A stretch of DNA of 64,000 bases from the NCBI RefSeq assembly GCF_030908625.1, contig NZ_CP133133.1, forward strand, positions 1,364,001 through 1,428,000, written 5' to 3'. The notes beneath the pieces are model-generated. The model made no database searches. It was not told where the DNA came from and saw only the letters and a program-made list of their open reading frames with translations. Positions 1 to 64,000 of the stretch are shown here, in pieces (within the stretch, counting starts at the first letter, position 1; every line of letters begins with the position of its first letter). Source of the DNA: Paludicola sp. MB14-C6. Lineage in GTDB: Bacteria; Bacillota; Clostridia; Oscillospirales; Ruminococcaceae. A program made the position numbers and the translations under genes.

Positions 1-357
1 AGTCTAAAAATCAATATGGAGATACTGCTTAAGCTTATGAAAGCTAAAAAATTAAGTGAAAGTATTGAATTTATGGATAACCGAATTTCTCTATATGCCT
101 CTCAATGGGGCAAATGCGGAGTTACTGGACAAGTTTTGGAATATGATGAAATACATTGTCATCATATTGTTCCGCGAAAGCTTGGCGGAACAGACAGGTA
201 TTCAAACCTGATTATACTTCATAAAGATGTTCACACTCTCATTCACTCCACCAGACAGGAAACAATTTTCGTGTATTTGAATCTTATTAAACCTAATAGT
301 AATATGCTGGAGAAAATTAATAAACTGCGTTTGAGTGCTAATTTAGCACAAATCTAA
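1..357 (+). CDS. Group II intron-encoded protein, C-terminal HNH endonuclease domain (partial)
   Basis: The reading frame is open through position 1, so this is the tail of a longer reverse transcriptase/maturase rather than a gene starting at 16. The visible part is the HNH domain typical of the LtrA family: CGVTG, a CHHIVPRKLGG block, and NLIILHKDVHTLIH. In this family the HNH domain cuts the bottom strand of the target DNA to prime reverse transcription, while the upstream maturase part helps the RNA splice. The stop lies 65 nt before intron domain V, the normal arrangement. The frame is intact, so the intron may be active, but the RT domains cannot be seen here. Confidence 0.9.
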   Translation, partial: SLKINMEILLKLMKAKKLSESIEFMDNRISLYASQWGKCGVTGQVLEYDEIHCHHIVPRKLGGTDRYSNLIILHKDVHTLIHSTRQETIFVYLNLIKPNSNMLEKINKLRLSANLAQI

Positions 358-507
358 TGGAAAAAACTTTGTTTCTCGAAATGTTTAAGTTTACATTATT
401 CTAATGGAAAATATTATTGATGGAGCGCCGTATGACGGGAAACTGTCACGTACGGTGTGGAGCGGGGGAAAACTTGGAGATGGTATCAAAGAGTTACCTA
501 TCGCTAT
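1..507 (+). mobile_element. Group II intron, 3' part
   Basis: The left edge lies inside a group II intron. It holds the C-terminus of the intron-encoded protein (to 357), a 65-nt linker, and then domain V at 423-460, where CCGTA and GAC pair with GTC and TACGG around a small loop. A domain VI-like stem at 461-507 ends in AT, the usual AY 3' end. From 508 the reading frame becomes that of a secretion ATPase, so the intron sits inside that gene. The 5' part of the intron is outside the window. The exact 3' splice position is inferred. Confidence 0.88.
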
Positions 508-938
508 TCGAAGCTTATGCCGCAATCGAAGCTAGTAATTCCGGTCATACTGTTGTATCTACTGCTCATGCAGGCAGCGTAAAAGCCGGGCATAAACGGA
601 TAGCGAACTTAAGCCGTAAGAAATACGCAACTGATTATCATTCCGCTCTCATCGATGCTTGTGAGGCATTCCCTCTTGGCGTGTTTATTCATACTACAGA
701 AGATAACGTTCGTAGGATTATGAACATTTCCGAATGCTATGTAGATGGCAACGATGAAATTCATTATAACACCATATGGCAGTATCAAGTACAAGAAAAC
801 ATTGTTAAGGAAGATGGCTCGATACAAGTAATTGGTAAGTACGTTCAAGTAAATAACCCATCTGATAATTTAATTGAAATAATGAAATTGTATGGTGTTA
901 CTAAACAAGAATTGCAATTATTACACAAGGAGGCTTAA
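508..938 (+). CDS. tadA: TadA/CpaF-type secretion ATPase, 3' exon (interrupted by intron)
   Basis: About 143 codons of the C-terminal part of a type II/IV secretion ATPase. The visible block EAYAAIEASNSGHTVVSTAHAGS corresponds to the conserved region after Walker B that ends in the ATIHA-like His motif. It is followed by FPLGVFIHTTEDNVRRIMNI, as in TadA/CpaF proteins. The ATPase would power pilus or pseudopilus assembly at the inner face of the membrane together with TadB and TadC, whose genes follow 3 bp downstream. The frame also runs back to an ATG at 417, but that stretch is intron domain V/VI sequence. The upstream exon is beyond the left edge. A working ATPase needs intron splicing. Confidence 0.82.
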
Positions 939-941
939 GCA

Positions 942-1850
942 ATGAATCATTTTTTACTTGGTTTCAGCTTTATATTTACCGTAGCTGCTATTCTGATTTT
1001 CTTTAAGGTTAATAGTAAAACAATTCAAGATAGCATAAGTTTTTCGAAGAAGAAAACTTTAAAGCAACTCACCATTAAGAAAAAGCAAAGTAGAATATCA
1101 AATTTTACAAAAAGTATCTATACAGCGCTAAAGGCTACTGGACAGCTCAGTAGCCTTTATTATATAATTCTTTTCAGCTTTTTACTCATTATATTTGGTA
1201 TCTTTTCCGGTATCAGTTTTGATAATATCTTTTTAGCACCCGTACTCGGTATTGCACTAGCTTCTTTACCTTTTATCTACGTAAGAATACAATACGTTGA
1301 GTACAAAGCCTTATTACTTGATGAGATGGAAACAGGTTTATCTGTTATTACATCTTCATACGAACGTTGTGAGAACATTCCTACCGCTTTTAAAGAAAAT
1401 ATAGACTTAATACAAGCACCATTGCATGATGTTTTTGAACGCTTTATCTACGCAGTCGATCATAATGTAAATGTGATTTCAGCCATTGATATTATGAAGA
1501 GTGAAATAAATCATCCTATTTTTCTTGAATGGTGCGACAACTTAAAACGTTGCAGCGTGGATAGATCTTTAAAAGCTACGCTTCGACCAACGGTAGATAG
1601 AATCACTGATATAAAAGTGGCAACATCTGAAGCTAAAAATATATTATTTGAAGCAAATAATGAGTTCCGTGCTGTTTCTATTCTCTCTTTAATATTTGTT
1701 TTCTTAACATATTATCTTGTACCTAAAACATTTAATATGCAGGGTAAAATACCGGGATTAGATTTGTATCTTGCAATAGATATTCTAATGCTGTTTTTCT
1801 TTTCTATTCGTGCATTACTACTTACAAAAGACGTTGATTTTGATATCTAA
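942..1850 (+). CDS. tadB: TadB-like inner-membrane platform protein (T2SS F family)
   Basis: 302 residues. There is an N-terminal membrane segment (about 5-22), a second pair of hydrophobic stretches (about 74-115), a cytoplasmic helical region with the GspF-like part (ETGLSVITSSYERCENIPTAF), and two C-terminal membrane segments. In Tad systems TadB and TadC form the membrane platform driven by the TadA ATPase. The gene starts 3 bp after the ATPase stop with AAGGAGG just before the ATG, and tadC follows, so this is one operon. Sequence divergence from classic Tad proteins is high; the assignment rests on topology and order. Confidence 0.7.
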   Translation: MNHFLLGFSFIFTVAAILIFFKVNSKTIQDSISFSKKKTLKQLTIKKKQSRISNFTKSIYTALKATGQLSSLYYIILFSFLLIIFGIFSGISFDNIFLAPVLGIALASLPFIYVRIQYVEYKALLLDEMETGLSVITSSYERCENIPTAFKENIDLIQAPLHDVFERFIYAVDHNVNVISAIDIMKSEINHPIFLEWCDNLKRCSVDRSLKATLRPTVDRITDIKVATSEAKNILFEANNEFRAVSILSLIFVFLTYYLVPKTFNMQGKIPGLDLYLAIDILMLFFFSIRALLLTKDVDFDI

Positions 1851-1867
1851 TCTAGGAAGGAGCAACC

Positions 1868-2743
1868 ATGTATTTCTTAAATTTTATTGTAAGTATTCTT
1901 ATTGGTGTATGCCTTTATACGGTACTTGCTATTATTCTAAAAATACCATCATTTTCTGTTTCCGGTGACATTGGAAAGCGTGGAAAAACTACAGAATCCA
2001 AAAAACCAATCAATGCTTTCATCAAGACTTTATCATTACCACTAGCTAAATATATGCCGGTTAGTATTATGAAAGAAACCAAACTAAAAAGGATATTACA
2101 GTCAAATGGTACTACAGAAACAGCAAAGCAATTCGTTTCTCGTCTAGTTGTAACATTTATACTTATTGCATTATTAGCAATTCCACTTTATTTTATATGG
2201 TCTTGGTTATCTATCCTACCTTTGATTGCTGCAGTTATAACGGTTGTCATTATCTATAGTGAAACAAAGGACAAAGCTATCAATCGGACAATTGAAATAG
2301 AAAAGGAACTGCCACGTTTTATTCAGACGTATACGGAAAGTGCAAAAACAAATCGTAATGTAATTGATATTATAGAATCTTACCGACTTAACTTTAAAAC
2401 GGAGCTTACAAATGAATTAGCTATTACAGTAGCAGATATGCGAACCGGTTCTCCGGAACTTGCTTTGCAACGATTAGAAGCAAGAATCAACAGTCCTTTA
2501 ATGTCAGAACTCATTAGGGCTATTCTCGCCAATATGCGTGGTGAAAATATGCAGGCTTGTTTTGATGCACTTGTTATTAAAGTCAAAAAAACATGGCAGC
2601 AGCAATTAACGACTCAAGCATTAAAAATAAAGCCTAAAATAGCGGCCATGTCAATCGTACGGGCCATATGGTCTATCGTAATACTAATCGTTGTAGTCTT
2701 AACTGCTATCAAACTATTAAGCAGTCAAGGAGGCTTACTATGA
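1868..2743 (+). CDS. tadC: TadC-like inner-membrane platform protein (T2SS F family)
   Basis: 291 residues with an N-terminal membrane helix (about 4-25), a hydrophobic pair around residues 90-127, a central cytoplasmic helical domain (EIEKELPRFIQTYTESAKTNRNVIDII) and a C-terminal membrane helix. Pairing with the TadB-like gene upstream suggests a two-protein platform. It has a good ribosome site (GGAAGGAG) before the ATG, and its stop overlaps the next start (ATGA at 2740-2743), implying translational coupling. Confidence 0.68.
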   Translation: MYFLNFIVSILIGVCLYTVLAIILKIPSFSVSGDIGKRGKTTESKKPINAFIKTLSLPLAKYMPVSIMKETKLKRILQSNGTTETAKQFVSRLVVTFILIALLAIPLYFIWSWLSILPLIAAVITVVIIYSETKDKAINRTIEIEKELPRFIQTYTESAKTNRNVIDIIESYRLNFKTELTNELAITVADMRTGSPELALQRLEARINSPLMSELIRAILANMRGENMQACFDALVIKVKKTWQQQLTTQALKIKPKIAAMSIVRAIWSIVILIVVVLTAIKLLSSQGGLL

Positions 2744-3171
2744 ACAAAGTAAGGTCTTTATTCCAATCAAAAGAAGGAATCAGTCAGACGATTGGTGTTA
2801 TGTTTTTAGTCATTGCAGTAGCCTTGTTAATTACTTGCATTATTGGTGTTCTAGGTGCTGCACATGAAATATCTGTCATGGATAATTATGCGGTAGAAAT
2901 GACAAAAAAGATTGGAGAAGTTGGAAAGTGTTCAGATACTGAAATAGATAAAAAGTATAACGATTTAAAAGCTGCAACCGGTCTATCTCCTACAATGACT
3001 ATTTCTGCACCAGACGGCTATTTCAACTCCATTTGCAAAACGGTACAATATGGAGACCAAATTATAGTTAAGCTTGAGATGAACATTAAAATGCTTGGCT
3101 TTAGTGACTACAATATTACGTTTCCGTTTTCAATAGAAAAGTCTACACAATCAGAGCAGTACTGGAAGTAG
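2740..3171 (+). CDS. DUF4320-like pilin-type membrane protein
   Basis: 143 residues from the ATG at 2740, which overlaps the tadC stop and follows AAGGAGG. The N-terminus has charged residues, then GISQTIGVMFLVIAVALLIT, a single membrane helix preceded by a short basic stretch, as in pseudopilins. The rest is a small extracytoplasmic domain. It resembles the DUF4320 proteins found beside Tad genes on Clostridia mobile elements. It probably supplies a minor pilin or anchoring subunit; the exact role is not known. Confidence 0.6.
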   Translation: MNKVRSLFQSKEGISQTIGVMFLVIAVALLITCIIGVLGAAHEISVMDNYAVEMTKKIGEVGKCSDTEIDKKYNDLKAATGLSPTMTISAPDGYFNSICKTVQYGDQIIVKLEMNIKMLGFSDYNITFPFSIEKSTQSEQYWK

Positions 3172-3180
3172 GTGTATACT

Positions 3181-3660
3181 GTGAAAAAAACAATTCAAAT
3201 TCTAAAAAGCAACAAAGGAAATGCGCTGATTATGACTATTTTCGCTATTTTGGTAATTGCTCTACTTTCTTATCCAATTTATGAATTTGCCCAATCATCA
3301 ATTGTTATTCGTCATATACGAGAACAAGCACAGCTGACCTTAGATACCTATACAATTACGGAAGGTAAAGAGGTCGTTCATTCTATAAAAAGCGGTCATG
3401 ATTACACTTCAATCATCAACAAGCAGCTGTTCTTAGATAATTACGTAAAAGCTTTAAAAGCGAATCCAAACCTCAAAGCATATTCTAATGAGCAGCTTTA
3501 TTTTGATATATCTGATATGAATGTTGCTTTTATTTATAAGGATGATCTGAAAACTTATGTATCTTTTACCGTTCATATGCCTTTGTATTTATGTGGTCAA
3601 AAGTTGTTAACCAGAGATATTCCATTATCACTTCAAAGTAGATATAACTTAAAATATTAA
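3181..3660 (+). CDS. TadE-like pseudopilin
   Basis: 159 residues if translation starts at the GTG at 3181, preferred because GGAAG lies 11-15 nt upstream; an in-frame GTG at 3172 is also possible. The N-terminus is short and basic (MKKTIQILKSNKGNALI), then a membrane helix (MTIFAILVIALLSYPIYEF) and an extracytoplasmic region of about 120 residues. This matches TadE/TadF-type pseudopilins. It is the last structural gene of the Tad-like operon. Confidence 0.6.
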   Translation: MKKTIQILKSNKGNALIMTIFAILVIALLSYPIYEFAQSSIVIRHIREQAQLTLDTYTITEGKEVVHSIKSGHDYTSIINKQLFLDNYVKALKANPNLKAYSNEQLYFDISDMNVAFIYKDDLKTYVSFTVHMPLYLCGQKLLTRDIPLSLQSRYNLKY

Positions 3661-3673
3661 AAGGAGGAGCGCT

Positions 3674-3898
3674 ATGCCATCATCAAAGCCAAGAACAAGA
3701 GAAAATTTTCCGAATCAAAAAATTACAGTTGGTAGTAAGGTACGACCATTTATTTTTGATTGGATTGATAAAGAAATACTTTGGAAAATACGTGAAAAAT
3801 CCAATTCGGGTGTCATTAGCCAGGCACTTGAATTTGCTTACTCAAATGAAGAAGCTTTTATTCAATTCTGTACGCAATCAAAGGATAAAGTCAAATAA
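3674..3898 (+). CDS. Small hypothetical protein
   Basis: 74 residues, strong ribosome site (AAAGGAGGAGCG) 4 nt before the ATG. It is charged, without membrane segment or signal. The stretch VRPFIFDWIDKEILWKIREKSNSGVISQALEFAYSNEE could form a short helical, possibly ribbon-helix-helix-like fold, but no motif fixes a function. It lies 13 bp after the pseudopilin gene, so it is probably co-transcribed. Confidence 0.55.
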   Translation: MPSSKPRTRENFPNQKITVGSKVRPFIFDWIDKEILWKIREKSNSGVISQALEFAYSNEEAFIQFCTQSKDKVK

Positions 3899-3911
3899 AG
3901 GGGATATAGTT

Positions 3912-4109
3912 TTGTCTATGCTTAACGATAAACCAAACATTATACTAAGTGATATACATAACCCGGAAGAAGCTTTGCTTTTTATCAATAAGCTTTCAGA
4001 CTATCAACTTAGTAATTTTTCTGATTTTTCAGATGCAACCATACTTGAATGTATTGCTGAAATATCAAAGTACAGTCTAACAACGATACGGAAGAGGAAA
4101 TATGTTTAA
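3912..4109 (+). CDS. Small hypothetical protein
   Basis: 65 residues from a TTG at 3912, chosen because AAAGGGG lies 8 nt upstream; an ATG two codons later (3918) is the alternative. The product is acidic and helical (NPEEALLFINKLSDYQLSNF). The function is not recognised. It follows the preceding small gene by 13 bp and ends before a terminator hairpin, so it closes the operon. The longer frame starting at 3729 is an overlap artefact. Confidence 0.45.
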   Translation: MSMLNDKPNIILSDIHNPEEALLFINKLSDYQLSNFSDFSDATILECIAEISKYSLTTIRKRKYV

Positions 4110-4116
4110 TCATACA

Positions 4117-4160
4117 AAAGCAGATGAGTGAAATCAATCATTCATCTGCTTATTTATTTT
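4117..4160 (+). terminator. Rho-independent terminator of the Tad-like operon
   Basis: AAGCAGATGA pairs with TCATCTGCTT around an 18-nt centre that also pairs partly, followed by a T-rich tract. It lies just after the last small gene. Confidence 0.75.
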
Positions 4161-4177
4161 ATGAAAGGATGGTTTAA

Positions 4178-4846
4178 ATGCAAGGATTTATAAAAGTAAG
4201 TAATCGAATATTTGATTACAATTTATCCTCAAAAGCTATTTACATATATGTGTACTTATCTTCAAAAGTTAATTGTTTGCAATATACGAATGCTACATAT
4301 GAAGACATATCCTGTGCTTGTAATATGGACACCAAAACTGCTAAAACAGGAATTGATGAATTGATTAACAAAGGTTTAGTAACAAAGCAAAATAGGTTTA
4401 ATTCTCGTGGCTATTTAGCTAACAGATACTATATTAAGAACTTGATAACGAATAATTTACAATGGTTTAAAGTAGATCGTGCTGTGTTTAAGACGAATAT
4501 AAAAGCAACCGATTTTGTGGTGTTTTGTTTTATCAGTAAATGCATGTGTTCTAAAAAGCAAGAAGCATTTCCTTCCCTTTCTGCTATTTCGTTAGGTACC
4601 GGAATAAGTCGTGGTCGTGTTTCCCAAGCTGTACAATATCTTCGCCACTTTACGTTTATTAACCGCATAAGACGTCGCTATAAGCACACTTTAGCATTCA
4701 GGCACAATAGATATATGCACTTTAAATGCAACGTAAAAAAGGGCAAAAAAAGAGCCTATACATGGACCGTACAGGCAAAATATCCAAATTACAGTTATAT
4801 ATTACCATATGTTGTTTTGAAAATCAATACTTTTATGTTGAATTGA
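4178..4846 (+). CDS. Winged-helix DNA-binding protein, replication-initiator-like
   Basis: 222 residues with two helix-turn-helix-like units. The first is at about residues 15-75 (SSKAIYIYVYLSSKVN, YEDISCACNMDTKTAKTGIDELINKGLV). The second is at about 115-170 (FPSLSAISLGTGISRGRVSQAVQYL). Such tandem winged helices occur in plasmid and integrative-element RepA/DnaD-type proteins and in regulators. The C-terminus is basic. AAAGGA precedes the ATG. It could be a replication or transfer regulator of the element; the sequence does not decide between these. Confidence 0.55.
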   Translation: MQGFIKVSNRIFDYNLSSKAIYIYVYLSSKVNCLQYTNATYEDISCACNMDTKTAKTGIDELINKGLVTKQNRFNSRGYLANRYYIKNLITNNLQWFKVDRAVFKTNIKATDFVVFCFISKCMCSKKQEAFPSLSAISLGTGISRGRVSQAVQYLRHFTFINRIRRRYKHTLAFRHNRYMHFKCNVKKGKKRAYTWTVQAKYPNYSYILPYVVLKINTFMLN

Positions 4847-5034
4847 GGTGGTACGGAATTTCCCCAACAAGTATTAGACGCACATACTATTACTAATAAG
4901 ATAAAAAAACAATATACGTATTAATTAATTTAATAGTATAATCGGATTTTTGAGAAAGTCCAAACAAAGTGCGGAAGCCTTTAGTGATAACATGTTATAA
5001 TAATATCCATCACAATAAAAGGAGACTTAAAACA

Positions 5035-5916
5035 ATGGACATCAAAGAAAATACATCGGAAACAACGCTATACGATTGGCTAGACAAATGGCTATTAGTA
5101 TATAGTAAACACAGGGTAAAGCAAGCTACTTTTGACTGTTATTCAGCTGCAATAGGGTGGGTAAAAGTATGTATTGAAAATAAACCGCTTAACTTAATAA
5201 CTGAGCTTGATATTCAATCTGGGTTAAATATACTAAGTGATCTTGGTTATTCAAAGTCTACTATAAAAAAAGCACAAATTGTTTTAAACCAAGCATTTAA
5301 TAAAGCAATTAGAAATTATCAGCTAACTCGAGTTACAGAAAACCCGGTTGTTGGTACATATATTCCTATTGAGGCTGGAGAAAAAGATGTTTTACCTTTA
5401 ACAAGAGAAGAACAATCAATTATTGAAATCGCTTGTTATGAAGTTTTACATGGATTGTTAATGCTGTTTTTATTATACACTGGCCTACGACGTTCTGAAT
5501 TGTGTAATTTAAAATGGTCCGATTATGATAAAAATAAAAGTTGCATTTATGTACGCAAAAGTAAAACAAAAAAAGGAATTCGAATGGTTCCCTTGCTTCC
5601 TCTTTGCGAGCAAATCATTATCACCCAACCTAAAATTAATGAGTATATTTTTAATTCAACAATAAAGCAGCCTATTACAGATAGCGTTCTTAAAAAAACA
5701 TATATACGAATAAGAAAGAAAACCGGCATTATGACTTTTACAAATCATGTATGCCGGCATTCATTTGCAACCAGATTATTAGAAAATGGTGCTGATCCAA
5801 AAGCTATTGCTGAAATATTAGGACATACAAATGTTTCATTTACCATGAATAGATATGCTGCACCAGACTATGATTATTACCGTAATCAGATAATGGTATT
5901 GAAAAATATTTTATGA
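5035..5916 (+). CDS. Tyrosine recombinase (phage-type integrase)
   Basis: 293 residues from the ATG at 5035 (AAAGGAGA 10 nt upstream); longer in-frame starts lack a ribosome site. It has an N-terminal SAM-like core-binding domain (about 1-110) and a C-terminal catalytic domain. Visible catalytic residues are Arg in TGLRRSEL, Lys in the beta-hairpin KTKKGIR, His-Arg in CRHSFATRL, His in LGHTNVS and Tyr in MNRYAAP. It carries out strand exchange between short sites by a covalent DNA-3'-phosphotyrosine. The extra IntI-specific insertion of integron integrases is not apparent. It points toward the cassette-like array starting near 6,790 and could be the integrase of the whole element. Confidence 0.88.
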   Translation: MDIKENTSETTLYDWLDKWLLVYSKHRVKQATFDCYSAAIGWVKVCIENKPLNLITELDIQSGLNILSDLGYSKSTIKKAQIVLNQAFNKAIRNYQLTRVTENPVVGTYIPIEAGEKDVLPLTREEQSIIEIACYEVLHGLLMLFLLYTGLRRSELCNLKWSDYDKNKSCIYVRKSKTKKGIRMVPLLPLCEQIIITQPKINEYIFNSTIKQPITDSVLKKTYIRIRKKTGIMTFTNHVCRHSFATRLLENGADPKAIAEILGHTNVSFTMNRYAAPDYDYYRNQIMVLKNIL

Positions 5917-6096
5917 TAATGAATTTAACAATTTACCTGTTAGGTTCCGTTTTAGATTCCTAAATTGGTATAATAAAGTAATTAAAAAGAATTTGATTTT
6001 AGTATATCTTTTAGGAGTTATACAAATACTTTTTAAATTTACTACATTAAATATAAATTATTCCTAAAAACTATCGTTAAACGGAAAGGATATATT
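5917..6096. other. Spacer between the two recombinase genes
   Basis: No gene seen. A TATAAT at 5970-5975 could be a promoter -10 for the resolvase gene, and GGAAAGGA at 6081-6088 is its ribosome site. No clear terminator follows the integrase gene. Confidence 0.4.
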
Positions 6097-6660
6097 ATGA
6101 AAATTGGTTATATTAGAGTTAGTACAATATCACAGAATATAGATAGACAAGTTGACGCACTCAGTCAATGCGGATGTGAAAAAATATTTATAGATAAATG
6201 CACTGGCACAAAAGCTAATCGTCCACAATTAGAAAAGCTATTTGAGCAACTTAGAAAAAATGATATTGTAATAGTGACGGAGCTTTCTCGATTCGGACGA
6301 AGTACAAAAGATTTGATTAACCTTGTTGAACAAGTAGAAAGCCAGGGAGCGCAGTTTATCAGCTTAAAAGAAGATATTGATACTACTTCTGCTATGGGTA
6401 AATTCTTTTTTACAATTGTTTGCGCTTTTTCTCAATTACAAAGAGATATAATCGTTCAAAACACGAAAGAAGGATTGAAGGCAGCCCGTGCTAGAGGAAG
6501 AAAAGGCGGAAGGCCTAAAGTAGATAGCAAAGCTTTAGATAATGCTGTTAAACTCTATAAAACAAAAACACTTAGCATTAAGGAAATAGAGAATGTAACA
6601 GGGATAAGCAAATCAAGTTTATATAAATATTTAAACCAAAAAGAAGTACAGTCTGAATAG
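6097..6660 (+). CDS. Serine recombinase (resolvase/invertase family)
   Basis: 187 residues. The N-terminal catalytic domain starts IGYIRVSTISQNIDRQ with the nucleophile Ser in YIRVST. It is followed by ELSRFGRSTKDL and the long E-helix region (GKFFFTIVCAFSQLQRDIIVQNTKEGL). The C-terminal part, GRKGGRPKVDSKALDNAVKLYK...ISKSSLYKYL, is the Hin-like helix-turn-helix. Length and layout are those of Tn3-type resolvases and invertases. It could resolve element multimers or invert DNA; it lies 130 bp from the first core repeat. Confidence 0.9.
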   Translation: MKIGYIRVSTISQNIDRQVDALSQCGCEKIFIDKCTGTKANRPQLEKLFEQLRKNDIVIVTELSRFGRSTKDLINLVEQVESQGAQFISLKEDIDTTSAMGKFFFTIVCAFSQLQRDIIVQNTKEGLKAARARGRKGGRPKVDSKALDNAVKLYKTKTLSIKEIENVTGISKSSLYKYLNQKEVQSE

Positions 6661-6675
6661 GCTGTACTTCTTTTG
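6638..6675 (+). terminator. Terminator overlapping the resolvase stop
   Basis: AAAGAAGTACAG pairs with CTGTACTTCTTT around the stop codon, followed by a T stretch. Confidence 0.75.
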
Positions 6676-6787
6676 TTAGGAATATCGCATGCGTAATTGT
6701 TCGTTAGGATTATGTTGCGTTATTTCACATTATCTATGTAATGAGCATCTACATCTTATGGACTATGGATTGATAGTTAGCTAAGCT

Positions 6788-6810
6788 CTACATTCGAAGT
6801 TATTTGAGCG
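6788..6810 (+). repeat. Cassette core repeat, site 0
   Basis: CTACATTCGAAGTTATTTGA, a divergent copy of the array core, about 20 bp from the 3' end of the GNAT gene. It marks the left edge of the array. Between 6676 and 6831 no gene is seen. Confidence 0.4.
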
Positions 6811-6831
6811 TACTTTCAATTAACATCTATT

Positions 6832-7326
6832 TTATAATCTCCACCAAATAGAGTCATTAAATCTATACCTTTCAAATCCATTACGCTCCAATATGCGTTG
6901 TGATGCATAACCATGGATATCCGTTTCTGCAATAATATGTTTTACTTCTTTCTGTGCAAGTCCCCATTTACACATTCCACAAACGCCCTCTGTCATATAT
7001 CCATTGTGCTCAAACTCATTACCAAGGCCATATCCTATCTCGATTTCCCCATTTCCATTTGGCAATCCTTTAAATGCAGCAGAGCCTACTGCGATTCTAT
7101 CAGACTTTCTTATCAATAGCCAAAATGCATTGTACAAACAACTCTCTGAATTATTTGAAATAACTCTAATCTGTTTATCCAAATATTCAAGAATAAATCC
7201 CTCTAACGCTTCACCCTTATATACACAATCCAATTCCTTTTCAAGCATATTAAGATTATCTTTTAATAATTTTAATCGTTCTAAAGAAAGTGGCACAAGC
7301 TCAAGTCTTTCTGTTTCCAGTACCAT
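6832..7326 (-). CDS. GNAT family N-acetyltransferase (RimJ/RimL-like)
   Basis: 164 residues from the ATG at 7326, directly behind GGGAGG; the longer frame upstream lacks support. The GNAT pattern is visible: ETERLELVPLS at the start, WLLIRKSDRIAVGSAAFKG, then EIEIGYGLGNEFEHNGYMTEGV (acetyl-CoA loop region) and ASQRILERNGFERYRF. It transfers an acetyl group from acetyl-CoA to an amine; the substrate is unknown. It is the first unit of the array and has its own leader containing palindrome arms. Confidence 0.8.
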   Translation of the reverse strand: MVLETERLELVPLSLERLKLLKDNLNMLEKELDCVYKGEALEGFILEYLDKQIRVISNNSESCLYNAFWLLIRKSDRIAVGSAAFKGLPNGNGEIEIGYGLGNEFEHNGYMTEGVCGMCKWGLAQKEVKHIIAETDIHGYASQRILERNGFERYRFNDSIWWRL

Positions 7327-7419
7327 AATTACCTCCCTTACTATTAGTCGCAATAGTTATTGATTTTTATTAATCATAAATACAAAAATCTTATTATTCG
7401 ATGTAATTGCTGTCTGTCT

Positions 7420-7440
7420 TAAACATAATGTGCAGTATGA
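7420..7440 (+). repeat. Cassette core repeat, site 1
   Basis: TAAACATAATGTGCAGTATG, 8 bp from the stop of the coiled-coil gene to its right. The first 11 bases match the consensus exactly; the rest has drifted. Confidence 0.6.
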
Positions 7441-8559
7441 AAGACAGTTCAATCCGTTATAGTTGCCTTAACAATTAAATCATTTAGTACTACTTTTTCA
7501 TTTTCTAAACTTTTGTCAGTAGCACTGAGTAAAGTGGTCAAGTGGCTGATGACATGCTCAATCTGGCTTTGGATATTCTGTACTTGCGTTTGGGATTGAT
7601 TAATTTTATTTAATACCGCCCAATCTGCCAACAAACCGTCAAAAAAATAGTCCGCAAAGCATAGAAATCCATCAATGCTAATCTGCATATCCGTGTGAAT
7701 CGTCACATCAGTTAGCTCGGTTTTAAAACGGCGCAACTGTACCTGCAAATACTCGACCTGTTGCTGTGCTTCATCCAGATGGCTGTGCTTTGCCATATCC
7801 GACAGCAGCCCGCCCCCCATCAAATCCAAAGCGCCCCAGTCTTCTGCACTGTCAAGGCTGGATAGAATACTATTGCTGGTCTCAAGCGCTGCCTGACCGG
7901 CTTCAAGCGCCTCACGGATTTCTTTAACCTGTTTCTCAAGGTAGGAGATACGTTCCTCAGCTCTAAGGATTTTCTCAGCAGCTTGAGTCCCGATGGATTT
8001 AATAGCCTTCAGCTTATCCATCATCGCTTGCGCGTATTGCTGCTCACATTCATGCAATTCACGCAGCTCTGCCTCGCAGAATTTAATATCTTCATTTACC
8101 GCAGAAAGTTCACGTGAAACGACATCATACTTAACGCTAGCAGCATAGGCTTCTTCACGCTCTATATCCAACTTTTCCTCTCTCTTGCCAATGACGTTAT
8201 AGAAGAAAGCGGTTAAACTATGACCTTCCAGACGGTCAACATCAACTTGCTCATCCAATTTGTCTTTTCTAAGGGCATCGGCTTTGATGTTCAACGTCTC
8301 ACGTTGAGTGTATAATTCCTTTAGTTTTGACTCATTGTGCTTTTTTTGTACAACTTGTCTTCGAAAAAACGATATTTTTTCATCATAATATGCCATAACA
8401 GGAACTCCTCTCAATTTTATACAACTAATTATTTCTCTTTCATAGCCTATATATGACTTTTTATTGTTAAGAGCGTTCAGCCGTCTATTTAATTAAAATC
8501 AACTTGCATGTCGAAATTAGAATTAAGAAAGCTATCTATTCACTTTAAACATAATAGGA
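7439..8559. repeat. Duplicated cassette unit, copy 1
   Basis: About 1.12 kb, nearly identical to 10740-11860. It contains the coiled-coil gene and its leader. Similarity stops at the core on both sides: within site 1/site 6 on the left and after TAAACATAATAGGA on the right. Confidence 0.85.
7449..8396 (-). CDS. Coiled-coil protein of unknown function, copy 1
   Basis: 315 residues from the ATG at 8396, 8 nt behind AGAGGAG; an in-frame TTG further out is less likely. Almost the whole chain is charged heptad-like helix (residues about 10-75, 95-185 and 195-230), with a less charged C-terminal part (ISIDGFLCFADYFFDGLLADWAVLNKI). No signal peptide, catalytic motif or known domain is seen. About 20 residues differ from the copy at 10750, with all positions in frame, so both copies look maintained. 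Its place among defence-type genes suggests, but does not show, a related role. Confidence 0.7.
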   Translation of the reverse strand: MAYYDEKISFFRRQVVQKKHNESKLKELYTQRETLNIKADALRKDKLDEQVDVDRLEGHSLTAFFYNVIGKREEKLDIEREEAYAASVKYDVVSRELSAVNEDIKFCEAELRELHECEQQYAQAMMDKLKAIKSIGTQAAEKILRAEERISYLEKQVKEIREALEAGQAALETSNSILSSLDSAEDWGALDLMGGGLLSDMAKHSHLDEAQQQVEYLQVQLRRFKTELTDVTIHTDMQISIDGFLCFADYFFDGLLADWAVLNKINQSQTQVQNIQSQIEHVISHLTTLLSATDKSLENEKVVLNDLIVKATITD

Positions 8560-8573
8560 AGTTCAGAACTTAC
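8415..8573. other. Leader/spacer with loose palindrome
   Basis: Spacer between two array genes. AACTT (8501-8505) is inverted as AAGTT (8559-8563), and ATGT (8508-8511) as ACAT (8549-8552). The region also serves as the upstream leader of the coiled-coil gene. Confidence 0.45.
8546..8565 (+). repeat. Cassette core repeat, site 2
   Basis: TAAACATAATAGGAAGTTCA, the best match to the consensus, 8 bp from the stop of the Abi-alpha-like gene. Confidence 0.65.
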
Positions 8574-9251
8574 TTAAAGCGTACACGCTTCATGGAAATT
8601 GTTACCTAAATGTGTTAAGTTAATAAAAGAGTAAATTTCCCCACCACCGATTGATCTCATTGGTGATATACATCCTATTCTGGCTAAGTCAATTAAAGCC
8701 ATTTCTATATCTTTGTTACTTAAGCGAGGATAATCAGTTTCACTTTTACCTTCAGTTATAACTTCCATATTATCCGGAAGCAAATAGGTTACAAGAAACT
8801 TATGCTGGTTTTCGTTAAAAGGGATGCTATATATTTTATCAATTATTTTCGCTTCTAAAGGAGAAAGCCGTTCAAGAATATCAATATAAACTCTTCTAAG
8901 TTCTATACCTTTGTTGCTTATAGCATTTACAAGGAGCTTTGCCCAAAGATCTTGTAGTTCATCGTCGTCTTCTAGTGAAGCTCCTTGTAGTAATGGGACT
9001 GCAAATTTTAACGGAATAGGATTAATTACTTCTGTTATACCGCATTTTTTCATGAACTCTGTCGCGCGACACATTAATCTAACTTGTCTTTCCCATCTTG
9101 CATATTTTAACTTATCTTCAAAAATACCGATTCCTTGTTCAAGGCTCCCTTTTATTAGAGGGGCAATAAAAGTTCCAACCTTGTCAGCAACGTCAATACC
9201 TTTTCCTATGGCTTTAGCAGTTTCTTCAATAGCCTTTGAATCTTCACTCAT
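8574..9251 (-). CDS. DUF4393 / Abi-alpha family protein
   Basis: 225 residues from the ATG at 9251, 6 nt behind GGGAGTG. An N-terminal helical part is rich in Ala and Gly (KAIEETAKAIGKGIDVADKV), then the family hallmark FAVPLLQGASLEDDDELQDLWAKLLVNAI, then a C-terminal winged-helix-like part. DUF4393 proteins are called Abi-alpha because a member causes abortive phage infection. A role in phage defence is inferred from the family and from the neighbouring cargo. No membrane segment is certain. Confidence 0.78.
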   Translation of the reverse strand: MSEDSKAIEETAKAIGKGIDVADKVGTFIAPLIKGSLEQGIGIFEDKLKYARWERQVRLMCRATEFMKKCGITEVINPIPLKFAVPLLQGASLEDDDELQDLWAKLLVNAISNKGIELRRVYIDILERLSPLEAKIIDKIYSIPFNENQHKFLVTYLLPDNMEVITEGKSETDYPRLSNKDIEMALIDLARIGCISPMRSIGGGEIYSFINLTHLGNNFHEACTL

Positions 9252-9363
9252 ACTAATCACTCCCAAAAAGTCAATCTAAAATTTAATAGAGGAATTCTCT
9301 ATCTTTATGAAGGATTGCTACTTGGGCAAGTTGCCCTTATTGCTACTATTCGCTCATCCAGTA

Positions 9364-9383
9364 TAAACATTAGACGAAATTCA
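9364..9383 (+). repeat. Cassette core repeat, site 3
   Basis: TAAACATTAGACGAAATTCA, 27 bp from the 3' end of the next gene. GGGCAAGTTGCCC, a 13-bp palindrome, lies in the same spacer (9324-9336). Confidence 0.5.
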
Positions 9384-9409
9384 CTCTGCCATAGCTATTG
9401 CCCATAATC

Positions 9410-9712
9410 TCACATATTACTAAAATCGGGAACGCCACCAAATCCGCAGCACAAAAACTGATTCATTGTTTTATCGTAGTATTCTGCCTTCCAGTAGTGA
9501 GGGTCGTTTACATTTCGGAATACTACTCCTTCAATACTTCTCTGAATGGGCGTCAAAAAAGGCTTTTCCAAAAAGAGCATAATACATCCCGCATAAGGCC
9601 AGTCGCCTTTGTAAGTTTCACATATACGATTCCCTGCATTCAATTCCAAAGTGAGTATTTCCTCTAACTTTCCAGTAAATGAGGAGATGATTTTTTCATC
9701 ATTATTAAGCAA
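9410..9712 (-). CDS. Hypothetical protein (small cassette-type)
   Basis: 100 residues. A TTG start at 9712 is supported by GGAGGT 7 nt upstream. The product is soluble, with LELNAGNRICETYKGDWPYAGCIMLFLEKPFLTP and then GVVFRNVNDPHYWKAEYYDKTMNQFLCCGF. This pattern looks like a conserved family of small proteins of unknown function. No catalytic motif is recognised. It forms a one-gene unit bounded by sites 3 and 4. Confidence 0.6.
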   Translation of the reverse strand: MLNNDEKIISSFTGKLEEILTLELNAGNRICETYKGDWPYAGCIMLFLEKPFLTPIQRSIEGVVFRNVNDPHYWKAEYYDKTMNQFLCCGFGGVPDFSNM

Positions 9713-9768
9713 AAGTATTACCTCCTCAAATACACTAAATAGGAATTTTCTTTAGTTGATCTCTGTTA

Positions 9769-9789
9769 TAAACATTAATGCGCAGTTCG
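9769..9789 (+). repeat. Cassette core repeat, site 4
   Basis: TAAACATTAATGCGCAGTTC, 45 bp from the 3' end of the next gene. Confidence 0.5.
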
Positions 9790-9834
9790 TCACTACAGCT
9801 AATACTCATATTCTCCACAATAATCAAAACTGTG

Positions 9835-10362
9835 TCAGTCAACCCGATATATTGTAAATGCTCTTGAAACTGCAATATGTGTCTTTACTTCCTTAACTAA
9901 CGGAACTTTACAGTTAAGAGAATACTTATTAACTGCATGAGTTATTTTCTCAATAATTTCCTGTGAAGTTGAATTTGCAATATCACTCAATGATTTAAAA
10001 CCGGATTTACAGTATAAAAACGCCCTTGTGCTTTTTACTCCCGGTAGTAAGTATAGTTCCTTGAAAGCAATAATTTCCTCATCTGTTAATGTTAATCCAT
10101 CAATCTCCTTAAGCTTTAAATTGTTGATATCATACATAGATAAAAAACATCTGAATAAGTTGATTTCAGTTAGGTTTATCAATCCCGATTGCAACATTAC
10201 TTCATCAGGTAGCTTCATACATTCTTCTTTTGTAAAGCAATTCTTGCTAATGCACAAATCTATCAGTTTATCCTTAATCAAAATAAGGGGATAGTATCTT
10301 TCTAAAACACAATCCCTATTAAGGAGTTCTTTTATAGCTTCAATTCTATAATTAACTTTCAT
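9835..10362 (-). CDS. Hypothetical protein with helix-hairpin-helix-like motif
   Basis: 175 residues, no signal or membrane segment. Around residues 105-140, LPGVKSTRAFLYCKSGFKSLSDIANSTSQEIIEKI resembles a helix-hairpin-helix of the kind that contacts DNA backbones. The rest is helical and unrecognised. It is a one-gene unit of the array. DNA binding is possible but unproven. Confidence 0.5.
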   Translation of the reverse strand: MKVNYRIEAIKELLNRDCVLERYYPLILIKDKLIDLCISKNCFTKEECMKLPDEVMLQSGLINLTEINLFRCFLSMYDINNLKLKEIDGLTLTDEEIIAFKELYLLPGVKSTRAFLYCKSGFKSLSDIANSTSQEIIEKITHAVNKYSLNCKVPLVKEVKTHIAVSRAFTIYRVD

Positions 10363-10447
10363 TATGCTCGTCTCCGTATATTTGATTTGGTATTCTGAAC
10401 AAAATCTAAATAATCTACTATTAAACTTTAAACATTGAATGAACTTA

Positions 10448-10520
10448 CTCTAACTTCGCATTATTAGCTTAATATGAAGCTTTACATGCTTCAAGTTATT
10501 GCTATAATGCGTAACTGCAT
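10448..10520 (+). repeat. Cassette core repeat, site 5, with the clearest palindrome
   Basis: TAACTTCGCATTATTAGC (10451-10468) is inverted, imperfectly, as GCTATAATGCGTAACT (10501-10516). TGAAGC and GCTTCA form a perfect inner hairpin between them. The outer right arm abuts the stop of the next gene. Confidence 0.6.
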
Positions 10521-10702
10521 TACTTATTTCGCAAGCCAGGCTCAAATTCATTTTTGCACCATTTAACAAAATTTCCAGAATGGAGCAAATATGTTTTTGC
10601 CGTATTCTCTTTCAAATAGCCATTCCGCTCAGCTTCCAAAACTTCTTGCTCATATTGTTCAAATAGTTTTTGAATTGTAATTGTAGTAAAATTTGTTTTC
10701 AT
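10520..10702 (-). CDS. Small protein resembling a recombinase core-binding fragment
   Basis: 60 residues, TTGGAGA before the ATG. TITIQKLFEQYEQEVLEAERNGYLKENTAKTYLLHSGNFVKWC looks like the SAM-like N-terminal DNA-binding fold of tyrosine recombinases, but no catalytic domain follows. It is a complete one-gene unit between sites 5 and 6, so truncation by a late event is not obvious. It could be a DNA-binding accessory protein or a remnant. Confidence 0.45.
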   Translation of the reverse strand: MKTNFTTITIQKLFEQYEQEVLEAERNGYLKENTAKTYLLHSGNFVKWCKNEFEPGLRNK

Positions 10703-10721
10703 TAATATTTCTCCAACCTAA

Positions 10722-10740
10722 TAAACATAATGGAAAGTAG
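10722..10740 (+). repeat. Cassette core repeat, site 6
   Basis: TAAACATAATGGAAAGTAG, 9 bp from the stop of the second coiled-coil gene; the counterpart of site 1. Confidence 0.6.
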
Positions 10741-11860
10741 AAAGACAGTTCAATCCGTTATAGTTGCCTTAACAATGAAATCATTTAGTACTACTTTTTC
10801 ATTTTCTAAACTTTTGTCAGTATCACTGAGTAAAGTGGTCAAGTGGCTGATGACATGCTCAATCTGGCTTTGGATATTCTGTACTTGCGTTTGGGATTGA
10901 TTAATTTTATTTAATACCGCCCAATCTGCAAACAAACCATCAAAAAAATAGTCCGCAAAGCATAGGAATCCATCAATGCTAATCTGCATATCCGTGTGAA
11001 TCGTCACATCAGTTAGCTCGGTTGTAAAACGGCGCAACTGTACCTGCAAATACTCAACCTGTTCCTGTGCTTCATCCAGATGGCTGTGCTTTGCCATATC
11101 CGACAGCAACCCTCCCCCCATCAAATCCCAAGTGCCCCAGCCTTCTGCACTGTCAAGGCTAGATAGAATACTATTGCTGGTCTTAAGCGCTGCCTGACCG
11201 GCTCCAAGCGCCTCTCGGATTTCTTTAACCTGTTTCTCAAGGTAGGAGATACGTTCTTCATCTCTAAGGATTTTCTCAGCAGCTTGAGTCCCCATGGATT
11301 TAATAGCCTTCAGCTTATCCATCATCGCTTGCGCATATTGCTGCTCACATTCATGCAATTCACGCAGCTCTGCCTCGCAGTATTTAATATCTTCCTCTAC
11401 CGCTGAAAGTTCACGTGTAACCACATCATACTTAACGCTAGCAGCATAGGCTTCTTCACGCTCTATATCCAACTTTTCCTCTCTCTTGCCAATGACGTTA
11501 TAGAAGAAAGCGGTTAAACTATGACCTTCCAGACGTTCAACATCGACTTGCTCATCCAATTTGTCTTTTCTAAGGGCATCGACTTTGATGTTCAACGTCT
11601 CACGTTGAGTGTATAATTCCTTTAGTTTTGACTCATTGTGCTTTTTTTGTACAACTTGTCTTCGAAAAAACGATATTTTTTCATCATAATATGCCATAAC
11701 AGGAACTCCTCTCAATTTTATACAACTAATTATTTCTCTTTCATAGCCTATATATGACTTTTTATTGTTAAGAGCGTTCAGCCGTCTATTTAATTAAAAT
11801 CAACTTGCATGACGAGATTAGAATTAAGAAAGCTATCTATTCACTTTAAACATAATAGGA
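10740..11860. repeat. Duplicated cassette unit, copy 2
   Basis: Nearly identical to 7439-8559, including about 160 bp of leader. The two copies are separated by four other array genes, so this is not a simple tandem duplication. Confidence 0.85.
10750..11697 (-). CDS. Coiled-coil protein of unknown function, copy 2
   Basis: 315 residues with the same start context as copy 1 (AGAGGAG, ATG at 11697). Differences from copy 1 are scattered substitutions such as ADA/VDA, NED/EED, RAE/RDE and LLAD/LFAD, without frameshifts. The protein has long charged coiled-coil stretches and no known domain. Two intact diverging copies in one array suggest either recent copying of a mobile unit or use as paired variants. 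Confidence 0.7.
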   Translation of the reverse strand: MAYYDEKISFFRRQVVQKKHNESKLKELYTQRETLNIKVDALRKDKLDEQVDVERLEGHSLTAFFYNVIGKREEKLDIEREEAYAASVKYDVVTRELSAVEEDIKYCEAELRELHECEQQYAQAMMDKLKAIKSMGTQAAEKILRDEERISYLEKQVKEIREALGAGQAALKTSNSILSSLDSAEGWGTWDLMGGGLLSDMAKHSHLDEAQEQVEYLQVQLRRFTTELTDVTIHTDMQISIDGFLCFADYFFDGLFADWAVLNKINQSQTQVQNIQSQIEHVISHLTTLLSDTDKSLENEKVVLNDFIVKATITD

Positions 11861-11956
11861 TACTCAATAAAACAATGCCAAGATCTGGTTGGGCTCTTAA
11901 AAAACAAATTCTCATCAACAACGATACAATCTATTTCATTCGTTCTATTAAAAATA
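11716..11956. other. Leader of copy 2 and spacer before the OLD-type gene
   Basis: Its first part equals the leader of copy 1, up to 11860. The remaining ~95 bp (11861-11956) is unique. A TT-rich stretch near 11890 shows no clear gene. Confidence 0.4.
11847..11866 (+). repeat. Cassette core repeat, site 7
   Basis: TAAACATAATAGGATACTCA; identical to site 2 up to AGGA, then different. The duplicated unit ends here. Confidence 0.6.
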
Positions 11957-14047
11957 TCAGCACATTTTTTCGAATAGACTGATGATTTTATTAAATTCAG
12001 CATCATCTTCACTTATCACTCTATTTGTACCTTTGAGGACCTCCTTTTTAACCATTGTGGCAAGGCGAACCTTCCACCCTTTATCAAGCGATATACCATG
12101 AGTTTGAGCAAACGTTTCAATTTGATCGCAGACTGGCGTATCATCGGTCACTACATCATCAAACTCTTCGTCAACTTCTTCTGGCCGTGGTAGAAATCTT
12201 GCAATTATACTCGCAATTTTTGATTTAGGGAAAAGATCTTCTATTTCCCCGTTCGGTAAAGCAGTATAATCTGAAACTGATATAATTTTGTCCAAATCAG
12301 CGGCGTAAAAGTCTGACTTTAGTTCTGTGGCCATTTTCACTCCTGGCTTGTCACCATCTAATAGCACTGGTGGTTTAATTTCACTGACTCCAGACAGTAT
12401 TGCAGACGTCGCTTTAACACCCTTAACACCGCCCGTTGGAATAAACACTATTTCTTTCAGGGGCGAAATCTTTCCTTTCGAAATTAATAAATTTTTAAGT
12501 GCGGACAGATAGATTTGGTCTGACTCTCCCTCCACTAAGATGGGATTACAATTTATAAGAAGCGTATCTGATACTGACAGGCCCAGCGCTGCATGGGCTG
12601 GATATATTGATTGTGGCTGATTTTTTCCTCTCAATCGTTCCGTTGCTCTCAAATCTGGACTTACGACTGTTTTTCCACCTTCATCAATATATACAGATCT
12701 CACGCGCTCAAGATGATTCGAATCAACCATAAAGGGAGAATGTGTAGTGTACAACATTTGATTATTGATAGCAAGATTTTCAAAAAACATAAATAAGTCC
12801 TTTTGAGCTAATGGATGGAGGGTAACGCCAGGTTCATCCAAGAGTAGTATCGCATTTTGATGATGAAGTTCACTTTCCACCAAGAAAACCAGATAAAAGC
12901 TAAAAAACCACTGTAGGCCCGTACTCCTTGATTCAAGTTCAATACGTTCTGGCCTTACTGAATCAGAAACCCAAATTCTAAAGAAATTTCCGTCAGCCTG
13001 AAACTCAAATGTATAATTTCCTTGTTTCCACCATTCGTTAAAGGATTTAGTAAAACCTGAAGAGGCTGATGCCAAAAGAATTTCACGTTCTTTTTTCTTA
13101 TCCGAAATAATTGCAATCTGTTCTTGTGAAAGATTACCATTATCCTCTGTTCCTAGGTTTGTTATTTCTCTTGGATCAAGCTGAACGAACTTAAATAGAG
13201 TCTTTAATGTACGCGCCTTAGCAGCCTCTTTAACCCCCAAATCAATTTTTCCTATATTCTGTAATACTTGAGGGAGGTATATTTGAGAGTCAAGATTTCC
13301 GTAATTGGAATAATACACATACTTAGGCATATGTATATATACATATGCAACAACATCTTTTGTTTCAGCTAGCGATGGCTTTTTACTTTCAGATGCAATT
13401 GCACTAAACTTTTGAATCGCATCAGACATAACTACACATGCTATAGAAGACTTGACATCTTCTTCAAACTTATCCAATTCAGCATAAGCAGCTACTAACG
13501 AAGCAGTTGCAATATCTGTGTTATTGAGAATTGTTAATGTCGACTGAATAATGTCAAGAGCCTTTTCTCTCCTATCACTTTCGGCTTTACCAGATGTCTC
13601 CTTGGCTGCTTCCAAGGTGACTTTGCATGCCTCTAATATTTCTTTTCCTTTATCAATTTCTGATGATCTACGATCTACTGCAAATGGAAATTCACAATAC
13701 AGATTCCCATCAAAGTCTTTTGAAACAATAACTTCACAAAGTTCTTCCTCATTATATCTTGAAATTTTTGCAAGATCTTTCTGCTCATTTTGCAAAAGAG
13801 AATATTTTGCGTAAATAAATATTGGCTTATGAGTGGCAGATCGATATGTATGATATCTATCCCTTGGTAAATCTGCTTTTAAATCAATTTCGCCCTCATC
13901 TGCAGGATTTAATTTCCATAACGGAAGTAAAATGTTCGTTTTCCCTGATTCGTTGGTGCCAATCAAAGCAGTAATTTGCTCGGCATCAACCCAACCACTA
14001 TCATGCACAGACCTAAATTCAGTAACACGAAAACTTTTTAAGATCAT
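11957..14047 (-). CDS. OLD-family ATPase with TOPRIM nuclease domain
   Basis: 696 residues, AAAGGAG 9 nt before the ATG. Walker A is GTNESGKT (30-37). A coiled region follows, then an ABC-type signature area (ELESRSTGLQWFFSFYLVF), Walker B ILLLDEPGVTLHP and the His switch TTHSPFMVD. The C-terminal TOPRIM part has Glu in ILVEGESDQIYL and the acidic pair in LLDGDKPG. This order is that of overcoming-lysogenization-defect (OLD) endonucleases, many of which act in phage defence (for example GajA). No GajB-type helicase is next to it. The next gene upstream, a membrane protein with no core repeat in between, shares its unit and may be a partner. Confidence 0.82.
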   Translation of the reverse strand: MILKSFRVTEFRSVHDSGWVDAEQITALIGTNESGKTNILLPLWKLNPADEGEIDLKADLPRDRYHTYRSATHKPIFIYAKYSLLQNEQKDLAKISRYNEEELCEVIVSKDFDGNLYCEFPFAVDRRSSEIDKGKEILEACKVTLEAAKETSGKAESDRREKALDIIQSTLTILNNTDIATASLVAAYAELDKFEEDVKSSIACVVMSDAIQKFSAIASESKKPSLAETKDVVAYVYIHMPKYVYYSNYGNLDSQIYLPQVLQNIGKIDLGVKEAAKARTLKTLFKFVQLDPREITNLGTEDNGNLSQEQIAIISDKKKEREILLASASSGFTKSFNEWWKQGNYTFEFQADGNFFRIWVSDSVRPERIELESRSTGLQWFFSFYLVFLVESELHHQNAILLLDEPGVTLHPLAQKDLFMFFENLAINNQMLYTTHSPFMVDSNHLERVRSVYIDEGGKTVVSPDLRATERLRGKNQPQSIYPAHAALGLSVSDTLLINCNPILVEGESDQIYLSALKNLLISKGKISPLKEIVFIPTGGVKGVKATSAILSGVSEIKPPVLLDGDKPGVKMATELKSDFYAADLDKIISVSDYTALPNGEIEDLFPKSKIASIIARFLPRPEEVDEEFDDVVTDDTPVCDQIETFAQTHGISLDKGWKVRLATMVKKEVLKGTNRVISEDDAEFNKIISLFEKMC

Positions 14048-14131
14048 TTTCCATTTCTCCTTTATTGAAATTGTTCTACTTGCGATAATTGTTATGACTT
14101 GCTTTTCATTGTAATGTAATCAAATACTGTT

Positions 14132-14878
14132 TTAATTACGCTGTAAAAATGGGCTATTTTTATATCTAAGAACTTTTGGAAGTTTCCTTTTAGGGCGTAC
14201 GAATAATTTTGAAAAGATATAATATATAGCAACTATTGTAAATATTTTAATTAATAATTCAATCGGGCTATTCAAGTTATATTTATAAAAATTTATTAAT
14301 AAGTAAATAATTGTTATAGATGTAGCAGTCAATAATGAAATCACCTGTTTATAAAAGATTGTTCTATTTGTCAAATTTTGAATTTGTAGTTCTTTTTCAA
14401 AACCTATAAAATTTCCACTAATTATCGGAATATCTTTGCTGCTATGCAGAATATTAAAGCATAATCCATCTTTCTTATTTAGGTGATCAAATAATATGTA
14501 AGCACTTTTTTTATCTTCAGATATATTAATTTGAAAGTTACAATCTTCATTACTAATTTTTAAAATATCTGAACATAAGAGCAAAGAGCCTTTTCCCACC
14601 TGCACTTTGAGTAAGTTTGAATTGATAAAATCTTCTTTTCTAATTGCGTCACTTCCACTATTCCATAATGCTATAGACGTCAAGTATAGTTGGTTAATAG
14701 GAGTATTTTTATATTTTACTTCAATATCATTAAATGCATTTATATCATCGTATGAAAATACTTTATTGTTTATAAACTGTCCATCAATTTGCTTTTTAAA
14801 TTTATATTTTTCGGAAAATATCCATGTGATTATTATGGATAATATTATTGATAATACTGAGGACAAAACTGAATCCAT
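14132..14878 (-). CDS. Membrane protein of unknown function paired with the OLD-type gene
   Basis: 248 residues: one N-terminal membrane helix (about 4-21), a soluble domain of about 150 residues (YLTSIALWNSGSDAIRKEDF), and two C-terminal helices (about 181-198 and 207-224). The soluble part resembles domains seen in putative membrane effectors of defence systems, where a sensor triggers membrane damage; this is an inference from shape only. It is transcribed just ahead of the OLD-type gene with an 84-bp gap and no core repeat, so the two travel as one unit. Confidence 0.55.
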   Translation of the reverse strand: MDSVLSSVLSIILSIIITWIFSEKYKFKKQIDGQFINNKVFSYDDINAFNDIEVKYKNTPINQLYLTSIALWNSGSDAIRKEDFINSNLLKVQVGKGSLLLCSDILKISNEDCNFQINISEDKKSAYILFDHLNKKDGLCFNILHSSKDIPIISGNFIGFEKELQIQNLTNRTIFYKQVISLLTATSITIIYLLINFYKYNLNSPIELLIKIFTIVAIYYIFSKLFVRPKRKLPKVLRYKNSPFLQRN

Positions 14879-14952
14879 TTTTATATAACATCTCCTTGAA
14901 CTATTACTTTATCAAACTGCTCATTATTGCTAATATTAACTATTGCAATATA

Positions 14953-14973
14953 TAAACATAATGGGAAGGTCAA
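14953..14973 (+). repeat. Cassette core repeat, site 8
   Basis: TAAACATAATGGGAAGGTCA, 10 bp from the stop of the HD gene. TATTGC (14925-14930) pairs with GCAATA (14945-14950) in the same spacer. Confidence 0.65.
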
Positions 14974-14983
14974 TACATTCCCT

Positions 14984-16039
14984 CTAAAGAGAGATGGCAA
15001 AAACCTTCTTGTTTTTTTGATGTGAAGTGTTCACTTTCACGGCAACCCATGTTTCCAAGTCTGTAAGGTCGTAATGGTCAGTATCATCTACTTCCAACTC
15101 TATCCTGAATCCATTTGTTATGGATTCAAAGCAAATATCATTTAATGATATTTGCCTCTTTAGTGGTTCCAGTGTGTCTGCAATTGCAAGGATAAAGCAT
15201 AGAATATTTTCTTTTGATATTCGACCTTCGCATGTGTGCTTTTTTATCTGATTTTGAGTATCATATCGATCAACATATTCATTAAACGATGTATTCCAAA
15301 CGTTGTGGACCATTATAGCGTCAGCGGCTTTGGCGTAAGCGTCATAATGCTTATTGGATAAATGTAGTGTTCTATCACTGCATTCATCTTTTATAAGGAA
15401 ACTCTCACGGCAGTCCGTAGTCCATGTCCGTCTCTTCCAAGATATTTCAAATTGTCTTCTCAACTTGTCATAAAGAAGAAGGCCTCCAATAATCCCATGG
15501 TCTATACAGCCTACTCTTCCTTGATAGCACTGAGCCCTTCCTCTTAGATAGAGATCAATCTCTTTTCTGGAAAAGGTCTTAAACTCCCGTTCATGCAGAT
15601 ACTTGATATCCGCAACTTCTTGAATTGCATCGAGACCATCAGACTGTAACATACGAAGCTGCTCACAAGTGCTACTTTTCTCAAAGGCGTAACCAATGTC
15701 ATGATATAAACATGTCAAAAACCAATAATACTTCAGATTCATGTTCCTTTCATCACTAGGTTCGAGTTTAATTCCAAAGCTTTCGAATAATTTTACTCCG
15801 AGAAGAAATGTCGAAATAATATGTGTAGCTCGCGATTTTATGTATCGGCAATTGTCTTCAAGGCGCTGATCTTTAAGACACTGGCTTTTCCCTGCATACT
15901 CAAAGTATGATGTAATAAAAGCAAATGCGCTATCATTATTATTCCAAGTACCTTTTATATCGAAGTTCGGATTGGGGTAATATGACCATCTGTTCTTGTC
16001 AGATGATAATTCCGTGTATAGGCTTGTTAACGTTTGCAC
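14984..16039 (-). CDS. HD-domain-like hydrolase
   Basis: 351 residues if started at the GTG at 16039, which lies 7 nt behind AGGAGG; the ATG two codons earlier is too close to the ribosome site. Metal-binding HD features are visible: RATHIISTFLLGVKLF, then YYWFLTCLYHDIGYAFE (His-Asp), IDHGIIGGLLLYDKL, and AIMVHNVWN with ILAIADTLEP near the end. HD proteins are metal-dependent phosphohydrolases; nucleotide or signalling-molecule substrates are common. A defence role is suggested only by the surroundings. Confidence 0.7.
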   Translation of the reverse strand: MQTLTSLYTELSSDKNRWSYYPNPNFDIKGTWNNNDSAFAFITSYFEYAGKSQCLKDQRLEDNCRYIKSRATHIISTFLLGVKLFESFGIKLEPSDERNMNLKYYWFLTCLYHDIGYAFEKSSTCEQLRMLQSDGLDAIQEVADIKYLHEREFKTFSRKEIDLYLRGRAQCYQGRVGCIDHGIIGGLLLYDKLRRQFEISWKRRTWTTDCRESFLIKDECSDRTLHLSNKHYDAYAKAADAIMVHNVWNTSFNEYVDRYDTQNQIKKHTCEGRISKENILCFILAIADTLEPLKRQISLNDICFESITNGFRIELEVDDTDHYDLTDLETWVAVKVNTSHQKNKKVFAISL

Positions 16040-16094
16040 ATACATTCCTCCTTAATTACGAACTTAAAAACAACATGATAAATGCTTGTCCATT

Positions 16095-16115
16095 TAAACA
16101 TTAAGCGAAGTTAAA
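16095..16115 (+). repeat. Cassette core repeat, site 9
   Basis: TAAACATTAAGCGAAGTTAA, 50 bp from the 3' end of the next gene. AAGTT (16108-16112) has an inverted partner AACTT at 16062-16066. Confidence 0.6.
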
Positions 16116-16164
16116 GCTATATAATTGGTATTAATATCTGCAATAACACTCAGAATGTGTATGT

Positions 16165-18663
16165 TTATCTCGGTTTGTTTTCCTTCCAATATTTTTCAAA
16201 AGAATCGATGTATTTTCTTAAATCTTCTATACTTGGGATATTTCCATTGATTGCACGTGCTTGATCATGGCACCAAGCAGAACACTCTGTCATTCCACTT
16301 TCCAATTCACAATACAATTCTTGCGTAAAAGGTGCTTTTTTGAGTCGTTGTGTTTGCACACAAGGATTATATCTTTGTATTGCATCATTTAATAAAATTT
16401 CTTCGACGGCTCTTTCCCAGCTTTCTCTTAAAAGTTCACACCATTCCTTTGCTTTATAATAATACATATCCATATCGCCTTTATTGAATACCGCAACTAT
16501 ACCCTGTAAGTCGTTTTTTAGTTTTCCTGTTCTATCCTTAACAGTCATACCTTGCCAAGGTATAATAGGTGATATATCTCCCGGTTCATTAAAAAAATTT
16601 CGAATTGTTACCTGATTAAAATTTATATTTTTTCTCTCTGATTCCGTTTTAATCTCCATAAAAAATGTTATTTCATGTGTAAAAATTACAACTTGTCGGA
16701 GCATAGCTTCTTCTATAAGCCTATTCACAATAAGGCTTCTTCTCTTGTGGTCCAAGGAGCACACTGGATCATCTAATACAATACCTGTATTTCTCATATC
16801 CATATGTACTTCTGTAAGAAAACATGCAATAGAAATAGCCCTTTGTTCTCCTTCACTTAAAACTTTTCCAGGTGCCACTCCTTTAATCTGCAGTTTTTTT
16901 AATGTATGACCGCTACTTCCTCGAGAAGTTATTTCTACATCAAAATCTGCGTTAAGTTTTTTGCACTCTTCCTTGAATTCTTTTAGATAATCCTCGGTTA
17001 CATACTTTTCAAATAATTCTTTCTGTTTAATCGTAATATTGTTGGTCTTTATTTTACTATTCTCAGCAGTCATATCCCACTTTAATTGTTCTAAATATTT
17101 ACTTACAATTGGCAAGAGTTCAGTTACCTTGATTTTATCTATGTATTCATTTTCTATGTTTTGACATTCCGAAATACGCTTATTTATACTGTCTTTGTTG
17201 AGATCTCTCTTCTTATCCTCAATTTTTTTGATGAGATCTTGAATATTTATTTTTGGAAGTGCGACTACACTAATAGCACTTTCGCTTTCAATATCCTTTA
17301 TAATTGCATTTTTTATTTGATTTGCAGTCTTAAAAGCTACAGAAATTTGTTCCTCTTCATCTCTATAATTTTCCAACAGCCATTGCTCCTGAACGGATGA
17401 TTCTACCAGAAATGAGAGTTCCAGATTGTCAAGTCCTTCTCTCGAAAGACGAATTGCTTCCTGCGCAGTTTTCAAATTACTTTCCGCATCACTCTCTAAG
17501 TATTTCCAATATTTGAAAATCAAATTTTTCTCTTCTATTTCGTGACCACATAAAGGACAGATGTTATGCTTGGAAATAAGATCATAATATTTTTTTGCAG
17601 AACTTATAAACTCTTTCCATTCTTGTGAACCAATAAGTTCAACGTCATCTTTTTCAAATAACGTCGTCCCTACGGTATCATGTAATACTCTGCATTTTTG
17701 TAAAAATATGATCTGTTGATTATAAATATCAATATTATCTTTTGATACAGCCGCCGCAAATAAATTGTATTTCTTTATCGCACTTTCTAAAACAATAACA
17801 ACTTTATCAATCAGCTCTACTTGTTTATTTATATTCAATGAAATAAGATTTGCTTTTTCGCTCTTGATCTTCTCAACGAATACTTCTTCATCTTTTGAAA
17901 TAGTAAAACTTTTTCTGATTTCATCTATATTTGAATTTGCTGAAAGAGCTTTCATCTGAATTAAAGCTTTTCCCTCGTTGGGGAAGTACTTCAACGTCGG
18001 ATTTTCTAATTTAACAGATTTTCTCTCATTATTCAGTTTATCTTGAATCGCTAAGCAACCAGACAAAAATAGATCGAAGAACGACAATTCGCTTGGCGCA
18101 AAATCTATTGTTGATTCTCGATTCATGTCATCAGATGCACTTTTTGAGTCAAAACTTCTTATTGTCATAAAAGGGTATTTCTCTTTTTCTTCTGGATATT
18201 TATACTCCTTCGGAATCCCATCTATACAAAATTGAAAGACTGCTGATATGTCATCTGGTTTATCTAAATAGACATTTGAAAGGATTTCTTGGTCACCTCT
18301 CGATACAAACGCGTTGTTTATTAGTCTTGTATAGCCGGATTTTCCACTTCCATTTTCTCCATAGATTATGGTTAATCCGTCTGAAACGTATAATTCAACA
18401 CCAGATTTCAATCTGTTGACCCCATGTAAATCTTTAACCCCTTGCCACTTTACGACAGGATAGGCATCAGTCTCAAACTTGTATAATTGTATATCATCAC
18501 CAAAGTATTTTCCTATACTTAATGAATTCTCCACTTTGAAAACGTTATATATTTCATTAAGCTCAACCTCTGTCACATGCTTCTTCTCAATTATCAAATG
18601 TCCTAACTTCTGTTGCCACTTAGGTAAAGTTGCTACCCATTTTAATATATCTTCTGTAATCAA
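16165..18663 (-). CDS. SMC-like AAA ATPase with zinc-hook-like motif (RloC/PrrC-like)
   Basis: 832 residues with a TTG start 7 nt behind GGAGG. After a ~95-residue N-terminal part comes Walker A GENGSGKS (102-109). Long coiled-coil arms flank ICPLCGHEIE, a CxxC hook like that of Rad50 and RloC. Then come the signature LSEGEQRAI, Walker B GIVLDDPVCSLDHKRR and the switch His FTHEITFF. This head-arm-hook layout occurs in RloC/PrrC-type anticodon nucleases and other AAA_13 proteins linked to phage defence. The C-terminal ~150 residues do not show an anticodon-nuclease motif that can be confirmed by eye. Confidence 0.72.
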   Translation of the reverse strand: MITEDILKWVATLPKWQQKLGHLIIEKKHVTEVELNEIYNVFKVENSLSIGKYFGDDIQLYKFETDAYPVVKWQGVKDLHGVNRLKSGVELYVSDGLTIIYGENGSGKSGYTRLINNAFVSRGDQEILSNVYLDKPDDISAVFQFCIDGIPKEYKYPEEKEKYPFMTIRSFDSKSASDDMNRESTIDFAPSELSFFDLFLSGCLAIQDKLNNERKSVKLENPTLKYFPNEGKALIQMKALSANSNIDEIRKSFTISKDEEVFVEKIKSEKANLISLNINKQVELIDKVVIVLESAIKKYNLFAAAVSKDNIDIYNQQIIFLQKCRVLHDTVGTTLFEKDDVELIGSQEWKEFISSAKKYYDLISKHNICPLCGHEIEEKNLIFKYWKYLESDAESNLKTAQEAIRLSREGLDNLELSFLVESSVQEQWLLENYRDEEEQISVAFKTANQIKNAIIKDIESESAISVVALPKINIQDLIKKIEDKKRDLNKDSINKRISECQNIENEYIDKIKVTELLPIVSKYLEQLKWDMTAENSKIKTNNITIKQKELFEKYVTEDYLKEFKEECKKLNADFDVEITSRGSSGHTLKKLQIKGVAPGKVLSEGEQRAISIACFLTEVHMDMRNTGIVLDDPVCSLDHKRRSLIVNRLIEEAMLRQVVIFTHEITFFMEIKTESERKNINFNQVTIRNFFNEPGDISPIIPWQGMTVKDRTGKLKNDLQGIVAVFNKGDMDMYYYKAKEWCELLRESWERAVEEILLNDAIQRYNPCVQTQRLKKAPFTQELYCELESGMTECSAWCHDQARAINGNIPSIEDLRKYIDSFEKYWKENKPR

Positions 18664-18720
18664 ATTCCTGCCTCCAATCGATTAAAGCACTATATTAACT
18701 ATTACTTGTACGATGAACCC

Positions 18721-18780
18721 TGAATTTCGTCTAATTGCTATTGTATGAACTTACTCCAACTTCGCATTATTCGCCTAATG
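18721..18780 (-). repeat. Inverted core arms, site 10 (right end of array)
   Basis: TGAATTTCGTCTAATTGC is the complement of the site 3 core, and CCAACTTCGCATTATTCGCC matches the left arm of site 5. A matching right arm is missing, so the array seems to stop here. Confidence 0.5.
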
Positions 18781-18819
18781 GATAGTGGGGTATATAAAAT
18801 TACCCTCTTCGTCATTATA

Positions 18820-18940
18820 CAACATTATCCATTTGCATACAATATACATTTCCATATTTATAGGTTCTTTTTGTATTGTATTAGTGCTTTCAAGCTATTA
18901 TTGGATATAGCAAAACTCACTCTCTTTACTTGAGAGTGAG
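18820..18940. repeat. Direct repeat flanking the repair module, left copy
   Basis: About 120 bp closely matching 24675-24789, including AACATTATCCATTTGCATAC and the hairpin ACTCACTCTC/GAGAGTGAGT, which can act as terminator of the ImmA gene. The two copies bracket the module in the same orientation. Confidence 0.8.
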
Positions 18941-18945
18941 TTTAT

Positions 18946-19452
18946 TTATTTTCCTAAAAATCTACTTGAAATATTCTTAGGTATATTAAATTTATGACCT
19001 TTTTGATTAAGGGAGTGGAGCTTAAACGAAAGCAAATCATCCGGTACTTCTAACAGTTGAGCAATGTTATTGTAGTCCATACCTTCATATGCAAGGTTAA
19101 TGACATCGTTATCATCTATTAGCAGCTCTGCGGCGAAGTAGTTTGCTTGGTACTCGGGTTTAGAAGTCATATCGTATAACTGAAAATCTTTCATAGGAGA
19201 TACTTTTGCAAAGGTTTGGTGAAGCCTATCATGGCCTAACTCATGAGCAATAACAAGTCGTTGTTCTTGTTCTGATAAGTTATCATTTAAGATGATATGA
19301 CGTTCTCTATTCATCACACAATAGAAGCCCTTAAGGCTATTGAATGGACGATACCCAACGAAGATATTCAATGCTTCAGTTAACTCAAACGGATCTCTTG
19401 TCTTATATTGCTTTATCAGTTGATCTACGATATCAGTTATATATTGGCTCAC
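18946..19452 (-). CDS. ImmA/IrrE-family metallopeptidase
   Basis: 168 residues from a GTG preceded by GAGGGGTGA. The zinc motif is in VIAHELGHDRLH, with Glu further on in QANYFAAELLI. ImmA/IrrE peptidases cleave a partner XRE repressor after DNA damage or other signals. The XRE repressor gene lies immediately upstream in the same direction, as in ImmR-ImmA of ICEBs1. It probably relieves repression of the polymerase gene across the intergenic region. Confidence 0.88.
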   Translation of the reverse strand: MSQYITDIVDQLIKQYKTRDPFELTEALNIFVGYRPFNSLKGFYCVMNRERHIILNDNLSEQEQRLVIAHELGHDRLHQTFAKVSPMKDFQLYDMTSKPEYQANYFAAELLIDDNDVINLAYEGMDYNNIAQLLEVPDDLLSFKLHSLNQKGHKFNIPKNISSRFLGK

Positions 19453-19483
19453 TCAGTTCACCCCTCTCCCTATGAAAGTAATC

Positions 19484-19876
19484 TTATTTACTTGCGTATT
19501 TTTTAGCACGCTCTTTTGATTGAAAATAGATATCAGTAATAGCTTTGAAAAATAAGTCTCTATCTTCTTCATCTAATTCGCCACCTGCAAACAGCCCGCT
19601 TGTTTCGGCTATAATTGCATTGGCTTTATTTTTGCCACTCGTTCCGTATTTCTCAGTAGCTTCTTTTACAAACTCATCCTGTTCTGACATTAAGTATGTA
19701 TTTGACACCTGGAATATTTCACAAATCTTATTTGTAATTTGAGCAGTTTGAGGGTAACGTTCTCCTGCTTCATAGTATTGTACTGTTCTAGTTGTCACAC
19801 CCAATGCTTTTGCTAGTTCCGTTTGTAACATTTTAGCACTCTTTCTTAACTGTTTTAATTTTTCTGAAAACATCAT
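19484..19876 (-). CDS. XRE-family transcriptional repressor
   Basis: 130 residues, AAGGAG 8 nt before the ATG. The N-terminal helix-turn-helix is clear (LKQLRKSAKMLQTELAKALGVTTRTVQYYEAGERYPQ). The C-terminal part (EEDRDLFFKAITDIYFQSKERAKKYA) is helical and could be the ImmA target. It diverges from the polymerase gene; GTTCGTT-type motifs between them are the likely operators. Probably represses its own and the polymerase promoter, and by motif sharing also ku-lig. Confidence 0.87.
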   Translation of the reverse strand: MMFSEKLKQLRKSAKMLQTELAKALGVTTRTVQYYEAGERYPQTAQITNKICEIFQVSNTYLMSEQDEFVKEATEKYGTSGKNKANAIIAETSGLFAGGELDEEDRDLFFKAITDIYFQSKERAKKYASK

Positions 19877-19922
19877 TGTTATGACTCCTTGCTGTGAAAT
19901 ATAATTCGTCTTTTATATTGAC

Positions 19923-20003
19923 AACGAACGAATATTCGTATATAATTCATAATACACTATAATATGAATTTGTGTTCGTTATTATTATACTTGTGTTCGT
20001 TTA
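19923..20003. promoter_or_regulatory. Divergent control region with repressor-like operators
   Basis: AACGAACGAATATTCGT (19923-19939) contains the palindrome ACGAATATTCGT. TTGTGTTCGTTA (19970-19981) and TTGTGTTCGTTT (19991-20002) are direct repeats 21 bp apart, about two helical turns. TATAAT at 19958-19963 could be the polymerase -10. Related GTTCGTT motifs precede ku. Confidence 0.65.
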
Positions 20004-20023
20004 ATTTGTCAAGGAGTGTTCTG

Positions 20024-21259
20024 ATGGAAAGAATTATTCTTCACGCCGATCTTAACAATTGTTACGCCTCAATTGAGTGTATGCTAAACCCTGCACTAAA
20101 AGGAAAAGCTGTTGCTGTCTGTGGCTCACAAGAAGACAGGCATGGTATTGTATTAGCTAAGAATGAATTAGCAAAGAGTTATGGCGTTAAAACAGGAGAA
20201 GTAATATGGCAAGCTAAACAGAAGTGCCCAGACTTAACAATTGTGCCACCACACTATTCTGAATATCTTTATTACTCTAGAAAAGTACGAGAAATATATT
20301 ATCGCTATACTGATATGATAGAGCCATACGGAATAGATGAATGTTGGCTTGATGTAACAGGTAGTACCATGTTATTCGGTAGTGGATATGATATTGCATA
20401 TCAAATTAAGGAAACGGTTAAATCTGAATTAGGTTTAACCGTATCTGTAGGTGTGTCATTTAATAAGATATTTGCTAAGCTTGGTAGTGATATGAAAAAG
20501 CCTGATGCTGTTACTGTAATTGAGAAAGATTCTTTTAAAGAAAAGATATGGGGGTTACCTGCTTGTGAAATGATATTCGTAGGAAGGTCCACCACTTTAA
20601 AATTAAAAAAGTATGGTATTAACACTTTAGGTGATTTAGCACAATCTGATCCAGAGTTCTTGAAATTTGTACTTGGCAAGAATGGATATGACCTATGGAT
20701 TGCTGCTAACGGGTTAGATGTCTCTAGGGTTATGCATACCGATTATCGTGCACCCATTAAAAGTGTAGGGCATGGTATTACTTGTAATGCTGATTTAGAA
20801 AATGAAGATGAGGTATGGCAAATATTCTTAGAGTTAGCTGAGGATGTAGGTAAACGATTAAGAGATAATCATCTTGCTGCAAGTGGCGTTCAAATAAGTG
20901 TGAAAGATGAAAACCTATATGTAAAACAGTTTCAAGCTCCGCTGCCTTGTTATACGCAAAACTTCCTAGAGTTAGCACAAGCTGCAATCAAGCTATTTAA
21001 ACAAAACTACAATTGGAACTACAATGTCCGAGCAATAACAATAAGGGCCATCAACCTTGTATCGGATGGCTGCCCTCAGCAATACGGATTCTTTTTTAGC
21101 CCTAAAAAACACATCAACGGAGAAAGAATTGATAGAGCTGTTGATGGTATTCGTAACCGATATGGGAAATCTGCTGTTACTGTTGCAACGCTGTTGATGG
21201 ACATGAAAGTGGCTAGAGACAGGACTCCTGCCATGATGCCGAGTAGTATGTATCGGTGA
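20024..21259 (+). CDS. Y-family DNA polymerase (DinB/UmuC type)
   Basis: 411 residues from the ATG at 20024 (CAAGGAG upstream); the longer frame runs into the operators. Catalytic acidic residues are visible in ILHADLNNCYASIE and in YGIDECWLDVTG. Then SVGVSFNKIFAKLGSDMKKPDAV and helix-hairpin-helix text (GINTLGDLAQSDPEFL) follow. It carries out error-prone translesion synthesis. Chromosomal dinB is usually elsewhere; this copy is under local XRE/ImmA control and clustered with Ku and ligase. Confidence 0.92.
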   Translation: MERIILHADLNNCYASIECMLNPALKGKAVAVCGSQEDRHGIVLAKNELAKSYGVKTGEVIWQAKQKCPDLTIVPPHYSEYLYYSRKVREIYYRYTDMIEPYGIDECWLDVTGSTMLFGSGYDIAYQIKETVKSELGLTVSVGVSFNKIFAKLGSDMKKPDAVTVIEKDSFKEKIWGLPACEMIFVGRSTTLKLKKYGINTLGDLAQSDPEFLKFVLGKNGYDLWIAANGLDVSRVMHTDYRAPIKSVGHGITCNADLENEDEVWQIFLELAEDVGKRLRDNHLAASGVQISVKDENLYVKQFQAPLPCYTQNFLELAQAAIKLFKQNYNWNYNVRAITIRAINLVSDGCPQQYGFFFSPKKHINGERIDRAVDGIRNRYGKSAVTVATLLMDMKVARDRTPAMMPSSMYR

Positions 21260-21267
21260 GGTGAAAG

Positions 21268-21468
21268 TTAATCTTCCCAAAGCAATTGTTCAAGTTTCTT
21301 TATATTTGCCAATCTTTTAGCAGTTTCCCCTTTGTCAATCTCTATTATTATGACATCTCCCTCTAGCGCATCATCAGGCAAAAGACATTTAGGCATATCA
21401 ACAGTTGTTTTATTATCTAATTCAACTATTGCAAAATTACCTTCAAAACGATCTATGATAACTTGCAT
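21268..21468 (-). CDS. DUF3006 protein
   Basis: 66 residues, AAGGAGGA before the ATG. The pattern VIIDRFEGNFAIVEL...TVDMPKCLLPDDALEGDVI is the DUF3006 family, small beta-rich proteins very often encoded next to ComEC-like metallo-beta-lactamase proteins. That is the case here: the next gene upstream, 15 bp away, is such a protein. Function unknown. Confidence 0.85.
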   Translation of the reverse strand: MQVIIDRFEGNFAIVELDNKTTVDMPKCLLPDDALEGDVIIIEIDKGETAKRLANIKKLEQLLWED

Positions 21469-21483
21469 ATTGACAATCCTCCT

Positions 21484-22665
21484 TTATGGTTTACAACGGC
21501 CACATGGAATGTATCCACTTGCTATTGCTTCATCTCTACTGCTAAATGTCACTTGATTTTGTACTGCCGGTAATGAGCTACAAGTTGGCAAGTGGAATTT
21601 CTTTGTGTTTTTGTTGCCTATATAACCCACATTGGTAATTGGTGTATCATCATAATCTTTACCACCAGTAGAACTTGTAATTTTTGAAGATGTAGTTGTT
21701 TGGGGTGGTGCATTTTCTTTAATTGATGATGCATTTTTATCAACTGTAATCTTTGCACCATCAGACGTGAAGATAATAGTACCCACTTCATCAGTTCTAT
21801 AAATACTTATACCTGCTTTATTTAACTTGGTCAAGGTATCAGCGGTTGGATGTCCATAGCTATTGCCTTTGCCCACACTTATTACAGCATATTTTGGTGA
21901 AACTTTACTTAAAAAAGCATTAGATGTAGACGAATTACTACCATGATGTCCTACCTTCAAAACATCCGCCTTAACATTAGCAGTTATTTCACTTTCAGAT
22001 ACCGTTTCTGAATCACCGGTTAATAAAAATGAGTTGTTCTTATATGTGAGTTTAAGAACAGCAGAGTAATCATTTAAATCTTTATAAGAGTCCGAATTTG
22101 GTGCAACTATATCTATTTTCAAGTCTCCATAATTTATAATTGAAACTCCTGCTTTTGCGGTCTTTATCTTTAACCCTTTTAATTGAATTGTAGTTAATAA
22201 CGTTTCGTATGTCTTTGTTGTAGTGGTGGCTCTTGGCATATAAATACCGCCAATACCTAGTGACTCTACAACAGTAGCCATTCCACCTATGTGATCAGCA
22301 TGAGGATGAGTTGCTACTAAATAATTTAATGTACTATAACCTTTGTTTTTAATATAGTTAACTATCTTATTTCCATCCGCATTATTACCTGCATCTATAA
22401 GCATAGTCTCTTTATTAGGTAGTTCAATAAAAATGGAATCTCCTTGTCCGACATCAAGAAAATGAGCTTTTAAAGGTTGCAAGGTTGTTATATCTTGCTT
22501 AATACTTACAATTCCACTTGATGAAGCTTCTTCACTTGAAACAGCAACATCTGAACTGAGTAAAGTTTGCGAACTGTCAGATTGATTGTTATTCTCCAAA
22601 TCTGAAGTACAACCTACTGTGGTCACTAATAAGATTGTTAAAAAAAGAGCAAATATTTTTTTCAT
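21484..22665 (-). CDS. ComEC-like metallo-beta-lactamase lipoprotein with Ada-like metal-binding tail
   Basis: 393 residues. A lipoprotein signal peptide (MKKIFALFLTILLVTTVGC) places it outside on the membrane. The domain from about 65 to 320 has the zinc motif THPHADHIGG and later LLTGDSE and KVGHHGSN, as in the ComEC/Rec2 nuclease part. After a Ser/Thr-rich linker, the C-terminus (NKNTKKFHLPTCSSL...ASGYIPCGRCKP) resembles the metal-binding fold of Ada. It probably hydrolyses extracellular DNA or a phosphodiester; substrate not shown. Confidence 0.85.
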   Translation of the reverse strand: MKKIFALFLTILLVTTVGCTSDLENNNQSDSSQTLLSSDVAVSSEEASSSGIVSIKQDITTLQPLKAHFLDVGQGDSIFIELPNKETMLIDAGNNADGNKIVNYIKNKGYSTLNYLVATHPHADHIGGMATVVESLGIGGIYMPRATTTTKTYETLLTTIQLKGLKIKTAKAGVSIINYGDLKIDIVAPNSDSYKDLNDYSAVLKLTYKNNSFLLTGDSETVSESEITANVKADVLKVGHHGSNSSTSNAFLSKVSPKYAVISVGKGNSYGHPTADTLTKLNKAGISIYRTDEVGTIIFTSDGAKITVDKNASSIKENAPPQTTTSSKITSSTGGKDYDDTPITNVGYIGNKNTKKFHLPTCSSLPAVQNQVTFSSRDEAIASGYIPCGRCKP

Positions 22666-22759
22666 GATAACACCTTCGTTTATAATATGTTTTTATTATA
22701 ACATTATTTGTAAATATTTGCAATTGAAAGTAAATATATGATTTAAAAAGACGATAAGG

Positions 22760-23701
22760 TCATCCCCTACCGTCTTTAACAATGCAATCGTGTGGTGGTT
22801 TATCATCTCGAAAACCTTTAAATACTGCTTGATTTAATCCTTTATTTTCTCTTGGCATCCATTGTACTGTGCAAACTAGGCTAGGCTTAAGCCATATCGC
22901 ATTTTCATTGCCTTGTGGTGTGAAGGTAAAAGGTGAAACGTCTATTGTTTTTCCCTTTTTGATTAAATCATTTTTTCGCACACCTAATGTAACATGACCT
23001 TTATATGTTAATTCTCCTTCTTTATTGTATTGCCCTAAAACGATACTTGTCATATTACTTTCTTTTTCAATGTAACCACAGACCACAAAATCATCGTCTA
23101 ATAGCCATTTAATTTTAACCCAATCATGAGTCCTCTTTCCAAAATAATATCTACTGTCTTTTAATTTAGCTACTATACCCTCAAGCTTTTGGTGTTCAGT
23201 TAGTTTATATAAATCAATGCCGTTATATTCGATATATCTTGATATCGCAATTTGCCCATTTTCATTTATAGTTTTAGCAAGTAATTTTTTACGCTCTATC
23301 AATGGTAAATCTGTTATATGCCGATCATCTAAATACAAAATATCGTAAGCTATAAAGCACGCTGGGTGTTGTTTATAAGCTAACTCAATCTTAAACTTAT
23401 TCGACATTAATGTACGCCTTTGTAATTCATAAAAGTTAGGTTTCCCTTCAACCATTACAATTAACTCACCGTCTAAAATGCAGCGTTTTTTTATTTGCTT
23501 GTTAATGTTCGACAATTCAGGAAATTTTGGAAGCAACTTAACGTTTCTTTTATTCCTTAAGTCAACTTCATCTTTATCTAGATATGCAATACATCGACAC
23601 CCATCAAGCTTTAACTCAAATACGTGCTCATGTGAATTAAATGGTTCAACATTCTCTGCAATTAACATTGGCTTTATATTCCGAGACTCGAATAAATTCA
23701 T
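22760..23701 (-). CDS. ligD: ATP-dependent DNA ligase (LigD ligase domain)
   Basis: 313 residues. The nucleotidyltransferase motif is ELKLDGCRCIAYL (adenylated Lys). It is followed by LDGELIV, FIAYDILYL, EGIVAKLKDSRYYFGKR and VKIKW, then an OB-fold domain (about 200-313). LigD in many bacteria also has polymerase and phosphoesterase domains; here only the ligase part is present, as in some Firmicutes. Its start overlaps the Ku stop (ATGA), so the two are translated together for non-homologous end joining. Confidence 0.92.
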   Translation of the reverse strand: MNLFESRNIKPMLIAENVEPFNSHEHVFELKLDGCRCIAYLDKDEVDLRNKRNVKLLPKFPELSNINKQIKKRCILDGELIVMVEGKPNFYELQRRTLMSNKFKIELAYKQHPACFIAYDILYLDDRHITDLPLIERKKLLAKTINENGQIAISRYIEYNGIDLYKLTEHQKLEGIVAKLKDSRYYFGKRTHDWVKIKWLLDDDFVVCGYIEKESNMTSIVLGQYNKEGELTYKGHVTLGVRKNDLIKKGKTIDVSPFTFTPQGNENAIWLKPSLVCTVQWMPRENKGLNQAVFKGFRDDKPPHDCIVKDGRG

Positions 23702-24504
23702 TATGATACACCTTTGGATTTACGTGTTCGTTTAATTGGCTTTGTCTTAGTGTTTTTCTCAATACTAGCTTGCAATGCTTCCATAATATCAATAATTTTT
23801 CCCTGTTCCTCTGGCTTTGCTTGCACAATCTCTTTTCCTGCAATCTTTTGCTCAAGGAGTTCACGCAATTTAATCTGATATTCATCCTTATATTCTTCTG
23901 GATTGAAAGGAGTATCCATGGATTGAATGAGTGTCTTTGCCATTTGTAACTCTGTATCTGATATTTCGGGTTTATTGTAGGTTTTTGGCACATCTTTAAT
24001 ATCGTCATTATAATACATCGTTTGAATTAACATTCCGTCTTCTCTCGGAATTATAGCAAGCAATGTTTCATGATTACCTATTACAGTTTTACCGATTGCA
24101 ATTTTTTGTTCAGCCATAAGTGCAGATCGCAATAATTCAAAAGCTTTATCGCCGCCAGCTTCTGGTATGGCATGATAAGTTTTATCATAATAAACTGGAC
24201 TTATTTGATTTAAATTTGCAAAATGTAATATTTGTATTGTCTTATCTTTTTCAGTTTTAATTTTTTCTAAATCGTCTTCCGTCACAACTACGTATTTGTC
24301 ATCATCATATTGATAGCCTTTTACAATATCTTGACTCGTTATTTCTTTACCACAATGTCCACAAGTTTTCTTGTACTTTATTCTGCTATTATCCTCTTTA
24401 TGCAATTGATTAAAACTTATATCATTATCCTGGTTTGCAGTATACATAGCAATTGGTATTGACACTAAACTAAACGCTATAGTAGTTTTATTTGCAACAG
24501 CCAT
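23701..24504 (-). CDS. ku: Ku protein (non-homologous end joining)
   Basis: 267 residues, the usual bacterial Ku length. The beta-barrel core is evident: MAVANKTTIAFSLVSIPIAMY, then FNQLHKEDNSRIKYKKTCGHCGKEI, then DDLEKIKTEKDKTIQILHF. A basic C-terminal tail (TKTKPIKRTRKSKGVS) matches those that aid DNA threading. The homodimeric ring binds double-strand ends and recruits LigD. It lies behind GTTCGTT motifs like those of the polymerase gene in this module. Confidence 0.93.
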   Translation of the reverse strand: MAVANKTTIAFSLVSIPIAMYTANQDNDISFNQLHKEDNSRIKYKKTCGHCGKEITSQDIVKGYQYDDDKYVVVTEDDLEKIKTEKDKTIQILHFANLNQISPVYYDKTYHAIPEAGGDKAFELLRSALMAEQKIAIGKTVIGNHETLLAIIPREDGMLIQTMYYNDDIKDVPKTYNKPEISDTELQMAKTLIQSMDTPFNPEEYKDEYQIKLRELLEQKIAGKEIVQAKPEEQGKIIDIMEALQASIEKNTKTKPIKRTRKSKGVS

Positions 24505-24606
24505 CTAATCACCTCATAATTATTGTTTCAACAATTGTATTTATCATACTGTTATGATAGAACTTTATCCAAATCATTATGTCAATATTTTATTATCCAT
24601 GTGCAG

Positions 24607-24664
24607 TTTAGTTCGTTTTTTCCTGTATTCATAAATTATTCTTGTTCATAGGTAACGAACTTAT
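24607..24664 (-). promoter_or_regulatory. Ku upstream motifs shared with the polymerase promoter
   Basis: TTAGTTCGTTTT (24608-24619) and GGTAACGAACTTAT (24651-24664) carry GTTCGTT in inverted orientation, about 105-160 bp upstream of ku. The same heptamer recurs three times upstream of the polymerase gene. Confidence 0.5.
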
Positions 24665-24674
24665 CTTTCCATTT

Positions 24675-24789
24675 ACAACATTATTCATTTGCATACAATA
24701 TAGATTCCCATATTTATAGGTTTATTTTGTATTAAGTTAGTGTTTTCTATTGAACATAGCAAAACTCACTCTCTTTACTTGAAAGTGAG
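24675..24789. repeat. Direct repeat flanking the repair module, right copy
   Basis: Matches 18820-18940 with scattered substitutions, again ending with a terminator hairpin (ACTCACTCTC/GAAAGTGAGT) that lies just downstream of the zinc-ribbon gene. Confidence 0.8.
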
Positions 24790-24808
24790 TGAGTTTGCCT
24801 AGAGATTT

Positions 24809-25150
24809 TTATTGCTTTAATGGTGCTCGGAAACCACAAGATTGACATACTGCATATGTTGTTGTTTTTGTCCCGCCACCAACAAGTAAACAAAATAACG
24901 CTATCCATCCAACAATAGGGATAAAGAATAAGATTATATATAATAGCACTAATCCGGCATTCCTGCCTTTACTTTCGGCTACTGTTTGAAAAGTTAAGTA
25001 AGGACTACCACACCTTAAACACCTTAATCCATATTGGTTATATTGGTAGCCTTGCGACATAGGCGATTGATTAGTGATATTTGCTTTACAATTAGGACAA
25101 ACTTGAGTTATATCCTTACATTTGCATCCACAATTAGGGCATTGCTTCAT
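24809..25150 (-). CDS. Zinc-ribbon membrane protein
   Basis: 113 residues. The N-terminus holds two zinc-ribbon knuckles (CPNCGCKCKD, CPNCKANI), the middle CLRCGSPY, then two hydrophobic segments (GLVLLYIILFFIPIVGWIALFCLLVGG) and a final CQSCGF. Cys pairs flanking a membrane hairpin recall LITAF-like proteins. Function unknown. It lies outside the right direct repeat. Confidence 0.65.
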   Translation of the reverse strand: MKQCPNCGCKCKDITQVCPNCKANITNQSPMSQGYQYNQYGLRCLRCGSPYLTFQTVAESKGRNAGLVLLYIILFFIPIVGWIALFCLLVGGGTKTTTYAVCQSCGFRAPLKQ

Positions 25151-25190
25151 ATTCCGTTTCCTCCAATGATGTCATTTTGAATAAAATAAA

Positions 25191-25218
25191 AAAAGTACAG
25201 TCTTTCCAAACCGTACTA
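25191..25218. terminator. Small hairpin upstream of the ncRNA candidate
   Basis: AAAGTACAGT pairs partly with ACCGTACT; may insulate the regions on either side. Confidence 0.35.
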
Positions 25219-25246
25219 TTATCATTTCCAAATTTAAATTTTCCTC

Positions 25247-25275
25247 TTGCATTTCTAACCATAATATGGTACAAT
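25247..25275 (+). promoter_or_regulatory. Promoter of the ncRNA candidate
   Basis: TTGCAT (25247-25252), 17-bp spacer, TACAAT (25270-25275). It points into a gene-free stretch; transcription would begin near 25282. Confidence 0.65.
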
Positions 25276-25281
25276 CAATAC

Positions 25282-25800
25282 AAGGGTAAGTTGAAAAACC
25301 CCTACAGCACTACGATTTCAGCAAAAACCGCAGTGCTTACGCCTTAAAGATGCACGAACATCTAGAAGACTTATAGGAGTTAACTTCTGTTGCTATTTTA
25401 GCACAGTGTTATAAATCTTGTCAAGCTTTCGGAGTGTTTGTGCGCATCTGGAAGCTTGATTTCGTTTTTAGAACGTCTTTCACGAGCCGTTTTGAAATAA
25501 ACCGTATCTTGGCAATTATACGATAAGCCTTGATATGTTGTACCTTGATAAGCAAAACCGATAAACCAAGACCAATATTTAAGTGACAGCTTAAATATTC
25601 GTGTCAGATTACTGGAGTTTTATCGCTAAGATGGACTACGAAAAGGTGATACCCTCGGGGGAGCGGTTTGGGTAAAATCCGAAACTTCGCTACGATACCG
25701 TTTTGTGCTGTTGGTGAGCAAACGATTCCAATAGCTAAATAAGGGAAACACATGCTACTCTTAACTCCAAGGAATGCATAGGAACTCAACCTAATCATTA
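25282..25800 (+). ncRNA. Candidate large structured non-coding RNA
   Basis: About 520 nt with no convincing coding frame on the plus strand but dense pairing. Visible stems are AGCACT/AGTGCT with a long loop (25307-25337), CTGTTGCTA/TAGCACAG (25386-25405), TCAAGCTT/AAGCTTGA (25421-25459), TCTTGG/CCAAGA (25507-25571), ATATTTAAG/CTTAAATAT (25575-25598) and GGAGTT/AACTCC long range (25615-25768). Large ornate RNAs such as ROOL and GOLLD are known beside tRNA genes on mobile DNA. The size and the neighbouring tRNA-Lys fit, but membership was not tested. Short frames also exist on the opposite strand, so coding cannot be fully excluded. Confidence 0.45.
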
Positions 25801-25836
25801 GTAGTCGATTTAATTTTAAAATATATGTACAAATGC

Positions 25837-25891
25837 GAATATTCTGATAAATCCATACATTTTTAGTACAGACTTATCAGAATACTCGCCA
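25837..25891. terminator. Long hairpin between ncRNA candidate and tRNA
   Basis: GCGAATATTCTGATAA pairs with TTATCAGAATACTCGC (one mismatch) around a 23-nt loop. It could end the ncRNA on the plus strand or the tRNA transcript on the minus strand; there is no long T tract. Confidence 0.5.
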
Positions 25892-25914
25892 ACTATTGCT
25901 GACGAGTCCTGTTT

Positions 25915-25990
25915 TGGTGATCCACCGGAGATTCGAACTCCGGACCCTTTGATTAAAAGTCAAATGCTCTGCCAACTGAGCTAGTGGATC
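25915..25990 (-). tRNA. tRNA-Lys (UUU)
   Basis: 76 nt including an encoded CCA end. The acceptor GATCCAC pairs with GTGGATC, D-arm AGCTCAGTTGGCAGAGC, anticodon loop CTTTTAA (anticodon TTT), T-arm GGAGTTCGAATCTCC. Its 3' end faces the accessory region, the usual geometry for integration at a tRNA gene. No duplicated 3' fragment was found in this window. Confidence 0.96.
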
Positions 25991-26142
25991 AAATGCAGTA
26001 TTTAAGCCATTCTTAAGGCTTTTTGTTTTTCGCTCTCTTTAGAACGCTTGTTTATTATATCAACTACAGCTACAAATGTCAACACTTTTTTCAAACTTTT
26101 TTTAAAAAATTTTTTATTCCGATTTTTTGCGCATAATAATAT

Positions 26143-26171
26143 TTGATTACGCATTTATTATATGCTATAAT
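26143..26171 (+). promoter_or_regulatory. lepA promoter
   Basis: TTGATT (26143-26148), 17-bp spacer, TATAAT (26166-26171). The leader to the start is about 80 nt and AT-rich, with nothing else recognised. Confidence 0.6.
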
Positions 26172-26257
26172 TATTTCGATATTTTAAAAATATAAAATGT
26201 AATTTTTTCAAAAATTTTAATACGAATATACCTAAAACTTTATATGAGGTGATATGC

Positions 26258-28066
26258 TTGTCTGACAGACAACAACACATTAGAAACTTTTCAATTATTG
26301 CACATATCGATCACGGCAAAAGTACTTTAGCCGATCGTATGCTCGAACTTACGAATACCATTTCAACACGAGAAATGGAAGAACAGCTTCTTGATAATAT
26401 GGATATTGAGCGTGAGCGAGGCATTACCATTAAAGCTCGTGCAGTTACATTAAGCTATACTGCCAAAAATGGTGAAACATATCAGTTGAATTTAATTGAT
26501 ACTCCCGGCCATGTCGACTTTAACTATGAGGTATCTCGTTCTCTCGCTGCATGCGAAGGTGCAATATTAGTAGTGGATGCTTCTCAAGGCATTGAAGCGC
26601 AAACCTTGGCAAACACCTATCTTGCAATTGAACATGACTTAGAAGTAGTACCGGTTGTCAACAAAATTGATTTACCTTCTGCTGATCCAGACATGGTTTG
26701 TCATGAAATTGAAGACGTTATCGGTATTCCTGCTATGGATGCACCAAGAGTATCTGCCAAAACAGGAATTAACATCGAAGCTGTACTAGAAGCAGTAGTC
26801 GCACAAATTCCTCCTCCAACAGGAGATGAAGGCGCACCGCTAAAAGCGTTAATTTTCGACTCATATTATGACAGCTACAAAGGTGTTGTTGTATATATTC
26901 GTATTAAAGAAGGTACCGTAAAAATTGGTGATACCATTAAGATGATGTCAAACGGAGTCACTTACAATGTTGTTGAGGTTGGCTATATGGGTGCCAAGAG
27001 CGTTGTTCCTTGCAAAGAGCTAAGAGCTGGCGAAGTTGGATATATTGCTGCTAGCATTAAAGATATTGGAGAAACTCGTGTCGGTGATACCATCACTAAC
27101 GCAGAATGCCCAGCCACACAAGCACTTGCAGGATACAAAAAAGTAAATCCAATGGTATTCTCAGGAGTATACCCTGCAGACGGAGCAAAATATGGCGACC
27201 TACGTGAAGCCCTAGAAAAATTACAGCTAAACGATGCCTCCTTAACCTTTGAACCGGAAACCTCGCTCGCTTTAGGTTTTGGATTCCGTTGTGGATTCCT
27301 AGGCCTATTGCATATGGAAATCATTCAAGAACGCTTAGAACGTGAGTTTAATTTAGATTTAATTACAACTGCACCATCTGTTGTATATAAAATTACGTTA
27401 ACCAACGGGCAAGTACTTATGATTGATAACCCATCTAACTACCCTGATGTATCACTCATTGCCACAGCTGAAGAACCAATGGTAAAAGCCAACATTCTCT
27501 CTCCTACCGATTACGTTGGTAACATCATGGATTTATGCCAAGACCGTCGTGGTATTTTTAAAGACATGACCTATTTAGATACTACCCGTGTTGAACTCCA
27601 TTACGATTTACCGTTAAATGAAATTGTGTACGACTTTTTTGATGCATTAAAATCCCGAACAAAAGGCTATGCTTCTTTCGATTACGAGTTAACAGGTTTT
27701 GTACCATCAAAATTAGTGAAGCTTGACATCTTGTTAAACGGTGATGTAATTGATGCACTGAGCTTTATTGTGCATACTGAAAAAGCATATGCAAGAGGCA
27801 GAAAAATTGCAGAAAAGCTGAAGGATAACATTCCAAGACAGATGTTTGAAATTCCAATTCAAGCTGCAATTGGTGGAAAGATTATTGCAAGAGAAACTGT
27901 AAAAGCAATGCGAAAAGATGTGCTTGCAAAATGTTACGGAGGTGACATCACTCGTAAGAAGAAACTGTTAGAAAAACAAAAAGAGGGTAAAAAGCGAATG
28001 CGTTCTCTTGGAACTGTTGATGTTCCACAAGAAGCATTTATGTCAGTCTTAAAACTAGACGAATAG
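26258..28066 (+). CDS. lepA: Elongation factor 4 (LepA)
   Basis: 602 residues if started at the TTG at 26258, 7 nt behind GAGGTGA and giving the usual [22 protein letters not shown] beginning; a GTG at 26249 is in frame but overlaps the ribosome site. GTPase motifs are [17 protein letters not shown] and NKIDLPSAD. The C-terminal EF4 signature [15 protein letters not shown] text appears as [29 protein letters not shown]. It is a ribosome-bound GTPase that back-translocates or remodels stalled ribosomes. First clear core-genome gene of the window. Confidence 0.97.
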
Positions 28067-28072
28067 AATAGC

Positions 28073-28108
28073 GAAAGCGGAGAATGAGTAATTTCATTCT
28101 CCGCTTTC
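28073..28108 (+). terminator. lepA terminator
   Basis: GAAAGCGGAGAATGA pairs with TCATTCTCCGCTTTC around a short loop. Confidence 0.8.
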
Positions 28109-28198
28109 TGTTGCGATTGTATTGTGTTCATGATAAAATGAGAAAAGATGATTCGTGTTATCAAAAGAATTCTAAAACGAACACGGAAAGGAATACCT

Positions 28199-28369
28199 AT
28201 GGAAACTAAATATTATATCGTGCAAAAAATTGATGGCGATTATGCAATTTTATTGCGAACAGATACTACTGAAGAAGACACCATTTTAGTTGCTCGTTTT
28301 CTCTTACCAATGGAAATTGATGAAGGCAGCAACTTAATTTGGGAAAATCTCGAATATAAAATACTGTAA
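28199..28369 (+). CDS. Small DUF3006-like protein
   Basis: 56 residues from the ATG at 28199 (GGAAAGGA upstream). YYIVQKIDGDYAILL...VARFLLPMEIDEGSNLIWEN resembles the DUF3006 pattern seen in the protein at 21268, but weakly. It precedes a DUF4091 gene by 20 bp. Function unknown. Confidence 0.55.
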   Translation: METKYYIVQKIDGDYAILLRTDTTEEDTILVARFLLPMEIDEGSNLIWENLEYKIL

Positions 28370-28389
28370 TATAGAAACGAGACTTTATT

Positions 28390-30057
28390 ATGAGTAAATT
28401 AAAAATGCAATTCACCTCTTCCCTTGAAAAATGTTTACCAAACGAAGCGCTAGAAAGCAAACCTGCTCTTGACCACATAACAATGCTTAAAAATGAGCGT
28501 TATTCTTTTTGTGTTGCCTATCAAGAAATAGATACCACCATATGGGCCAAATCTGTTGTAACTGTAAAGGTTACTTCAACGATAGATGCAACTATTCACA
28601 CCTATCAAGTTGACCTTGTCCCTGTTATGATGGCAGCATATCATAATAAATCGGATAACAATTATATAAGCAACGAGCCTGGTCTTTTCCCAGATTTATT
28701 AACCCCAATTGATGAGCAAGCACCTTTATATTGTGTTCCAAATCAGCTAAATGCCCTATGGATTACAATTGATGCAGTTGAACCGATACAAGCAGGAGAT
28801 TATTCAATCACCGTAACGTTTTCTGAAGATGGGAATGAAATTATTTGCAAGACGATACCCGTTCATGTTATTGATGCTATTTTGCCACCACAAACATTCC
28901 AATATACCCAATGGTTTTATGCGGATTGTTTATCATCTTACTACAATGTAGAACCGTTATCAGATGAGCATTTTGCTATCATCGAGCGTTTTATGCAAGC
29001 TGCGGTTTCTTATGGTATTACACAAATTTTAACCCCAGTTGTTACCCCTCCGCTTGATACTGCTGTTGGCGGAGAACGCCCAACCATACAACTAGTTGGA
29101 ATTACAAAAGAAAACGATACATTCACATTTGACTTTACACTATTAGATAAATGGATTGACTTATGTAACCGCTGTAGGGTACAACGCTTTGAAATTTCCC
29201 ATCTATTTACCCAATGGGGAGCGGAACATGCTCCAAAAATTATGGCTACCGTAGGTGGCGAATATAAAAAAATATTTGGTTGGGAAACCGACGCTTTTAG
29301 TGAAGAGTATCGTATATTCTTACGCAGTTTTATTCCTGCACTACTTTCCTACTTTAAGCAAAAAGGAATCCGAAAAGGCCAAATTGTTTTCCACATTTCA
29401 GATGAGCCATCGTTGGAACACTTAGCAAACTATAAAAAAGCAAAAGAAATGATAGCCGACCTACTCGAGGACTATACTATTATGGATGCGCTATCTAACT
29501 ATGATTTCTATGAGCAAGGAATTGTAGCCCACCCGATTCCAGCAAATGACCATATGGAAGCGTTTTTAGAGCATCATGTTCCTGATTTATGGACTTACTA
29601 TTGCTGTGCACAATGCGAAGATGTAAGCAACCGTTTTATAACGATGCCATCTGCTCGCAATCGCATCATTGCAACGCAGTTTTACAAATACAACATTAAA
29701 GGATTCTTGCATTGGGGCTATAACTTCTATTACAATCAATTTTCCAAAAAACTGATTGACCCATATCGTGTTACAGACGGTGAATATTTTGCACCATCCG
29801 GTGATGCATTTAGCGTTTATCCAGGAAAAAGTGGAGTACCGTTACTCTCCATCCGCATGGTCGTATTTCATGAAGCTCTTCAAGATTTACGTGCAATGTT
29901 GCTATGTGAACAACTCTATTCTCGCGAGTTTGTAGTAGATTTAATGGAGAAAGATCTTACTACACCGATTACATTCAAGCAATATCCGTATAATCCAGAA
30001 TACTTGATTTCTTTTAGAGAAAAAATCAATGCTGCAATTGAAAGAAAACTGAAATAG
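28390..30057 (+). CDS. DUF4091 protein, glycoside-hydrolase-like
   Basis: 555 residues, no signal peptide. An N-terminal beta-rich part (about 1-165) with WITIDAVEPIQAGDYSITVTFS is followed by a TIM-barrel-like domain (FQYTQWFYADCLSSYYNV, FHISDEPSLEHLANYKKAKEM). The C-terminal DUF4091 signature is GFLHWGYNFYYNQFS...GDAFSVYPGKSGVPLLSIRM. DUF4091 proteins group with glycoside hydrolases; a catalytic role for Glu in SDEPS is plausible. Substrate unknown; it would act in the cytoplasm. Confidence 0.8.
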   Translation: MSKLKMQFTSSLEKCLPNEALESKPALDHITMLKNERYSFCVAYQEIDTTIWAKSVVTVKVTSTIDATIHTYQVDLVPVMMAAYHNKSDNNYISNEPGLFPDLLTPIDEQAPLYCVPNQLNALWITIDAVEPIQAGDYSITVTFSEDGNEIICKTIPVHVIDAILPPQTFQYTQWFYADCLSSYYNVEPLSDEHFAIIERFMQAAVSYGITQILTPVVTPPLDTAVGGERPTIQLVGITKENDTFTFDFTLLDKWIDLCNRCRVQRFEISHLFTQWGAEHAPKIMATVGGEYKKIFGWETDAFSEEYRIFLRSFIPALLSYFKQKGIRKGQIVFHISDEPSLEHLANYKKAKEMIADLLEDYTIMDALSNYDFYEQGIVAHPIPANDHMEAFLEHHVPDLWTYYCCAQCEDVSNRFITMPSARNRIIATQFYKYNIKGFLHWGYNFYYNQFSKKLIDPYRVTDGEYFAPSGDAFSVYPGKSGVPLLSIRMVVFHEALQDLRAMLLCEQLYSREFVVDLMEKDLTTPITFKQYPYNPEYLISFREKINAAIERKLK

Positions 30058-30088
30058 CAAAAACGCCGACAAAAAAGTCGGCGTTTTA
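30058..30088 (+). terminator. Terminator after the DUF4091 gene
   Basis: AAACGCCGAC pairs with GTCGGCGTTT around AAAAAA, with T residues after. Confidence 0.85.
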
Positions 30089-30161
30089 TTATTGCCTTAT
30101 TATATATCCCATAATTTCCGCAACATGACTTATAAAGCTACTAAGTAAATCGATTCTAATA

Positions 30162-30971
30162 CTATTGATAAATGTTAATGCTCCCCGTTACCGCTGATAC
30201 TACTACTTCATTTTGTCTACCATTGTTCACGTCCGCAATCGAGTTATATCCCGAATGCATTTTGACTTTACCTGCAACACTATTGCAGTTTGAAGAAAAG
30301 CGGTAATCGCTTGGTAAATTAAGTGTTATCCCACCCGTTGTAGCGTTTACGTAAATTTTATCATAACAATCACGAACGCTCATATCCAATTTTCCGGATA
30401 AGGTTGCTACGTTAATGATTGTATTATATGCTTGTGGATGTCTTAAATGAACATTTTGTACATTCATAGCACCCGTTTTTGAGTTAATAAACAAACCATT
30501 TGTTGTAAGTTCTTTAAGATTCACATTTCCGGTTACACTATCAACGCTGATTGAGTCTGCATCTACCAATTCAAAGCTGGTTATCCCTGTTACTAATTTA
30601 GTTCTCAATTCACTTACTTTAATATCATTCATTTGAAGGTTCGCTGTTGTACCGGATATATTTAAGCGATTACAATATGATTTTGGAATAGATACTACAA
30701 CACAAACGTGAACTAATGAAAATGTATCAAAAAAGAGGTTTCCTTTTTTAAGCTCGATTTGAATTGTATCTACATTTTGTACGACATCAACACGATAACG
30801 TGGGTATTGATTCGGTTTTTCTAAATAAACCTCAACAGATAACTCTGACTTATCATATGACACTACTTGAATATCACCAAACATAATATCCATGTTAATA
30901 CTTTGAATTCGATCAACTGACTTCTTTGCACTATAAACTAACAATTGGGAAGATAAATTGAATTTTGCCAT
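30162..30971 (-). CDS. DUF4097 beta-helix-like protein
   Basis: 269 residues from the ATG at 30971 (AAAGGAAAA upstream); the longer frame lacks a ribosome site. After about 30 residues come repeated short strands typical of DUF4097 (NISGTTANLQMNDIKVSELRTKLVTGITSFELVDADSISVDSVTGNVNLKELTTNGLFINSKTGAMNV is one such run, described here only by its repeating VxxxTGxxxL rhythm at residues 115-190). The family often sits beside membrane stress regulators; no such neighbour here. No signal peptide. Confidence 0.75.
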   Translation of the reverse strand: MAKFNLSSQLLVYSAKKSVDRIQSINMDIMFGDIQVVSYDKSELSVEVYLEKPNQYPRYRVDVVQNVDTIQIELKKGNLFFDTFSLVHVCVVVSIPKSYCNRLNISGTTANLQMNDIKVSELRTKLVTGITSFELVDADSISVDSVTGNVNLKELTTNGLFINSKTGAMNVQNVHLRHPQAYNTIINVATLSGKLDMSVRDCYDKIYVNATTGGITLNLPSDYRFSSNCNSVAGKVKMHSGYNSIADVNNGRQNEVVVSAVTGSINIYQ

Positions 30972-31166
30972 ACTGAAATTTTCCTTTCTTTGTGCAGTAA
31001 TTTCGGCATAATTAAGATTGTCTAAGCTTTGAAAGTGGAAAATGCCTTGAAGATTATTTGCTATCCAAATCATATTGTATTATTTGGGAATTGTATATAT
31101 TCATAATACGACAAATTACAACAAATGTCTAATGTTATTTTATATTTTGATCCTCTAGACCATAAA

Positions 31167-31198
31167 AAAAGTGATGAGATTAAAACTCATCACTTTCG
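31167..31198 (-). terminator. Terminator of the NatAB-like operon
   Basis: AAAGTGATGAG and CTCATCACTTT pair around a short loop; T tract on the minus strand. Confidence 0.8.
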
Positions 31199-31210
31199 AT
31201 ATATCATTCT

Positions 31211-32515
31211 TTATACTGTATGTTTCTTTTTCTTGCCAAATTCTAATGTCATTGTAAATATCTTATCTGTTGAAAATACCCGAACTGCCATAATCATTAC
31301 AATAATTAACACTACGATTTGATAAACCATTCCGATAAAGAACATTGTATAATTACCAAATAGCAAGTTGCTGGAAGCTGTAAATGTATGGGTAAATGGG
31401 ATGAGGTAAATCAACACTTTTCCAACTAGAGGAAGTGAATTAACGTCTAAGAACATTGTTACAAAATACGGAATCATGGTTAAAAACATTAACGGCATTA
31501 CTAAGCTTTGTGCAGATTTTAAGTCTTTTGCAAGTGCACCTAAAATCATACTGATTGCTAACGCAATTAATATTGTTAAAAACAATTGCACACCAATCAA
31601 CGCATATTGTCCTGCTCCTAATTTCAAGCCCAAATTTGCAAGGGCATCGCTTATTCCTGTTGTATTCATAGCTTCTTCAGGCGCTCCCATACCGCCCATC
31701 ATGCCGTTCATATAGCTAGAAAATCCAAACATATAAACTCCAGCCATTAACAATGAAAATACGCCGGAAGCACACATTTTAGCTCCTAATACAGATAAAC
31801 GTGATACAGGTGCTGATAATAAAGTTTCTAAAGTTTTATCATTTTTTTCATTTGCAATAGCCGCTACATTGAGTTGTGATGCCATTGTAATAAGCAAAAA
31901 TACAATGATTGGAATAAAGATAGACTGTTGCATTGCAAAGCTGAGCAACATATCAGAATTGATTGTTTCGCTTTTCCCTGCTACTACTGTTATATCTGTT
32001 GTTTTGATTGGGTTTTTGATATATTCTGCATTAAGATTAGGATTTGCTTGTTGTATAATAGAAGATGAAATGGTTTCTTTTATGATATCGGCAACATTTT
32101 GTGCTGATTTATCGCTATTGCTCATCATAGAAAAACTTTTTAATGCAGAAACTATCTGAATTTCTTGCACTTTGCTGTTTTTTACGCCTTGTTCAAAACC
32201 TTTTGGAATGACAGCAACACAAGTATGTTCATCTATTTCATACGCTTTTGTTATCAAATCCTCAGACTTTTCCCCTTGGATTTGCGTGATCTTAAGTCCC
32301 GCTTTTTCGAGCATAGCAATGGCTTGTTTGCTTAATTGGGATTGATCACGATCACAAACTACAGCAGAACCCATTTTGTCGTTCATATCTTTCCCAACAT
32401 CACTCATAACCGTTCCAAGAAGCATAAATATGCCGACAAACGCAACTAAAGAAATTAACGTTTGGAGTGTCATTAAATCTCTTAATTCTTTTTTAAATAA
32501 TTTAAAGAACTTCAT
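31211..32515 (-). CDS. ABC transporter permease (NatB-like)
   Basis: 434 residues from the ATG at 32515, which overlaps the ATPase stop by 14 bp. One N-terminal membrane helix (LISLVAFVGIFMLLGTVM), a ~150-residue external domain, then five to six membrane helices with ANEKNDKTLETLLSAPVSRLSVLGAK, the typical ABC2 coupling loop. Paired with the upstream ATPase it forms an exporter of unknown substrate (Na+ or peptide/antibiotic types exist in the family). Confidence 0.85.
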   Translation of the reverse strand: MKFFKLFKKELRDLMTLQTLISLVAFVGIFMLLGTVMSDVGKDMNDKMGSAVVCDRDQSQLSKQAIAMLEKAGLKITQIQGEKSEDLITKAYEIDEHTCVAVIPKGFEQGVKNSKVQEIQIVSALKSFSMMSNSDKSAQNVADIIKETISSSIIQQANPNLNAEYIKNPIKTTDITVVAGKSETINSDMLLSFAMQQSIFIPIIVFLLITMASQLNVAAIANEKNDKTLETLLSAPVSRLSVLGAKMCASGVFSLLMAGVYMFGFSSYMNGMMGGMGAPEEAMNTTGISDALANLGLKLGAGQYALIGVQLFLTILIALAISMILGALAKDLKSAQSLVMPLMFLTMIPYFVTMFLDVNSLPLVGKVLIYLIPFTHTFTASSNLLFGNYTMFFIGMVYQIVVLIIVMIMAVRVFSTDKIFTMTLEFGKKKKHTV

Positions 32516-33239
32516 TTGCTTCCACCGCCTTTTCGAATACTTCCTCAAGGTTTGCCGCGCCAAGCTCTTCTTTTAACTCTGATGGCTTTCCAACAAGCAT
32601 TAGCTTACCTTTATTAATAATACCAACTCGGTCGGATAAAAACTCGATTTCAAGCATGTTATGGCTTGTAATTAAAAAGGACATTCCTTCATCTGCTAAT
32701 GTACGAATCATTCTTCTAATTTCAAGCGCATTTAAAATATCAAGCCCTGAAGTTGGTTCATCTAAAATTGCTAATGCCGGCCTTGTCATAATTGCACGAG
32801 AAAGCAATAATTTACGAATCATACCGCGACTGTAAGAACCGATTTTATCTTTTAGTCGATCGCCCAATCCACACATAGAAACGGCGTTTTCAACATATTC
32901 TTTCTCTTTTTGTTTATCATTTGTAAACAAGGAAGCCATAAACTCAAGATATTTTCTTCCTGTCATATTTTTATATGCTCCAGCTTCGTCAGGAAGATAT
33001 GTTATGCGCTCTCTTACTTTTTCCGGATGCTTTCTCACACTGATTCCTTCAATAAAAGCATCGCCATCGGTTGGTTGAATCAATGTTGATATCATACGAA
33101 TGGTCGTTGTTTTTCCCGCACCATTTGGCCCAATCAACGCAAAAATTTCGCCTTTTTGTACATCAAAGCTTACTTCATTAGCCGCTAATACTTTTGTATA
33201 TTTTTTAGAAAGCTTTTGTACACTTAAAGTAGGTTCCAT
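32502..33239 (-). CDS. ABC transporter ATP-binding protein (NatA-like)
   Basis: 245 residues from the ATG at 33239, 9 nt behind AAGGAG. Walker A GPNGAGKTT, signature YSRGMIRKL (a variant of LSGGQ), Walker B ALAILDEPTSGLD and the switch ITSHNM are all present. Drives the permease encoded 14 bp overlapping downstream. The C-terminal LEEVFEKAVEANEVL is the usual end of this class. Confidence 0.9.
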   Translation of the reverse strand: MEPTLSVQKLSKKYTKVLAANEVSFDVQKGEIFALIGPNGAGKTTTIRMISTLIQPTDGDAFIEGISVRKHPEKVRERITYLPDEAGAYKNMTGRKYLEFMASLFTNDKQKEKEYVENAVSMCGLGDRLKDKIGSYSRGMIRKLLLSRAIMTRPALAILDEPTSGLDILNALEIRRMIRTLADEGMSFLITSHNMLEIEFLSDRVGIINKGKLMLVGKPSELKEELGAANLEEVFEKAVEANEVL

Positions 33240-33343
33240 TAGTATCAACTCCTTACTGAATTTATGAAATTATCTGTATCATAGCAACAATACAATAATA
33301 CACTTTATAGAATATTTTGTCAATATATATTCTACCGACTTGA

Positions 33344-33369
33344 ATTTTGTATAGTTTACTTTACAAAAT
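33344..33369. promoter_or_regulatory. Operator-like inverted repeat
   Basis: ATTTTGTA and TACAAAAT, a perfect 8-bp inverted repeat with a 10-bp centre, between the divergent ABC genes. It may bind a dimeric regulator of the NatAB-like operon, whose gene is not adjacent. Confidence 0.5.
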
Positions 33370-33475
33370 TAGTATAGCACGCTTTACATTCTGCTGTCAA
33401 TATTTTTTCATAAAAATAATAATACTGGTAAAACTAACTTAGAGTATGCAACTGCAATGGAAACGGAGTAATCAT

Positions 33476-34147
33476 ATGGATGACTTAATTGTTACCGAAA
33501 ACGTATGTAAATTTTATCAACTAGGCGATAACGAGGTTATCGCATTAGACCAAGTAAATATCAAAATTCAAAAAGGCGAATTTGTCGCCATCGTTGGTTC
33601 TTCAGGAAGCGGGAAATCCACTCTTATGAATGTTCTTGGATGCTTAGACACTCCTACATCGGGACGATATTTTTTAGAGGGTATTGATATTGGCACACAA
33701 TCAGAAGATGCTTTGAGCGAAATTCGTAATAAAAAAATCGGATTTATCTTTCAAAGCTTTAATTTAGTGCCAAACCTAACCGCAATTGAAAACGTTGAGC
33801 TTCCGTTAATATACCGTGGCGTAAAACGTTCCAGCCGCAGAGAATTATCGAAGCAAGCACTTACACACGTAGGACTCGAACAGCGCTTAAATCACCTTCC
33901 ATCTCAAATGTCAGGTGGTCAGCAACAGCGTGTCGCAATTGCACGCGCAATAGCCGCTCGCCCTCCAATTATTCTTGCAGATGAACCTACCGGAAATCTT
34001 GATAAAAAATCAGGTGTAGATGTTATGGATATTCTATTGGATTTGAATAAAGAAGGAAAAACTATTATCCTTATCACTCACGATACCGAAATTGCACATC
34101 TTGCAAATCGGCAAATTCAAATGTCCGACGGAAAAATAGTCTTGTAA
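33476..34147 (+). CDS. ABC transporter ATP-binding protein (LolD/MacB type), no permease nearby
   Basis: 223 residues from the ATG at 33476 (CGGAG upstream). Walker [11 protein letters not shown]-loop [19 protein letters not shown], signature [16 protein letters not shown], Walker [13 protein letters not shown], switch LITHD. This subfamily works with FtsX/MacB-fold permeases. None is encoded next to it: a terminator follows directly. The partner must be elsewhere or absent. Confidence 0.88.
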
Positions 34148-34178
34148 AAGAAGGTGGTGTTCCACCTTCTTGCATTTT
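34148..34178 (+). terminator. Terminator after the orphan ABC ATPase
   Basis: AAGAAGGTGG pairs with CCACCTTCTT, followed by T residues. Confidence 0.85.
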
Positions 34179-34187
34179 TCTTCACAT

Positions 34188-34240
34188 AACGGCAGGAGCA
34201 AGCCCCTGCCCTACATAGTGCAGGCAGCCCACATAGGGTC
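34188..34240. repeat. REP-like palindromic repeat
   Basis: ACGGCAGGAGCAAGCCCCTG is followed by CCCTACAT; the motif returns near 53388 and 54417. Between 34179 and 34410 no gene is seen. Confidence 0.6.
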
Positions 34241-34416
34241 CCCGGTCTATTTTTCGTCAAATAATACAAGGGGAACTTAAAAAAATAATTATTGTTGATT
34301 GTTTTATATAAACTTTTAAAAATGAAATGGTCTTTAAGATAATGAGAGAAATAGAGATATATCAAGAGAATTCAAGAGAATAAGGTATCTAAATTAAAAA
34401 ATAGCCGTTTTTCGTG

Positions 34417-34445
34417 TTGACAAGTAGGTTGACTTGACTTATAAT
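34417..34445 (+). promoter_or_regulatory. rplM promoter
   Basis: TTGACA (34417-34422), 17-bp spacer, TATAAT (34440-34445): a consensus vegetative promoter, as expected for ribosomal genes. Confidence 0.88.
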
Positions 34446-34481
34446 AGAAAGCACGTTGAAAACAAATTGGAGGTAAAGATT

Positions 34482-34910
34482 ATGTCAACTACTATGGCAA
34501 ATGCACAAACAATTAGCCGTAAATGGTATATACTAGATGCAACTGACGTATCACTTGGTCGTGTAGCTGTAAAAGCTGCTCATATCCTTCGTGGTAAACA
34601 CAAACCTGAGTTTACTCCTCACGTTGATTGTGGTGATCATGTTGTTATTATCAATGCTGCAAAAGCAGTTTTGACTGGTAAAAAACTAGAGCAAAAAAAA
34701 TACTACCATCACACTGGCTGGATTGGTAACATGAAAGAAGTAAAATATTCTGATTTAATGCAAACTAACCCAGAAAAAGCTATGATGCTTGCAGTTAAAG
34801 GTATGCTTCCTGATACTGTTCTAGGAAGAAATCAACTACGTCGTTTAAGAGTTTACAAAGCTGCTGAACACGAAAACGCTGCTCAAAAACCTGAAGTTTA
34901 TCCTCTATAA
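34482..34910 (+). CDS. rplM: Ribosomal protein L13
   Basis: 142 residues from the ATG at 34482 (TTGGAGGT upstream). Family text such as WYILDATDVSLGRVAVKAAHILRG, DHVVIINAAKAV and MLPDTVLGR is clear. 50S subunit assembly protein. It is co-transcribed with rpsI, the standard pair in Firmicutes. Confidence 0.97.
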   Translation: MSTTMANAQTISRKWYILDATDVSLGRVAVKAAHILRGKHKPEFTPHVDCGDHVVIINAAKAVLTGKKLEQKKYYHHTGWIGNMKEVKYSDLMQTNPEKAMMLAVKGMLPDTVLGRNQLRRLRVYKAAEHENAAQKPEVYPL

Positions 34911-34966
34911 TCTTGGATAACAACGACAAATCGATTAAAATTTAGTAAAATTAGGAGGCAATTTAG

Positions 34967-35365
34967 ATGTACGAATCACGCCCATATTTTTATGGAACAG
35001 GCAGAAGAAAAAGCTCTGTTGCAAGAGTTAGAGTATATGCTGGTAGCGGCAAGATTACAATCAATGGCAGAAACATTGATGATTTCTTTGGCCTAGAAAC
35101 TTTAAAACTAATCGTTAACCAACCACTAGAATTAACTAACACAGTTGGTAAATTTGATATTGAATGTAACGTTAACGGCGGTGGCGTTACTGGTCAAGCT
35201 GGTGCAATCAGACACGGTTTATCTCGTGCTTTATTGCAATTTGATGCTGAGCTACGTCCAGAATTGAAAAAAGCTGGATTCCTAACTCGTGACCCAAGAA
35301 TGAAAGAGCGTAAAAAATACGGTCTTAAAGCTGCTCGTAGAGCTCCACAGTTCTCAAAAAGATAG
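34967..35365 (+). CDS. rpsI: Ribosomal protein S9
   Basis: 132 residues with TTAGGAGG upstream. The start [16 protein letters not shown] and the end [25 protein letters not shown] are diagnostic. The basic C-terminal tail reaches the tRNA anticodon region of the P site in the 30S subunit. Confidence 0.97.
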
Positions 35366-35387
35366 TTTGCGGTTTACCGCTTATTTC

Positions 35388-35425
35388 AAAAGCCATTGGC
35401 GTTATGCCAATGGCTTTTGGTTTGT
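35388..35425 (+). terminator. rplM-rpsI terminator
   Basis: AAAAGCCATTGGC pairs with GCCAATGGCTTTT, then T residues. Confidence 0.88.
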
Positions 35426-35478
35426 TACATAAAAACGCAGCATTTCATATGAAATTCATAATAAATGCTGCTTAAAAT

Positions 35479-35886
35479 TTATTGTAATTCCTTCAAGAAA
35501 TAAGGATTCTCCATAATTTCTTTTGCAAAAGCAAAACCGATTACTGCAAATGCGATACCACAAATGATTCCGATAGCAGATAAAACAATTCCGACAATCG
35601 CCATTGTTTTACCACTGGTTTTCATTCCCAGCACACCTAGAATAATACCAATAATTGCTGCAGGTATAGCAAGATACCATGCACAACTAAACACAATTGA
35701 ACAAATTCCTAATACCAAAGCGGCAATTGCCATGCCCTTCTTCTCTTTTGGTTGTTGATATTGTGGTTGGAATGGTGGTTGTTGGTATTGCGGCGGAACA
35801 TACGGTTGCTGTGGTTGAGATGGTGCAGCTGGTTGTTCAGGCTGCTGATTGCTTAAATCTGGTGTTTGGTTTTCAAACTCATTCAT
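35479..35886 (-). CDS. DUF4190 membrane protein with Pro/Gln-rich N-terminus
   Basis: 135 residues. The first ~45 residues are Pro/Gln repeats (YQQPPFQPQYQQP). Then KKGMAIAALVLGICSIVFSCAWYLAIPAAIIGIILGVLGM and a second hydrophobic part form the DUF4190 pattern. Function unknown. It is next to two TM2 proteins with similar low-complexity N-termini. Confidence 0.75.
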   Translation of the reverse strand: MNEFENQTPDLSNQQPEQPAAPSQPQQPYVPPQYQQPPFQPQYQQPKEKKGMAIAALVLGICSIVFSCAWYLAIPAAIIGIILGVLGMKTSGKTMAIVGIVLSAIGIICGIAFAVIGFAFAKEIMENPYFLKELQ

Positions 35887-35973
35887 TGTCTAATCTCCTT
35901 CTGTTGCTTCATTTGATAACGGAACGCCGTTTCTGATAGTCCAAATATCAACTATCTACATACTGTTTCTCTT

Positions 35974-36396
35974 TTAGTTAGAAAGCGGAACACCATTTGC
36001 ATCAACCGGATTTTGATTTGTTAAAATCAAAATACCTTCAATTAAACCCCAAATAGAAGTAATTGCTACTCCAAATCCACAAGTTAATACTGTAATTAGC
36101 AATTGTGCTACCGCTTTTCCTGTAAATCCTAAGTAAAAATTATGCACACCAAAATAGCCAAGAAAAATCCCTAGTAATCCCGCCGCAATTTTACTTTTTT
36201 GATTGTAGCCCATAGGCGGTTGAGGAGGTATTGGTTGTTGAAACGGTGGTTGTTGATAGTTTGGTTGTTGGTACTGTGATTGTTGATAATTCGGTTGTTC
36301 ATATTGTTGATTTGGTTGTGCATTGGTATATGGTTGTTGATTCTGCGCTTGATTGTTTTGGTCAAAGTTTGGTCCCATGTTTTGGTTTTCGTCCAT
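35974..36396 (-). CDS. TM2-domain protein with Pro/Gln/Asn-rich N-terminus
   Basis: 140 residues. Low-complexity N-terminus (NYQQSQYQQPNYQQP) to about residue 65, then the TM2 domain: KSKIAAGLLGIFLGYFGVHNFYLGFTGKAVAQLLITVL and a second helix. TM2 proteins have two membrane helices with a DRF-like turn, here GVHNFYLG; function unknown. Paralogue of the next gene. Confidence 0.8.
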   Translation of the reverse strand: MDENQNMGPNFDQNNQAQNQQPYTNAQPNQQYEQPNYQQSQYQQPNYQQPPFQQPIPPQPPMGYNQKSKIAAGLLGIFLGYFGVHNFYLGFTGKAVAQLLITVLTCGFGVAITSIWGLIEGILILTNQNPVDANGVPLSN

Positions 36397-36434
36397 GTTT
36401 ATTCCCCTTTAAAATTATTATAATTAAATTAACT

Positions 36435-36908
36435 CTAGTTGGATAGCGGAACACCGTTTGCATCAACTGAATAATTACTAGTAAGAATAATAATACCTTC
36501 AATTAAGCCCCAAATATAAGAAATTGCATATCCAACACCACACGTTAACACCGTAATTAATAATTGCGCAACCGCTTTCCCTGTAAATCCCAAATAAAAA
36601 TTATGCACACCGAAACAACCAAGGAAAATTCCTAGTAAACCAGCGGCAATTTTGCTTTTTTGATTGTAACCATATGGTACTTGCGGGTTAAAAGGCTGTT
36701 GAAACGGCGGTTGTTGATATTGCTGATAGTTTGGTTGTTGAAATGGTGGTTGCTGGTATTGTTGATAATTAGATTGTTGAAATGGTGGTTGCTGATAATT
36801 TGATTGTGTCTGTTGGTTTGGCTGCGCATTGGTATATGCTTGTTGCCCTTGATTAGGGGTTGGATTCTCTTCACCAAAGTTTGAATCCATATGTTGATTT
36901 TCATCCAT
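36435..36908 (-). CDS. TM2-domain protein with Pro/Gln/Asn-rich N-terminus, paralogue
   Basis: 157 residues from the ATG at 36908 (AAAGGGGA upstream). It has the same architecture as the gene at 35974, with more PPFQQ repeats, and its TM2 domain is almost identical (GLLGIFLGCFGVHNFYLGF). Tandem duplication with expansion of the repeat part is likely. Confidence 0.8.
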   Translation of the reverse strand: MDENQHMDSNFGEENPTPNQGQQAYTNAQPNQQTQSNYQQPPFQQSNYQQYQQPPFQQPNYQQYQQPPFQQPFNPQVPYGYNQKSKIAAGLLGIFLGCFGVHNFYLGFTGKAVAQLLITVLTCGVGYAISYIWGLIEGIIILTSNYSVDANGVPLSN

Positions 36909-37034
36909 ATTAAGTTCCCCTTTACAAATAGAGTTTTTTTTCATATTATAATAGTATACTATTTTTTACAGATTTACAAGTATATCATGTGATTAATTTA
37001 TGAAATTTAAAAATGATACAGAAGGATATTTGAT

Positions 37035-37397
37035 ATGAAATCTCAACTAAAAAAGCTGTTTGTCTTGTCTATTATATATGGTTGTATCGCCATTTTTATT
37101 CTTGTTTATGCAATTCTTATCAAACACGGCTATGGCATAGCCTGTCTTTTTCAAAAATACTTTGGAATTTCCTGTTTGTCTTGCGGTGCAACACGTGCCT
37201 TCTTTTCATTATTGCATTTTGATTTAATATCAGCAATCGCTTACAATGCAGTTTTTGCTTTGGTCATTTATCCGTTTACTGCTCTCTTGATTTTACAAGA
37301 TTATATTGTTACAATAGTAAATGTTGTTTGCAAGAAGCGATACCAAAGTCTCGCTTCTTTTATATGGTCTTGTATGCAAAAAGAAACGGAGCGATAA
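37035..37397 (+). CDS. DUF2752 membrane protein
   Basis: 120 residues with three hydrophobic segments. The signature GISCLSCGATRAFFSLLHFD is that of DUF2752 (CxxCGxTR). Function unknown. A small membrane protein gene follows 1 bp later. Confidence 0.78.
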   Translation: MKSQLKKLFVLSIIYGCIAIFILVYAILIKHGYGIACLFQKYFGISCLSCGATRAFFSLLHFDLISAIAYNAVFALVIYPFTALLILQDYIVTIVNVVCKKRYQSLASFIWSCMQKETER

Positions 37398-37398
37398 T

Positions 37399-37572
37399 AT
37401 GAGTTGGATTTTTCCCGTTATTTGTTTTTATGTCAGTATCATTATCTTATTGCTCGCATATTTTCAAAAGAAAAAACCATACTATAAAAAGCTTCTCATA
37501 ATTTCACTAATCATTAGTATATTTGGATTTATTTTATTTTTCATTTGGGGAATTGCAAGAAATTTTGTTTAA
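37399..37572 (+). CDS. Small membrane protein
   Basis: 57 residues from the ATG at 37399 (GGAGCG upstream), two hydrophobic helices separated by a basic loop (QKKKPYYKK). Start lies 1 bp after the DUF2752 stop, so the two are probably translated together. Function unknown. Confidence 0.6.
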   Translation: MSWIFPVICFYVSIIILLLAYFQKKKPYYKKLLIISLIISIFGFILFFIWGIARNFV

Positions 37573-37680
37573 ACAATACGCCAAATATGACGCAAGATTT
37601 TCTTGAACTTGCATTATTAACTAATTTTAGCCCACTTCTTCGCTTGATATTATGAATAATGAAGAAACAAAAAATTACGC

Positions 37681-37709
37681 TTGCAATTATAATCCTTTTT
37701 GTATATAAT
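37681..37709 (+). promoter_or_regulatory. gdhA promoter
   Basis: TTGCAA (37681-37686), 17-bp spacer, TATAAT (37704-37709). Confidence 0.75.
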
Positions 37710-37747
37710 ATTAGCATGAGAAAAATTAAGAAAAGAACAACTTATAA

Positions 37748-39112
<1,365 letters not shown>

Positions 39113-39126
39113 ATTATAATTAAACT

Positions 39127-39164
39127 AAAAATCCGACTCAACTTGATATTGAGTCGGATTTTTT
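39127..39164 (+). terminator. gdhA terminator
   Basis: AAATCCGACTCAA pairs with TTGAGTCGGATTT, followed by Ts. From 39165 to 39332 nothing further is recognised. Confidence 0.85.
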
Positions 39165-39332
39165 ATTTTTAATATTCTTTTACTACGTTTAAGTCATCCA
39201 TTGCATTCCTACAAATCAAGACAAAACCAATCAAAGCTTACCCCTATTGTAATTATAAAGCGAGTCTATTCAAAATAATTACCCATTTATTTCTACTTAA
39301 AGTATATCATTTTTACACTAAAATGCATTACC

Positions 39333-40100
39333 TCATTGATTCATATCAGCAATAAAATCATTGGGTTTAATCGTCATTTGTACCCAAGATGGTAAAAAAC
39401 CGCTCCTAATTGCATTTCTTACGGATTTAATATTTGACCATGCACAGCAATAAAACGGAACAATTCCTCTTTTCATAATTTCATGTGCAAGCTGATTTGT
39501 TATGGAAGAAGCAACTCCTTGTTTTCTATAATCCGGCAATACGTCAATACCTATTTGCCACATCGCATTACAGTCAGCAGAACATCCTGCCAGTCCAATC
39601 AGTTTGCCGTTGTGAAACGCTCCTACTCCTAATTTATCTAACTGTTTACGTTCTTTACACAAAGCGTTGCTCCATTGGGGTATATATAAGTTTTCAAAAT
39701 CATTTTCATATAATACTCTTGTTTCAAACTTACACTTCAGCGTTGGAAAATGATCTACATTCGGTAAAAAATACTCAGCCATAAAACAAATATTTGCGTT
39801 ATAAGGTTTTATTTTATCAATAAGCCAGTGCAAATTTGGTGTTTCAAAACAATGTTCTATTGAAAATTTGTTGATATATTCTGTTGCTATATCTCTAAAC
39901 TCTTCTGAAACAGAAGCAACAATATTATTTCCGTATGACGTAAAGTCACATAGAAAAGGGAGTTTCAAATATTTACGAGCATTGGGGTTTTCTTTTGATA
40001 ATACAACTTTATTTTTACAGCTAATAAAATCATCTGCAAAACAGTTACTATCAATAGCAGATTGCTTTAAAGCAATTGACATTACATCTTTATTGGTCAT
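39333..40100 (-). CDS. GNAT family acetyltransferase
   Basis: 255 residues. The N-terminal half is a family-specific region; the C-terminal GNAT fold shows GVGAFHNGKLIGLAGCSADCN, then IGIDVLPDYRKQGVASSITNQLAHEI (acetyl-CoA loop) and SNIKSVRNAIRSGFLPSW. Substrate unknown. Confidence 0.78.
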   Translation of the reverse strand: MTNKDVMSIALKQSAIDSNCFADDFISCKNKVVLSKENPNARKYLKLPFLCDFTSYGNNIVASVSEEFRDIATEYINKFSIEHCFETPNLHWLIDKIKPYNANICFMAEYFLPNVDHFPTLKCKFETRVLYENDFENLYIPQWSNALCKERKQLDKLGVGAFHNGKLIGLAGCSADCNAMWQIGIDVLPDYRKQGVASSITNQLAHEIMKRGIVPFYCCAWSNIKSVRNAIRSGFLPSWVQMTIKPNDFIADMNQ

Positions 40101-40205
40101 AATACTTCACACCCTTACTTTCGGCAAAACATCCTAACTATCATTACATTTATTGGCTAATCAAAGTATACAATAATACCTTTTTAAATACAATATAGAC
40201 ATACT

Positions 40206-40240
40206 ATGCACCCCAAAAGTTTCTATCTTTTGGGGTGCAT
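40206..40240. terminator. Bidirectional hairpin
   Basis: ATGCACCCCAAAAG pairs perfectly with CTTTTGGGGTGCAT. Confidence 0.7.
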
Positions 40241-40269
40241 TTTGAAAAAACCAGTCGGATTTTTTGCTA

Positions 40270-41013
40270 TTAAATGATTTCCCCACTTTTTAAATAAAGG
40301 CTATCATCCTTTTTTACCTCAAAGATGTATTTTACTGTGTTCGGTAAAAATTCTTTCTCTGACGAATCCCGCACATGCGTTGGATACATCTTAGCTACAA
40401 CTGTTACTATATTTTGTTTTTGGTTAATTGATTGAATATCACTTGGATTACCTTGTGAAGAAAATGGTGCTTTGTTAATTTCATTCTTTTTTTCTTCCAG
40501 CCATTGAGGTGCTTTTTCTATCCCGAAATCACCTTTTAATATCGTTAGAATTTGATTGTAGTTTAGTTGTGCTTTCTGTTCTTTATCTAGCAATACGTCA
40601 AAATAATATTTACTTCGAAAACCTAAATACGTAGGAAAATCAGACATAGCTATATCATCAATGCTCTTGAAATTGCAAATAATATGAGCCTCGCTAAATG
40701 AGTCCAAAACTTTATTAATAAATAGCAATTGACGGTTTGTTAACTGATTGACACCGTTATAATGTACTTCTCCATCATATTCTTCTTTTTTAATTTTTGT
40801 AAATTGTTCTTCCATTTTAGAATAACTTGATTCATTGGAAGTGTTTCGCTGTGAAGAATCCATTTTAGACGAATTATCCATTGTTTCAGAAACAGATGAT
40901 ATAAGATTATTTGGTCCACTTTCAACCTTATAATTGCTATTTGTAGAACAACTACACAATGAAAACACCAAAAGAATGATAATGCCACTCAAAATTATAC
41001 TTTTCTTTGACAA
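40270..41013 (-). CDS. Lipoprotein of unknown function
   Basis: 247 residues. Signal with lipobox LCSC after a hydrophobic stretch (IILSGIIILLVFSLCSC). A Ser/Asn-rich linker follows to about residue 65, then a soluble domain with no recognised motif. Anchored outside the membrane. Confidence 0.65.
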   Translation of the reverse strand: MSKKSIILSGIIILLVFSLCSCSTNSNYKVESGPNNLISSVSETMDNSSKMDSSQRNTSNESSYSKMEEQFTKIKKEEYDGEVHYNGVNQLTNRQLLFINKVLDSFSEAHIICNFKSIDDIAMSDFPTYLGFRSKYYFDVLLDKEQKAQLNYNQILTILKGDFGIEKAPQWLEEKKNEINKAPFSSQGNPSDIQSINQKQNIVTVVAKMYPTHVRDSSEKEFLPNTVKYIFEVKKDDSLYLKSGEII

Positions 41014-41069
41014 AGTAAAAACCGCCTTTCTTATTTATATTATAATATGTACTTGCTTACTAACTATAA

Positions 41070-41459
41070 TTATGTTTGATTTATCTTATTTGTTTCCCAT
41101 ACTACTCGATTACTTCTTCCATCTGTTAAAATAATTTTTTTCAGGCTTGGATACTCATTGGGAATGGGAAGGCAAGAAGATGTTGACCTATCAACTTTAG
41201 CGAAAAGAGGAAGCCCTCCTTTAAATTCGATATACAGTATTCCATCCACGTACATAGTTATATATGATCTATAATGATATATCGCATGGATATTGTATGC
41301 AGTCACTATGATTTCTTTTTCTCCTACTTCTGCAGTTGCCTCTGTTAATTCTGTTGGTGTACACACAATTTCAAATAAAGAATAATATATACTCCCTAAA
41401 ACAATACTAATTATTACAAGTATAATCGCTAACTTTACAATAAATTTCAATGTAGTCAC
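41070..41459 (-). CDS. Membrane-anchored hypothetical protein
   Basis: 129 residues. One N-terminal membrane helix (FIVKLAIILVIISIVLGSIYYSLF), then an extracytoplasmic domain with beta-like text (VGEKEIIVTAYNIHAIYHYRSYITMYVDGILY). Not recognised. Confidence 0.55.
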   Translation of the reverse strand: MTTLKFIVKLAIILVIISIVLGSIYYSLFEIVCTPTELTEATAEVGEKEIIVTAYNIHAIYHYRSYITMYVDGILYIEFKGGLPLFAKVDRSTSSCLPIPNEYPSLKKIILTDGRSNRVVWETNKINQT

Positions 41460-41525
41460 TTCTTTTCAATAAATTCCTTTACTTTATTGAAACATACAAG
41501 GACACAAATGTCAAATATTTCATAA

Positions 41526-41557
41526 TAAAAAGCTGTCATTTTTAATGACAGCTTTTT
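41526..41557 (-). terminator. spoVA operon terminator
   Basis: AAAAAGCTGTCAT pairs with ATGACAGCTTTTT, directly after the spoVAE stop. Confidence 0.85.
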
Positions 41558-41558
41558 A

Positions 41559-41927
41559 TTATGATTTATCTTTTGGTTTTGAAACTAACGCAACCATAAA
41601 TGCACAAACAATTGCGGCAGTTATTCCAGCAGAAGTAGCGGTTAATCCACCTGTAATTACGCCTAATAATCCCTGCTCATGTACCGCTTTTTTTACTCCA
41701 ACAGCTAATGCATATCCAAATCCAGTTAACGGAACTGTCGCACCGGCACCGCCAAATTTAACAATAGGCTCATATACTCCAAGCCCACCTAATATCACAC
41801 CAATTACTACATATGCAACTAAAATCCTCGCCGGCGTCAATTTAGTATAATCAATCAGCACTTGTCCTATGGCACATAATGCTCCCCCAACAACAAATGC
41901 CTTTAAACAATTTAACAATATCTCCAT
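41559..41927 (-). CDS. spoVAE: Stage V sporulation protein AE
   Basis: 122 residues, four to five membrane helices with the motif GFGYALAVGVKKAVHEQGLLGVITGGLTATSAGI. Together with SpoVAC and SpoVAD it forms the channel that moves dipicolinic acid into and out of the spore. Last gene of the operon. Confidence 0.93.
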   Translation of the reverse strand: MEILLNCLKAFVVGGALCAIGQVLIDYTKLTPARILVAYVVIGVILGGLGVYEPIVKFGGAGATVPLTGFGYALAVGVKKAVHEQGLLGVITGGLTATSAGITAAIVCAFMVALVSKPKDKS

Positions 41928-41943
41928 CTTTTATACTCCTATC

Positions 41944-42963
41944 CTACTCCCATTTTTGATTTCCGATATGCACAAGATGGGCAATAGACGGGATCGACTC
42001 GCCTTGCTGCATGCTAGTAGGTGACATCAATGCACCTGTTGCAACAAATAATATATCTTTTAATACGCCTTCTTGTACTCTCTTTAAGATATAGGAACAT
42101 AAAACAGATGCACTGCATCCGCAGCCGGATCCGCCTGCATGAACATCTTGTTCTTCTATATTAAAAATCAACTTTCCACAATCATTATGATTGGATGAAA
42201 TATCTATTTCATCTCTCTTCAATAATTCTACTAATAATTTAGAACCAACCAATCCTAAATCACCCGTTAGTATTAAATCATAATCTGATGGCTTTGTGTT
42301 GGTATCGGTTAGATATTGCTTAATGGTATATTCAGCTGCGGGCGCCATTGCAGCTCCCATATTGTTAATATCTTTGATACCTAAATCTTGAATTTTGCCA
42401 GTGGTAACTCCTTTAATATATGGTGGTTGATCGCATTGACTGACAACTGCACATCCTGAGCCTGTTACCGTCCACTGCGCTGTTGGCGTTCGTTGTCCTC
42501 CATATTCCAATGGAAATCGGAATTGACGCTCTGCAGAACAAAAATGAGACGATGTCACTGCAACCGCATTTTCAACTAACTTGTTATCTGCAAATATTGC
42601 AGCTAAGCCTAATCCTTCTGCCATGGTAGAGCATGCACCATATAAACCATACATTGGTATATTGAGTTCACGCAATCCAAAGCTTGTACCAATACATTGA
42701 TTCAATAAATCTCCGGCAAACAATAAATCAATATCGGAAGGTGCTAATTTTGCTTTATTCAGTGCACTATTTACTGCATCCTTTTGTAAACGACTTTCTG
42801 CTTTCTCCCAAGTTTTTTCGCCTAATGTTGTATCATCATGTACCATATCAAAATGCTGTGCTAATGGACCTTCCCCTTCTTTTTTCCCCACCACAGCCGC
42901 AAACGCCTTTATGCTTGGACAAGTTGTCAGTTTAAATGTATTGTGTGAAAGTTTAACTGACAT
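41944..42963 (-). CDS. spoVAD: Stage V sporulation protein AD
   Basis: 339 residues, thiolase-like fold: LAQHFDMVHDDTTLGEKTWEKAE, PMYGLYGACSTMAEGLGLAA and AGGSGCGCSASVL are conserved. SpoVAD binds dipicolinic acid on the spore inner membrane. Located between spoVAC and spoVAE as in other spore formers. Confidence 0.95.
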   Translation of the reverse strand: MSVKLSHNTFKLTTCPSIKAFAAVVGKKEGEGPLAQHFDMVHDDTTLGEKTWEKAESRLQKDAVNSALNKAKLAPSDIDLLFAGDLLNQCIGTSFGLRELNIPMYGLYGACSTMAEGLGLAAIFADNKLVENAVAVTSSHFCSAERQFRFPLEYGGQRTPTAQWTVTGSGCAVVSQCDQPPYIKGVTTGKIQDLGIKDINNMGAAMAPAAEYTIKQYLTDTNTKPSDYDLILTGDLGLVGSKLLVELLKRDEIDISSNHNDCGKLIFNIEEQDVHAGGSGCGCSASVLCSYILKRVQEGVLKDILFVATGALMSPTSMQQGESIPSIAHLVHIGNQKWE

Positions 42964-43002
42964 AACAACGCTCCTTGACTTTCTTTTTCCGTCTTTCTTA
43001 AA

Positions 43003-43446
43003 TTATAGTTTAAATAGAAACACTATGACTCCATATAAAACAGAGGCAAGTGTACCATATACAATGACAGGACCCGCAATAACAAATAATTTTGCACCAA
43101 GACCTAATATATATCCTTCTGATTTAAACTCTAATGCCGGCGAAACTACGGCATTTGCAAAACCCGTAATTGGTACTAATGTACCTGCTCCTGCAATTCT
43201 TGCAATATCATCATACACATTGATTCCTGTTAATATTGCAGACATCAATACTAATGAAATGGATGCCAACGTACTCGTAATATCTTTAGAAGCACCTAAA
43301 TATTTATATATTTCCATTAACAGCTGCCCCACAACACAAATGGCTCCTCCAATTAAAAAAGCGAAAGGTATATTTTTATAACTTTTACTGTTTGGAGAAG
43401 CTTTTTTTACGATATCATTATATTCCATTGATGTTACTTGATTCAT
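43003..43446 (-). CDS. spoVAC: Stage V sporulation protein AC
   Basis: 147 residues from the ATG at 43446 (GAGAGGG upstream). Membrane helices with NIPFAFLIGGAICVVGQL and GSGTLVPITGFAN-type text (GAGTLVPITGFANAVVSPALEFKSEG). Mechanosensitive part of the dipicolinate channel. First gene of the three-gene operon, which would be forespore-expressed. Confidence 0.93.
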   Translation of the reverse strand: MNQVTSMEYNDIVKKASPNSKSYKNIPFAFLIGGAICVVGQLLMEIYKYLGASKDITSTLASISLVLMSAILTGINVYDDIARIAGAGTLVPITGFANAVVSPALEFKSEGYILGLGAKLFVIAGPVIVYGTLASVLYGVIVFLFKL

Positions 43447-43645
43447 ATAAAATCCCTCTCTTTTTTCCTTTAGTATAAGCAATCCCAATTAAAATATTCT
43501 ATTGCAAACGTTTTTAAACCATTACACATATAATGTAGAGAATCCATTTATATTGATTAAATTTCTGAATAAGTTGCACGTTTCCATGCAACTTTACATA
43601 TGTTTCACGTTATTATTGAGGGGACATATGGAAAGGAGGAGGTTT

Positions 43646-44101
43646 ATGGACTCTATATGCACATTAATTAAAGTTTGCTTGGTTTCTGTTGCAACCTTTA
43701 TTTCTGTAAAACTTGGAATTTTAGGTCCATTGCTCTTATTTTTACTCATTGCAATAATTGTTGACTATATTTCGGGTATGGTTGCAGCATCAGTACAAGG
43801 CAAATTAAATTCAAAAAAGGGTATCAAAGGTATTTTAAAAAAATTAGGCTATGTTTTTGCCGTTATTGTTGCGTTAATTGCTGATGAACTCATTATCGTC
43901 ATTACTGCTAAGTTTGGCGTACAGCTTGCAGCTACTGCCACTTGTGGGTTATTAACAACAATTTGGCTTACACTGAATGAGTTGCTATCCATTCTCGAAA
44001 ATATTGGTCGCATGGGCGTTCCATTGCCTAAAAAATTAAAACAAGTAATTGAGTTATTAAAAGATACAGTAGACGACGAAAAAACAGATCCTGAAAAATA
44101 A
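43646..44101 (+). CDS. Phage-type holin family protein
   Basis: 151 residues from the ATG at 43646, behind AAAGGAGGAGG. Three hydrophobic segments and the family signature LLFLLIAIIVDYISGMVAA...LNSKKGIKGILKKLGYVFAV, as in the Bacteriophage_holin_4 (TcdE-like) family. It could let the signal-less amidase encoded 27 bp downstream cross the membrane. No other phage gene is nearby, and the spoVA operon diverges from it. Confidence 0.82.
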   Translation: MDSICTLIKVCLVSVATFISVKLGILGPLLLFLLIAIIVDYISGMVAASVQGKLNSKKGIKGILKKLGYVFAVIVALIADELIIVITAKFGVQLAATATCGLLTTIWLTLNELLSILENIGRMGVPLPKKLKQVIELLKDTVDDEKTDPEK

Positions 44102-44128
44102 ATTTCTTGATAAGAAAAGAGGTTATTG

Positions 44129-44803
44129 ATGAGTACAATTATTTGTATTGATGCGGGCCATGGTGGTAGGGACAGCGGCGCTGTCAAAGAAAATCGTTAC
44201 GAAAAAGACGACAATCTGCGATTTGCACTTGCCGTTGGAAAAGTTTTGTTAATTCAAGGTTTTCAAGTAATTTATACAAGAACAACAGATAAGGTAGTTT
44301 CATTACAAGAACGCAGTAATTTTGCAAACAAAAGTAATGCTGATTTTTATCTATCCTTACACCGAAATTCCTACATTACTTCTACCGCTTGTGGAATTGA
44401 AAACTGGATTTACCAGTATACCGATCAACAAACAGAACGTTTTGCAACCTGTATTTACGACGAGATTATCAAAGTAAATTCACAAGCAAATCGTGGAGTA
44501 AAACGAGGAAACTACCATGTTTTGCGCGAAACCAATATGCCTGCTTGTTTGTTGGAACTAGGATTTATTTCAAACAATAAAGATAATTTATTATTTGATA
44601 CTTTATTAAAACAATACGCTGTTGCCGTTGTAAAAGGAATCTGTAGGTATCTCAACATTCCTTATCAAGATTCAAGTAATTCCAAACCGGATAATCCAGA
44701 AATTTTATACCGTGTTCAAGTAGGTGCATTTTCGATAAAAGAAAATGCTGAAACACTTGTTTCAGAATTAAAAGAAAAAGGCTATTCTGCTTATATTGTA
44801 TAA
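44129..44803 (+). CDS. N-acetylmuramoyl-L-alanine amidase (Amidase_3) with SPOR domain
   Basis: 224 residues from the ATG at 44129. The catalytic domain begins at once with IICIDAGHGGRDSGAV (zinc His), followed by Glu in the ENRYEKDDN region, LSLHRNS (second His) and CLLELGFISN (catalytic Glu). The C-terminal ~40 residues (YRVQVGAFSIKENAETLVSELKEKGYSAYIV) are a SPOR-like peptidoglycan-binding repeat. There is no signal peptide, so export may depend on the holin-type neighbour. Confidence 0.88.
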   Translation: MSTIICIDAGHGGRDSGAVKENRYEKDDNLRFALAVGKVLLIQGFQVIYTRTTDKVVSLQERSNFANKSNADFYLSLHRNSYITSTACGIENWIYQYTDQQTERFATCIYDEIIKVNSQANRGVKRGNYHVLRETNMPACLLELGFISNNKDNLLFDTLLKQYAVAVVKGICRYLNIPYQDSSNSKPDNPEILYRVQVGAFSIKENAETLVSELKEKGYSAYIV

Positions 44804-44805
44804 AA

Positions 44806-44834
44806 AAAAGTCGCCTTAAGCGACTTCTTTTTTC
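44806..44834 (+). terminator. Terminator of the holin-amidase operon
   Basis: AAAAGTCGC pairs with GCGACTT, then Ts. Confidence 0.85.
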
Positions 44835-44853
44835 ATTCATTTTCTCCCTTATT

Positions 44854-44882
44854 AAAAAAAGCAAGCCAGAGCTTGCTTTTTT
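44854..44882 (-). terminator. ilvE terminator
   Basis: AAAAAAAGCAAGC pairs with GCTTGCTTTTTT; it lies 9 bp after the ilvE stop. Confidence 0.85.
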
Positions 44883-44890
44883 ATATTTAA

Positions 44891-45952
44891 TTATTCTACA
44901 ACAACGGACCAACCAAATGGATCCTCTGTTTTGCCAAGTTGAATTGCAGTCATTTCGTTATATAATCTTTGGCTGATTGGGCCGATTTCATTATTGTTGA
45001 TTGTAATAATATCATCTTTGTATTTTAATTCACCAACCGGAGAGATAACAGCAGCTGTTCCTGTTCCAAACATTTCTTTCAACTGACCGTTTTTTGCAGC
45101 CTCTTCCACTTCAAAAATTGATAATCTTCTTTCTACAACATTAAGTCCCCATGATTTCATCAATTCAATGCTTGATTTCCTAGTGATACCAGGCAAGATA
45201 CTTCCTTGAAGTTCCGGTGTTACTACTTCATCACCAATTACAAAGAATACATTCATTGCACCAACTTCTTCGATATATTTACGCTCAACGCCATCCAACC
45301 ATAATACTTGAGAATAACCGGTAGCTTCTTGTTGTGCTTTTAAAGATGCCGCATAGTTACCACCTGTTTTTGCGTAACCGATACCACCACGAACAGCACG
45401 AACATAACTAGGTTCAACATAAATTTTAACTGGGTTTAGTCCAGAAGCGTAGTATGCGCCAACCGGAGATAGGATAATAATAAATTTATAATTAGACGCT
45501 GGATGTACACCTAATTGTGCATCACAGCCGATGATAAATGGGCGAATATATAATGATGTTCCCTCACTTGATGGAATCCAATCTTGATCTACTTTTACTA
45601 ATTCTTTTACTGCATGAATTGCAAAATCCACATCAATTTGAGGAATACATAAACGGTCATTTGATTGATTTAAACGTTTGAAGTTTTCTTCTGGTCTAAA
45701 TAATAAAATGTTTCCTTTTGCACCTTTGTATGCCTTCATACCCTCAAATACTTCTTGGCCATAATGAAAAACAGAAGCAGATGGATCTAATTCAATTGGT
45801 CCATAAGGAACAATTCTCGCATCTCTCCATGCCCCATCTTTATAATCCATAATAAACATATGATCGGTAAACATTTTACCAAATCCTAATTGGGATTCGT
45901 TAGTTGGTTTTGCTTTTGGTGTTTTGGTTAATTCAATTCTAATATCAGTCAT
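44891..45952 (-). CDS. ilvE: Branched-chain amino acid aminotransferase
   Basis: 353 residues, class IV PLP fold. [45 protein letters not shown] (PLP Lys region just before) and [12 protein letters not shown] are typical of the longer ilvE type. Exchanges amino groups between Leu/Ile/Val and 2-oxoglutarate. No T-box was found in the ~320 bp upstream. Confidence 0.94.
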
Positions 45953-46179
45953 TGTCTTTTCCTACTTTCTAATTAAATTCTAAGCAATACGATTCATATT
46001 ATAACGCACCTTGTGAATCTTACAGGATTGTTTTTATCAATTCTATTCACATATAGCGCTTAGCAGTGAATATTTTGTCTTTGTAAAACAAAATACACTA
46101 TAGTATGTAAATATTTATAATATTATATTAAACTCTATTATATCACTGTTAGAAAAGTGTGGCAAGAAGAACAAATAAA

Positions 46180-46209
46180 CAAAACGGCTTATTACCTAAG
46201 CCGTTTTGT
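46180..46209 (-). terminator. trpB terminator
   Basis: AAAACGGCTTA pairs with TAAGCCGTTTT; T-rich on the minus strand. The stretch 45953-46179 has no recognised gene. Confidence 0.82.
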
Positions 46210-46272
46210 TGTACAAAAATATTTTTTGCTATAAAGATTCACTTAATATTTTATCGAGAATTGCTCTTATCC

Positions 46273-47478
46273 TTACATATACTCTTTTAATACGTGTGCA
46301 ATTTCATGCACATCCTTGTCTCCACGTCCAGATAGATTGATAACCACAATTTTATCTTTCGGAAGATTTCTTGCAAGCTGACAACCATAAGAAACAGCAT
46401 GAGAGCTTTCAATTGCTGGTATAATTCCCTCTGTTTTTGATAAGTATAAAAACGCATCAACTGCTTGCTTATCTGTAACAGATCCATATTCTGCTCTTCC
46501 GCTTTCCGCATAAAAACAATGCTCAGGTCCTACACCCGGGTAATCAAGACCTGCTGCAATAGAATAAACCGGTAGCGGTTCTCCTTTGTCATCTTGTAGT
46601 ACAAAGCACTTAAATCCATGTATAATTCCTTTTGTTCCCTTTGTAATGGATGCTGCATGATCTGGTGTATCCAAACCTCTGCCTGCGGGTTCAACCCCAA
46701 CAAGTTTAACGTCTTTATCTTCATAGAACGGAGCAAACATTCCAATTGCATTACTTCCTCCGCCAACACAAGCAACCAAGTAATCAGGAAGTCTTCCCTC
46801 TGCTTGCATACATTGCTCTTTGATTTCTTCACCAATTACAGATTGAAAATATTTTACCATCTGTGGGTATGGATCAGGTCCAACAGCTGAGCCTAACATA
46901 TAGAAGGTATCTTTATAGCTTCCCATTAAATCCGTTAATGCTGCATCTACTGCATCTTTCAATGTCCTGGTACCGTCTTTAACTGCCACGACTTTTGCAC
47001 CTAACAGTTCCATACGAAATACATTTAAAGCTTGACGACGAACATCCTCTTCGCCCATATAAACGATACATTCCATATCAAATAGAGCACAAGCAGTTGC
47101 AGTAGCTACGCCATGTTGTCCTGCACCTGTTTCAGCAATAATACGTTTCTTGCCTAATCTTTTTGCTAAAAGTGCCTGACCGATTACGTTATTTATTTTG
47201 TGAGAGCCTGTATGATTTAAATCTTCTCGTTTTAAATAAACCTTTGCACCACCAAGCTCTTTGGTTAATTTTTCTGCATAATAAAATAAACTTGGACGGC
47301 CTACGTAATCTTTTAAATAGGTTTTGAATTCTTCTCTAAAATCATCACTGTTTTTAGCTTCCTCAAATTCATTTTTTAACTCTGCCATAATTTTGCTTAA
47401 TTCATCCGGCAAAAATCGTCCCCCGAAATCTCCAAAAAATCCGTTGTTGTCTGGTAAATTCTTGTTTGTTGTCATCAT
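46273..47478 (-). CDS. trpB: Tryptophan synthase beta chain, standalone
   Basis: 401 residues from the ATG at 47478 (AAAGAGG upstream). FGDFGGRFLPDEL, the PLP Lys in LNHTGSHKINN, ETGAGQHGVATA and VGGGSNAIG show a TrpB1-type enzyme. It makes tryptophan from indole and serine. No trpA or other trp gene is adjacent, so it may salvage indole. A Trp T-box leader precedes it. Confidence 0.95.
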   Translation of the reverse strand: MMTTNKNLPDNNGFFGDFGGRFLPDELSKIMAELKNEFEEAKNSDDFREEFKTYLKDYVGRPSLFYYAEKLTKELGGAKVYLKREDLNHTGSHKINNVIGQALLAKRLGKKRIIAETGAGQHGVATATACALFDMECIVYMGEEDVRRQALNVFRMELLGAKVVAVKDGTRTLKDAVDAALTDLMGSYKDTFYMLGSAVGPDPYPQMVKYFQSVIGEEIKEQCMQAEGRLPDYLVACVGGGSNAIGMFAPFYEDKDVKLVGVEPAGRGLDTPDHAASITKGTKGIIHGFKCFVLQDDKGEPLPVYSIAAGLDYPGVGPEHCFYAESGRAEYGSVTDKQAVDAFLYLSKTEGIIPAIESSHAVSYGCQLARNLPKDKIVVINLSGRGDKDVHEIAHVLKEYM

Positions 47479-47559
47479 TAAAACCTCTTTCAAATAATAT
47501 ATTTGTTGGCTTTAACACGATTGCCATACTTCGTGTAGGATGAACGGTGTTTATTTTAT

Positions 47560-47900
47560 TGGCAGAAAATAAAAAAACACCTATCCTTGCTTCCAAGGAC
47601 AGATGTAATATCTGCGGTACCACCTTGATTGACACAATTTGCATGACGCATTATAGTTACGTTGCATTTTGTTGTCCATCTCTCATCAGAGTGCCAACAC
47701 ACCCTTCGCTCTTTAACGCTAGCTTGCGTCGTGAAATACTCATGAACTGCAATAAAAATTCATTTTCCTCACGCCCTCTGGAGTCCATTTACCAGTTAAA
47801 AACCAGTAGGCTTAAAGCCCTCTAACCCGACAACTGCTAAGATTCCACCACCCTTAGCTCTCTTGAAGTCCGTAACATAAACTTTGTTTATGTGAAAGGT
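47560..47900 (-). promoter_or_regulatory. T-box riboswitch, tryptophan-specific
   Basis: Upstream of trpB. The T-box sequence AAGGTGGTACCGCAG is at 47612-47627 (minus), with the terminator hairpin (ACCTATCCTTG/CAAGGACAG) at 47573-47606 followed by a T run. A stem I-like region with AGAGAG lies near 47855, and a candidate specifier UGG (Trp) at 47785-47787 in AAATGGACT. Uncharged tRNA-Trp would favour read-through. Confidence 0.88.
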
Positions 47901-48022
47901 TTCTCTTTCAATTAGTTTTATCTCTCCATCAACGGTTTTATATATTATATACACACTTGCGTTAAATTGTCAATAGCAATTTAAAAACAATTTTGATTAT
48001 CAGTAATCGTATTGGTTAATTG

Positions 48023-48080
48023 TGGGAGTCGATGCCTACATCGACCTCCTCTAGGGCTGATGTAGGCATCAGCCCCTACA
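48023..48080. repeat. Two adjacent palindromes (REP-like)
   Basis: GTCGATGCCTACATCGAC and GGGCTGATGTAGGCATCAGC sit side by side; both contain GATG(T)AGGCAT-type sequence, one inverted to the other. Nothing else is recognised in 47901-48102. Confidence 0.6.
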
Positions 48081-48102
48081 CAGTAACTTCAAATCATAAC
48101 AC

Positions 48103-48130
48103 TAAAGCGAGAGGATTGCCCTCTCGCTTT
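48103..48130 (-). terminator. asnB terminator
   Basis: AAAGCGAGAGG pairs with CCTCTCGCTTT. Confidence 0.85.
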
Positions 48131-48133
48131 TTG

Positions 48134-49978
48134 TTAATCTCTAACACCTTCAAAAAATTGTTCATGCCAAATTAGGAACGTAAAAATTGCCCATATTTTG
48201 CGAGCATGATTATGCTTACCTGCTTTATGGATTTCTAACAATTCGATTACTTTATCGGTATTGAAATATTTTTTTGCAGTATCATTATTAAAATATTTTT
48301 TTACTATATTATAATAGCGATCTTCTCTCAACCATTCCACAAGTGGAAGTGGGAAGGCCATCTTTTTACGGTTCGCACTAATCGGATTAATTTCACGATT
48401 AGCTGCTTTTCTCATTGCAAGCTTGGTGTTTGCCTCACTCACTTTATATTTAACAGGAATCGTACGCGCCACATTAAAAATCTCTTTATCCAAGAAAGGA
48501 ACACGAAGCTCCAAAGAATGTGCCATACTCATTTTATCAGCTTTTAATAAAATTTCTTGCACCATCCATACATGGATATCCATATATTGCATTTTTGTAA
48601 TGTCATCTAAGTTTTTTACTTTATCATAAAAAGGTTTTGTATAGAACTGAGGAGCTTTAGAATCGTAATGATTTTTTAAATATTGATCCCGTTCGCCTTG
48701 TTTGAATAAGTTGCTGTTTCCAATATAACGCTCTTCGATTGGTTGGCTGCCACGAATGATAAATTGTCTACCTTTAAATTCAGGCATCGGTTTTACAATT
48801 CCTGCTGCCATTTTACGAAGAAATTTTGGTACCTTATGTTGATATTTTGCAATTGCTAATGGTTCTTTATATACATTGTATCCACCAAACATCTCGTCTG
48901 CGCCTTCACCTGAAAGAACAACCTTTAAGTCTTCAGCGGCACGTTGAGAAACAAAATACAATAAATTTGCACTTGGATTTGCCAAAGGTTCATCTAAGTG
49001 ATATTGTACATTTCCAACGTTTGCAAAATATTCTTCAGAAGATACACGCTTTTCAAAATTCTCGACATGAAGCTCATCAGCTAACATTTTCGCATCCGGA
49101 GCTTCGCTATAACGAGCGTCATCAAATCCAATTGTATATGTTTTCACATCTTGCAGTTTAGATAATTCACAAGCAACATAGCTGGAATCTACACCGCTTG
49201 ATAAGAAACATCCAACCTCAACATCACTGATTTTATGTGCTGCAACAGATTCCTTAAATGTTTTTGAAATTTCATCCACAAAATACTCTTCCGGTTTTGT
49301 TTCGTCCATATCAAATTCAGGAGTAAAGTATCTGGTGATTTTCATTTCTCCATTTTGATACTCATAATAATGGCCCGGAGCCAGTTTATATACGTTTTTA
49401 AAGAAAGTATCATATCCCGGTACGCAAGAAAAGGTTAAATAATCCGGTAATTTTTCTTCATTTAACTCTTTTTTAAAGTTTGGATGAGGTAAAAAGCTTT
49501 TTATTTCTGATCCAAAGAAAAAGGTATCGTTCATTTTTGCATAATAATAGGGTTTGATTCCAAAAAAATCACGACAGCCGAATAATTTATTTTCTTTTTT
49601 ATCCCAAAGTGTGAAAGCGAACATACCACGAAGCTTGTTTGGCAATTCGGTTTTATATTCTTCGTATCCATGAACCAATACTTCTGAATCGGATTGCGTT
49701 TCAAAAATGTGTCCTTTTTCAATCAAATCTTTTCTTAAATCTTGATAATTATATATCTCACCATTAAATATTAAAACTAAGCTTTTATCTTCGTTAAATA
49801 GCGGTTGTGTACCATGCTCTAAGTCAATAATACTCAATCTTGCAAAACCAAATGCAATATCATCATCAACATAGCTCTCTTGTGAATCAGGTCCACGATG
49901 AACTATTTTATCTAACATCTTGCTTATTACTTCTTGCTTATTATCACATTTGCCACTAAAACCAACAAATCCACACAT
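48134..49978 (-). CDS. asnB: Asparagine synthase (glutamine-hydrolysing)
   Basis: 614 residues. The N-terminal nucleophile Cys2 (MCGFVGFSG), class II amidotransferase text (HRGPDSQESY, FNGEIYNYQDL) and the ATP-pyrophosphatase loop (CFLSSGVDSSYVA) are clear, with LSGEGADEMFGGY further on. Converts aspartate to asparagine using glutamine. Confidence 0.95.
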   Translation of the reverse strand: MCGFVGFSGKCDNKQEVISKMLDKIVHRGPDSQESYVDDDIAFGFARLSIIDLEHGTQPLFNEDKSLVLIFNGEIYNYQDLRKDLIEKGHIFETQSDSEVLVHGYEEYKTELPNKLRGMFAFTLWDKKENKLFGCRDFFGIKPYYYAKMNDTFFFGSEIKSFLPHPNFKKELNEEKLPDYLTFSCVPGYDTFFKNVYKLAPGHYYEYQNGEMKITRYFTPEFDMDETKPEEYFVDEISKTFKESVAAHKISDVEVGCFLSSGVDSSYVACELSKLQDVKTYTIGFDDARYSEAPDAKMLADELHVENFEKRVSSEEYFANVGNVQYHLDEPLANPSANLLYFVSQRAAEDLKVVLSGEGADEMFGGYNVYKEPLAIAKYQHKVPKFLRKMAAGIVKPMPEFKGRQFIIRGSQPIEERYIGNSNLFKQGERDQYLKNHYDSKAPQFYTKPFYDKVKNLDDITKMQYMDIHVWMVQEILLKADKMSMAHSLELRVPFLDKEIFNVARTIPVKYKVSEANTKLAMRKAANREINPISANRKKMAFPLPLVEWLREDRYYNIVKKYFNNDTAKKYFNTDKVIELLEIHKAGKHNHARKIWAIFTFLIWHEQFFEGVRD

Positions 49979-50050
49979 GTTTATTCTCCATTCTTTGACT
50001 CTTCACAGTTCAAACCTCAAAAAAGCTTTGGATTGCAAACAGTATATTCG

Positions 50051-51214
50051 TCATTTTTTATATTCCAACAGAAACGTAATCACATTTGTTTTTGCCTCAT
50101 ATGTTCGCCCTGTATAAGTTACTCCTTTATATTTGGATGCTTCTATAAAAATAGTATTATCCAATAGCCCATTTTGTACAGAAGATTCCACTAAAACCTC
50201 TGCAATTTTGTTTGTCTCAAACTGAATTTGAAACGCAGGAGTTCTTTCTCGTATTGCTTTTTGTGCTTGTGCCCTTACAAGCTTTTGAACCGCTTTTACA
50301 TTCGTATCTTTTACAAGCGTACCGTTTTTTACAAAATAATTATACTCTTGTTTGTCACATTTCGGTATTTCCCAATTGGTACCGTCTTTTGATATGGTAT
50401 GCGTTCTAAAAAGCTGCTGATCGGTTATTAACATATACTCTCTTGATAAATATTTCCCACCATTTTGCAAGTCGCGATCATCAAAAGTTGCATCTACCCA
50501 ATAATAATCCTTCCCCAGCCGCACCAAATTCCAGGCATGAGGTTCATTTGCTTCTCCATATACTACAGTAGATTCTATTCCCATTTTCAAAAGTAAAAAC
50601 TGGAGTGCTTTTGCATAGCCTTCGCAAGTTGCCTTTTTCTCTACAATACCACCATATACATTTCGTTGATTAGCAGCTTGCAAATCATAGGTTATTGTTT
50701 CAACTAATTTATCATGCGCTAAAAGTACTTTCTCATCATCTGGTAGTTTTGGACTTATATCTTGAAGTAATGCAGTAGTGCTTTGATTCAATTTCGTTAA
50801 CGCTGTATCAATTTGGTCTTTGGTCATTGTAAATTGCAGTTTAACAGAAGTCTTACCCACAATATTTTTCATAAAAGTATAAGAATTACCCAACCATAAT
50901 ATTCCCGGATAATCTCGCATAATCGCAACCATAACTTTTGATAATTCATCACCAGAAACACGATCAATATCCACTTTTTCGGTTAAGCTTAAGCAAGCAT
51001 TTACAATATCCTTATAGGGTTTTTTCAATTTTTCATCCAATTGATTAAAATAATAAGTTGAATTTGCTTCATTTGCCCATGTGTATTTTTCTAATATCGG
51101 CTTTTTCTCTTCAGGTAATTGTAGCTTAATGTACGAACAGGATGTCATGAAAAGACATGCTATTATCATTACAACGATTAATAACATACTTTTTTTTCTC
51201 ATTCTAGTTCGCAT
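50051..51214 (-). CDS. Transglutaminase-like lipoprotein
   Basis: 387 residues from the ATG at 51214 (GTAGGTG just upstream; a GTG two codons earlier is possible). Lipobox in IIACLFMTSCSY. In the centre the Cys-His-Asp triad of the transglutaminase/peptidase fold is visible: KKATCEGYAKALQ, EPHAWNLVRLG and YWVDATFDDR. Anchored outside, probably acting on or near the cell wall. Confidence 0.82.
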   Translation of the reverse strand: MRTRMRKKSMLLIVVMIIACLFMTSCSYIKLQLPEEKKPILEKYTWANEANSTYYFNQLDEKLKKPYKDIVNACLSLTEKVDIDRVSGDELSKVMVAIMRDYPGILWLGNSYTFMKNIVGKTSVKLQFTMTKDQIDTALTKLNQSTTALLQDISPKLPDDEKVLLAHDKLVETITYDLQAANQRNVYGGIVEKKATCEGYAKALQFLLLKMGIESTVVYGEANEPHAWNLVRLGKDYYWVDATFDDRDLQNGGKYLSREYMLITDQQLFRTHTISKDGTNWEIPKCDKQEYNYFVKNGTLVKDTNVKAVQKLVRAQAQKAIRERTPAFQIQFETNKIAEVLVESSVQNGLLDNTIFIEASKYKGVTYTGRTYEAKTNVITFLLEYKK

Positions 51215-51293
51215 TTTCACACCTACCCTAAATAATATTTTTAAAAAACAGCCTATAAAATAGTCTATGCAGTTTCAAAAAATCTAAACCAAA

Positions 51294-52499
51294 TTATCTT
51301 AAATTGATATAAATCGGTAGCCCTGTTTCATCTTTAATTGGATTGATATCTCCTTGAATAAGAGGTAACATATACGCTACAATTTCTTTTTGCACCTTTT
51401 CATTTTCTAAATCAAACCATTCAATTGGCACATCTTTTGCTTTATTTGCAATATTGGCAACATCAGTTGCAGCAATTTCTATTTGATACGGTTGATTGGA
51501 AGTTCGTTGGAACACCATTGTAATTCCACTTTCTCCGTTTTCAGCCGCTTCTACAGCTTTTTCTCCAATTAACGTAGCTTCATCAATATCTGATTTTGAC
51601 GCTAAATGAGAAGAACAGCGCTGCATAACATTCAATTCAATCGAACGAACCTTACAGCCAACCTTACGCATTACCAAGCCTTCGAGATATTTTCCAACTC
51701 CGCTTAAATAAGTATGTCCAAAAGAATCCACTACACCACTTTTTGTTGACATCCCAACATATTCGCCATCCGAAGTCTTGATTCCTTCACTTACTACACA
51801 AATTACTGTTTTTTCGGTTTGCTGTACCTCTTTTATTTTTTCAATAAATTGATCTTCATAAAAACTGGTTTCCGGAATTGCAATAATATGAGGTGCTTTC
51901 CCCCCAAGGAAACGTGGTAACGCAGAAGCTAATGTAAGCCAGCCGCTATTTCTTCCCATGATTTCTACAATCACTACATTTTTCACAGGATAGATTTGGC
52001 TGTCTCGAATGATTTCACTAATGGTATGATAAAGATATTTTGCGGCACTTCCAAAACCCGGAGTATGGTCTGTAACCGGTAAATCATTGTCAATTGTTTT
52101 TGGAACACCAATTACTTGTATTGCAATCTGATTTTCTTTAAAATACTGATTTAGTTTCAACACAGTATCCATTGAATCATTTCCACCAATGTAAAAGAAA
52201 TAGCCTACTTCGTATTTTTCAAGAATTTTTTGTATAATCGGATAGCTTTCTTCTTTTAATTTATGTCTGCAGCTGCCAAGGGCCATTGCAGGAGTTTGTT
52301 GTAAAAGGGATAAATGATAATCATCTGTATAAGTTCCTAAATCTATAATTGTGTCATTTAATACACCTTCAATACCATTTACAGCACCATATATTTTATC
52401 AATTTGTTGTGATTTGGTTGCAGCTTTCATAATTCCGGCAAGCGACGAGTTAATCGCTACACTTGGTCCACCCGAAAGCCCAATTAATATATTCTTCAA
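51294..52499 (-). CDS. Phosphofructokinase family, pyrophosphate-type
   Basis: 401 residues. LSGGPSVAINSSLAG is the nucleotide-loop region, YFFYIGGNDSMDT replaces the GGDGS (ATP) or GGDDS (PPi) motif, and GVPKTIDNDLPVTDHTPGFGSA and IVEIMGRNSGWL are substrate-site motifs. PKTIDND is typical of PPi-dependent enzymes, and Asp at the second GG(D/N)D position favours PPi over ATP. Likely acts on fructose 6-phosphate; a sedoheptulose role is also possible. Confidence 0.85.
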   Translation of the reverse strand: MKNILIGLSGGPSVAINSSLAGIMKAATKSQQIDKIYGAVNGIEGVLNDTIIDLGTYTDDYHLSLLQQTPAMALGSCRHKLKEESYPIIQKILEKYEVGYFFYIGGNDSMDTVLKLNQYFKENQIAIQVIGVPKTIDNDLPVTDHTPGFGSAAKYLYHTISEIIRDSQIYPVKNVVIVEIMGRNSGWLTLASALPRFLGGKAPHIIAIPETSFYEDQFIEKIKEVQQTEKTVICVVSEGIKTSDGEYVGMSTKSGVVDSFGHTYLSGVGKYLEGLVMRKVGCKVRSIELNVMQRCSSHLASKSDIDEATLIGEKAVEAAENGESGITMVFQRTSNQPYQIEIAATDVANIANKAKDVPIEWFDLENEKVQKEIVAYMLPLIQGDINPIKDETGLPIYINLR

Positions 52500-52682
52500 T
52501 CGTTAAGCCTCCATATGTCTTCGTTTTCATAATCGTTTTTATTATACATGATTTTGTTGTTGATTGCAATGAAACGTAATTGTCGAGAAACAAAAAATTA
52601 AACGTTTTCTCTTGATTTAATTAGACAATGTGTATATGATGTAAATAATGGTAATTTCAAATGTAATAACGGGGGTTTTACT

Positions 52683-53348
52683 ATGAAAAGAGTTATTTCT
52701 ATTGTTTTAATCTGCTCACTGCTTTTTTTAAATGGTTGCAACAATAACAACGCAAGCAAAGCTTTGAAAAGCGCAGAAACCTATGGTTACTATTCCATTG
52801 CAAATATTACTTATGGCATGACATTCGAAGATTGCTGCAAGGCTATGGCAAAAACGGAGAAAGATTTCAAGCTTGAAATCCCAACGGATGAAGAATCAAA
52901 AAAATATGATACAAAGGTATATCAAATTGATATTAGCCTTTATGGGAAAAATGCAACTCTTATTTTATATTTTGAAAAAATACCTCAATTTCAAAAGCAA
53001 AATATTAACTTAACCCATTTTCGAATTATTTTCAAAGAAGGAACAACAAAAGAATTTTATCTTTCCGAGTTAAAAAAAGAAACAGAAACAAAGAAGTTGT
53101 TATATCAGTTTTCTGAAAATAGCGGATGTAGGAATAGTGTTACCATTAGTACACTACAAGACCCCAAAATTAAGGAAAAATCAATTCAAATTCTTCACAA
53201 TATTTTTCCTCCTTCAAATAAATCTAAGCTAGAAAACTTACCACTAGATTCTATTTCTATTTGGCCATGTCAAGAAGTTGGTTATAGCAATTTTATTATT
53301 GAATTTATTGGAACGTATGCAGCAATTGTAAATGCAGCCGCTAGATAA
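52683..53348 (+). CDS. Lipoprotein of unknown function, copy 1
   Basis: 221 residues with lipobox LFLNGC after a hydrophobic signal. The first ~60 residues and the last ~15 (AAIVNAAAR) match the gene at 53702 closely, whereas the middle differs strongly. No known domain. The GYYSIANITYGMTFEDCCKAM stretch follows the signal. Confidence 0.7.
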   Translation: MKRVISIVLICSLLFLNGCNNNNASKALKSAETYGYYSIANITYGMTFEDCCKAMAKTEKDFKLEIPTDEESKKYDTKVYQIDISLYGKNATLILYFEKIPQFQKQNINLTHFRIIFKEGTTKEFYLSELKKETETKKLLYQFSENSGCRNSVTISTLQDPKIKEKSIQILHNIFPPSNKSKLENLPLDSISIWPCQEVGYSNFIIEFIGTYAAIVNAAAR

Positions 53349-53690
53349 GTAAAGCGATTTTTCATTTATTCTAATTTACCTGTAACTTACGGCAAGAGCA
53401 AGCCCTTGCCCTACATTGCTTATAAAACATAACATAACAACGGCTTTGTATGGTTCGACACCAAATGAAAGTAAACAAAGAATTTTTAACGTTACTTACT
53501 CTATCAGACACCTGGAGGTGCCAGCTCCCTCTAGGAAGGAGCCTAAAAACTTTTTCTTTAAAGAGCAAGAAAAAAGGCTTTCTCTTTGAGGAAGCTGTCA
53601 GCGTCAGCTGACTGATACAGTCGTGTTGTAACCCAACGGGTGAACACACAGGTTCGCCCTTATCGTATACGCCCAATATAACATTAGAAA
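53349..53690. repeat. REP-like repeat block after lipoprotein copy 1
   Basis: Starts with the shared downstream sequence TAAGTAAAGCGATTTTTC, then GGCAAGAGCAAGCCCTTGCC. Further on are GGTGCCAGCTCCCTCTAGGA and ACACAGGTTCGCCCTTATCG. The block recurs at 54377-54655. Confidence 0.75.
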
Positions 53691-53701
53691 GAAGTGTTAC
53701 T

Positions 53702-54376
53702 ATGAAAAAAGTTATTTCTATTGTTTTAATCTGCTCTCTGCTTTTTTTAAATGGTTGCAACAATAACAACGCAAGCAATGCTTTGAAAAATGCAGAAACC
53801 TATGGTTACTATTCCATTGCAAATATTACTTATGGCATGACATTCGAAGATTGTTGTAAGGCTATGGGAAAAACGGAGAAAGATTTCAAGCTTAAAGTTA
53901 AAGATAATGAAGCCTCAGAAAAAGAGAAAATTAAAATGTATAGCACAGATATTAAGTTATATGAAAAAGATGCAACACTTACATTGTCGTTTGATAATTC
54001 AGCCATATTGGCAAAATACAAAATTGGGTTGACAAGATTTTATATTAGATTTAAAGATAAAACGTCTTACGAATTTTATATAACTGAACTCAAAAAAGAG
54101 TTACAAAAAAAGCATATATCATACGCACAAAACGGAGAGCGAGACGTAGTTGAATTTTATAATCAAAATACAGTAAACTCAATTCAAGATAAAAAAATAA
54201 AAGCAAAAGTACTTAAAATTGCTAGCGAGTGGTCTCCTAACAAAAATACTTCTATGATTGGAGAATATCCACTCGATTCTATTACTCTCTGGCCCAGTGA
54301 TAGTAGTATTGATGAACTTGATTTTATTGAATTTGTAGGGGGATTAGCCGCAATTCTAAATGCAGCCGCTAGATAA
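53702..54376 (+). CDS. Lipoprotein of unknown function, copy 2
   Basis: 224 residues. Signal and first 60 residues almost identical to copy 1 (KKVISIVLICSLLFLNGC); the central part (residues ~65-180) has diverged, while LYPLDSITLWPS-type text (EYPLDSITLWPSD) and the AAILNAAAR end are kept. Copies are separated by a REP-like block, so a ~1.0-kb unit was duplicated and the centre changed. Confidence 0.7.
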   Translation: MKKVISIVLICSLLFLNGCNNNNASNALKNAETYGYYSIANITYGMTFEDCCKAMGKTEKDFKLKVKDNEASEKEKIKMYSTDIKLYEKDATLTLSFDNSAILAKYKIGLTRFYIRFKDKTSYEFYITELKKELQKKHISYAQNGERDVVEFYNQNTVNSIQDKKIKAKVLKIASEWSPNKNTSMIGEYPLDSITLWPSDSSIDELDFIEFVGGLAAILNAAAR

Positions 54377-54655
54377 GTAAAGCGATTTTTCATTTATTCT
54401 AATTTACCTGTAACTTACGGCAAGAGCAAGCCCTTGCCCTACATTTTTATAAAACACAACATAGCAATGGCTTTGTATGGTTTAACACCAAATCAAAGGA
54501 AACATAGAAATTCTAACGTTACTTACTCCCTCAGGCACCTGCGGGTGCCAGCTCCCTCTAGGAAGGAGCCTAGAAGCTTTCCCTTTGAGGAAAATGGAAA
54601 AAAGCGCGACGGGCTAACACACAGGTTCGCCCTTATCGTATACGCCCAATATATC
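54377..54655. repeat. REP-like repeat block after lipoprotein copy 2
   Basis: Second copy of the block at 53349-53690, with about 60 bp missing near the middle. Confidence 0.75.
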
Positions 54656-54665
54656 TACCATATAC

Positions 54666-54692
54666 AAAGCCCTCACAGTAGTGAGGGCTTTG
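54666..54692. terminator. Terminator between convergent genes
   Basis: AAAGCCCTCAC pairs with GTGAGGGCTTT. Confidence 0.85.
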
Positions 54693-54696
54693 TTGT

Positions 54697-55221
54697 TTAA
54701 TCTAGCCTATACTCCATTTGCATATCTCTTGGATCGGCTTCATAAAGTTCCTTGTTAATTTCTTGTGCTTCCACACAACCGATTTTATGATAAAATGCAA
54801 TTGTTTCTTCTGCTGATCCAGCACAAATATAAAGTTTATCTGCACCTTGTTCTTTGGCTTTTTTCGCACATAACAAAAACAATGCTTTTCCAATACCCTT
54901 GCCACGGAAACCGTGTGAGAGAAACAATTGGTCTAAAAGAAGATACTTTGCCGTTCTTCCAAAGAAATTAGCAGAAACAGTTCCATATCCAACTAAAAGA
55001 TTGCCTTCATAGCAACCAAACGCAAAACCACCTTGAGCAAGAGTCTCTTTCGTGCGTTTAATATGCCAATCCATTCCGTTTGGTAAGTCATTTTCTTGCC
55101 ACTGAATGGAGATTAGCTGACGTTTTCCATCTACCTCTCTCCATGCTTTATCAATATATTGTGTTCCGTCAATCTGTCGAATGTCTTCACAATTTTTTAT
55201 CGTCAATTCTTGAACTGTCAT
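54697..55221 (-). CDS. GNAT family acetyltransferase
   Basis: 174 residues from the ATG at 55221 (AAAGGAAAG upstream). LLVGYGTVSANF, then LLLDQLFLSHGFRGKGIGKALFLLCAKKAKE (acetyl-CoA loop RGKGIG) and AGSAEETIAFYHKIGC show the fold. Substrate unknown. It lies 15 bp downstream of the hexosaminidase gene on the same strand. Confidence 0.85.
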   Translation of the reverse strand: MTVQELTIKNCEDIRQIDGTQYIDKAWREVDGKRQLISIQWQENDLPNGMDWHIKRTKETLAQGGFAFGCYEGNLLVGYGTVSANFFGRTAKYLLLDQLFLSHGFRGKGIGKALFLLCAKKAKEQGADKLYICAGSAEETIAFYHKIGCVEAQEINKELYEADPRDMQMEYRLD

Positions 55222-55236
55222 AACCACTTTCCTTTG

Positions 55237-57045
55237 TTAAATATGCATATTAAACATTTTTCTTAAACGAACATTTCTTGCAAACATATTTAACTGGTCA
55301 TATAAATCATCATAACGAGCCGCACAAAGCTCCCATTCAGAATTACGGTTGTTTGCAAACCAAAGCTTACGATGCAGTTCCTTTACTTGCAATAATTCTG
55401 CGGCTAAATCTAAAGCAGCTTTTGAATAAGGAATACCCTCTTCAATCGTTTTCACCTTTTTATGTGGTAAATTTGCAATTTTATTTGCAGTAAAGCTTGC
55501 TCTTGCAACGGTTAGATGCAATGCGTTAAACGCGTCCATATTTCTTATCGGGTGCAATGACGCTAAATCCAGTTTTGCTTTTGCCATTGCATTTTGGATA
55601 ACGGCAATATGCTCTTTATCTTTGAACGCAATAGGGTTAAATGGATTGTTAAACATCTCATTTTTAAATTCGTGCTCATGTTCTCTAGCAATTAAGCTAT
55701 CATGATGATAAACTGGCTCTAGCAATTGTGCTTGTTCTTCTGTAAAGCCAAAGAAAGAAGCATGATATAGATTAAAAATATCTTCATATGTGTATGTAGA
55801 TGCTGGTGACCAGCAGAAATTTCCACCAATTACAATGCCCGGCCATGCAAGTTCTCTTAATGTATCTCCGCCATCAGCCCAACATGACATAATCATACCA
55901 AGGCTTCTACCATTGTCTGCCGCAAGTAATCCTTTTGTGTTGTTATAGCAAGTTTTCACATCGCAAGAAAAACGTTTCCATGTCCAGCTGCCAGGAGAAA
56001 TATACATTTTTAAGTTTTGATTGTGCAATGCACTTACAAATGGATATTCCGGACGATAAGCGTAATCCCAAAATACAAACTCCGTTCCTTCCGGAAGCTC
56101 TTTTGCTCTATCAACCGGTACTGCATAATCACCCCAAGGTGGTGCAAAGAAATCGGCGTACATCATAAGGGTGCAATTGCGCTTTTTGAGTTCATTTGCA
56201 ATAAAGGTATAATGTTCAATAAATAATCGTCCACCCTCATCGTGTCCATAAACCTTTGTTAAATCAACCGGTTCATCTCCACCTGCATGGATGACACCTT
56301 CACCAAAAACTTCGATAATTTCGTCTAACATCATTAAGATTGCTTCACGTACTTTTGGATTCTTCGGATCCATTACATGGCTTACAGTACCATCTTCATA
56401 TTTTAATGCAAGCGGTTGCAGCTCTTCAATATTGGATAGCTTGTCAAAGTGACCTAATAAATTCACAATAGGTCTCATATCCATCTGCCACTCTTTTGCA
56501 AATGCAATAATCCCTTTCCATTCTTGTTTGCTCACAGGTTCGGAATAACGTCCCCAAGCAGGGATGCTGTCAAAACGGAACGTATCTTCCATATAGGGCA
56601 TATACGTATTATATTTATAACGTGCCAGCTTTTTAATAATATTAAAGAAATCATCCGTTGTAGAAATTTGACCTCTGGAAATATCATCGGATAATCCTCT
56701 AAAATGTAAAGATGGCTCATCTTGTACGATAAATTCTTTTAATTTATCGTCGTTTGCCAAAGACAACTCGGATAACGTAAATAATGCATACATTAACGCA
56801 CGTATTGTTTTTGCATAAATTGTAATTTTCTCTTTTTTTGCATCAATTTCATAAGCTTCTTCAGTTAATTCTTTCTTTACCCATGTAATGGGATAGGTAG
56901 CTTTGCCTTTTGCATTGGAATCGAAAATTTCGTTCGCAATTGGTAACGCTTTCAATATGGCTTCTTCCAAATAAAAATGTTTCAGCTCAAAAGGATCCTT
57001 TTTTACTTCAATTTGCTTCAGTTGTGGAATAATTTGTGTATTCAA
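55237..57045 (-). CDS. Beta-N-acetylhexosaminidase (GH20)
   Basis: 602 residues, no signal peptide. An N-terminal GH20b-like domain (about 1-105) is followed by the TIM barrel: FRGLSDDISRGQIS, HAGGDEPVDL (catalytic Asp-Glu pair) and later MSCWADGGDTLRE. It releases terminal GlcNAc/GalNAc by substrate-assisted catalysis. Cytoplasmic location suggests it acts on imported oligosaccharides or muropeptides. Confidence 0.9.
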   Translation of the reverse strand: MNTQIIPQLKQIEVKKDPFELKHFYLEEAILKALPIANEIFDSNAKGKATYPITWVKKELTEEAYEIDAKKEKITIYAKTIRALMYALFTLSELSLANDDKLKEFIVQDEPSLHFRGLSDDISRGQISTTDDFFNIIKKLARYKYNTYMPYMEDTFRFDSIPAWGRYSEPVSKQEWKGIIAFAKEWQMDMRPIVNLLGHFDKLSNIEELQPLALKYEDGTVSHVMDPKNPKVREAILMMLDEIIEVFGEGVIHAGGDEPVDLTKVYGHDEGGRLFIEHYTFIANELKKRNCTLMMYADFFAPPWGDYAVPVDRAKELPEGTEFVFWDYAYRPEYPFVSALHNQNLKMYISPGSWTWKRFSCDVKTCYNNTKGLLAADNGRSLGMIMSCWADGGDTLRELAWPGIVIGGNFCWSPASTYTYEDIFNLYHASFFGFTEEQAQLLEPVYHHDSLIAREHEHEFKNEMFNNPFNPIAFKDKEHIAVIQNAMAKAKLDLASLHPIRNMDAFNALHLTVARASFTANKIANLPHKKVKTIEEGIPYSKAALDLAAELLQVKELHRKLWFANNRNSEWELCAARYDDLYDQLNMFARNVRLRKMFNMHI

Positions 57046-57232
57046 AATGTTCCCCTCCTATTTTGTCTTTCCGTTTATTTGTTAAAAAACATAACTAAAG
57101 TTATTATAGTTAAGTGAAAATAAAAACGCAATACGGATACAAAAAATAGATTAAAATTTTCAAAAACCTTTTCTTTATATCTCTCAATATGCTATAATAA
57201 TCATAATTACTAATTAAGAAAGAGGTATCAGA

Positions 57233-57646
57233 ATGCAATATGAAAAGTCCTGTGGCGCGATTGTATATCGCAAGCACCACGGAAACATTGAGCTTTTACT
57301 GATCAAAAATGCCAATGGCGGACATTGGTCTTTTCCAAAAGGTCATGTAGAAGGAAAAGAAACTGAGATTGAAACTGCAGTTCGAGAAATCAAAGAAGAA
57401 ACAAGCATTGATGTTGTATTAGATGAATCCTTTCGAGAAGTTATTACTTACGCACCAAAGAAAGATATTACAAAAGATGTTATTTACTTTTTAGCAAAGG
57501 CAACATCATATGACTACACCCCACAAAAAGAAGAAATTTCAAAAATAAAATGGGTTGAAATTAACAATGCACATACATTATTAAGCTATGACAACGATCG
57601 CCAGCTTGTTTTAAAAGCCAAAAATATTATCAAAGATATATATTAA
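57233..57646 (+). CDS. NUDIX hydrolase
   Basis: 137 residues. The NUDIX box is seen as GHVEGKETEIETAVREIKEETSID. The start (SCGAIVYRKHHGNIELLLIKN) resembles bis(5'-nucleosyl)-tetraphosphatases. Probable nucleotide-polyphosphate clean-up enzyme. Confidence 0.9.
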   Translation: MQYEKSCGAIVYRKHHGNIELLLIKNANGGHWSFPKGHVEGKETEIETAVREIKEETSIDVVLDESFREVITYAPKKDITKDVIYFLAKATSYDYTPQKEEISKIKWVEINNAHTLLSYDNDRQLVLKAKNIIKDIY

Positions 57647-57671
57647 TAAGTTTTAGAATCGAGGGGTATTT

Positions 57672-58634
57672 ATGGCAAAATCTTATTTATTGCCAAAAGC
57701 AAGCAAACAGTTTAAATCCAATCTACACGCACACACCATTCACTCAGACGGAGCATTGACACCACAGCAAATGAAGGCTTTGTATCAAGAACATGGATAT
57801 CATATTATTGCCTACACTGACCATAATGTTTTGAATTACTTTAAAGAACTGGATGAAGAAAACTTTTTAGCTCTTTGTGGATATGAGGTTGACGCCTACA
57901 CTCAAAACTCATATGGTGGATTTGAAAAAACTTGCCACTTAAACTTGATTGCACGCAACCCGCAAACTGCTAAATTCATTGAAAAACCCGCAATATACTC
58001 TGTAGATAGTATTAACGATACGATAGAAAAGCTATACCAAGCAAACTACATTATTCATTACAATCATCCAGGATGGTCAGCTGAAGAACCAGCAGACTAT
58101 TTAAATCTAAATCATATCTCTGCTATGGAAATTTACAACCACGGTTGTGAAGTGGAAACCAACGATGGTGATGCAAGAAACCACTATGACATTATACTGA
58201 AACACGGGTTGCATTGGAATTGTATTTCTACAGATGATAATCATAACCACAATACTTTACCAAATAATACATTAAGAACCGAAACCGATTCTTGTGGCGG
58301 TTACACAATGATTTGTGCTCCAACGCTTACATATGACTCCGTTATTCAAGCCCTAGACGATGGTAATTACTATTGCTGCATGGGTGAAGGTGCTCCTGAA
58401 ATATATCACTATTATATAGAAGATTCAAAGCTTGTTATCGATTGTTCTCCGGTAAAAGGAGTTTTTGTAAAAAGCAACTCAATTGGCGCTCGTTTTCACA
58501 GAACTTCAACAACCGATTCTATTACTCATGCTGAATTTGATTTAACTACACTGCGTGGTGATGAGCCATACCTTCGTATTGAGCTAGCAGATAGTAAACG
58601 TCGTATGACTTTTACCAATCCTTATTATTTATAA
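57672..58634 (+). CDS. PHP-domain phosphoesterase
   Basis: 320 residues. Metal-binding motifs of PHP proteins: NLHAHTIHSDG near residue 20, YTDHN, ALCGYEVDAY, NHPGW and TDDNHNHN. It probably hydrolyses a phosphoester with two or three metal ions; no polymerase or histidinol-phosphatase context. Starts 26 bp after the NUDIX gene. Confidence 0.85.
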   Translation: MAKSYLLPKASKQFKSNLHAHTIHSDGALTPQQMKALYQEHGYHIIAYTDHNVLNYFKELDEENFLALCGYEVDAYTQNSYGGFEKTCHLNLIARNPQTAKFIEKPAIYSVDSINDTIEKLYQANYIIHYNHPGWSAEEPADYLNLNHISAMEIYNHGCEVETNDGDARNHYDIILKHGLHWNCISTDDNHNHNTLPNNTLRTETDSCGGYTMICAPTLTYDSVIQALDDGNYYCCMGEGAPEIYHYYIEDSKLVIDCSPVKGVFVKSNSIGARFHRTSTTDSITHAEFDLTTLRGDEPYLRIELADSKRRMTFTNPYYL

Positions 58635-58661
58635 AATGTAATCTCTTAAATTTAAAATTTT

Positions 58662-58703
58662 GAAGCGAGAAACTTGCCACAAGGCAATTTTCTCGCTTTT
58701 TTA
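58662..58703 (+). terminator. Terminator after the PHP gene
   Basis: AAGCGAGAAA pairs with TTTCTCGCTT, inner CTTGCC/GGCAA, then Ts. Confidence 0.85.
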
Positions 58704-58791
58704 TTATTGATAAAATCAATTATTTTCGCTATTAAATTATAAATTATTACAAATAAATTACCATGCTGTTTATAAATATAACATAAAACAT

Positions 58792-58818
58792 TAAATTTTT
58801 ATATATTTTTGTCGATAG
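58792..58818 (+). promoter_or_regulatory. Sigma-28 (SigD/FliA)-like promoter
   Basis: TAAA (58792-58795), 15-bp spacer, GTCGATAG (58811-58818), against the flagellar consensus TAAA-N15-GCCGATAA. It lies about 40 bp before the flagellinolysin start. Confidence 0.72.
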
Positions 58819-58855
58819 TATTTATGCAGTACAATTCTATGAAAGGGGGAAAATT

Positions 58856-60592
58856 ATGAGAATAAGAGATAATGCGTTATCATTAAATTTAATTAATGCA
58901 ATGAACAGCAATACACGTGCACAATCTAAGACCTTAGAAAAGCTGTCCGGTGGATCTCGAATCAATCGAGCTGGAGACGATGCATCAGGTCTTTGCATTA
59001 GTGAAAAAATGCAAGCACAAATTCGTGGATTAAGCCAAGCACAAAGGAATTCACAAGATGCTGTTTCGCTTATACAAGTAACAGATGGTGCGCTGCAAGA
59101 AGTACATAGCTGTTTACAACGTATTGATGAACTTTTAGTTCAATCTTCAACCGCTACTTACAGTGATGGTGATCGTAATAATATTCAATCTGAAATTAGT
59201 GCATTGTTAAACGAAGTGGATCACATTGCTGACAGTACAAAGTTCAACAATATTAGTCTTCTTGACGGCTCACAATCATCCGGAATATCTGATAGTGCAA
59301 AGAATAAATTTGTCAGCTGGTTAAATGGATCTTGGCTACAAGATGCCGCTACAAAAGTAGAGAGCACAACCGGTTGGAAATTAAATTCTGGGACTTCACT
59401 TTCGGTAAAATTTGAACAGTTAAACGGTTCTGCTGTTGCAAGTATGTCTGGTTGGTATTTAGGTAGCGACTTAAAATTGTCTGTAAACACAGATTACATG
59501 AAAGGAGATCTTACCTATCAAGGTACTGATGGCCCTACATTAGGTGGGATTCCTACTGACCGTTTAATCACTCATGAAATGGTTCATGGATTTATGTTTA
59601 ACAACGTTTCTACCACAGCAACGCCAAAATCTTGGTTTATCGAAGGTCTTGCAGAAGCTGTTCATGGCGCAAGTGACAACCGTTATTATGGCTTTGAACA
59701 AGGCTTCAATTCTGACTTTAAATCCATTAACGACGAATTGCAATCCTTTGATTTCACAAGCAGTGGTAACAATTCAAAAAATTACACGATTGGATTTATT
59801 GCAACAAGCTATTTGTATACAAAAGTAGAAGCAAAGTCAAGCGGAAGCTTTAAAACAATGCTTGGTGAAATGGATCAAACAGATGAAACCTTTGAACAAC
59901 TGGTATGTAAATATACAGGGGCAGCTGATTATTCCAGCTTTGTTACTACTATGAAAAATACTGCAACTGCAGCTTTGACAAGTAATAAGTTTAATGATGA
60001 TTTTTTAGTAAAAGAATGTGGTATTAACCTTACAGATGGTAAGGCTGACCCATTAACCGGCGGTGATGCTTCATCTTCCGATGTTATCGCCAATATTGGT
60101 GCAGAAGTAAAACCATCCGCTTCTTCTACTACCTTAAAACTCGGTTCAACTGATGTTACTGTTAACTGGTCCGACGATTCAGCTACCAACACTAATAGTG
60201 GTGGTATTGTATTGCAGATAGGTGATACTGCCGATCAGTCTATGGTTATGGAAATCAAGAGTGCGAAAACCGCAGATTTGGGTATTGATAAAATATCAGC
60301 ATCTACACAAGAAGATGCTCAAAAATCAATTGCTTTATGCCAAGCTGCGATTAACACCGTTTCTGATATGCGTGGTACATTAGGTGCATATCAAAATCGT
60401 TTAGAGCATACTATGTTCAATTTATCTACTACAGAAGAAAATACAACTTCTGCATTCAGCCGTATTCATGATACTGATATGGCTAAGGAAATGCTAAACT
60501 ATATGAAGAATAATGTTTTAGCTCAATCCAATCAATATTTGTTTTCCCATGTAAAACAAATACCAAATCAAGTACTGCAATTATTACAATAA
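58856..60592 (+). CDS. Flagellinolysin: flagellin with embedded zinc metalloprotease domain
   Basis: 578 residues, GAAAGGGGG before the ATG. Residues 1-140 are the flagellin D0/D1 N-terminus (KLSGGSRINRAGDDASGLCISEKM). Residues about 440-578 are the D1/D0 C-terminus (FSRIHDTDMAKEMLNYMKNNVLAQSNQYLF). Between them lies a protease with H240-E-M-V-H244 and Glu263 in WFIEGLAEAVHG as likely third zinc ligand. This is the known flagellinolysin architecture, which assembles into flagella that cut proteins. No signal peptide is needed, as export is by the flagellar apparatus. No other flagellar gene lies in the window. Confidence 0.93.
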   Translation: MRIRDNALSLNLINAMNSNTRAQSKTLEKLSGGSRINRAGDDASGLCISEKMQAQIRGLSQAQRNSQDAVSLIQVTDGALQEVHSCLQRIDELLVQSSTATYSDGDRNNIQSEISALLNEVDHIADSTKFNNISLLDGSQSSGISDSAKNKFVSWLNGSWLQDAATKVESTTGWKLNSGTSLSVKFEQLNGSAVASMSGWYLGSDLKLSVNTDYMKGDLTYQGTDGPTLGGIPTDRLITHEMVHGFMFNNVSTTATPKSWFIEGLAEAVHGASDNRYYGFEQGFNSDFKSINDELQSFDFTSSGNNSKNYTIGFIATSYLYTKVEAKSSGSFKTMLGEMDQTDETFEQLVCKYTGAADYSSFVTTMKNTATAALTSNKFNDDFLVKECGINLTDGKADPLTGGDASSSDVIANIGAEVKPSASSTTLKLGSTDVTVNWSDDSATNTNSGGIVLQIGDTADQSMVMEIKSAKTADLGIDKISASTQEDAQKSIALCQAAINTVSDMRGTLGAYQNRLEHTMFNLSTTEENTTSAFSRIHDTDMAKEMLNYMKNNVLAQSNQYLFSHVKQIPNQVLQLLQ

Positions 60593-60599
60593 CTATCAA

Positions 60600-60645
60600 C
60601 AATAGCAGAACCCTTTTCAACTTCGTAAAAAGGCTCTGCTATTGT
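60600..60645 (+). terminator. Flagellinolysin terminator
   Basis: AATAGCAGA pairs with TCTGCTATT, with TTTT/AAAA inside, then Ts. Confidence 0.85.
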
Positions 60646-60684
60646 TCTTTTTATTCTGTACCAATTAAATTTATCTTGTTTAGC

Positions 60685-61242
60685 TCATTCTTTTTTCTTA
60701 TTCAATAATACAAAATGAATATGATCTTCCCATTTCCCATTTATTTTTAAATAAGATTTTGCTAATCCCTCTTTTTCAAAATGAAGTTTTTCCACCACCC
60801 GTAACGATTGTACATTTCTAGGCATAATATTCGCCTCTAATCGATGCAATCCCAAATCATGAAAGGCTATAAAAATTAACTTTTCTAAAGCCTCGGTGAT
60901 ATAGCCTTTATTCAATTCATTTTTATGACATTTATAAGCGACATAACCTGATTGAAATGGGCCCATAATGATATTGTTAATTCCAACTAATCCAATAATT
61001 CGTTCTGGATTTTCCTTTTGAAATATCCAATACCGCACTCCTGTTTGATATTGAAATTGAATCCAATCTTGTTTTAATATTACCTTTTGTGTTGCCAACG
61101 TCACAAAATCGTTTGGATGTTTGGGCTCTGTAACTTGCAAAAAAGGATCATTTTCTTTATAATAGGCTAAAACCTGTTTTTTTAAACGTGGATTGGATTG
61201 CATCAATAATAACCGATTTGTTTCATATGTTGTTTGAAGCAT
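60685..61242 (-). CDS. GNAT family acetyltransferase (RimJ/RimL-like)
   Basis: 185 residues. TNRLLLMQSN start, RYWIFQKENPERIIGLVGINNIIMG, then YVAYKCHKNELNKGYITEALEKLIFIAF and HRLEANIMPRNVQSLRVVEKLHFEKEG show the alanine-acetyltransferase-like subgroup. Substrate not known; ribosomal protein or small amine are the family options. Confidence 0.88.
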   Translation of the reverse strand: MLQTTYETNRLLLMQSNPRLKKQVLAYYKENDPFLQVTEPKHPNDFVTLATQKVILKQDWIQFQYQTGVRYWIFQKENPERIIGLVGINNIIMGPFQSGYVAYKCHKNELNKGYITEALEKLIFIAFHDLGLHRLEANIMPRNVQSLRVVEKLHFEKEGLAKSYLKINGKWEDHIHFVLLNKKKE

Positions 61243-61326
61243 TGTTTCTTACCTCGATAATCAAAATAAAACATTCTGATTTATTGTTGAGCAATTTATA
61301 TCTTCTCATTCAAAAAGCTATAACGA

Positions 61327-61354
61327 AAGCCCAGCATTATTTTGCTGGGCTTTG
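61327..61354 (-). terminator. namZ operon terminator
   Basis: AAAGCCCAGCA pairs with TGCTGGGCTTT, 5 bp after the stop. Confidence 0.85.
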
Positions 61355-61358
61355 ATAA

Positions 61359-62504
61359 TTAATATAATAAATACGGCTGAATACTCTCTTGATAAGTCTT
61401 ACACTTTTCCTCTTGCTCTGCAAAAAATGCGATTGGATCAAAATTGTCTTTGCGAATTGAATCTGTTCCCAACAGTAAATCTATAAATGGGTTTGCGCCC
61501 TCTTTTAATGGAGCTAAAAACTCAAACTCTGAATGTAATTTACGAATAGAATTCACTAACACAACTCCCAGTTTAAATGGTTCAAACCCGTCTCTATTTA
61601 TAATGTGAATCTGAACACCGCAGCATAATTGATCTTGATGTTTAGAAAAAGTAGGTTTGAAATAAGTCTCTCTTAAAAGAAAACCTTTCAGACCATAACC
61701 GTTCACCATCTCTATCACCTTCTGTGCATTCATCCAAGGAGCACCTATAGTTTCAAATGGCTTTGTTGTTCCTCTGCCTTCTGATACATTCGTGCCTTCA
61801 AATAAGCAAGTACCAATATATGCAATGCATGAATCAATTGTTGGCAAATTCGGAGATGGAGAAATCCAAACCAAGTCCGTTTCATCATAATATTTTGTTC
61901 TGTCATAGCCATTAATTTTTACTATATGTAGATTTGCGTTTATATTTTGCTCTTTGTTAATGTATTGAGCATATTCTCCCATCGTCAACCCGTAGCGAGT
62001 TGCAATCGGAAATCTACCAACAAAGGATTTGAATGCTGGATCCAATACCGTTCCCTCTATTTTTGCTCCACCAATTGGATTCGGTCTATCTAATACAACT
62101 AGTGGTTTTCCTACCCTTGCGCAATCTTCCATAGCGTATGCTAATGTATAAAGATAAGTATAAAATCTTGCCCCTACATCTTGAATATCAAATATCATGA
62201 CATCAATGGTATCTAAAATTTCATCACTAATATGAGGAGTATGTCCATATAGGCTATAAACAGGTAAATTTGTTTTAGGATCATCATAACTTTCCACCTT
62301 ATCGCCTGCTTGCAAATCACCTCTTACGCCATGTTCGGGGGAAAACATACAAGCCAAATTGTATTCCATATGTAGAATATCTATTGTTGATTGCAAGCTT
62401 TTGTTAACTCCTGTGGGATTGGTAATTAACCCAATTCGTTTGTTCGTCAATATCTCTTTGACTTGATCTAAATTATCAATACCGCACATTAATTTTTGTT
62501 TCAT
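61359..62504 (-). CDS. namZ: Exo-beta-N-acetylmuramidase NamZ-like (DUF1343, GH171)
   Basis: 381 residues. RIGLITNPTGVNKSLQSTIDILH, FSPEHGVRGDLQAGDKVESY, DVMIFDIQDVGARFYTYLYTLAYAMEDC and FEGTNVSEGRGTTKPFE are DUF1343 hallmarks. NamZ (B. subtilis YbbC) removes MurNAc from peptidoglycan fragments. No signal peptide, so it would act inside the cell. Paired with a beta-lactamase-fold gene 19 bp upstream. Confidence 0.92.
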   Translation of the reverse strand: MKQKLMCGIDNLDQVKEILTNKRIGLITNPTGVNKSLQSTIDILHMEYNLACMFSPEHGVRGDLQAGDKVESYDDPKTNLPVYSLYGHTPHISDEILDTIDVMIFDIQDVGARFYTYLYTLAYAMEDCARVGKPLVVLDRPNPIGGAKIEGTVLDPAFKSFVGRFPIATRYGLTMGEYAQYINKEQNINANLHIVKINGYDRTKYYDETDLVWISPSPNLPTIDSCIAYIGTCLFEGTNVSEGRGTTKPFETIGAPWMNAQKVIEMVNGYGLKGFLLRETYFKPTFSKHQDQLCCGVQIHIINRDGFEPFKLGVVLVNSIRKLHSEFEFLAPLKEGANPFIDLLLGTDSIRKDNFDPIAFFAEQEEKCKTYQESIQPYLLY

Positions 62505-62523
62505 TTCCGTCTCTCCTTTTCGT

Positions 62524-63561
62524 TTATATCTTATCTAAGCCTAACCAAACACTATTATGAAACTGCTTACGAAAACGAATGATCTCATTATTTTCTCTGC
62601 CATAATGAACACGATTGGTTAATAGAATTGCATAGTATCCCGTTTCTTTATCCACCATAATAGATGTTCCTGTAAAGCCAGTATGTCCATAACTTCCCTG
62701 TGAGAACAAATCTCCTGCAAAGTTTGGAACATCGCCACTCAATGCAAATCCTAATCCTCGATTTTCACTCATTCCATGCGTGTAGTTTTCAATTGCTTTT
62801 TCAAACATTCTATTTGATAAATAACCTTTTCCTCGCTTACTCAACATAGCAGTAAATGCAATCATATCGTCGAGTGTCGCAAAAACACCTGCATTACCGG
62901 CAACACCGCCAAGAAATCGAGCATTTTCATCATGCACCACTCCTTTTAAATAGCTACCGGTATCTTTTGAAAACTCAGTTGCTACAACATCCGTTGCAGT
63001 TGGACAATAACAAGCTGCTTTCATATTGAGTGGTTGAAATACATACTTTTGAACTAACTTGTCTAGTGAATCACCGAATACTTGCTCTAAAATATTGCCT
63101 AGCACGATATAACCCATACAGCTATATTGCACATCTGTATTTGTTTTGTAAGCTAAGTCTTGCTTTAATATTGTATCAATTGCTTGATCTGGGCGAATAT
63201 TCATTAACCACAAAGGCATATGGCTTGCTATTCCACTTGAATGTGTCAATAGGTTTTGAATTCGAATATCCGCTTTATCATATGGATTTTCAAAAAAACG
63301 ACTGAGCGTATCATCTAAGCATAACTTTCCTTGTTGAATTGCTTGAAATGCAACCATTGTTGTTCCAATAACCTTTGATAATGATGCCATATCAAACAAC
63401 GTTTGTTCCGTTAAAGGTTTTTGTTCTGGAAAAAGCTGTGCATTTCCAAAACTTTTTTTCAAGTAAACTGCATTTCCTTTTCCGATTGCTATCGCTGCGC
63501 AAGGAAATACCTTATCTTGAATTGCTTGTTCGACTAGAGTTATTGTTTTATCAAAATTCAT
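62524..63561 (-). CDS. Beta-lactamase-fold serine hydrolase, AmiE/YbbE-like
   Basis: 345 residues. Ser-x-x-Lys motif in MASLSKVIG, Tyr of the second motif in QYSCMGY, and a third motif-like HTGFTG near the end place it in the class C beta-lactamase/esterase family (S12). In B. subtilis the namZ neighbour amiE (ybbE) is an N-acetylmuramyl-L-alanine amidase of this fold; the same pairing here suggests peptidoglycan recycling. Other S12 activities remain possible. Confidence 0.85.
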   Translation of the reverse strand: MNFDKTITLVEQAIQDKVFPCAAIAIGKGNAVYLKKSFGNAQLFPEQKPLTEQTLFDMASLSKVIGTTMVAFQAIQQGKLCLDDTLSRFFENPYDKADIRIQNLLTHSSGIASHMPLWLMNIRPDQAIDTILKQDLAYKTNTDVQYSCMGYIVLGNILEQVFGDSLDKLVQKYVFQPLNMKAACYCPTATDVVATEFSKDTGSYLKGVVHDENARFLGGVAGNAGVFATLDDMIAFTAMLSKRGKGYLSNRMFEKAIENYTHGMSENRGLGFALSGDVPNFAGDLFSQGSYGHTGFTGTSIMVDKETGYYAILLTNRVHYGRENNEIIRFRKQFHNSVWLGLDKI

Positions 63562-63665
63562 GAGATACCTCTTCTCTTGAAAAACAGGGTTTAACGCACC
63601 CGTTAAACCCTATTATTACTCTCATTATTTATTTTTCAAACCTTTGTGCTTTCAAGTTCTAAAAA

Positions 63666-64000
63666 TTAAAACTCAGATTTATATTCTCTCATTGACATCG
63701 GCTCAATCATAAATGTTTGTGCTCTTGTTGTTCTAGCTTCAATTCCTCTTACACGCATTAAATGTGTATAATAATCTTTGTATTTAAAGTCTTTTGAGTT
63801 AATGGTAAACCAATGGTGAGAAATTGCTTTTTCCCATAGTTCAAATCCCTCATCTGATACTTCCATATAGGTATGTGGAACGAAATCGTATGGATCTTCC
63901 CAGTTTTCGCAATAGTATGGACCTTTTGCAAAATGAGCTGGTAATTCACGTTCTACGGTTGGCAATCCAGCAAGTAATTGTGCATCAAAAACAAGCTTAT
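63666..64000 (-). CDS. Unrecognised protein, C-terminal part (partial)
   Basis: The frame stays open to the right edge (KLVFDAQLLAGLPTVERELP), so the gene starts outside the window. Visible are ~111 residues with Trp- and Tyr-rich text (WEDPYDFVPHTYMEVSDEG, ELWEKAISHHWFTI) and MIEPMSMREYKSEF at the end. Family not recognised. It is upstream of the AmiE-like gene on the same strand with a ~100-bp gap. Confidence 0.6.
   Translation of the reverse strand, partial: KLVFDAQLLAGLPTVERELPAHFAKGPYYCENWEDPYDFVPHTYMEVSDEGFELWEKAISHHWFTINSKDFKYKDYYTHLMRVRGIEARTTRAQTFMIEPMSMREYKSEF

Follow-up and report, generated by a model that had tools for sequence, protein, structure and literature searches.

How does a chromosome come to carry a row of unrelated, co-directional genes, and what does the short core sequence that recurs between them do? 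This question is raised by array A, a row found in the window (the whole 64,000-nucleotide stretch of DNA that was analysed) and described in a sequence-only reading as a site-specific cassette system for defence genes. Array A probably belongs to a set of three or more sister cassette arrays that share a single Bacillota (Clostridia-like) chromosome, the units of which would have been moved by site-specific recombination. Its features are collected in Table 1.

Table 1. Array A, its platform and the adjoining recombinase genes (positions are those of the window).
Feature	Position	Strand	Remarks
Tyrosine recombinase, 315 aa, phage/Xer type	4969..5916	+	PF00589 3e-33
Small serine recombinase (resolvase type), 187 aa	6097..6660	+	PF00239 3e-43
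Inverted terminal box, left end of array A	6721-6733		box score 12.8
Left (3') end of array A	6721..6801	-	degenerate core ~6790-6801 (by eye)
GNAT acetyltransferase cassette gene	6832..7353	-	PF13302 1e-16
Core TAAACATAATGTGCAGTA	7420..7437	+	
Coiled-coil protein cassette gene, copy 1	7449..8414	-	unit repeated at 10750-11715
Core TAAACATAATAGGAAGTT	8546..8563	+	
Abi_alpha family cassette gene	8574..9266	-	PF14337 9e-23; PDC-S47 7e-10 (PADLOC)
Core TAAACATTAGACGAAATT	9364..9381	+	
100-aa cassette gene	9410..9712	-	matches no family
Core TAAACATTAATGCGCAGTT	9770..9787	+	one extra base
175-aa cassette gene, weak HHH-like	9835..10362	-	DUF4332 0.004, below cut-off
Weak core copy	10429..10446	+	adjoins hairpin site
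Full hairpin (type I) site, two inverted boxes	10452..10516	-	z -4.3
Core TAAACATAATGGAAAGTA	10722..10739	+	
Coiled-coil protein cassette gene, copy 2	10750..11715	-	
Core TAAACATAATAGGATACT	11847..11864	+	
OLD/AriA-like ATPase with TOPRIM (AAA_15-TOPRIM)	11957..14047	-	PF13175 1e-24; Old 6.5e-25, AriA 1.5e-24
248-aa cassette gene	14132..14878	-	no family above cut-off
Core TAAACATAATGGGAAGGT	14953..14970	+	inverted partner box 14915-14927
Cassette gene, weak HD domain	14984..16045	-	PF01966 0.0075, below cut-off
Core TAAACATTAAGCGAAGTT	16095..16112	+	
AAA_13/SMC-like ATPase cassette gene	16165..18663	-	PF13166 2e-16; PDC-S06 1e-151 (PADLOC)
Leader-end box (attI-like), CACTATCCATTA-GGCGAA-TAATGCGAAGTT	18758..18787	-	A/B homology stops exactly here
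Leader palindrome GGGTAATTTTATATACCC	18805-18788	-	
Leader promoter-like sequence TTGTAT-17-TATAAT	18788..18842	-	18842-18814, -35 weak
Terminator-like hairpin after immA	18913..18943	-	scan reported + strand
ImmA/IrrE (M78) peptidase, platform gene	18946..19452	-	PF06114 2e-16
HTH_3 regulator, platform gene	19484..19876	-	PF01381 2e-9
Divergent Y-family DNA polymerase, platform gene	19964..21259	+	PF00817 3e-42

The core, the commonest form of which in gene orientation is AACTTCGCATTATGTTTA, occurs five times in the window with up to three mismatches (0.32 expected; 0 of 100 shuffles reach five). The 2.94-Mb genome contains 17 such matches, ten of them inside three arrays (A, B and C) that make up approximately 1.2% of its length. 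The other seven are at chance level (the reversed pattern gives nine), and random genome-wide occurrence of the core is therefore ruled out. Cores share one orientation within each array. A looser consensus combined with inspection by eye places nine in array A, all on the plus strand, so that the 'at least ten' spacers of the sequence-only reading is slightly high: nine cores are recognisable and a tenth, at the left end, is degenerate. That reading also put the core 8-100 bp from the 3' end of its right-hand minus-strand gene, which agrees with the 10-92 bp found for eight of the nine; unlike these, the core at 10429 is followed by an ORF of approximately 60 aa. Among relatives, 10 of 99 other genomes have matches to the core, the same number as for the reversed control.

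The cargo of array A is as previously listed, comprising GNAT, coiled-coil (twice), Abi_alpha, OLD and AAA_13 proteins and weak HHH-like and HD matches. No core is found between the genes at 11957-14047 and 14132-14878, which thus form a two-gene unit. All 32 ORFs of arrays A, B and C point away from the leader. Cargo of the arrays is mixed (acetyltransferases, an aminoglycoside adenylyltransferase family protein, peptide deformylase, glyoxalase and defence genes), and its description as defence genes is borne out by family matches for 10 of the 32.

Each of the three arrays follows a copied segment consisting of an HTH regulator, an ImmA/IrrE peptidase and a leader with a promoter-like sequence. 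Platforms A and B are 93.4% identical over 2501 bp, with homology ending exactly after the box, and platforms A and C are 92.7% identical over 1081 bp. The Y-family polymerase is also present at B and at a fourth platform copy, D (94-95% identity), and is absent from C. The promoter-like sequence is conserved in all four leaders (A-D), and the palindrome is identical in A, B and D but differs at two bases in C; the promoter-like sequence, with its weak -35, is absent among the promoter-scan matches listed. In platform D the final 26 nt of the leader, box included, are missing, and the defence operon behind this platform has no boxes between its genes. Leader C also lacks the box, yet an array follows it.

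Three units are duplicated: the coiled-coil unit within A (96.8% over 1140 bp, with homology ending at the core), and the glyoxalase unit (97.2% over 505 bp) and a 91-aa unit (97.1% over 415 bp), both common to B and C. A GNAT fragment is also common to B and a mini-array, E (96.5% over 288 bp). As the three units are approximately 97% identical, lie in different neighbourhoods and lose homology at the site on both sides, they appear to have moved independently of one another, and site-specific recombination is the simplest explanation. The proposal of a cassette-type system is thus supported, because arrays of differing order contain the same units, all ORFs are co-directional and the core is at chance level outside the arrays. 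The unusual proposal that every unit has its core upstream is favoured by the coiled-coil unit, the duplicated DNA of which takes in the upstream core and stops short of the downstream one. The 91-aa unit speaks against it, because at its 3' end the break lies approximately 14 bp away from that of the coiled-coil unit. The copies come from one genome only, so that the units may have moved long ago and the system may no longer be active.

The arrays might instead be ordinary defence islands shuffled by homologous recombination, in which case the core would be a conserved intergenic element that serves regulation or RNA processing. Its position between co-directional genes, the location of array A within an island and the site-free defence operon of platform D are all consistent with such an origin. 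It is nevertheless quite unlikely, given that homology ends at the site on both sides of three shared units, that ordinary homologous recombination would have a very short substrate in a divergent core of 18 bp and that the core is at chance level elsewhere in the genome.

Integrons (the sedentary chromosomal type and CALIN) resemble the arrays in several respects: mostly single co-directional genes in arrays, a promoter-like leader, a common recombination site and mobile units with mixed adaptive and defence cargo. The arrays could accordingly be read as a true integron remnant (CALIN type) with divergent attC sites and an IntI that has been lost or lies elsewhere. By eye, five sites show the R''-L''-L'-R' plan of attC. 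The attC boxes have the consensus RYYYAAC ... GTTRRRY. The boxes of the arrays have the form AACTTCGCATTAT, in which AAC occupies the outer rather than the inner end (by eye). A box model built from direct boxes only, for which inverted boxes served as an untrained check, found nine inverted boxes scoring 12 or more in the 34.7 kb of arrays, compared to five boxes (both strands summed) in 123.8 kb of control DNA of the same genome; box density in arrays A-C is 7.2-9.0 per 10 kb.

Folding is less integron-like. Among the three palindromes cited in the sequence-only reading, only that at 10451-10516 stands out against shuffles (z -4.26; the values for 8501-8563 and 16062-16112 are +0.61 and -0.27), and the palindromic spacer fails as a general feature, with only two of eight folded array-A sites beating shuffles where integrons have a foldable attC per cassette. 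In a second set of nine sequences (A, B and leader; two are array-A sites again), five beat shuffles. Four further copies of the type I hairpin were found (three in array B, one in mini-array E), and two of the five copies fold better than shuffles. In array C, a facing box pair was not found. Movement of cassettes as units is matched by the three shared units with breaks at sites, in one genome only. Most resolved breakpoints, however, set the box apparently at the units' upstream end. The earlier interpretation is supported for a cassette-type system, but not for generally palindromic spacers.

Integron integrases were sought among six tyrosine recombinases of the genome (the seventh PF00589 locus, a fragment with stops, was left out), and none reaches the cut-off of 265 bits. 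The highest scores are those of an IntI-like pair, L006 (161 bits) and L009 (148.5 bits), which is in keeping with a remnant. The claim that no IntI is present thus holds by the curated cut-off, although the two recombinases at the left end of array A went unmentioned. The earlier observation is confirmed in part, the exceptions being this omission, the core count and the palindromes; the core itself is real and clustered. The leader box lies 12.8 kb from the sole tyrosine recombinase gene near A, rather than beside an integrase gene as attI would. For Firmicutes, the accessible part of the IntegronFinder 2.0 report gives a single complete integron, that of Limnochorda pilosa, besides a few CALIN (PMC9024848), and a review counts them among integron-bearing phyla (PMC8618304). 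Taken together, an integron remnant is unlikely.

A second comparison is with the dif (pdif) modules of Acinetobacter, which are bounded by short Xer-type sites, carry accessory and resistance cargo and, as here, are not known to have a dedicated recombinase beside the module. A similar Xer-dependent system could use the host Xer recombinase. The core resembles the Xer half-sites of dif in E. coli and B. subtilis. The genome encodes a XerC/D-like protein, which at 227.6 bits falls short of the XerC equivalog cut-off (335). By eye, the site can be written as arm-6 bp-arm with a conserved right arm, or as a Xer-like arm, six bases and a weak arm. The right arm of the core site is hardly conserved, leaving a single conserved side, and three dif patterns (11-6-11) gave nothing above chance in the genome. 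According to the accessible part of one account, pdif sites are 28 bp long (11-6-11) and inverted repeats flank the module (PMC6449649), whereas the cores here are directly repeated and the arrays are chromosomal, each with a head of its own. A dif-module system is thus rather unlikely. The sites correspond neither to integron attC nor to dif modules.

No recombinase linked to all arrays was found. The tyrosine recombinase at 4969-5916 (61 bits for integron integrase) is probably the integrase of the surrounding island. Four relatives at E <= 1e-40 were found in the 394 genomes of the order (own included) and none in viral contigs; one (42% identical) adjoins ParA-like and ParB-like genes (naming by eye). 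As a cassette-specific enzyme this integrase was rejected, the loci of these relatives (37-42% identical) holding one box in 69.8 kb. The resolvase at 6097-6660 was also rejected, having its own upstream palindrome TTTTAGGA...TCCTAAAA (by eye), which is unlike the core. The genome has two small serine recombinases, one by A and the other approximately 10 kb upstream of platform B; neither is at array C, which also speaks against the resolvase. The leading guess, a tentative one, is the host Xer-like protein. An enzyme no longer in the genome or not recognised is a weaker possibility, the island's tyrosine integrase is doubtful, and the L006/L009 pair and a serine recombinase are both improbable.

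Searches with the core, ImmA-leader, 91-aa protein and platform loci revealed no second genome with the cassette system. Y-polymerase/HTH/ImmA modules of Clostridia show this gene trio, identically arranged, at many loci but differ in their boxes: at 80 named loci (best 80 of 211) the density is 0.45 per 10 kb and, as this is the control level, no such array follows the modules at these loci. A 12-mer test of ImmA platform loci, run without a positive control, detected no such row, nor did an intergenic-pair test, a weak one in which arrays A, B and C yield 3, 15 and 1 pairs and relatives between 0 and 3 (GC-rich repeats in L091 account for the top value). ImmA-plus-leader DNA gave two short matches in 393 other genomes, both within immA; this is not a strong negative, because two candidates per genome were scored and copies C and D of the own genome were missed. 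The 91-aa protein was absent from the 393 other genomes of the order, plasmids and viral contigs. Array DNA had only short gene-level matches in plasmids (a Pusillibacter region has one box in 24 kb). Viral contigs gave no matches for four site or leader patterns and three for a 17-mer, with one box each.

The following model of a cassette system is proposed. The head of each array is a platform copy (HTH regulator, ImmA/IrrE peptidase and leader), the leader of which has a terminator-like hairpin and a promoter-like sequence, together with a putative recombination box in A and B. Mostly single-gene units follow in one direction, with a site between units. The units would have been moved by recombination at the site, and the enzyme is probably a tyrosine recombinase that works in trans on double-stranded DNA. 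From the ends that are best resolved, the crossover would lie near AACT^TCGC, and each unit would therefore carry most of the core upstream, the reverse of an integron cassette. The units nearest the leader would be driven by its predicted promoter, and position would thus set expression.

Tentatively, the arrays may represent a third kind of gene-cassette capture, independent of IntI and classical dif modules, in which a Bacillota HTH-ImmA platform and promoter-box leader collect promoterless defence and resistance genes with the box upstream; under stress, expression or capture may be turned on by the regulator pair. Bacillota very rarely contain complete integrons (a single case in the accessible part of the IntegronFinder 2.0 report; PMC9024848). 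A cassette system of the Bacillota's own that carries defence genes would, if real, account for the gene-by-gene assembly of defence islands in Clostridia. It would also raise the question of the responsible recombinase and make the site and leader a marker for finding new defence genes.

Core sequences in the MB14-C6 genome (a single contig of 2,937,905 bases) are clustered rather than randomly scattered. Ten of the 17 genome-wide matches lie in three places, designated arrays A, B and C, and the remaining seven are at background level (nine were obtained with a reversed-pattern control). The five matches in the window, which spans bases 1,364,001-1,428,000, compare with 0.32 expected. Because the search pattern was derived from array A, only the matches in B and C, together with the background, count as independent evidence. 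The sequence-only reading counted at least ten core-bearing spacers; the recurrent core stands, but more permissive scanning combined with inspection by eye recognises nine, between 7420 and 16112. Its placement of the core near the 3' end of the right-hand gene is borne out, with distances of 10-92 bp for eight of the nine. Read in gene orientation, the box commonly has the form AACTTCGCATTAT and continues into GTTTA (the core as first read) or AGCAATAA.

All three arrays are preceded by the same HTH-ImmA/IrrE pair and leader, and a divergent Y-family polymerase is common to A and B. Platforms A and B share 93.4% identity over 2501 bp, ending directly after GGCGAATAATGCGAAGTT, and A and C share 92.7% over 1081 bp. 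The leader contains a terminator-like hairpin, TTGTAT-17-TATAAT, the palindrome GGGTAATTTTATATACCC and the box. Because its -35 hexamer is weak and the sequence is absent among the sites listed by a promoter scan, the leader "promoter" is a reading rather than a result. Every one of the 32 non-overlapping array ORFs of at least 85 aa (10 in A, 15 in B and 7 in C) is oriented away from the leader.

A fourth Y-polymerase/HTH/ImmA/leader copy, platform D, shares 93.9% identity with A over 2478 bp and ends 26 nt earlier, before the box. The ORFs that follow run in the leader's direction; type I restriction genes and RADAR-like ones (RdrB, 1.6e-30) are among them, and none of the intervening stretches has a box scoring 11.5 or more. 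The leader can thus head defence genes without sites, and sites accompany the leader box in A, B and D. Against this coupling, array C has lost the leader box itself and yet retains sites. Mini-array E opens with a leader-like sequence and contains a hairpin site along with an APH-like gene.

Three units are present twice, in differing neighbourhoods, and at either end of each the homology stops at a site. In C, the glyoxalase unit adjoins the 91-aa unit; in B their order is reversed and they lie about 3.5 kb apart. The coiled-coil copies have CCTATTATGTTTAAAG in common at the upstream end and diverge at CTTTC before the downstream box. In array B, a second GNAT copy comprises only a 139-bp front part, which breaks after ...GCAACT and continues into CATTATGTTAA. 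Together, the coiled-coil ends and truncated GNAT gene place the break at about AACT^TCGC. The glyoxalase unit ends agree within one or two bases, and the 91-aa unit deviates by two bases at its 5' end. Its 3' end departs from the pattern, as both copies additionally share GCTGATTATGTTTA; either the next unit happened to start alike in both places or the break rule is inexact. If the rule holds, the upstream end of a unit would hold the greater part of its core. The earlier assignment of the site to that end is favoured by the coiled-coil unit and disfavoured by the 3' boundary of the 91-aa unit.

A position model was trained on 22 direct boxes, so the overall enrichment (28 boxes in the arrays against 5, both strands together, in 123.8 kb of control DNA) is inflated. 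Across the 34.7 kb of array DNA, 9 inverted boxes score at least 12 (4 in A, 5 in B and none in C). Facing box pairs within 70 bp also number 9; they occupy seven separate positions (2 in A, 5 in B and none in C), and the controls have two entries at one palindromic place. Five sites have a long hairpin sequence in common (1 in A, 3 in B and 1 in E). The palindromic spacer, initially taken as a general feature, does not hold as such: two of the eight array-A sites folded, and two of the five hairpin-type sites, fold better than shuffles, which argues against a mechanism requiring single-stranded hairpins everywhere.

Pfam covered all 32 array ORFs or a near-identical copy, and PADLOC covered 19 of them. 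Among the proteins with defence-family matches, array A encodes an AAA_13 protein (PDC-S06), an OLD/AriA-like protein and Abi_alpha (PDC-S47). Array B encodes two GmrSD-domain proteins (the first also HEC-06/Orf5-like), a SIR2/ThsA-like protein, LmuB and LmuC. Array C encodes bSEFIR and an AbiJ-domain protein, the latter with no PADLOC match at 1e-8. Other cargo includes acetyltransferases, glyoxalase, methyltransferases, an aminoglycoside adenylyltransferase family protein, peptide deformylase and unknowns. With defence-family matches in 10 of the 32 ORFs, "mostly defence" is too strong.

The genome has seven tyrosine-recombinase loci. The six proteins scanned all fall short of the 265-bit cut-off for integron integrase, in agreement with the original statement that IntI is missing. 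The two nearest, L006 and L009, are near-identical, and by eye their C-terminal ends look disrupted. The host Xer-like protein scores 92 bits for integron integrase and 227.6 for XerC, below the XerC cut-off of 335. Xer-like half-sites of dif sequences were considered, but three dif patterns gave no host dif above chance in the genome. The tyrosine recombinase beside A scores 61 bits for integron integrase. Array A sits between tRNA-Lys and a 49-bp sequence, about 70 kb away, that exactly repeats the tRNA-Lys 3' end, and from this arrangement it looks to reside in an integrated island of about 70 kb; the adjacent recombinase is therefore more likely to belong to the island. When window 21300-28100 was compared with seven other genomes of the genus, DNA matches were confined to the part from tRNA-Lys onwards (position 25,911 upwards), the pattern predicted if these genomes lack the island.

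Features of the arrays and their surroundings (L-numbers, retrieved DNA stretches; G000:C1, the MB14-C6 chromosome)
Feature	Location	Observation
Array A	window	5 core matches at <=3 mismatches
Array B	about 2.474-2.490 Mb	3 core matches
Array C	about 1.895-1.901 Mb	2 core matches
Coiled-coil unit	two copies within A	96.8% over 1140 bp
Glyoxalase unit	B and C	97.2% over 505 bp
91-aa unit	B and C	97.1% over 415 bp
Platform D	G000:C1:707948-710422 (0.708-0.710 Mb; L167/L168); headed genes below	
Mini-array E	about 2.4555 Mb (L170 5480-6890)	
GNAT fragment in E	L170 5480-6890	also in array B; apparently cut by IS3-like element (by eye)
Tyrosine recombinase	L006 1150-2064	161 bits, integron integrase
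Tyrosine recombinase	L009 1441-2289	148.5 bits, integron integrase; adjoins apparent IS91-type transposase (by eye)
tRNA-Lys	window 25915-25990	
49-bp repeat	window 25912-25960; G000:C1:1320070-1320118 (L171 6070-6118)	
~270-bp repeat (about 80%)	window 25257-25529; L167 6999-7268; L168 4512-4717; L169 6804-7067; L170 9979-10241	tRNA genes adjoin four; probably marks one terminus of related integrated elements
Leader-like copy	window 24670-24790	84%; upstream of Ku
Ku and ATP-dependent ligase genes	window 22760-24504; L039 281-2010	92% identical; near platforms A and B
CRISPR-like repeat arrays (two) flanking 1235-aa protein	L039 4037-4742, 4793-8500, 8491-9271	just upstream of platform B; protein without Pfam match
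Small ORF between two sites	window 10559-10708	resembles N-terminal domain of tyrosine recombinases (by eye); no Pfam match
Peptide deformylase, array C	L002 12141-12559	apparently without in-frame front part; stop codon upstream
Lone core-like site outside any array	L003 7405-7432	between AAA-type ATPase and Nudix-like genes (named by eye)
Repeated intergenic palindrome GGGCGGATAATATCCGCCC, Monoglobus	L091 3534, 16322 and others	near ImmA locus; unlike core

The Y-polymerase/HTH/ImmA layout is widespread: among the best 80 of 211 ImmA loci, a Y-polymerase match is present in 35 and an HTH match in 57. Box density at these 80 loci is 0.45 per 10 kb, compared with 9.0 in A, 7.2 in B, 8.7 in C and 0.40 in control DNA of the same genome. 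ImmA-plus-leader DNA gave only two short matches, inside immA, in 393 other genomes, in a search that was limited to two scored candidates in each genome and failed to pick up C and D of MB14-C6 itself. A search of 393 other genomes of the order did not detect the 91-aa cassette protein, which has 26 relatives in the protein collection; members of the coiled-coil family are frequent (2935 proteins at E <= 1e-10). From these searches, arrays of this kind are either rare or have gone unrecognised among assembled genomes. No description of such arrays in Bacillota was found in the titles and abstract openings of open-access papers.

The comparison with known systems draws on PMC9024848 and PMC8618304 for integrons and on PMC6449649 for dif modules. 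On the best reading, the arrays probably form a cassette system. It would work like an integron, yet four integron tests were negative, as were both dif-module tests that were made. That the arrays represent a kind of system of its own may be suggested tentatively.
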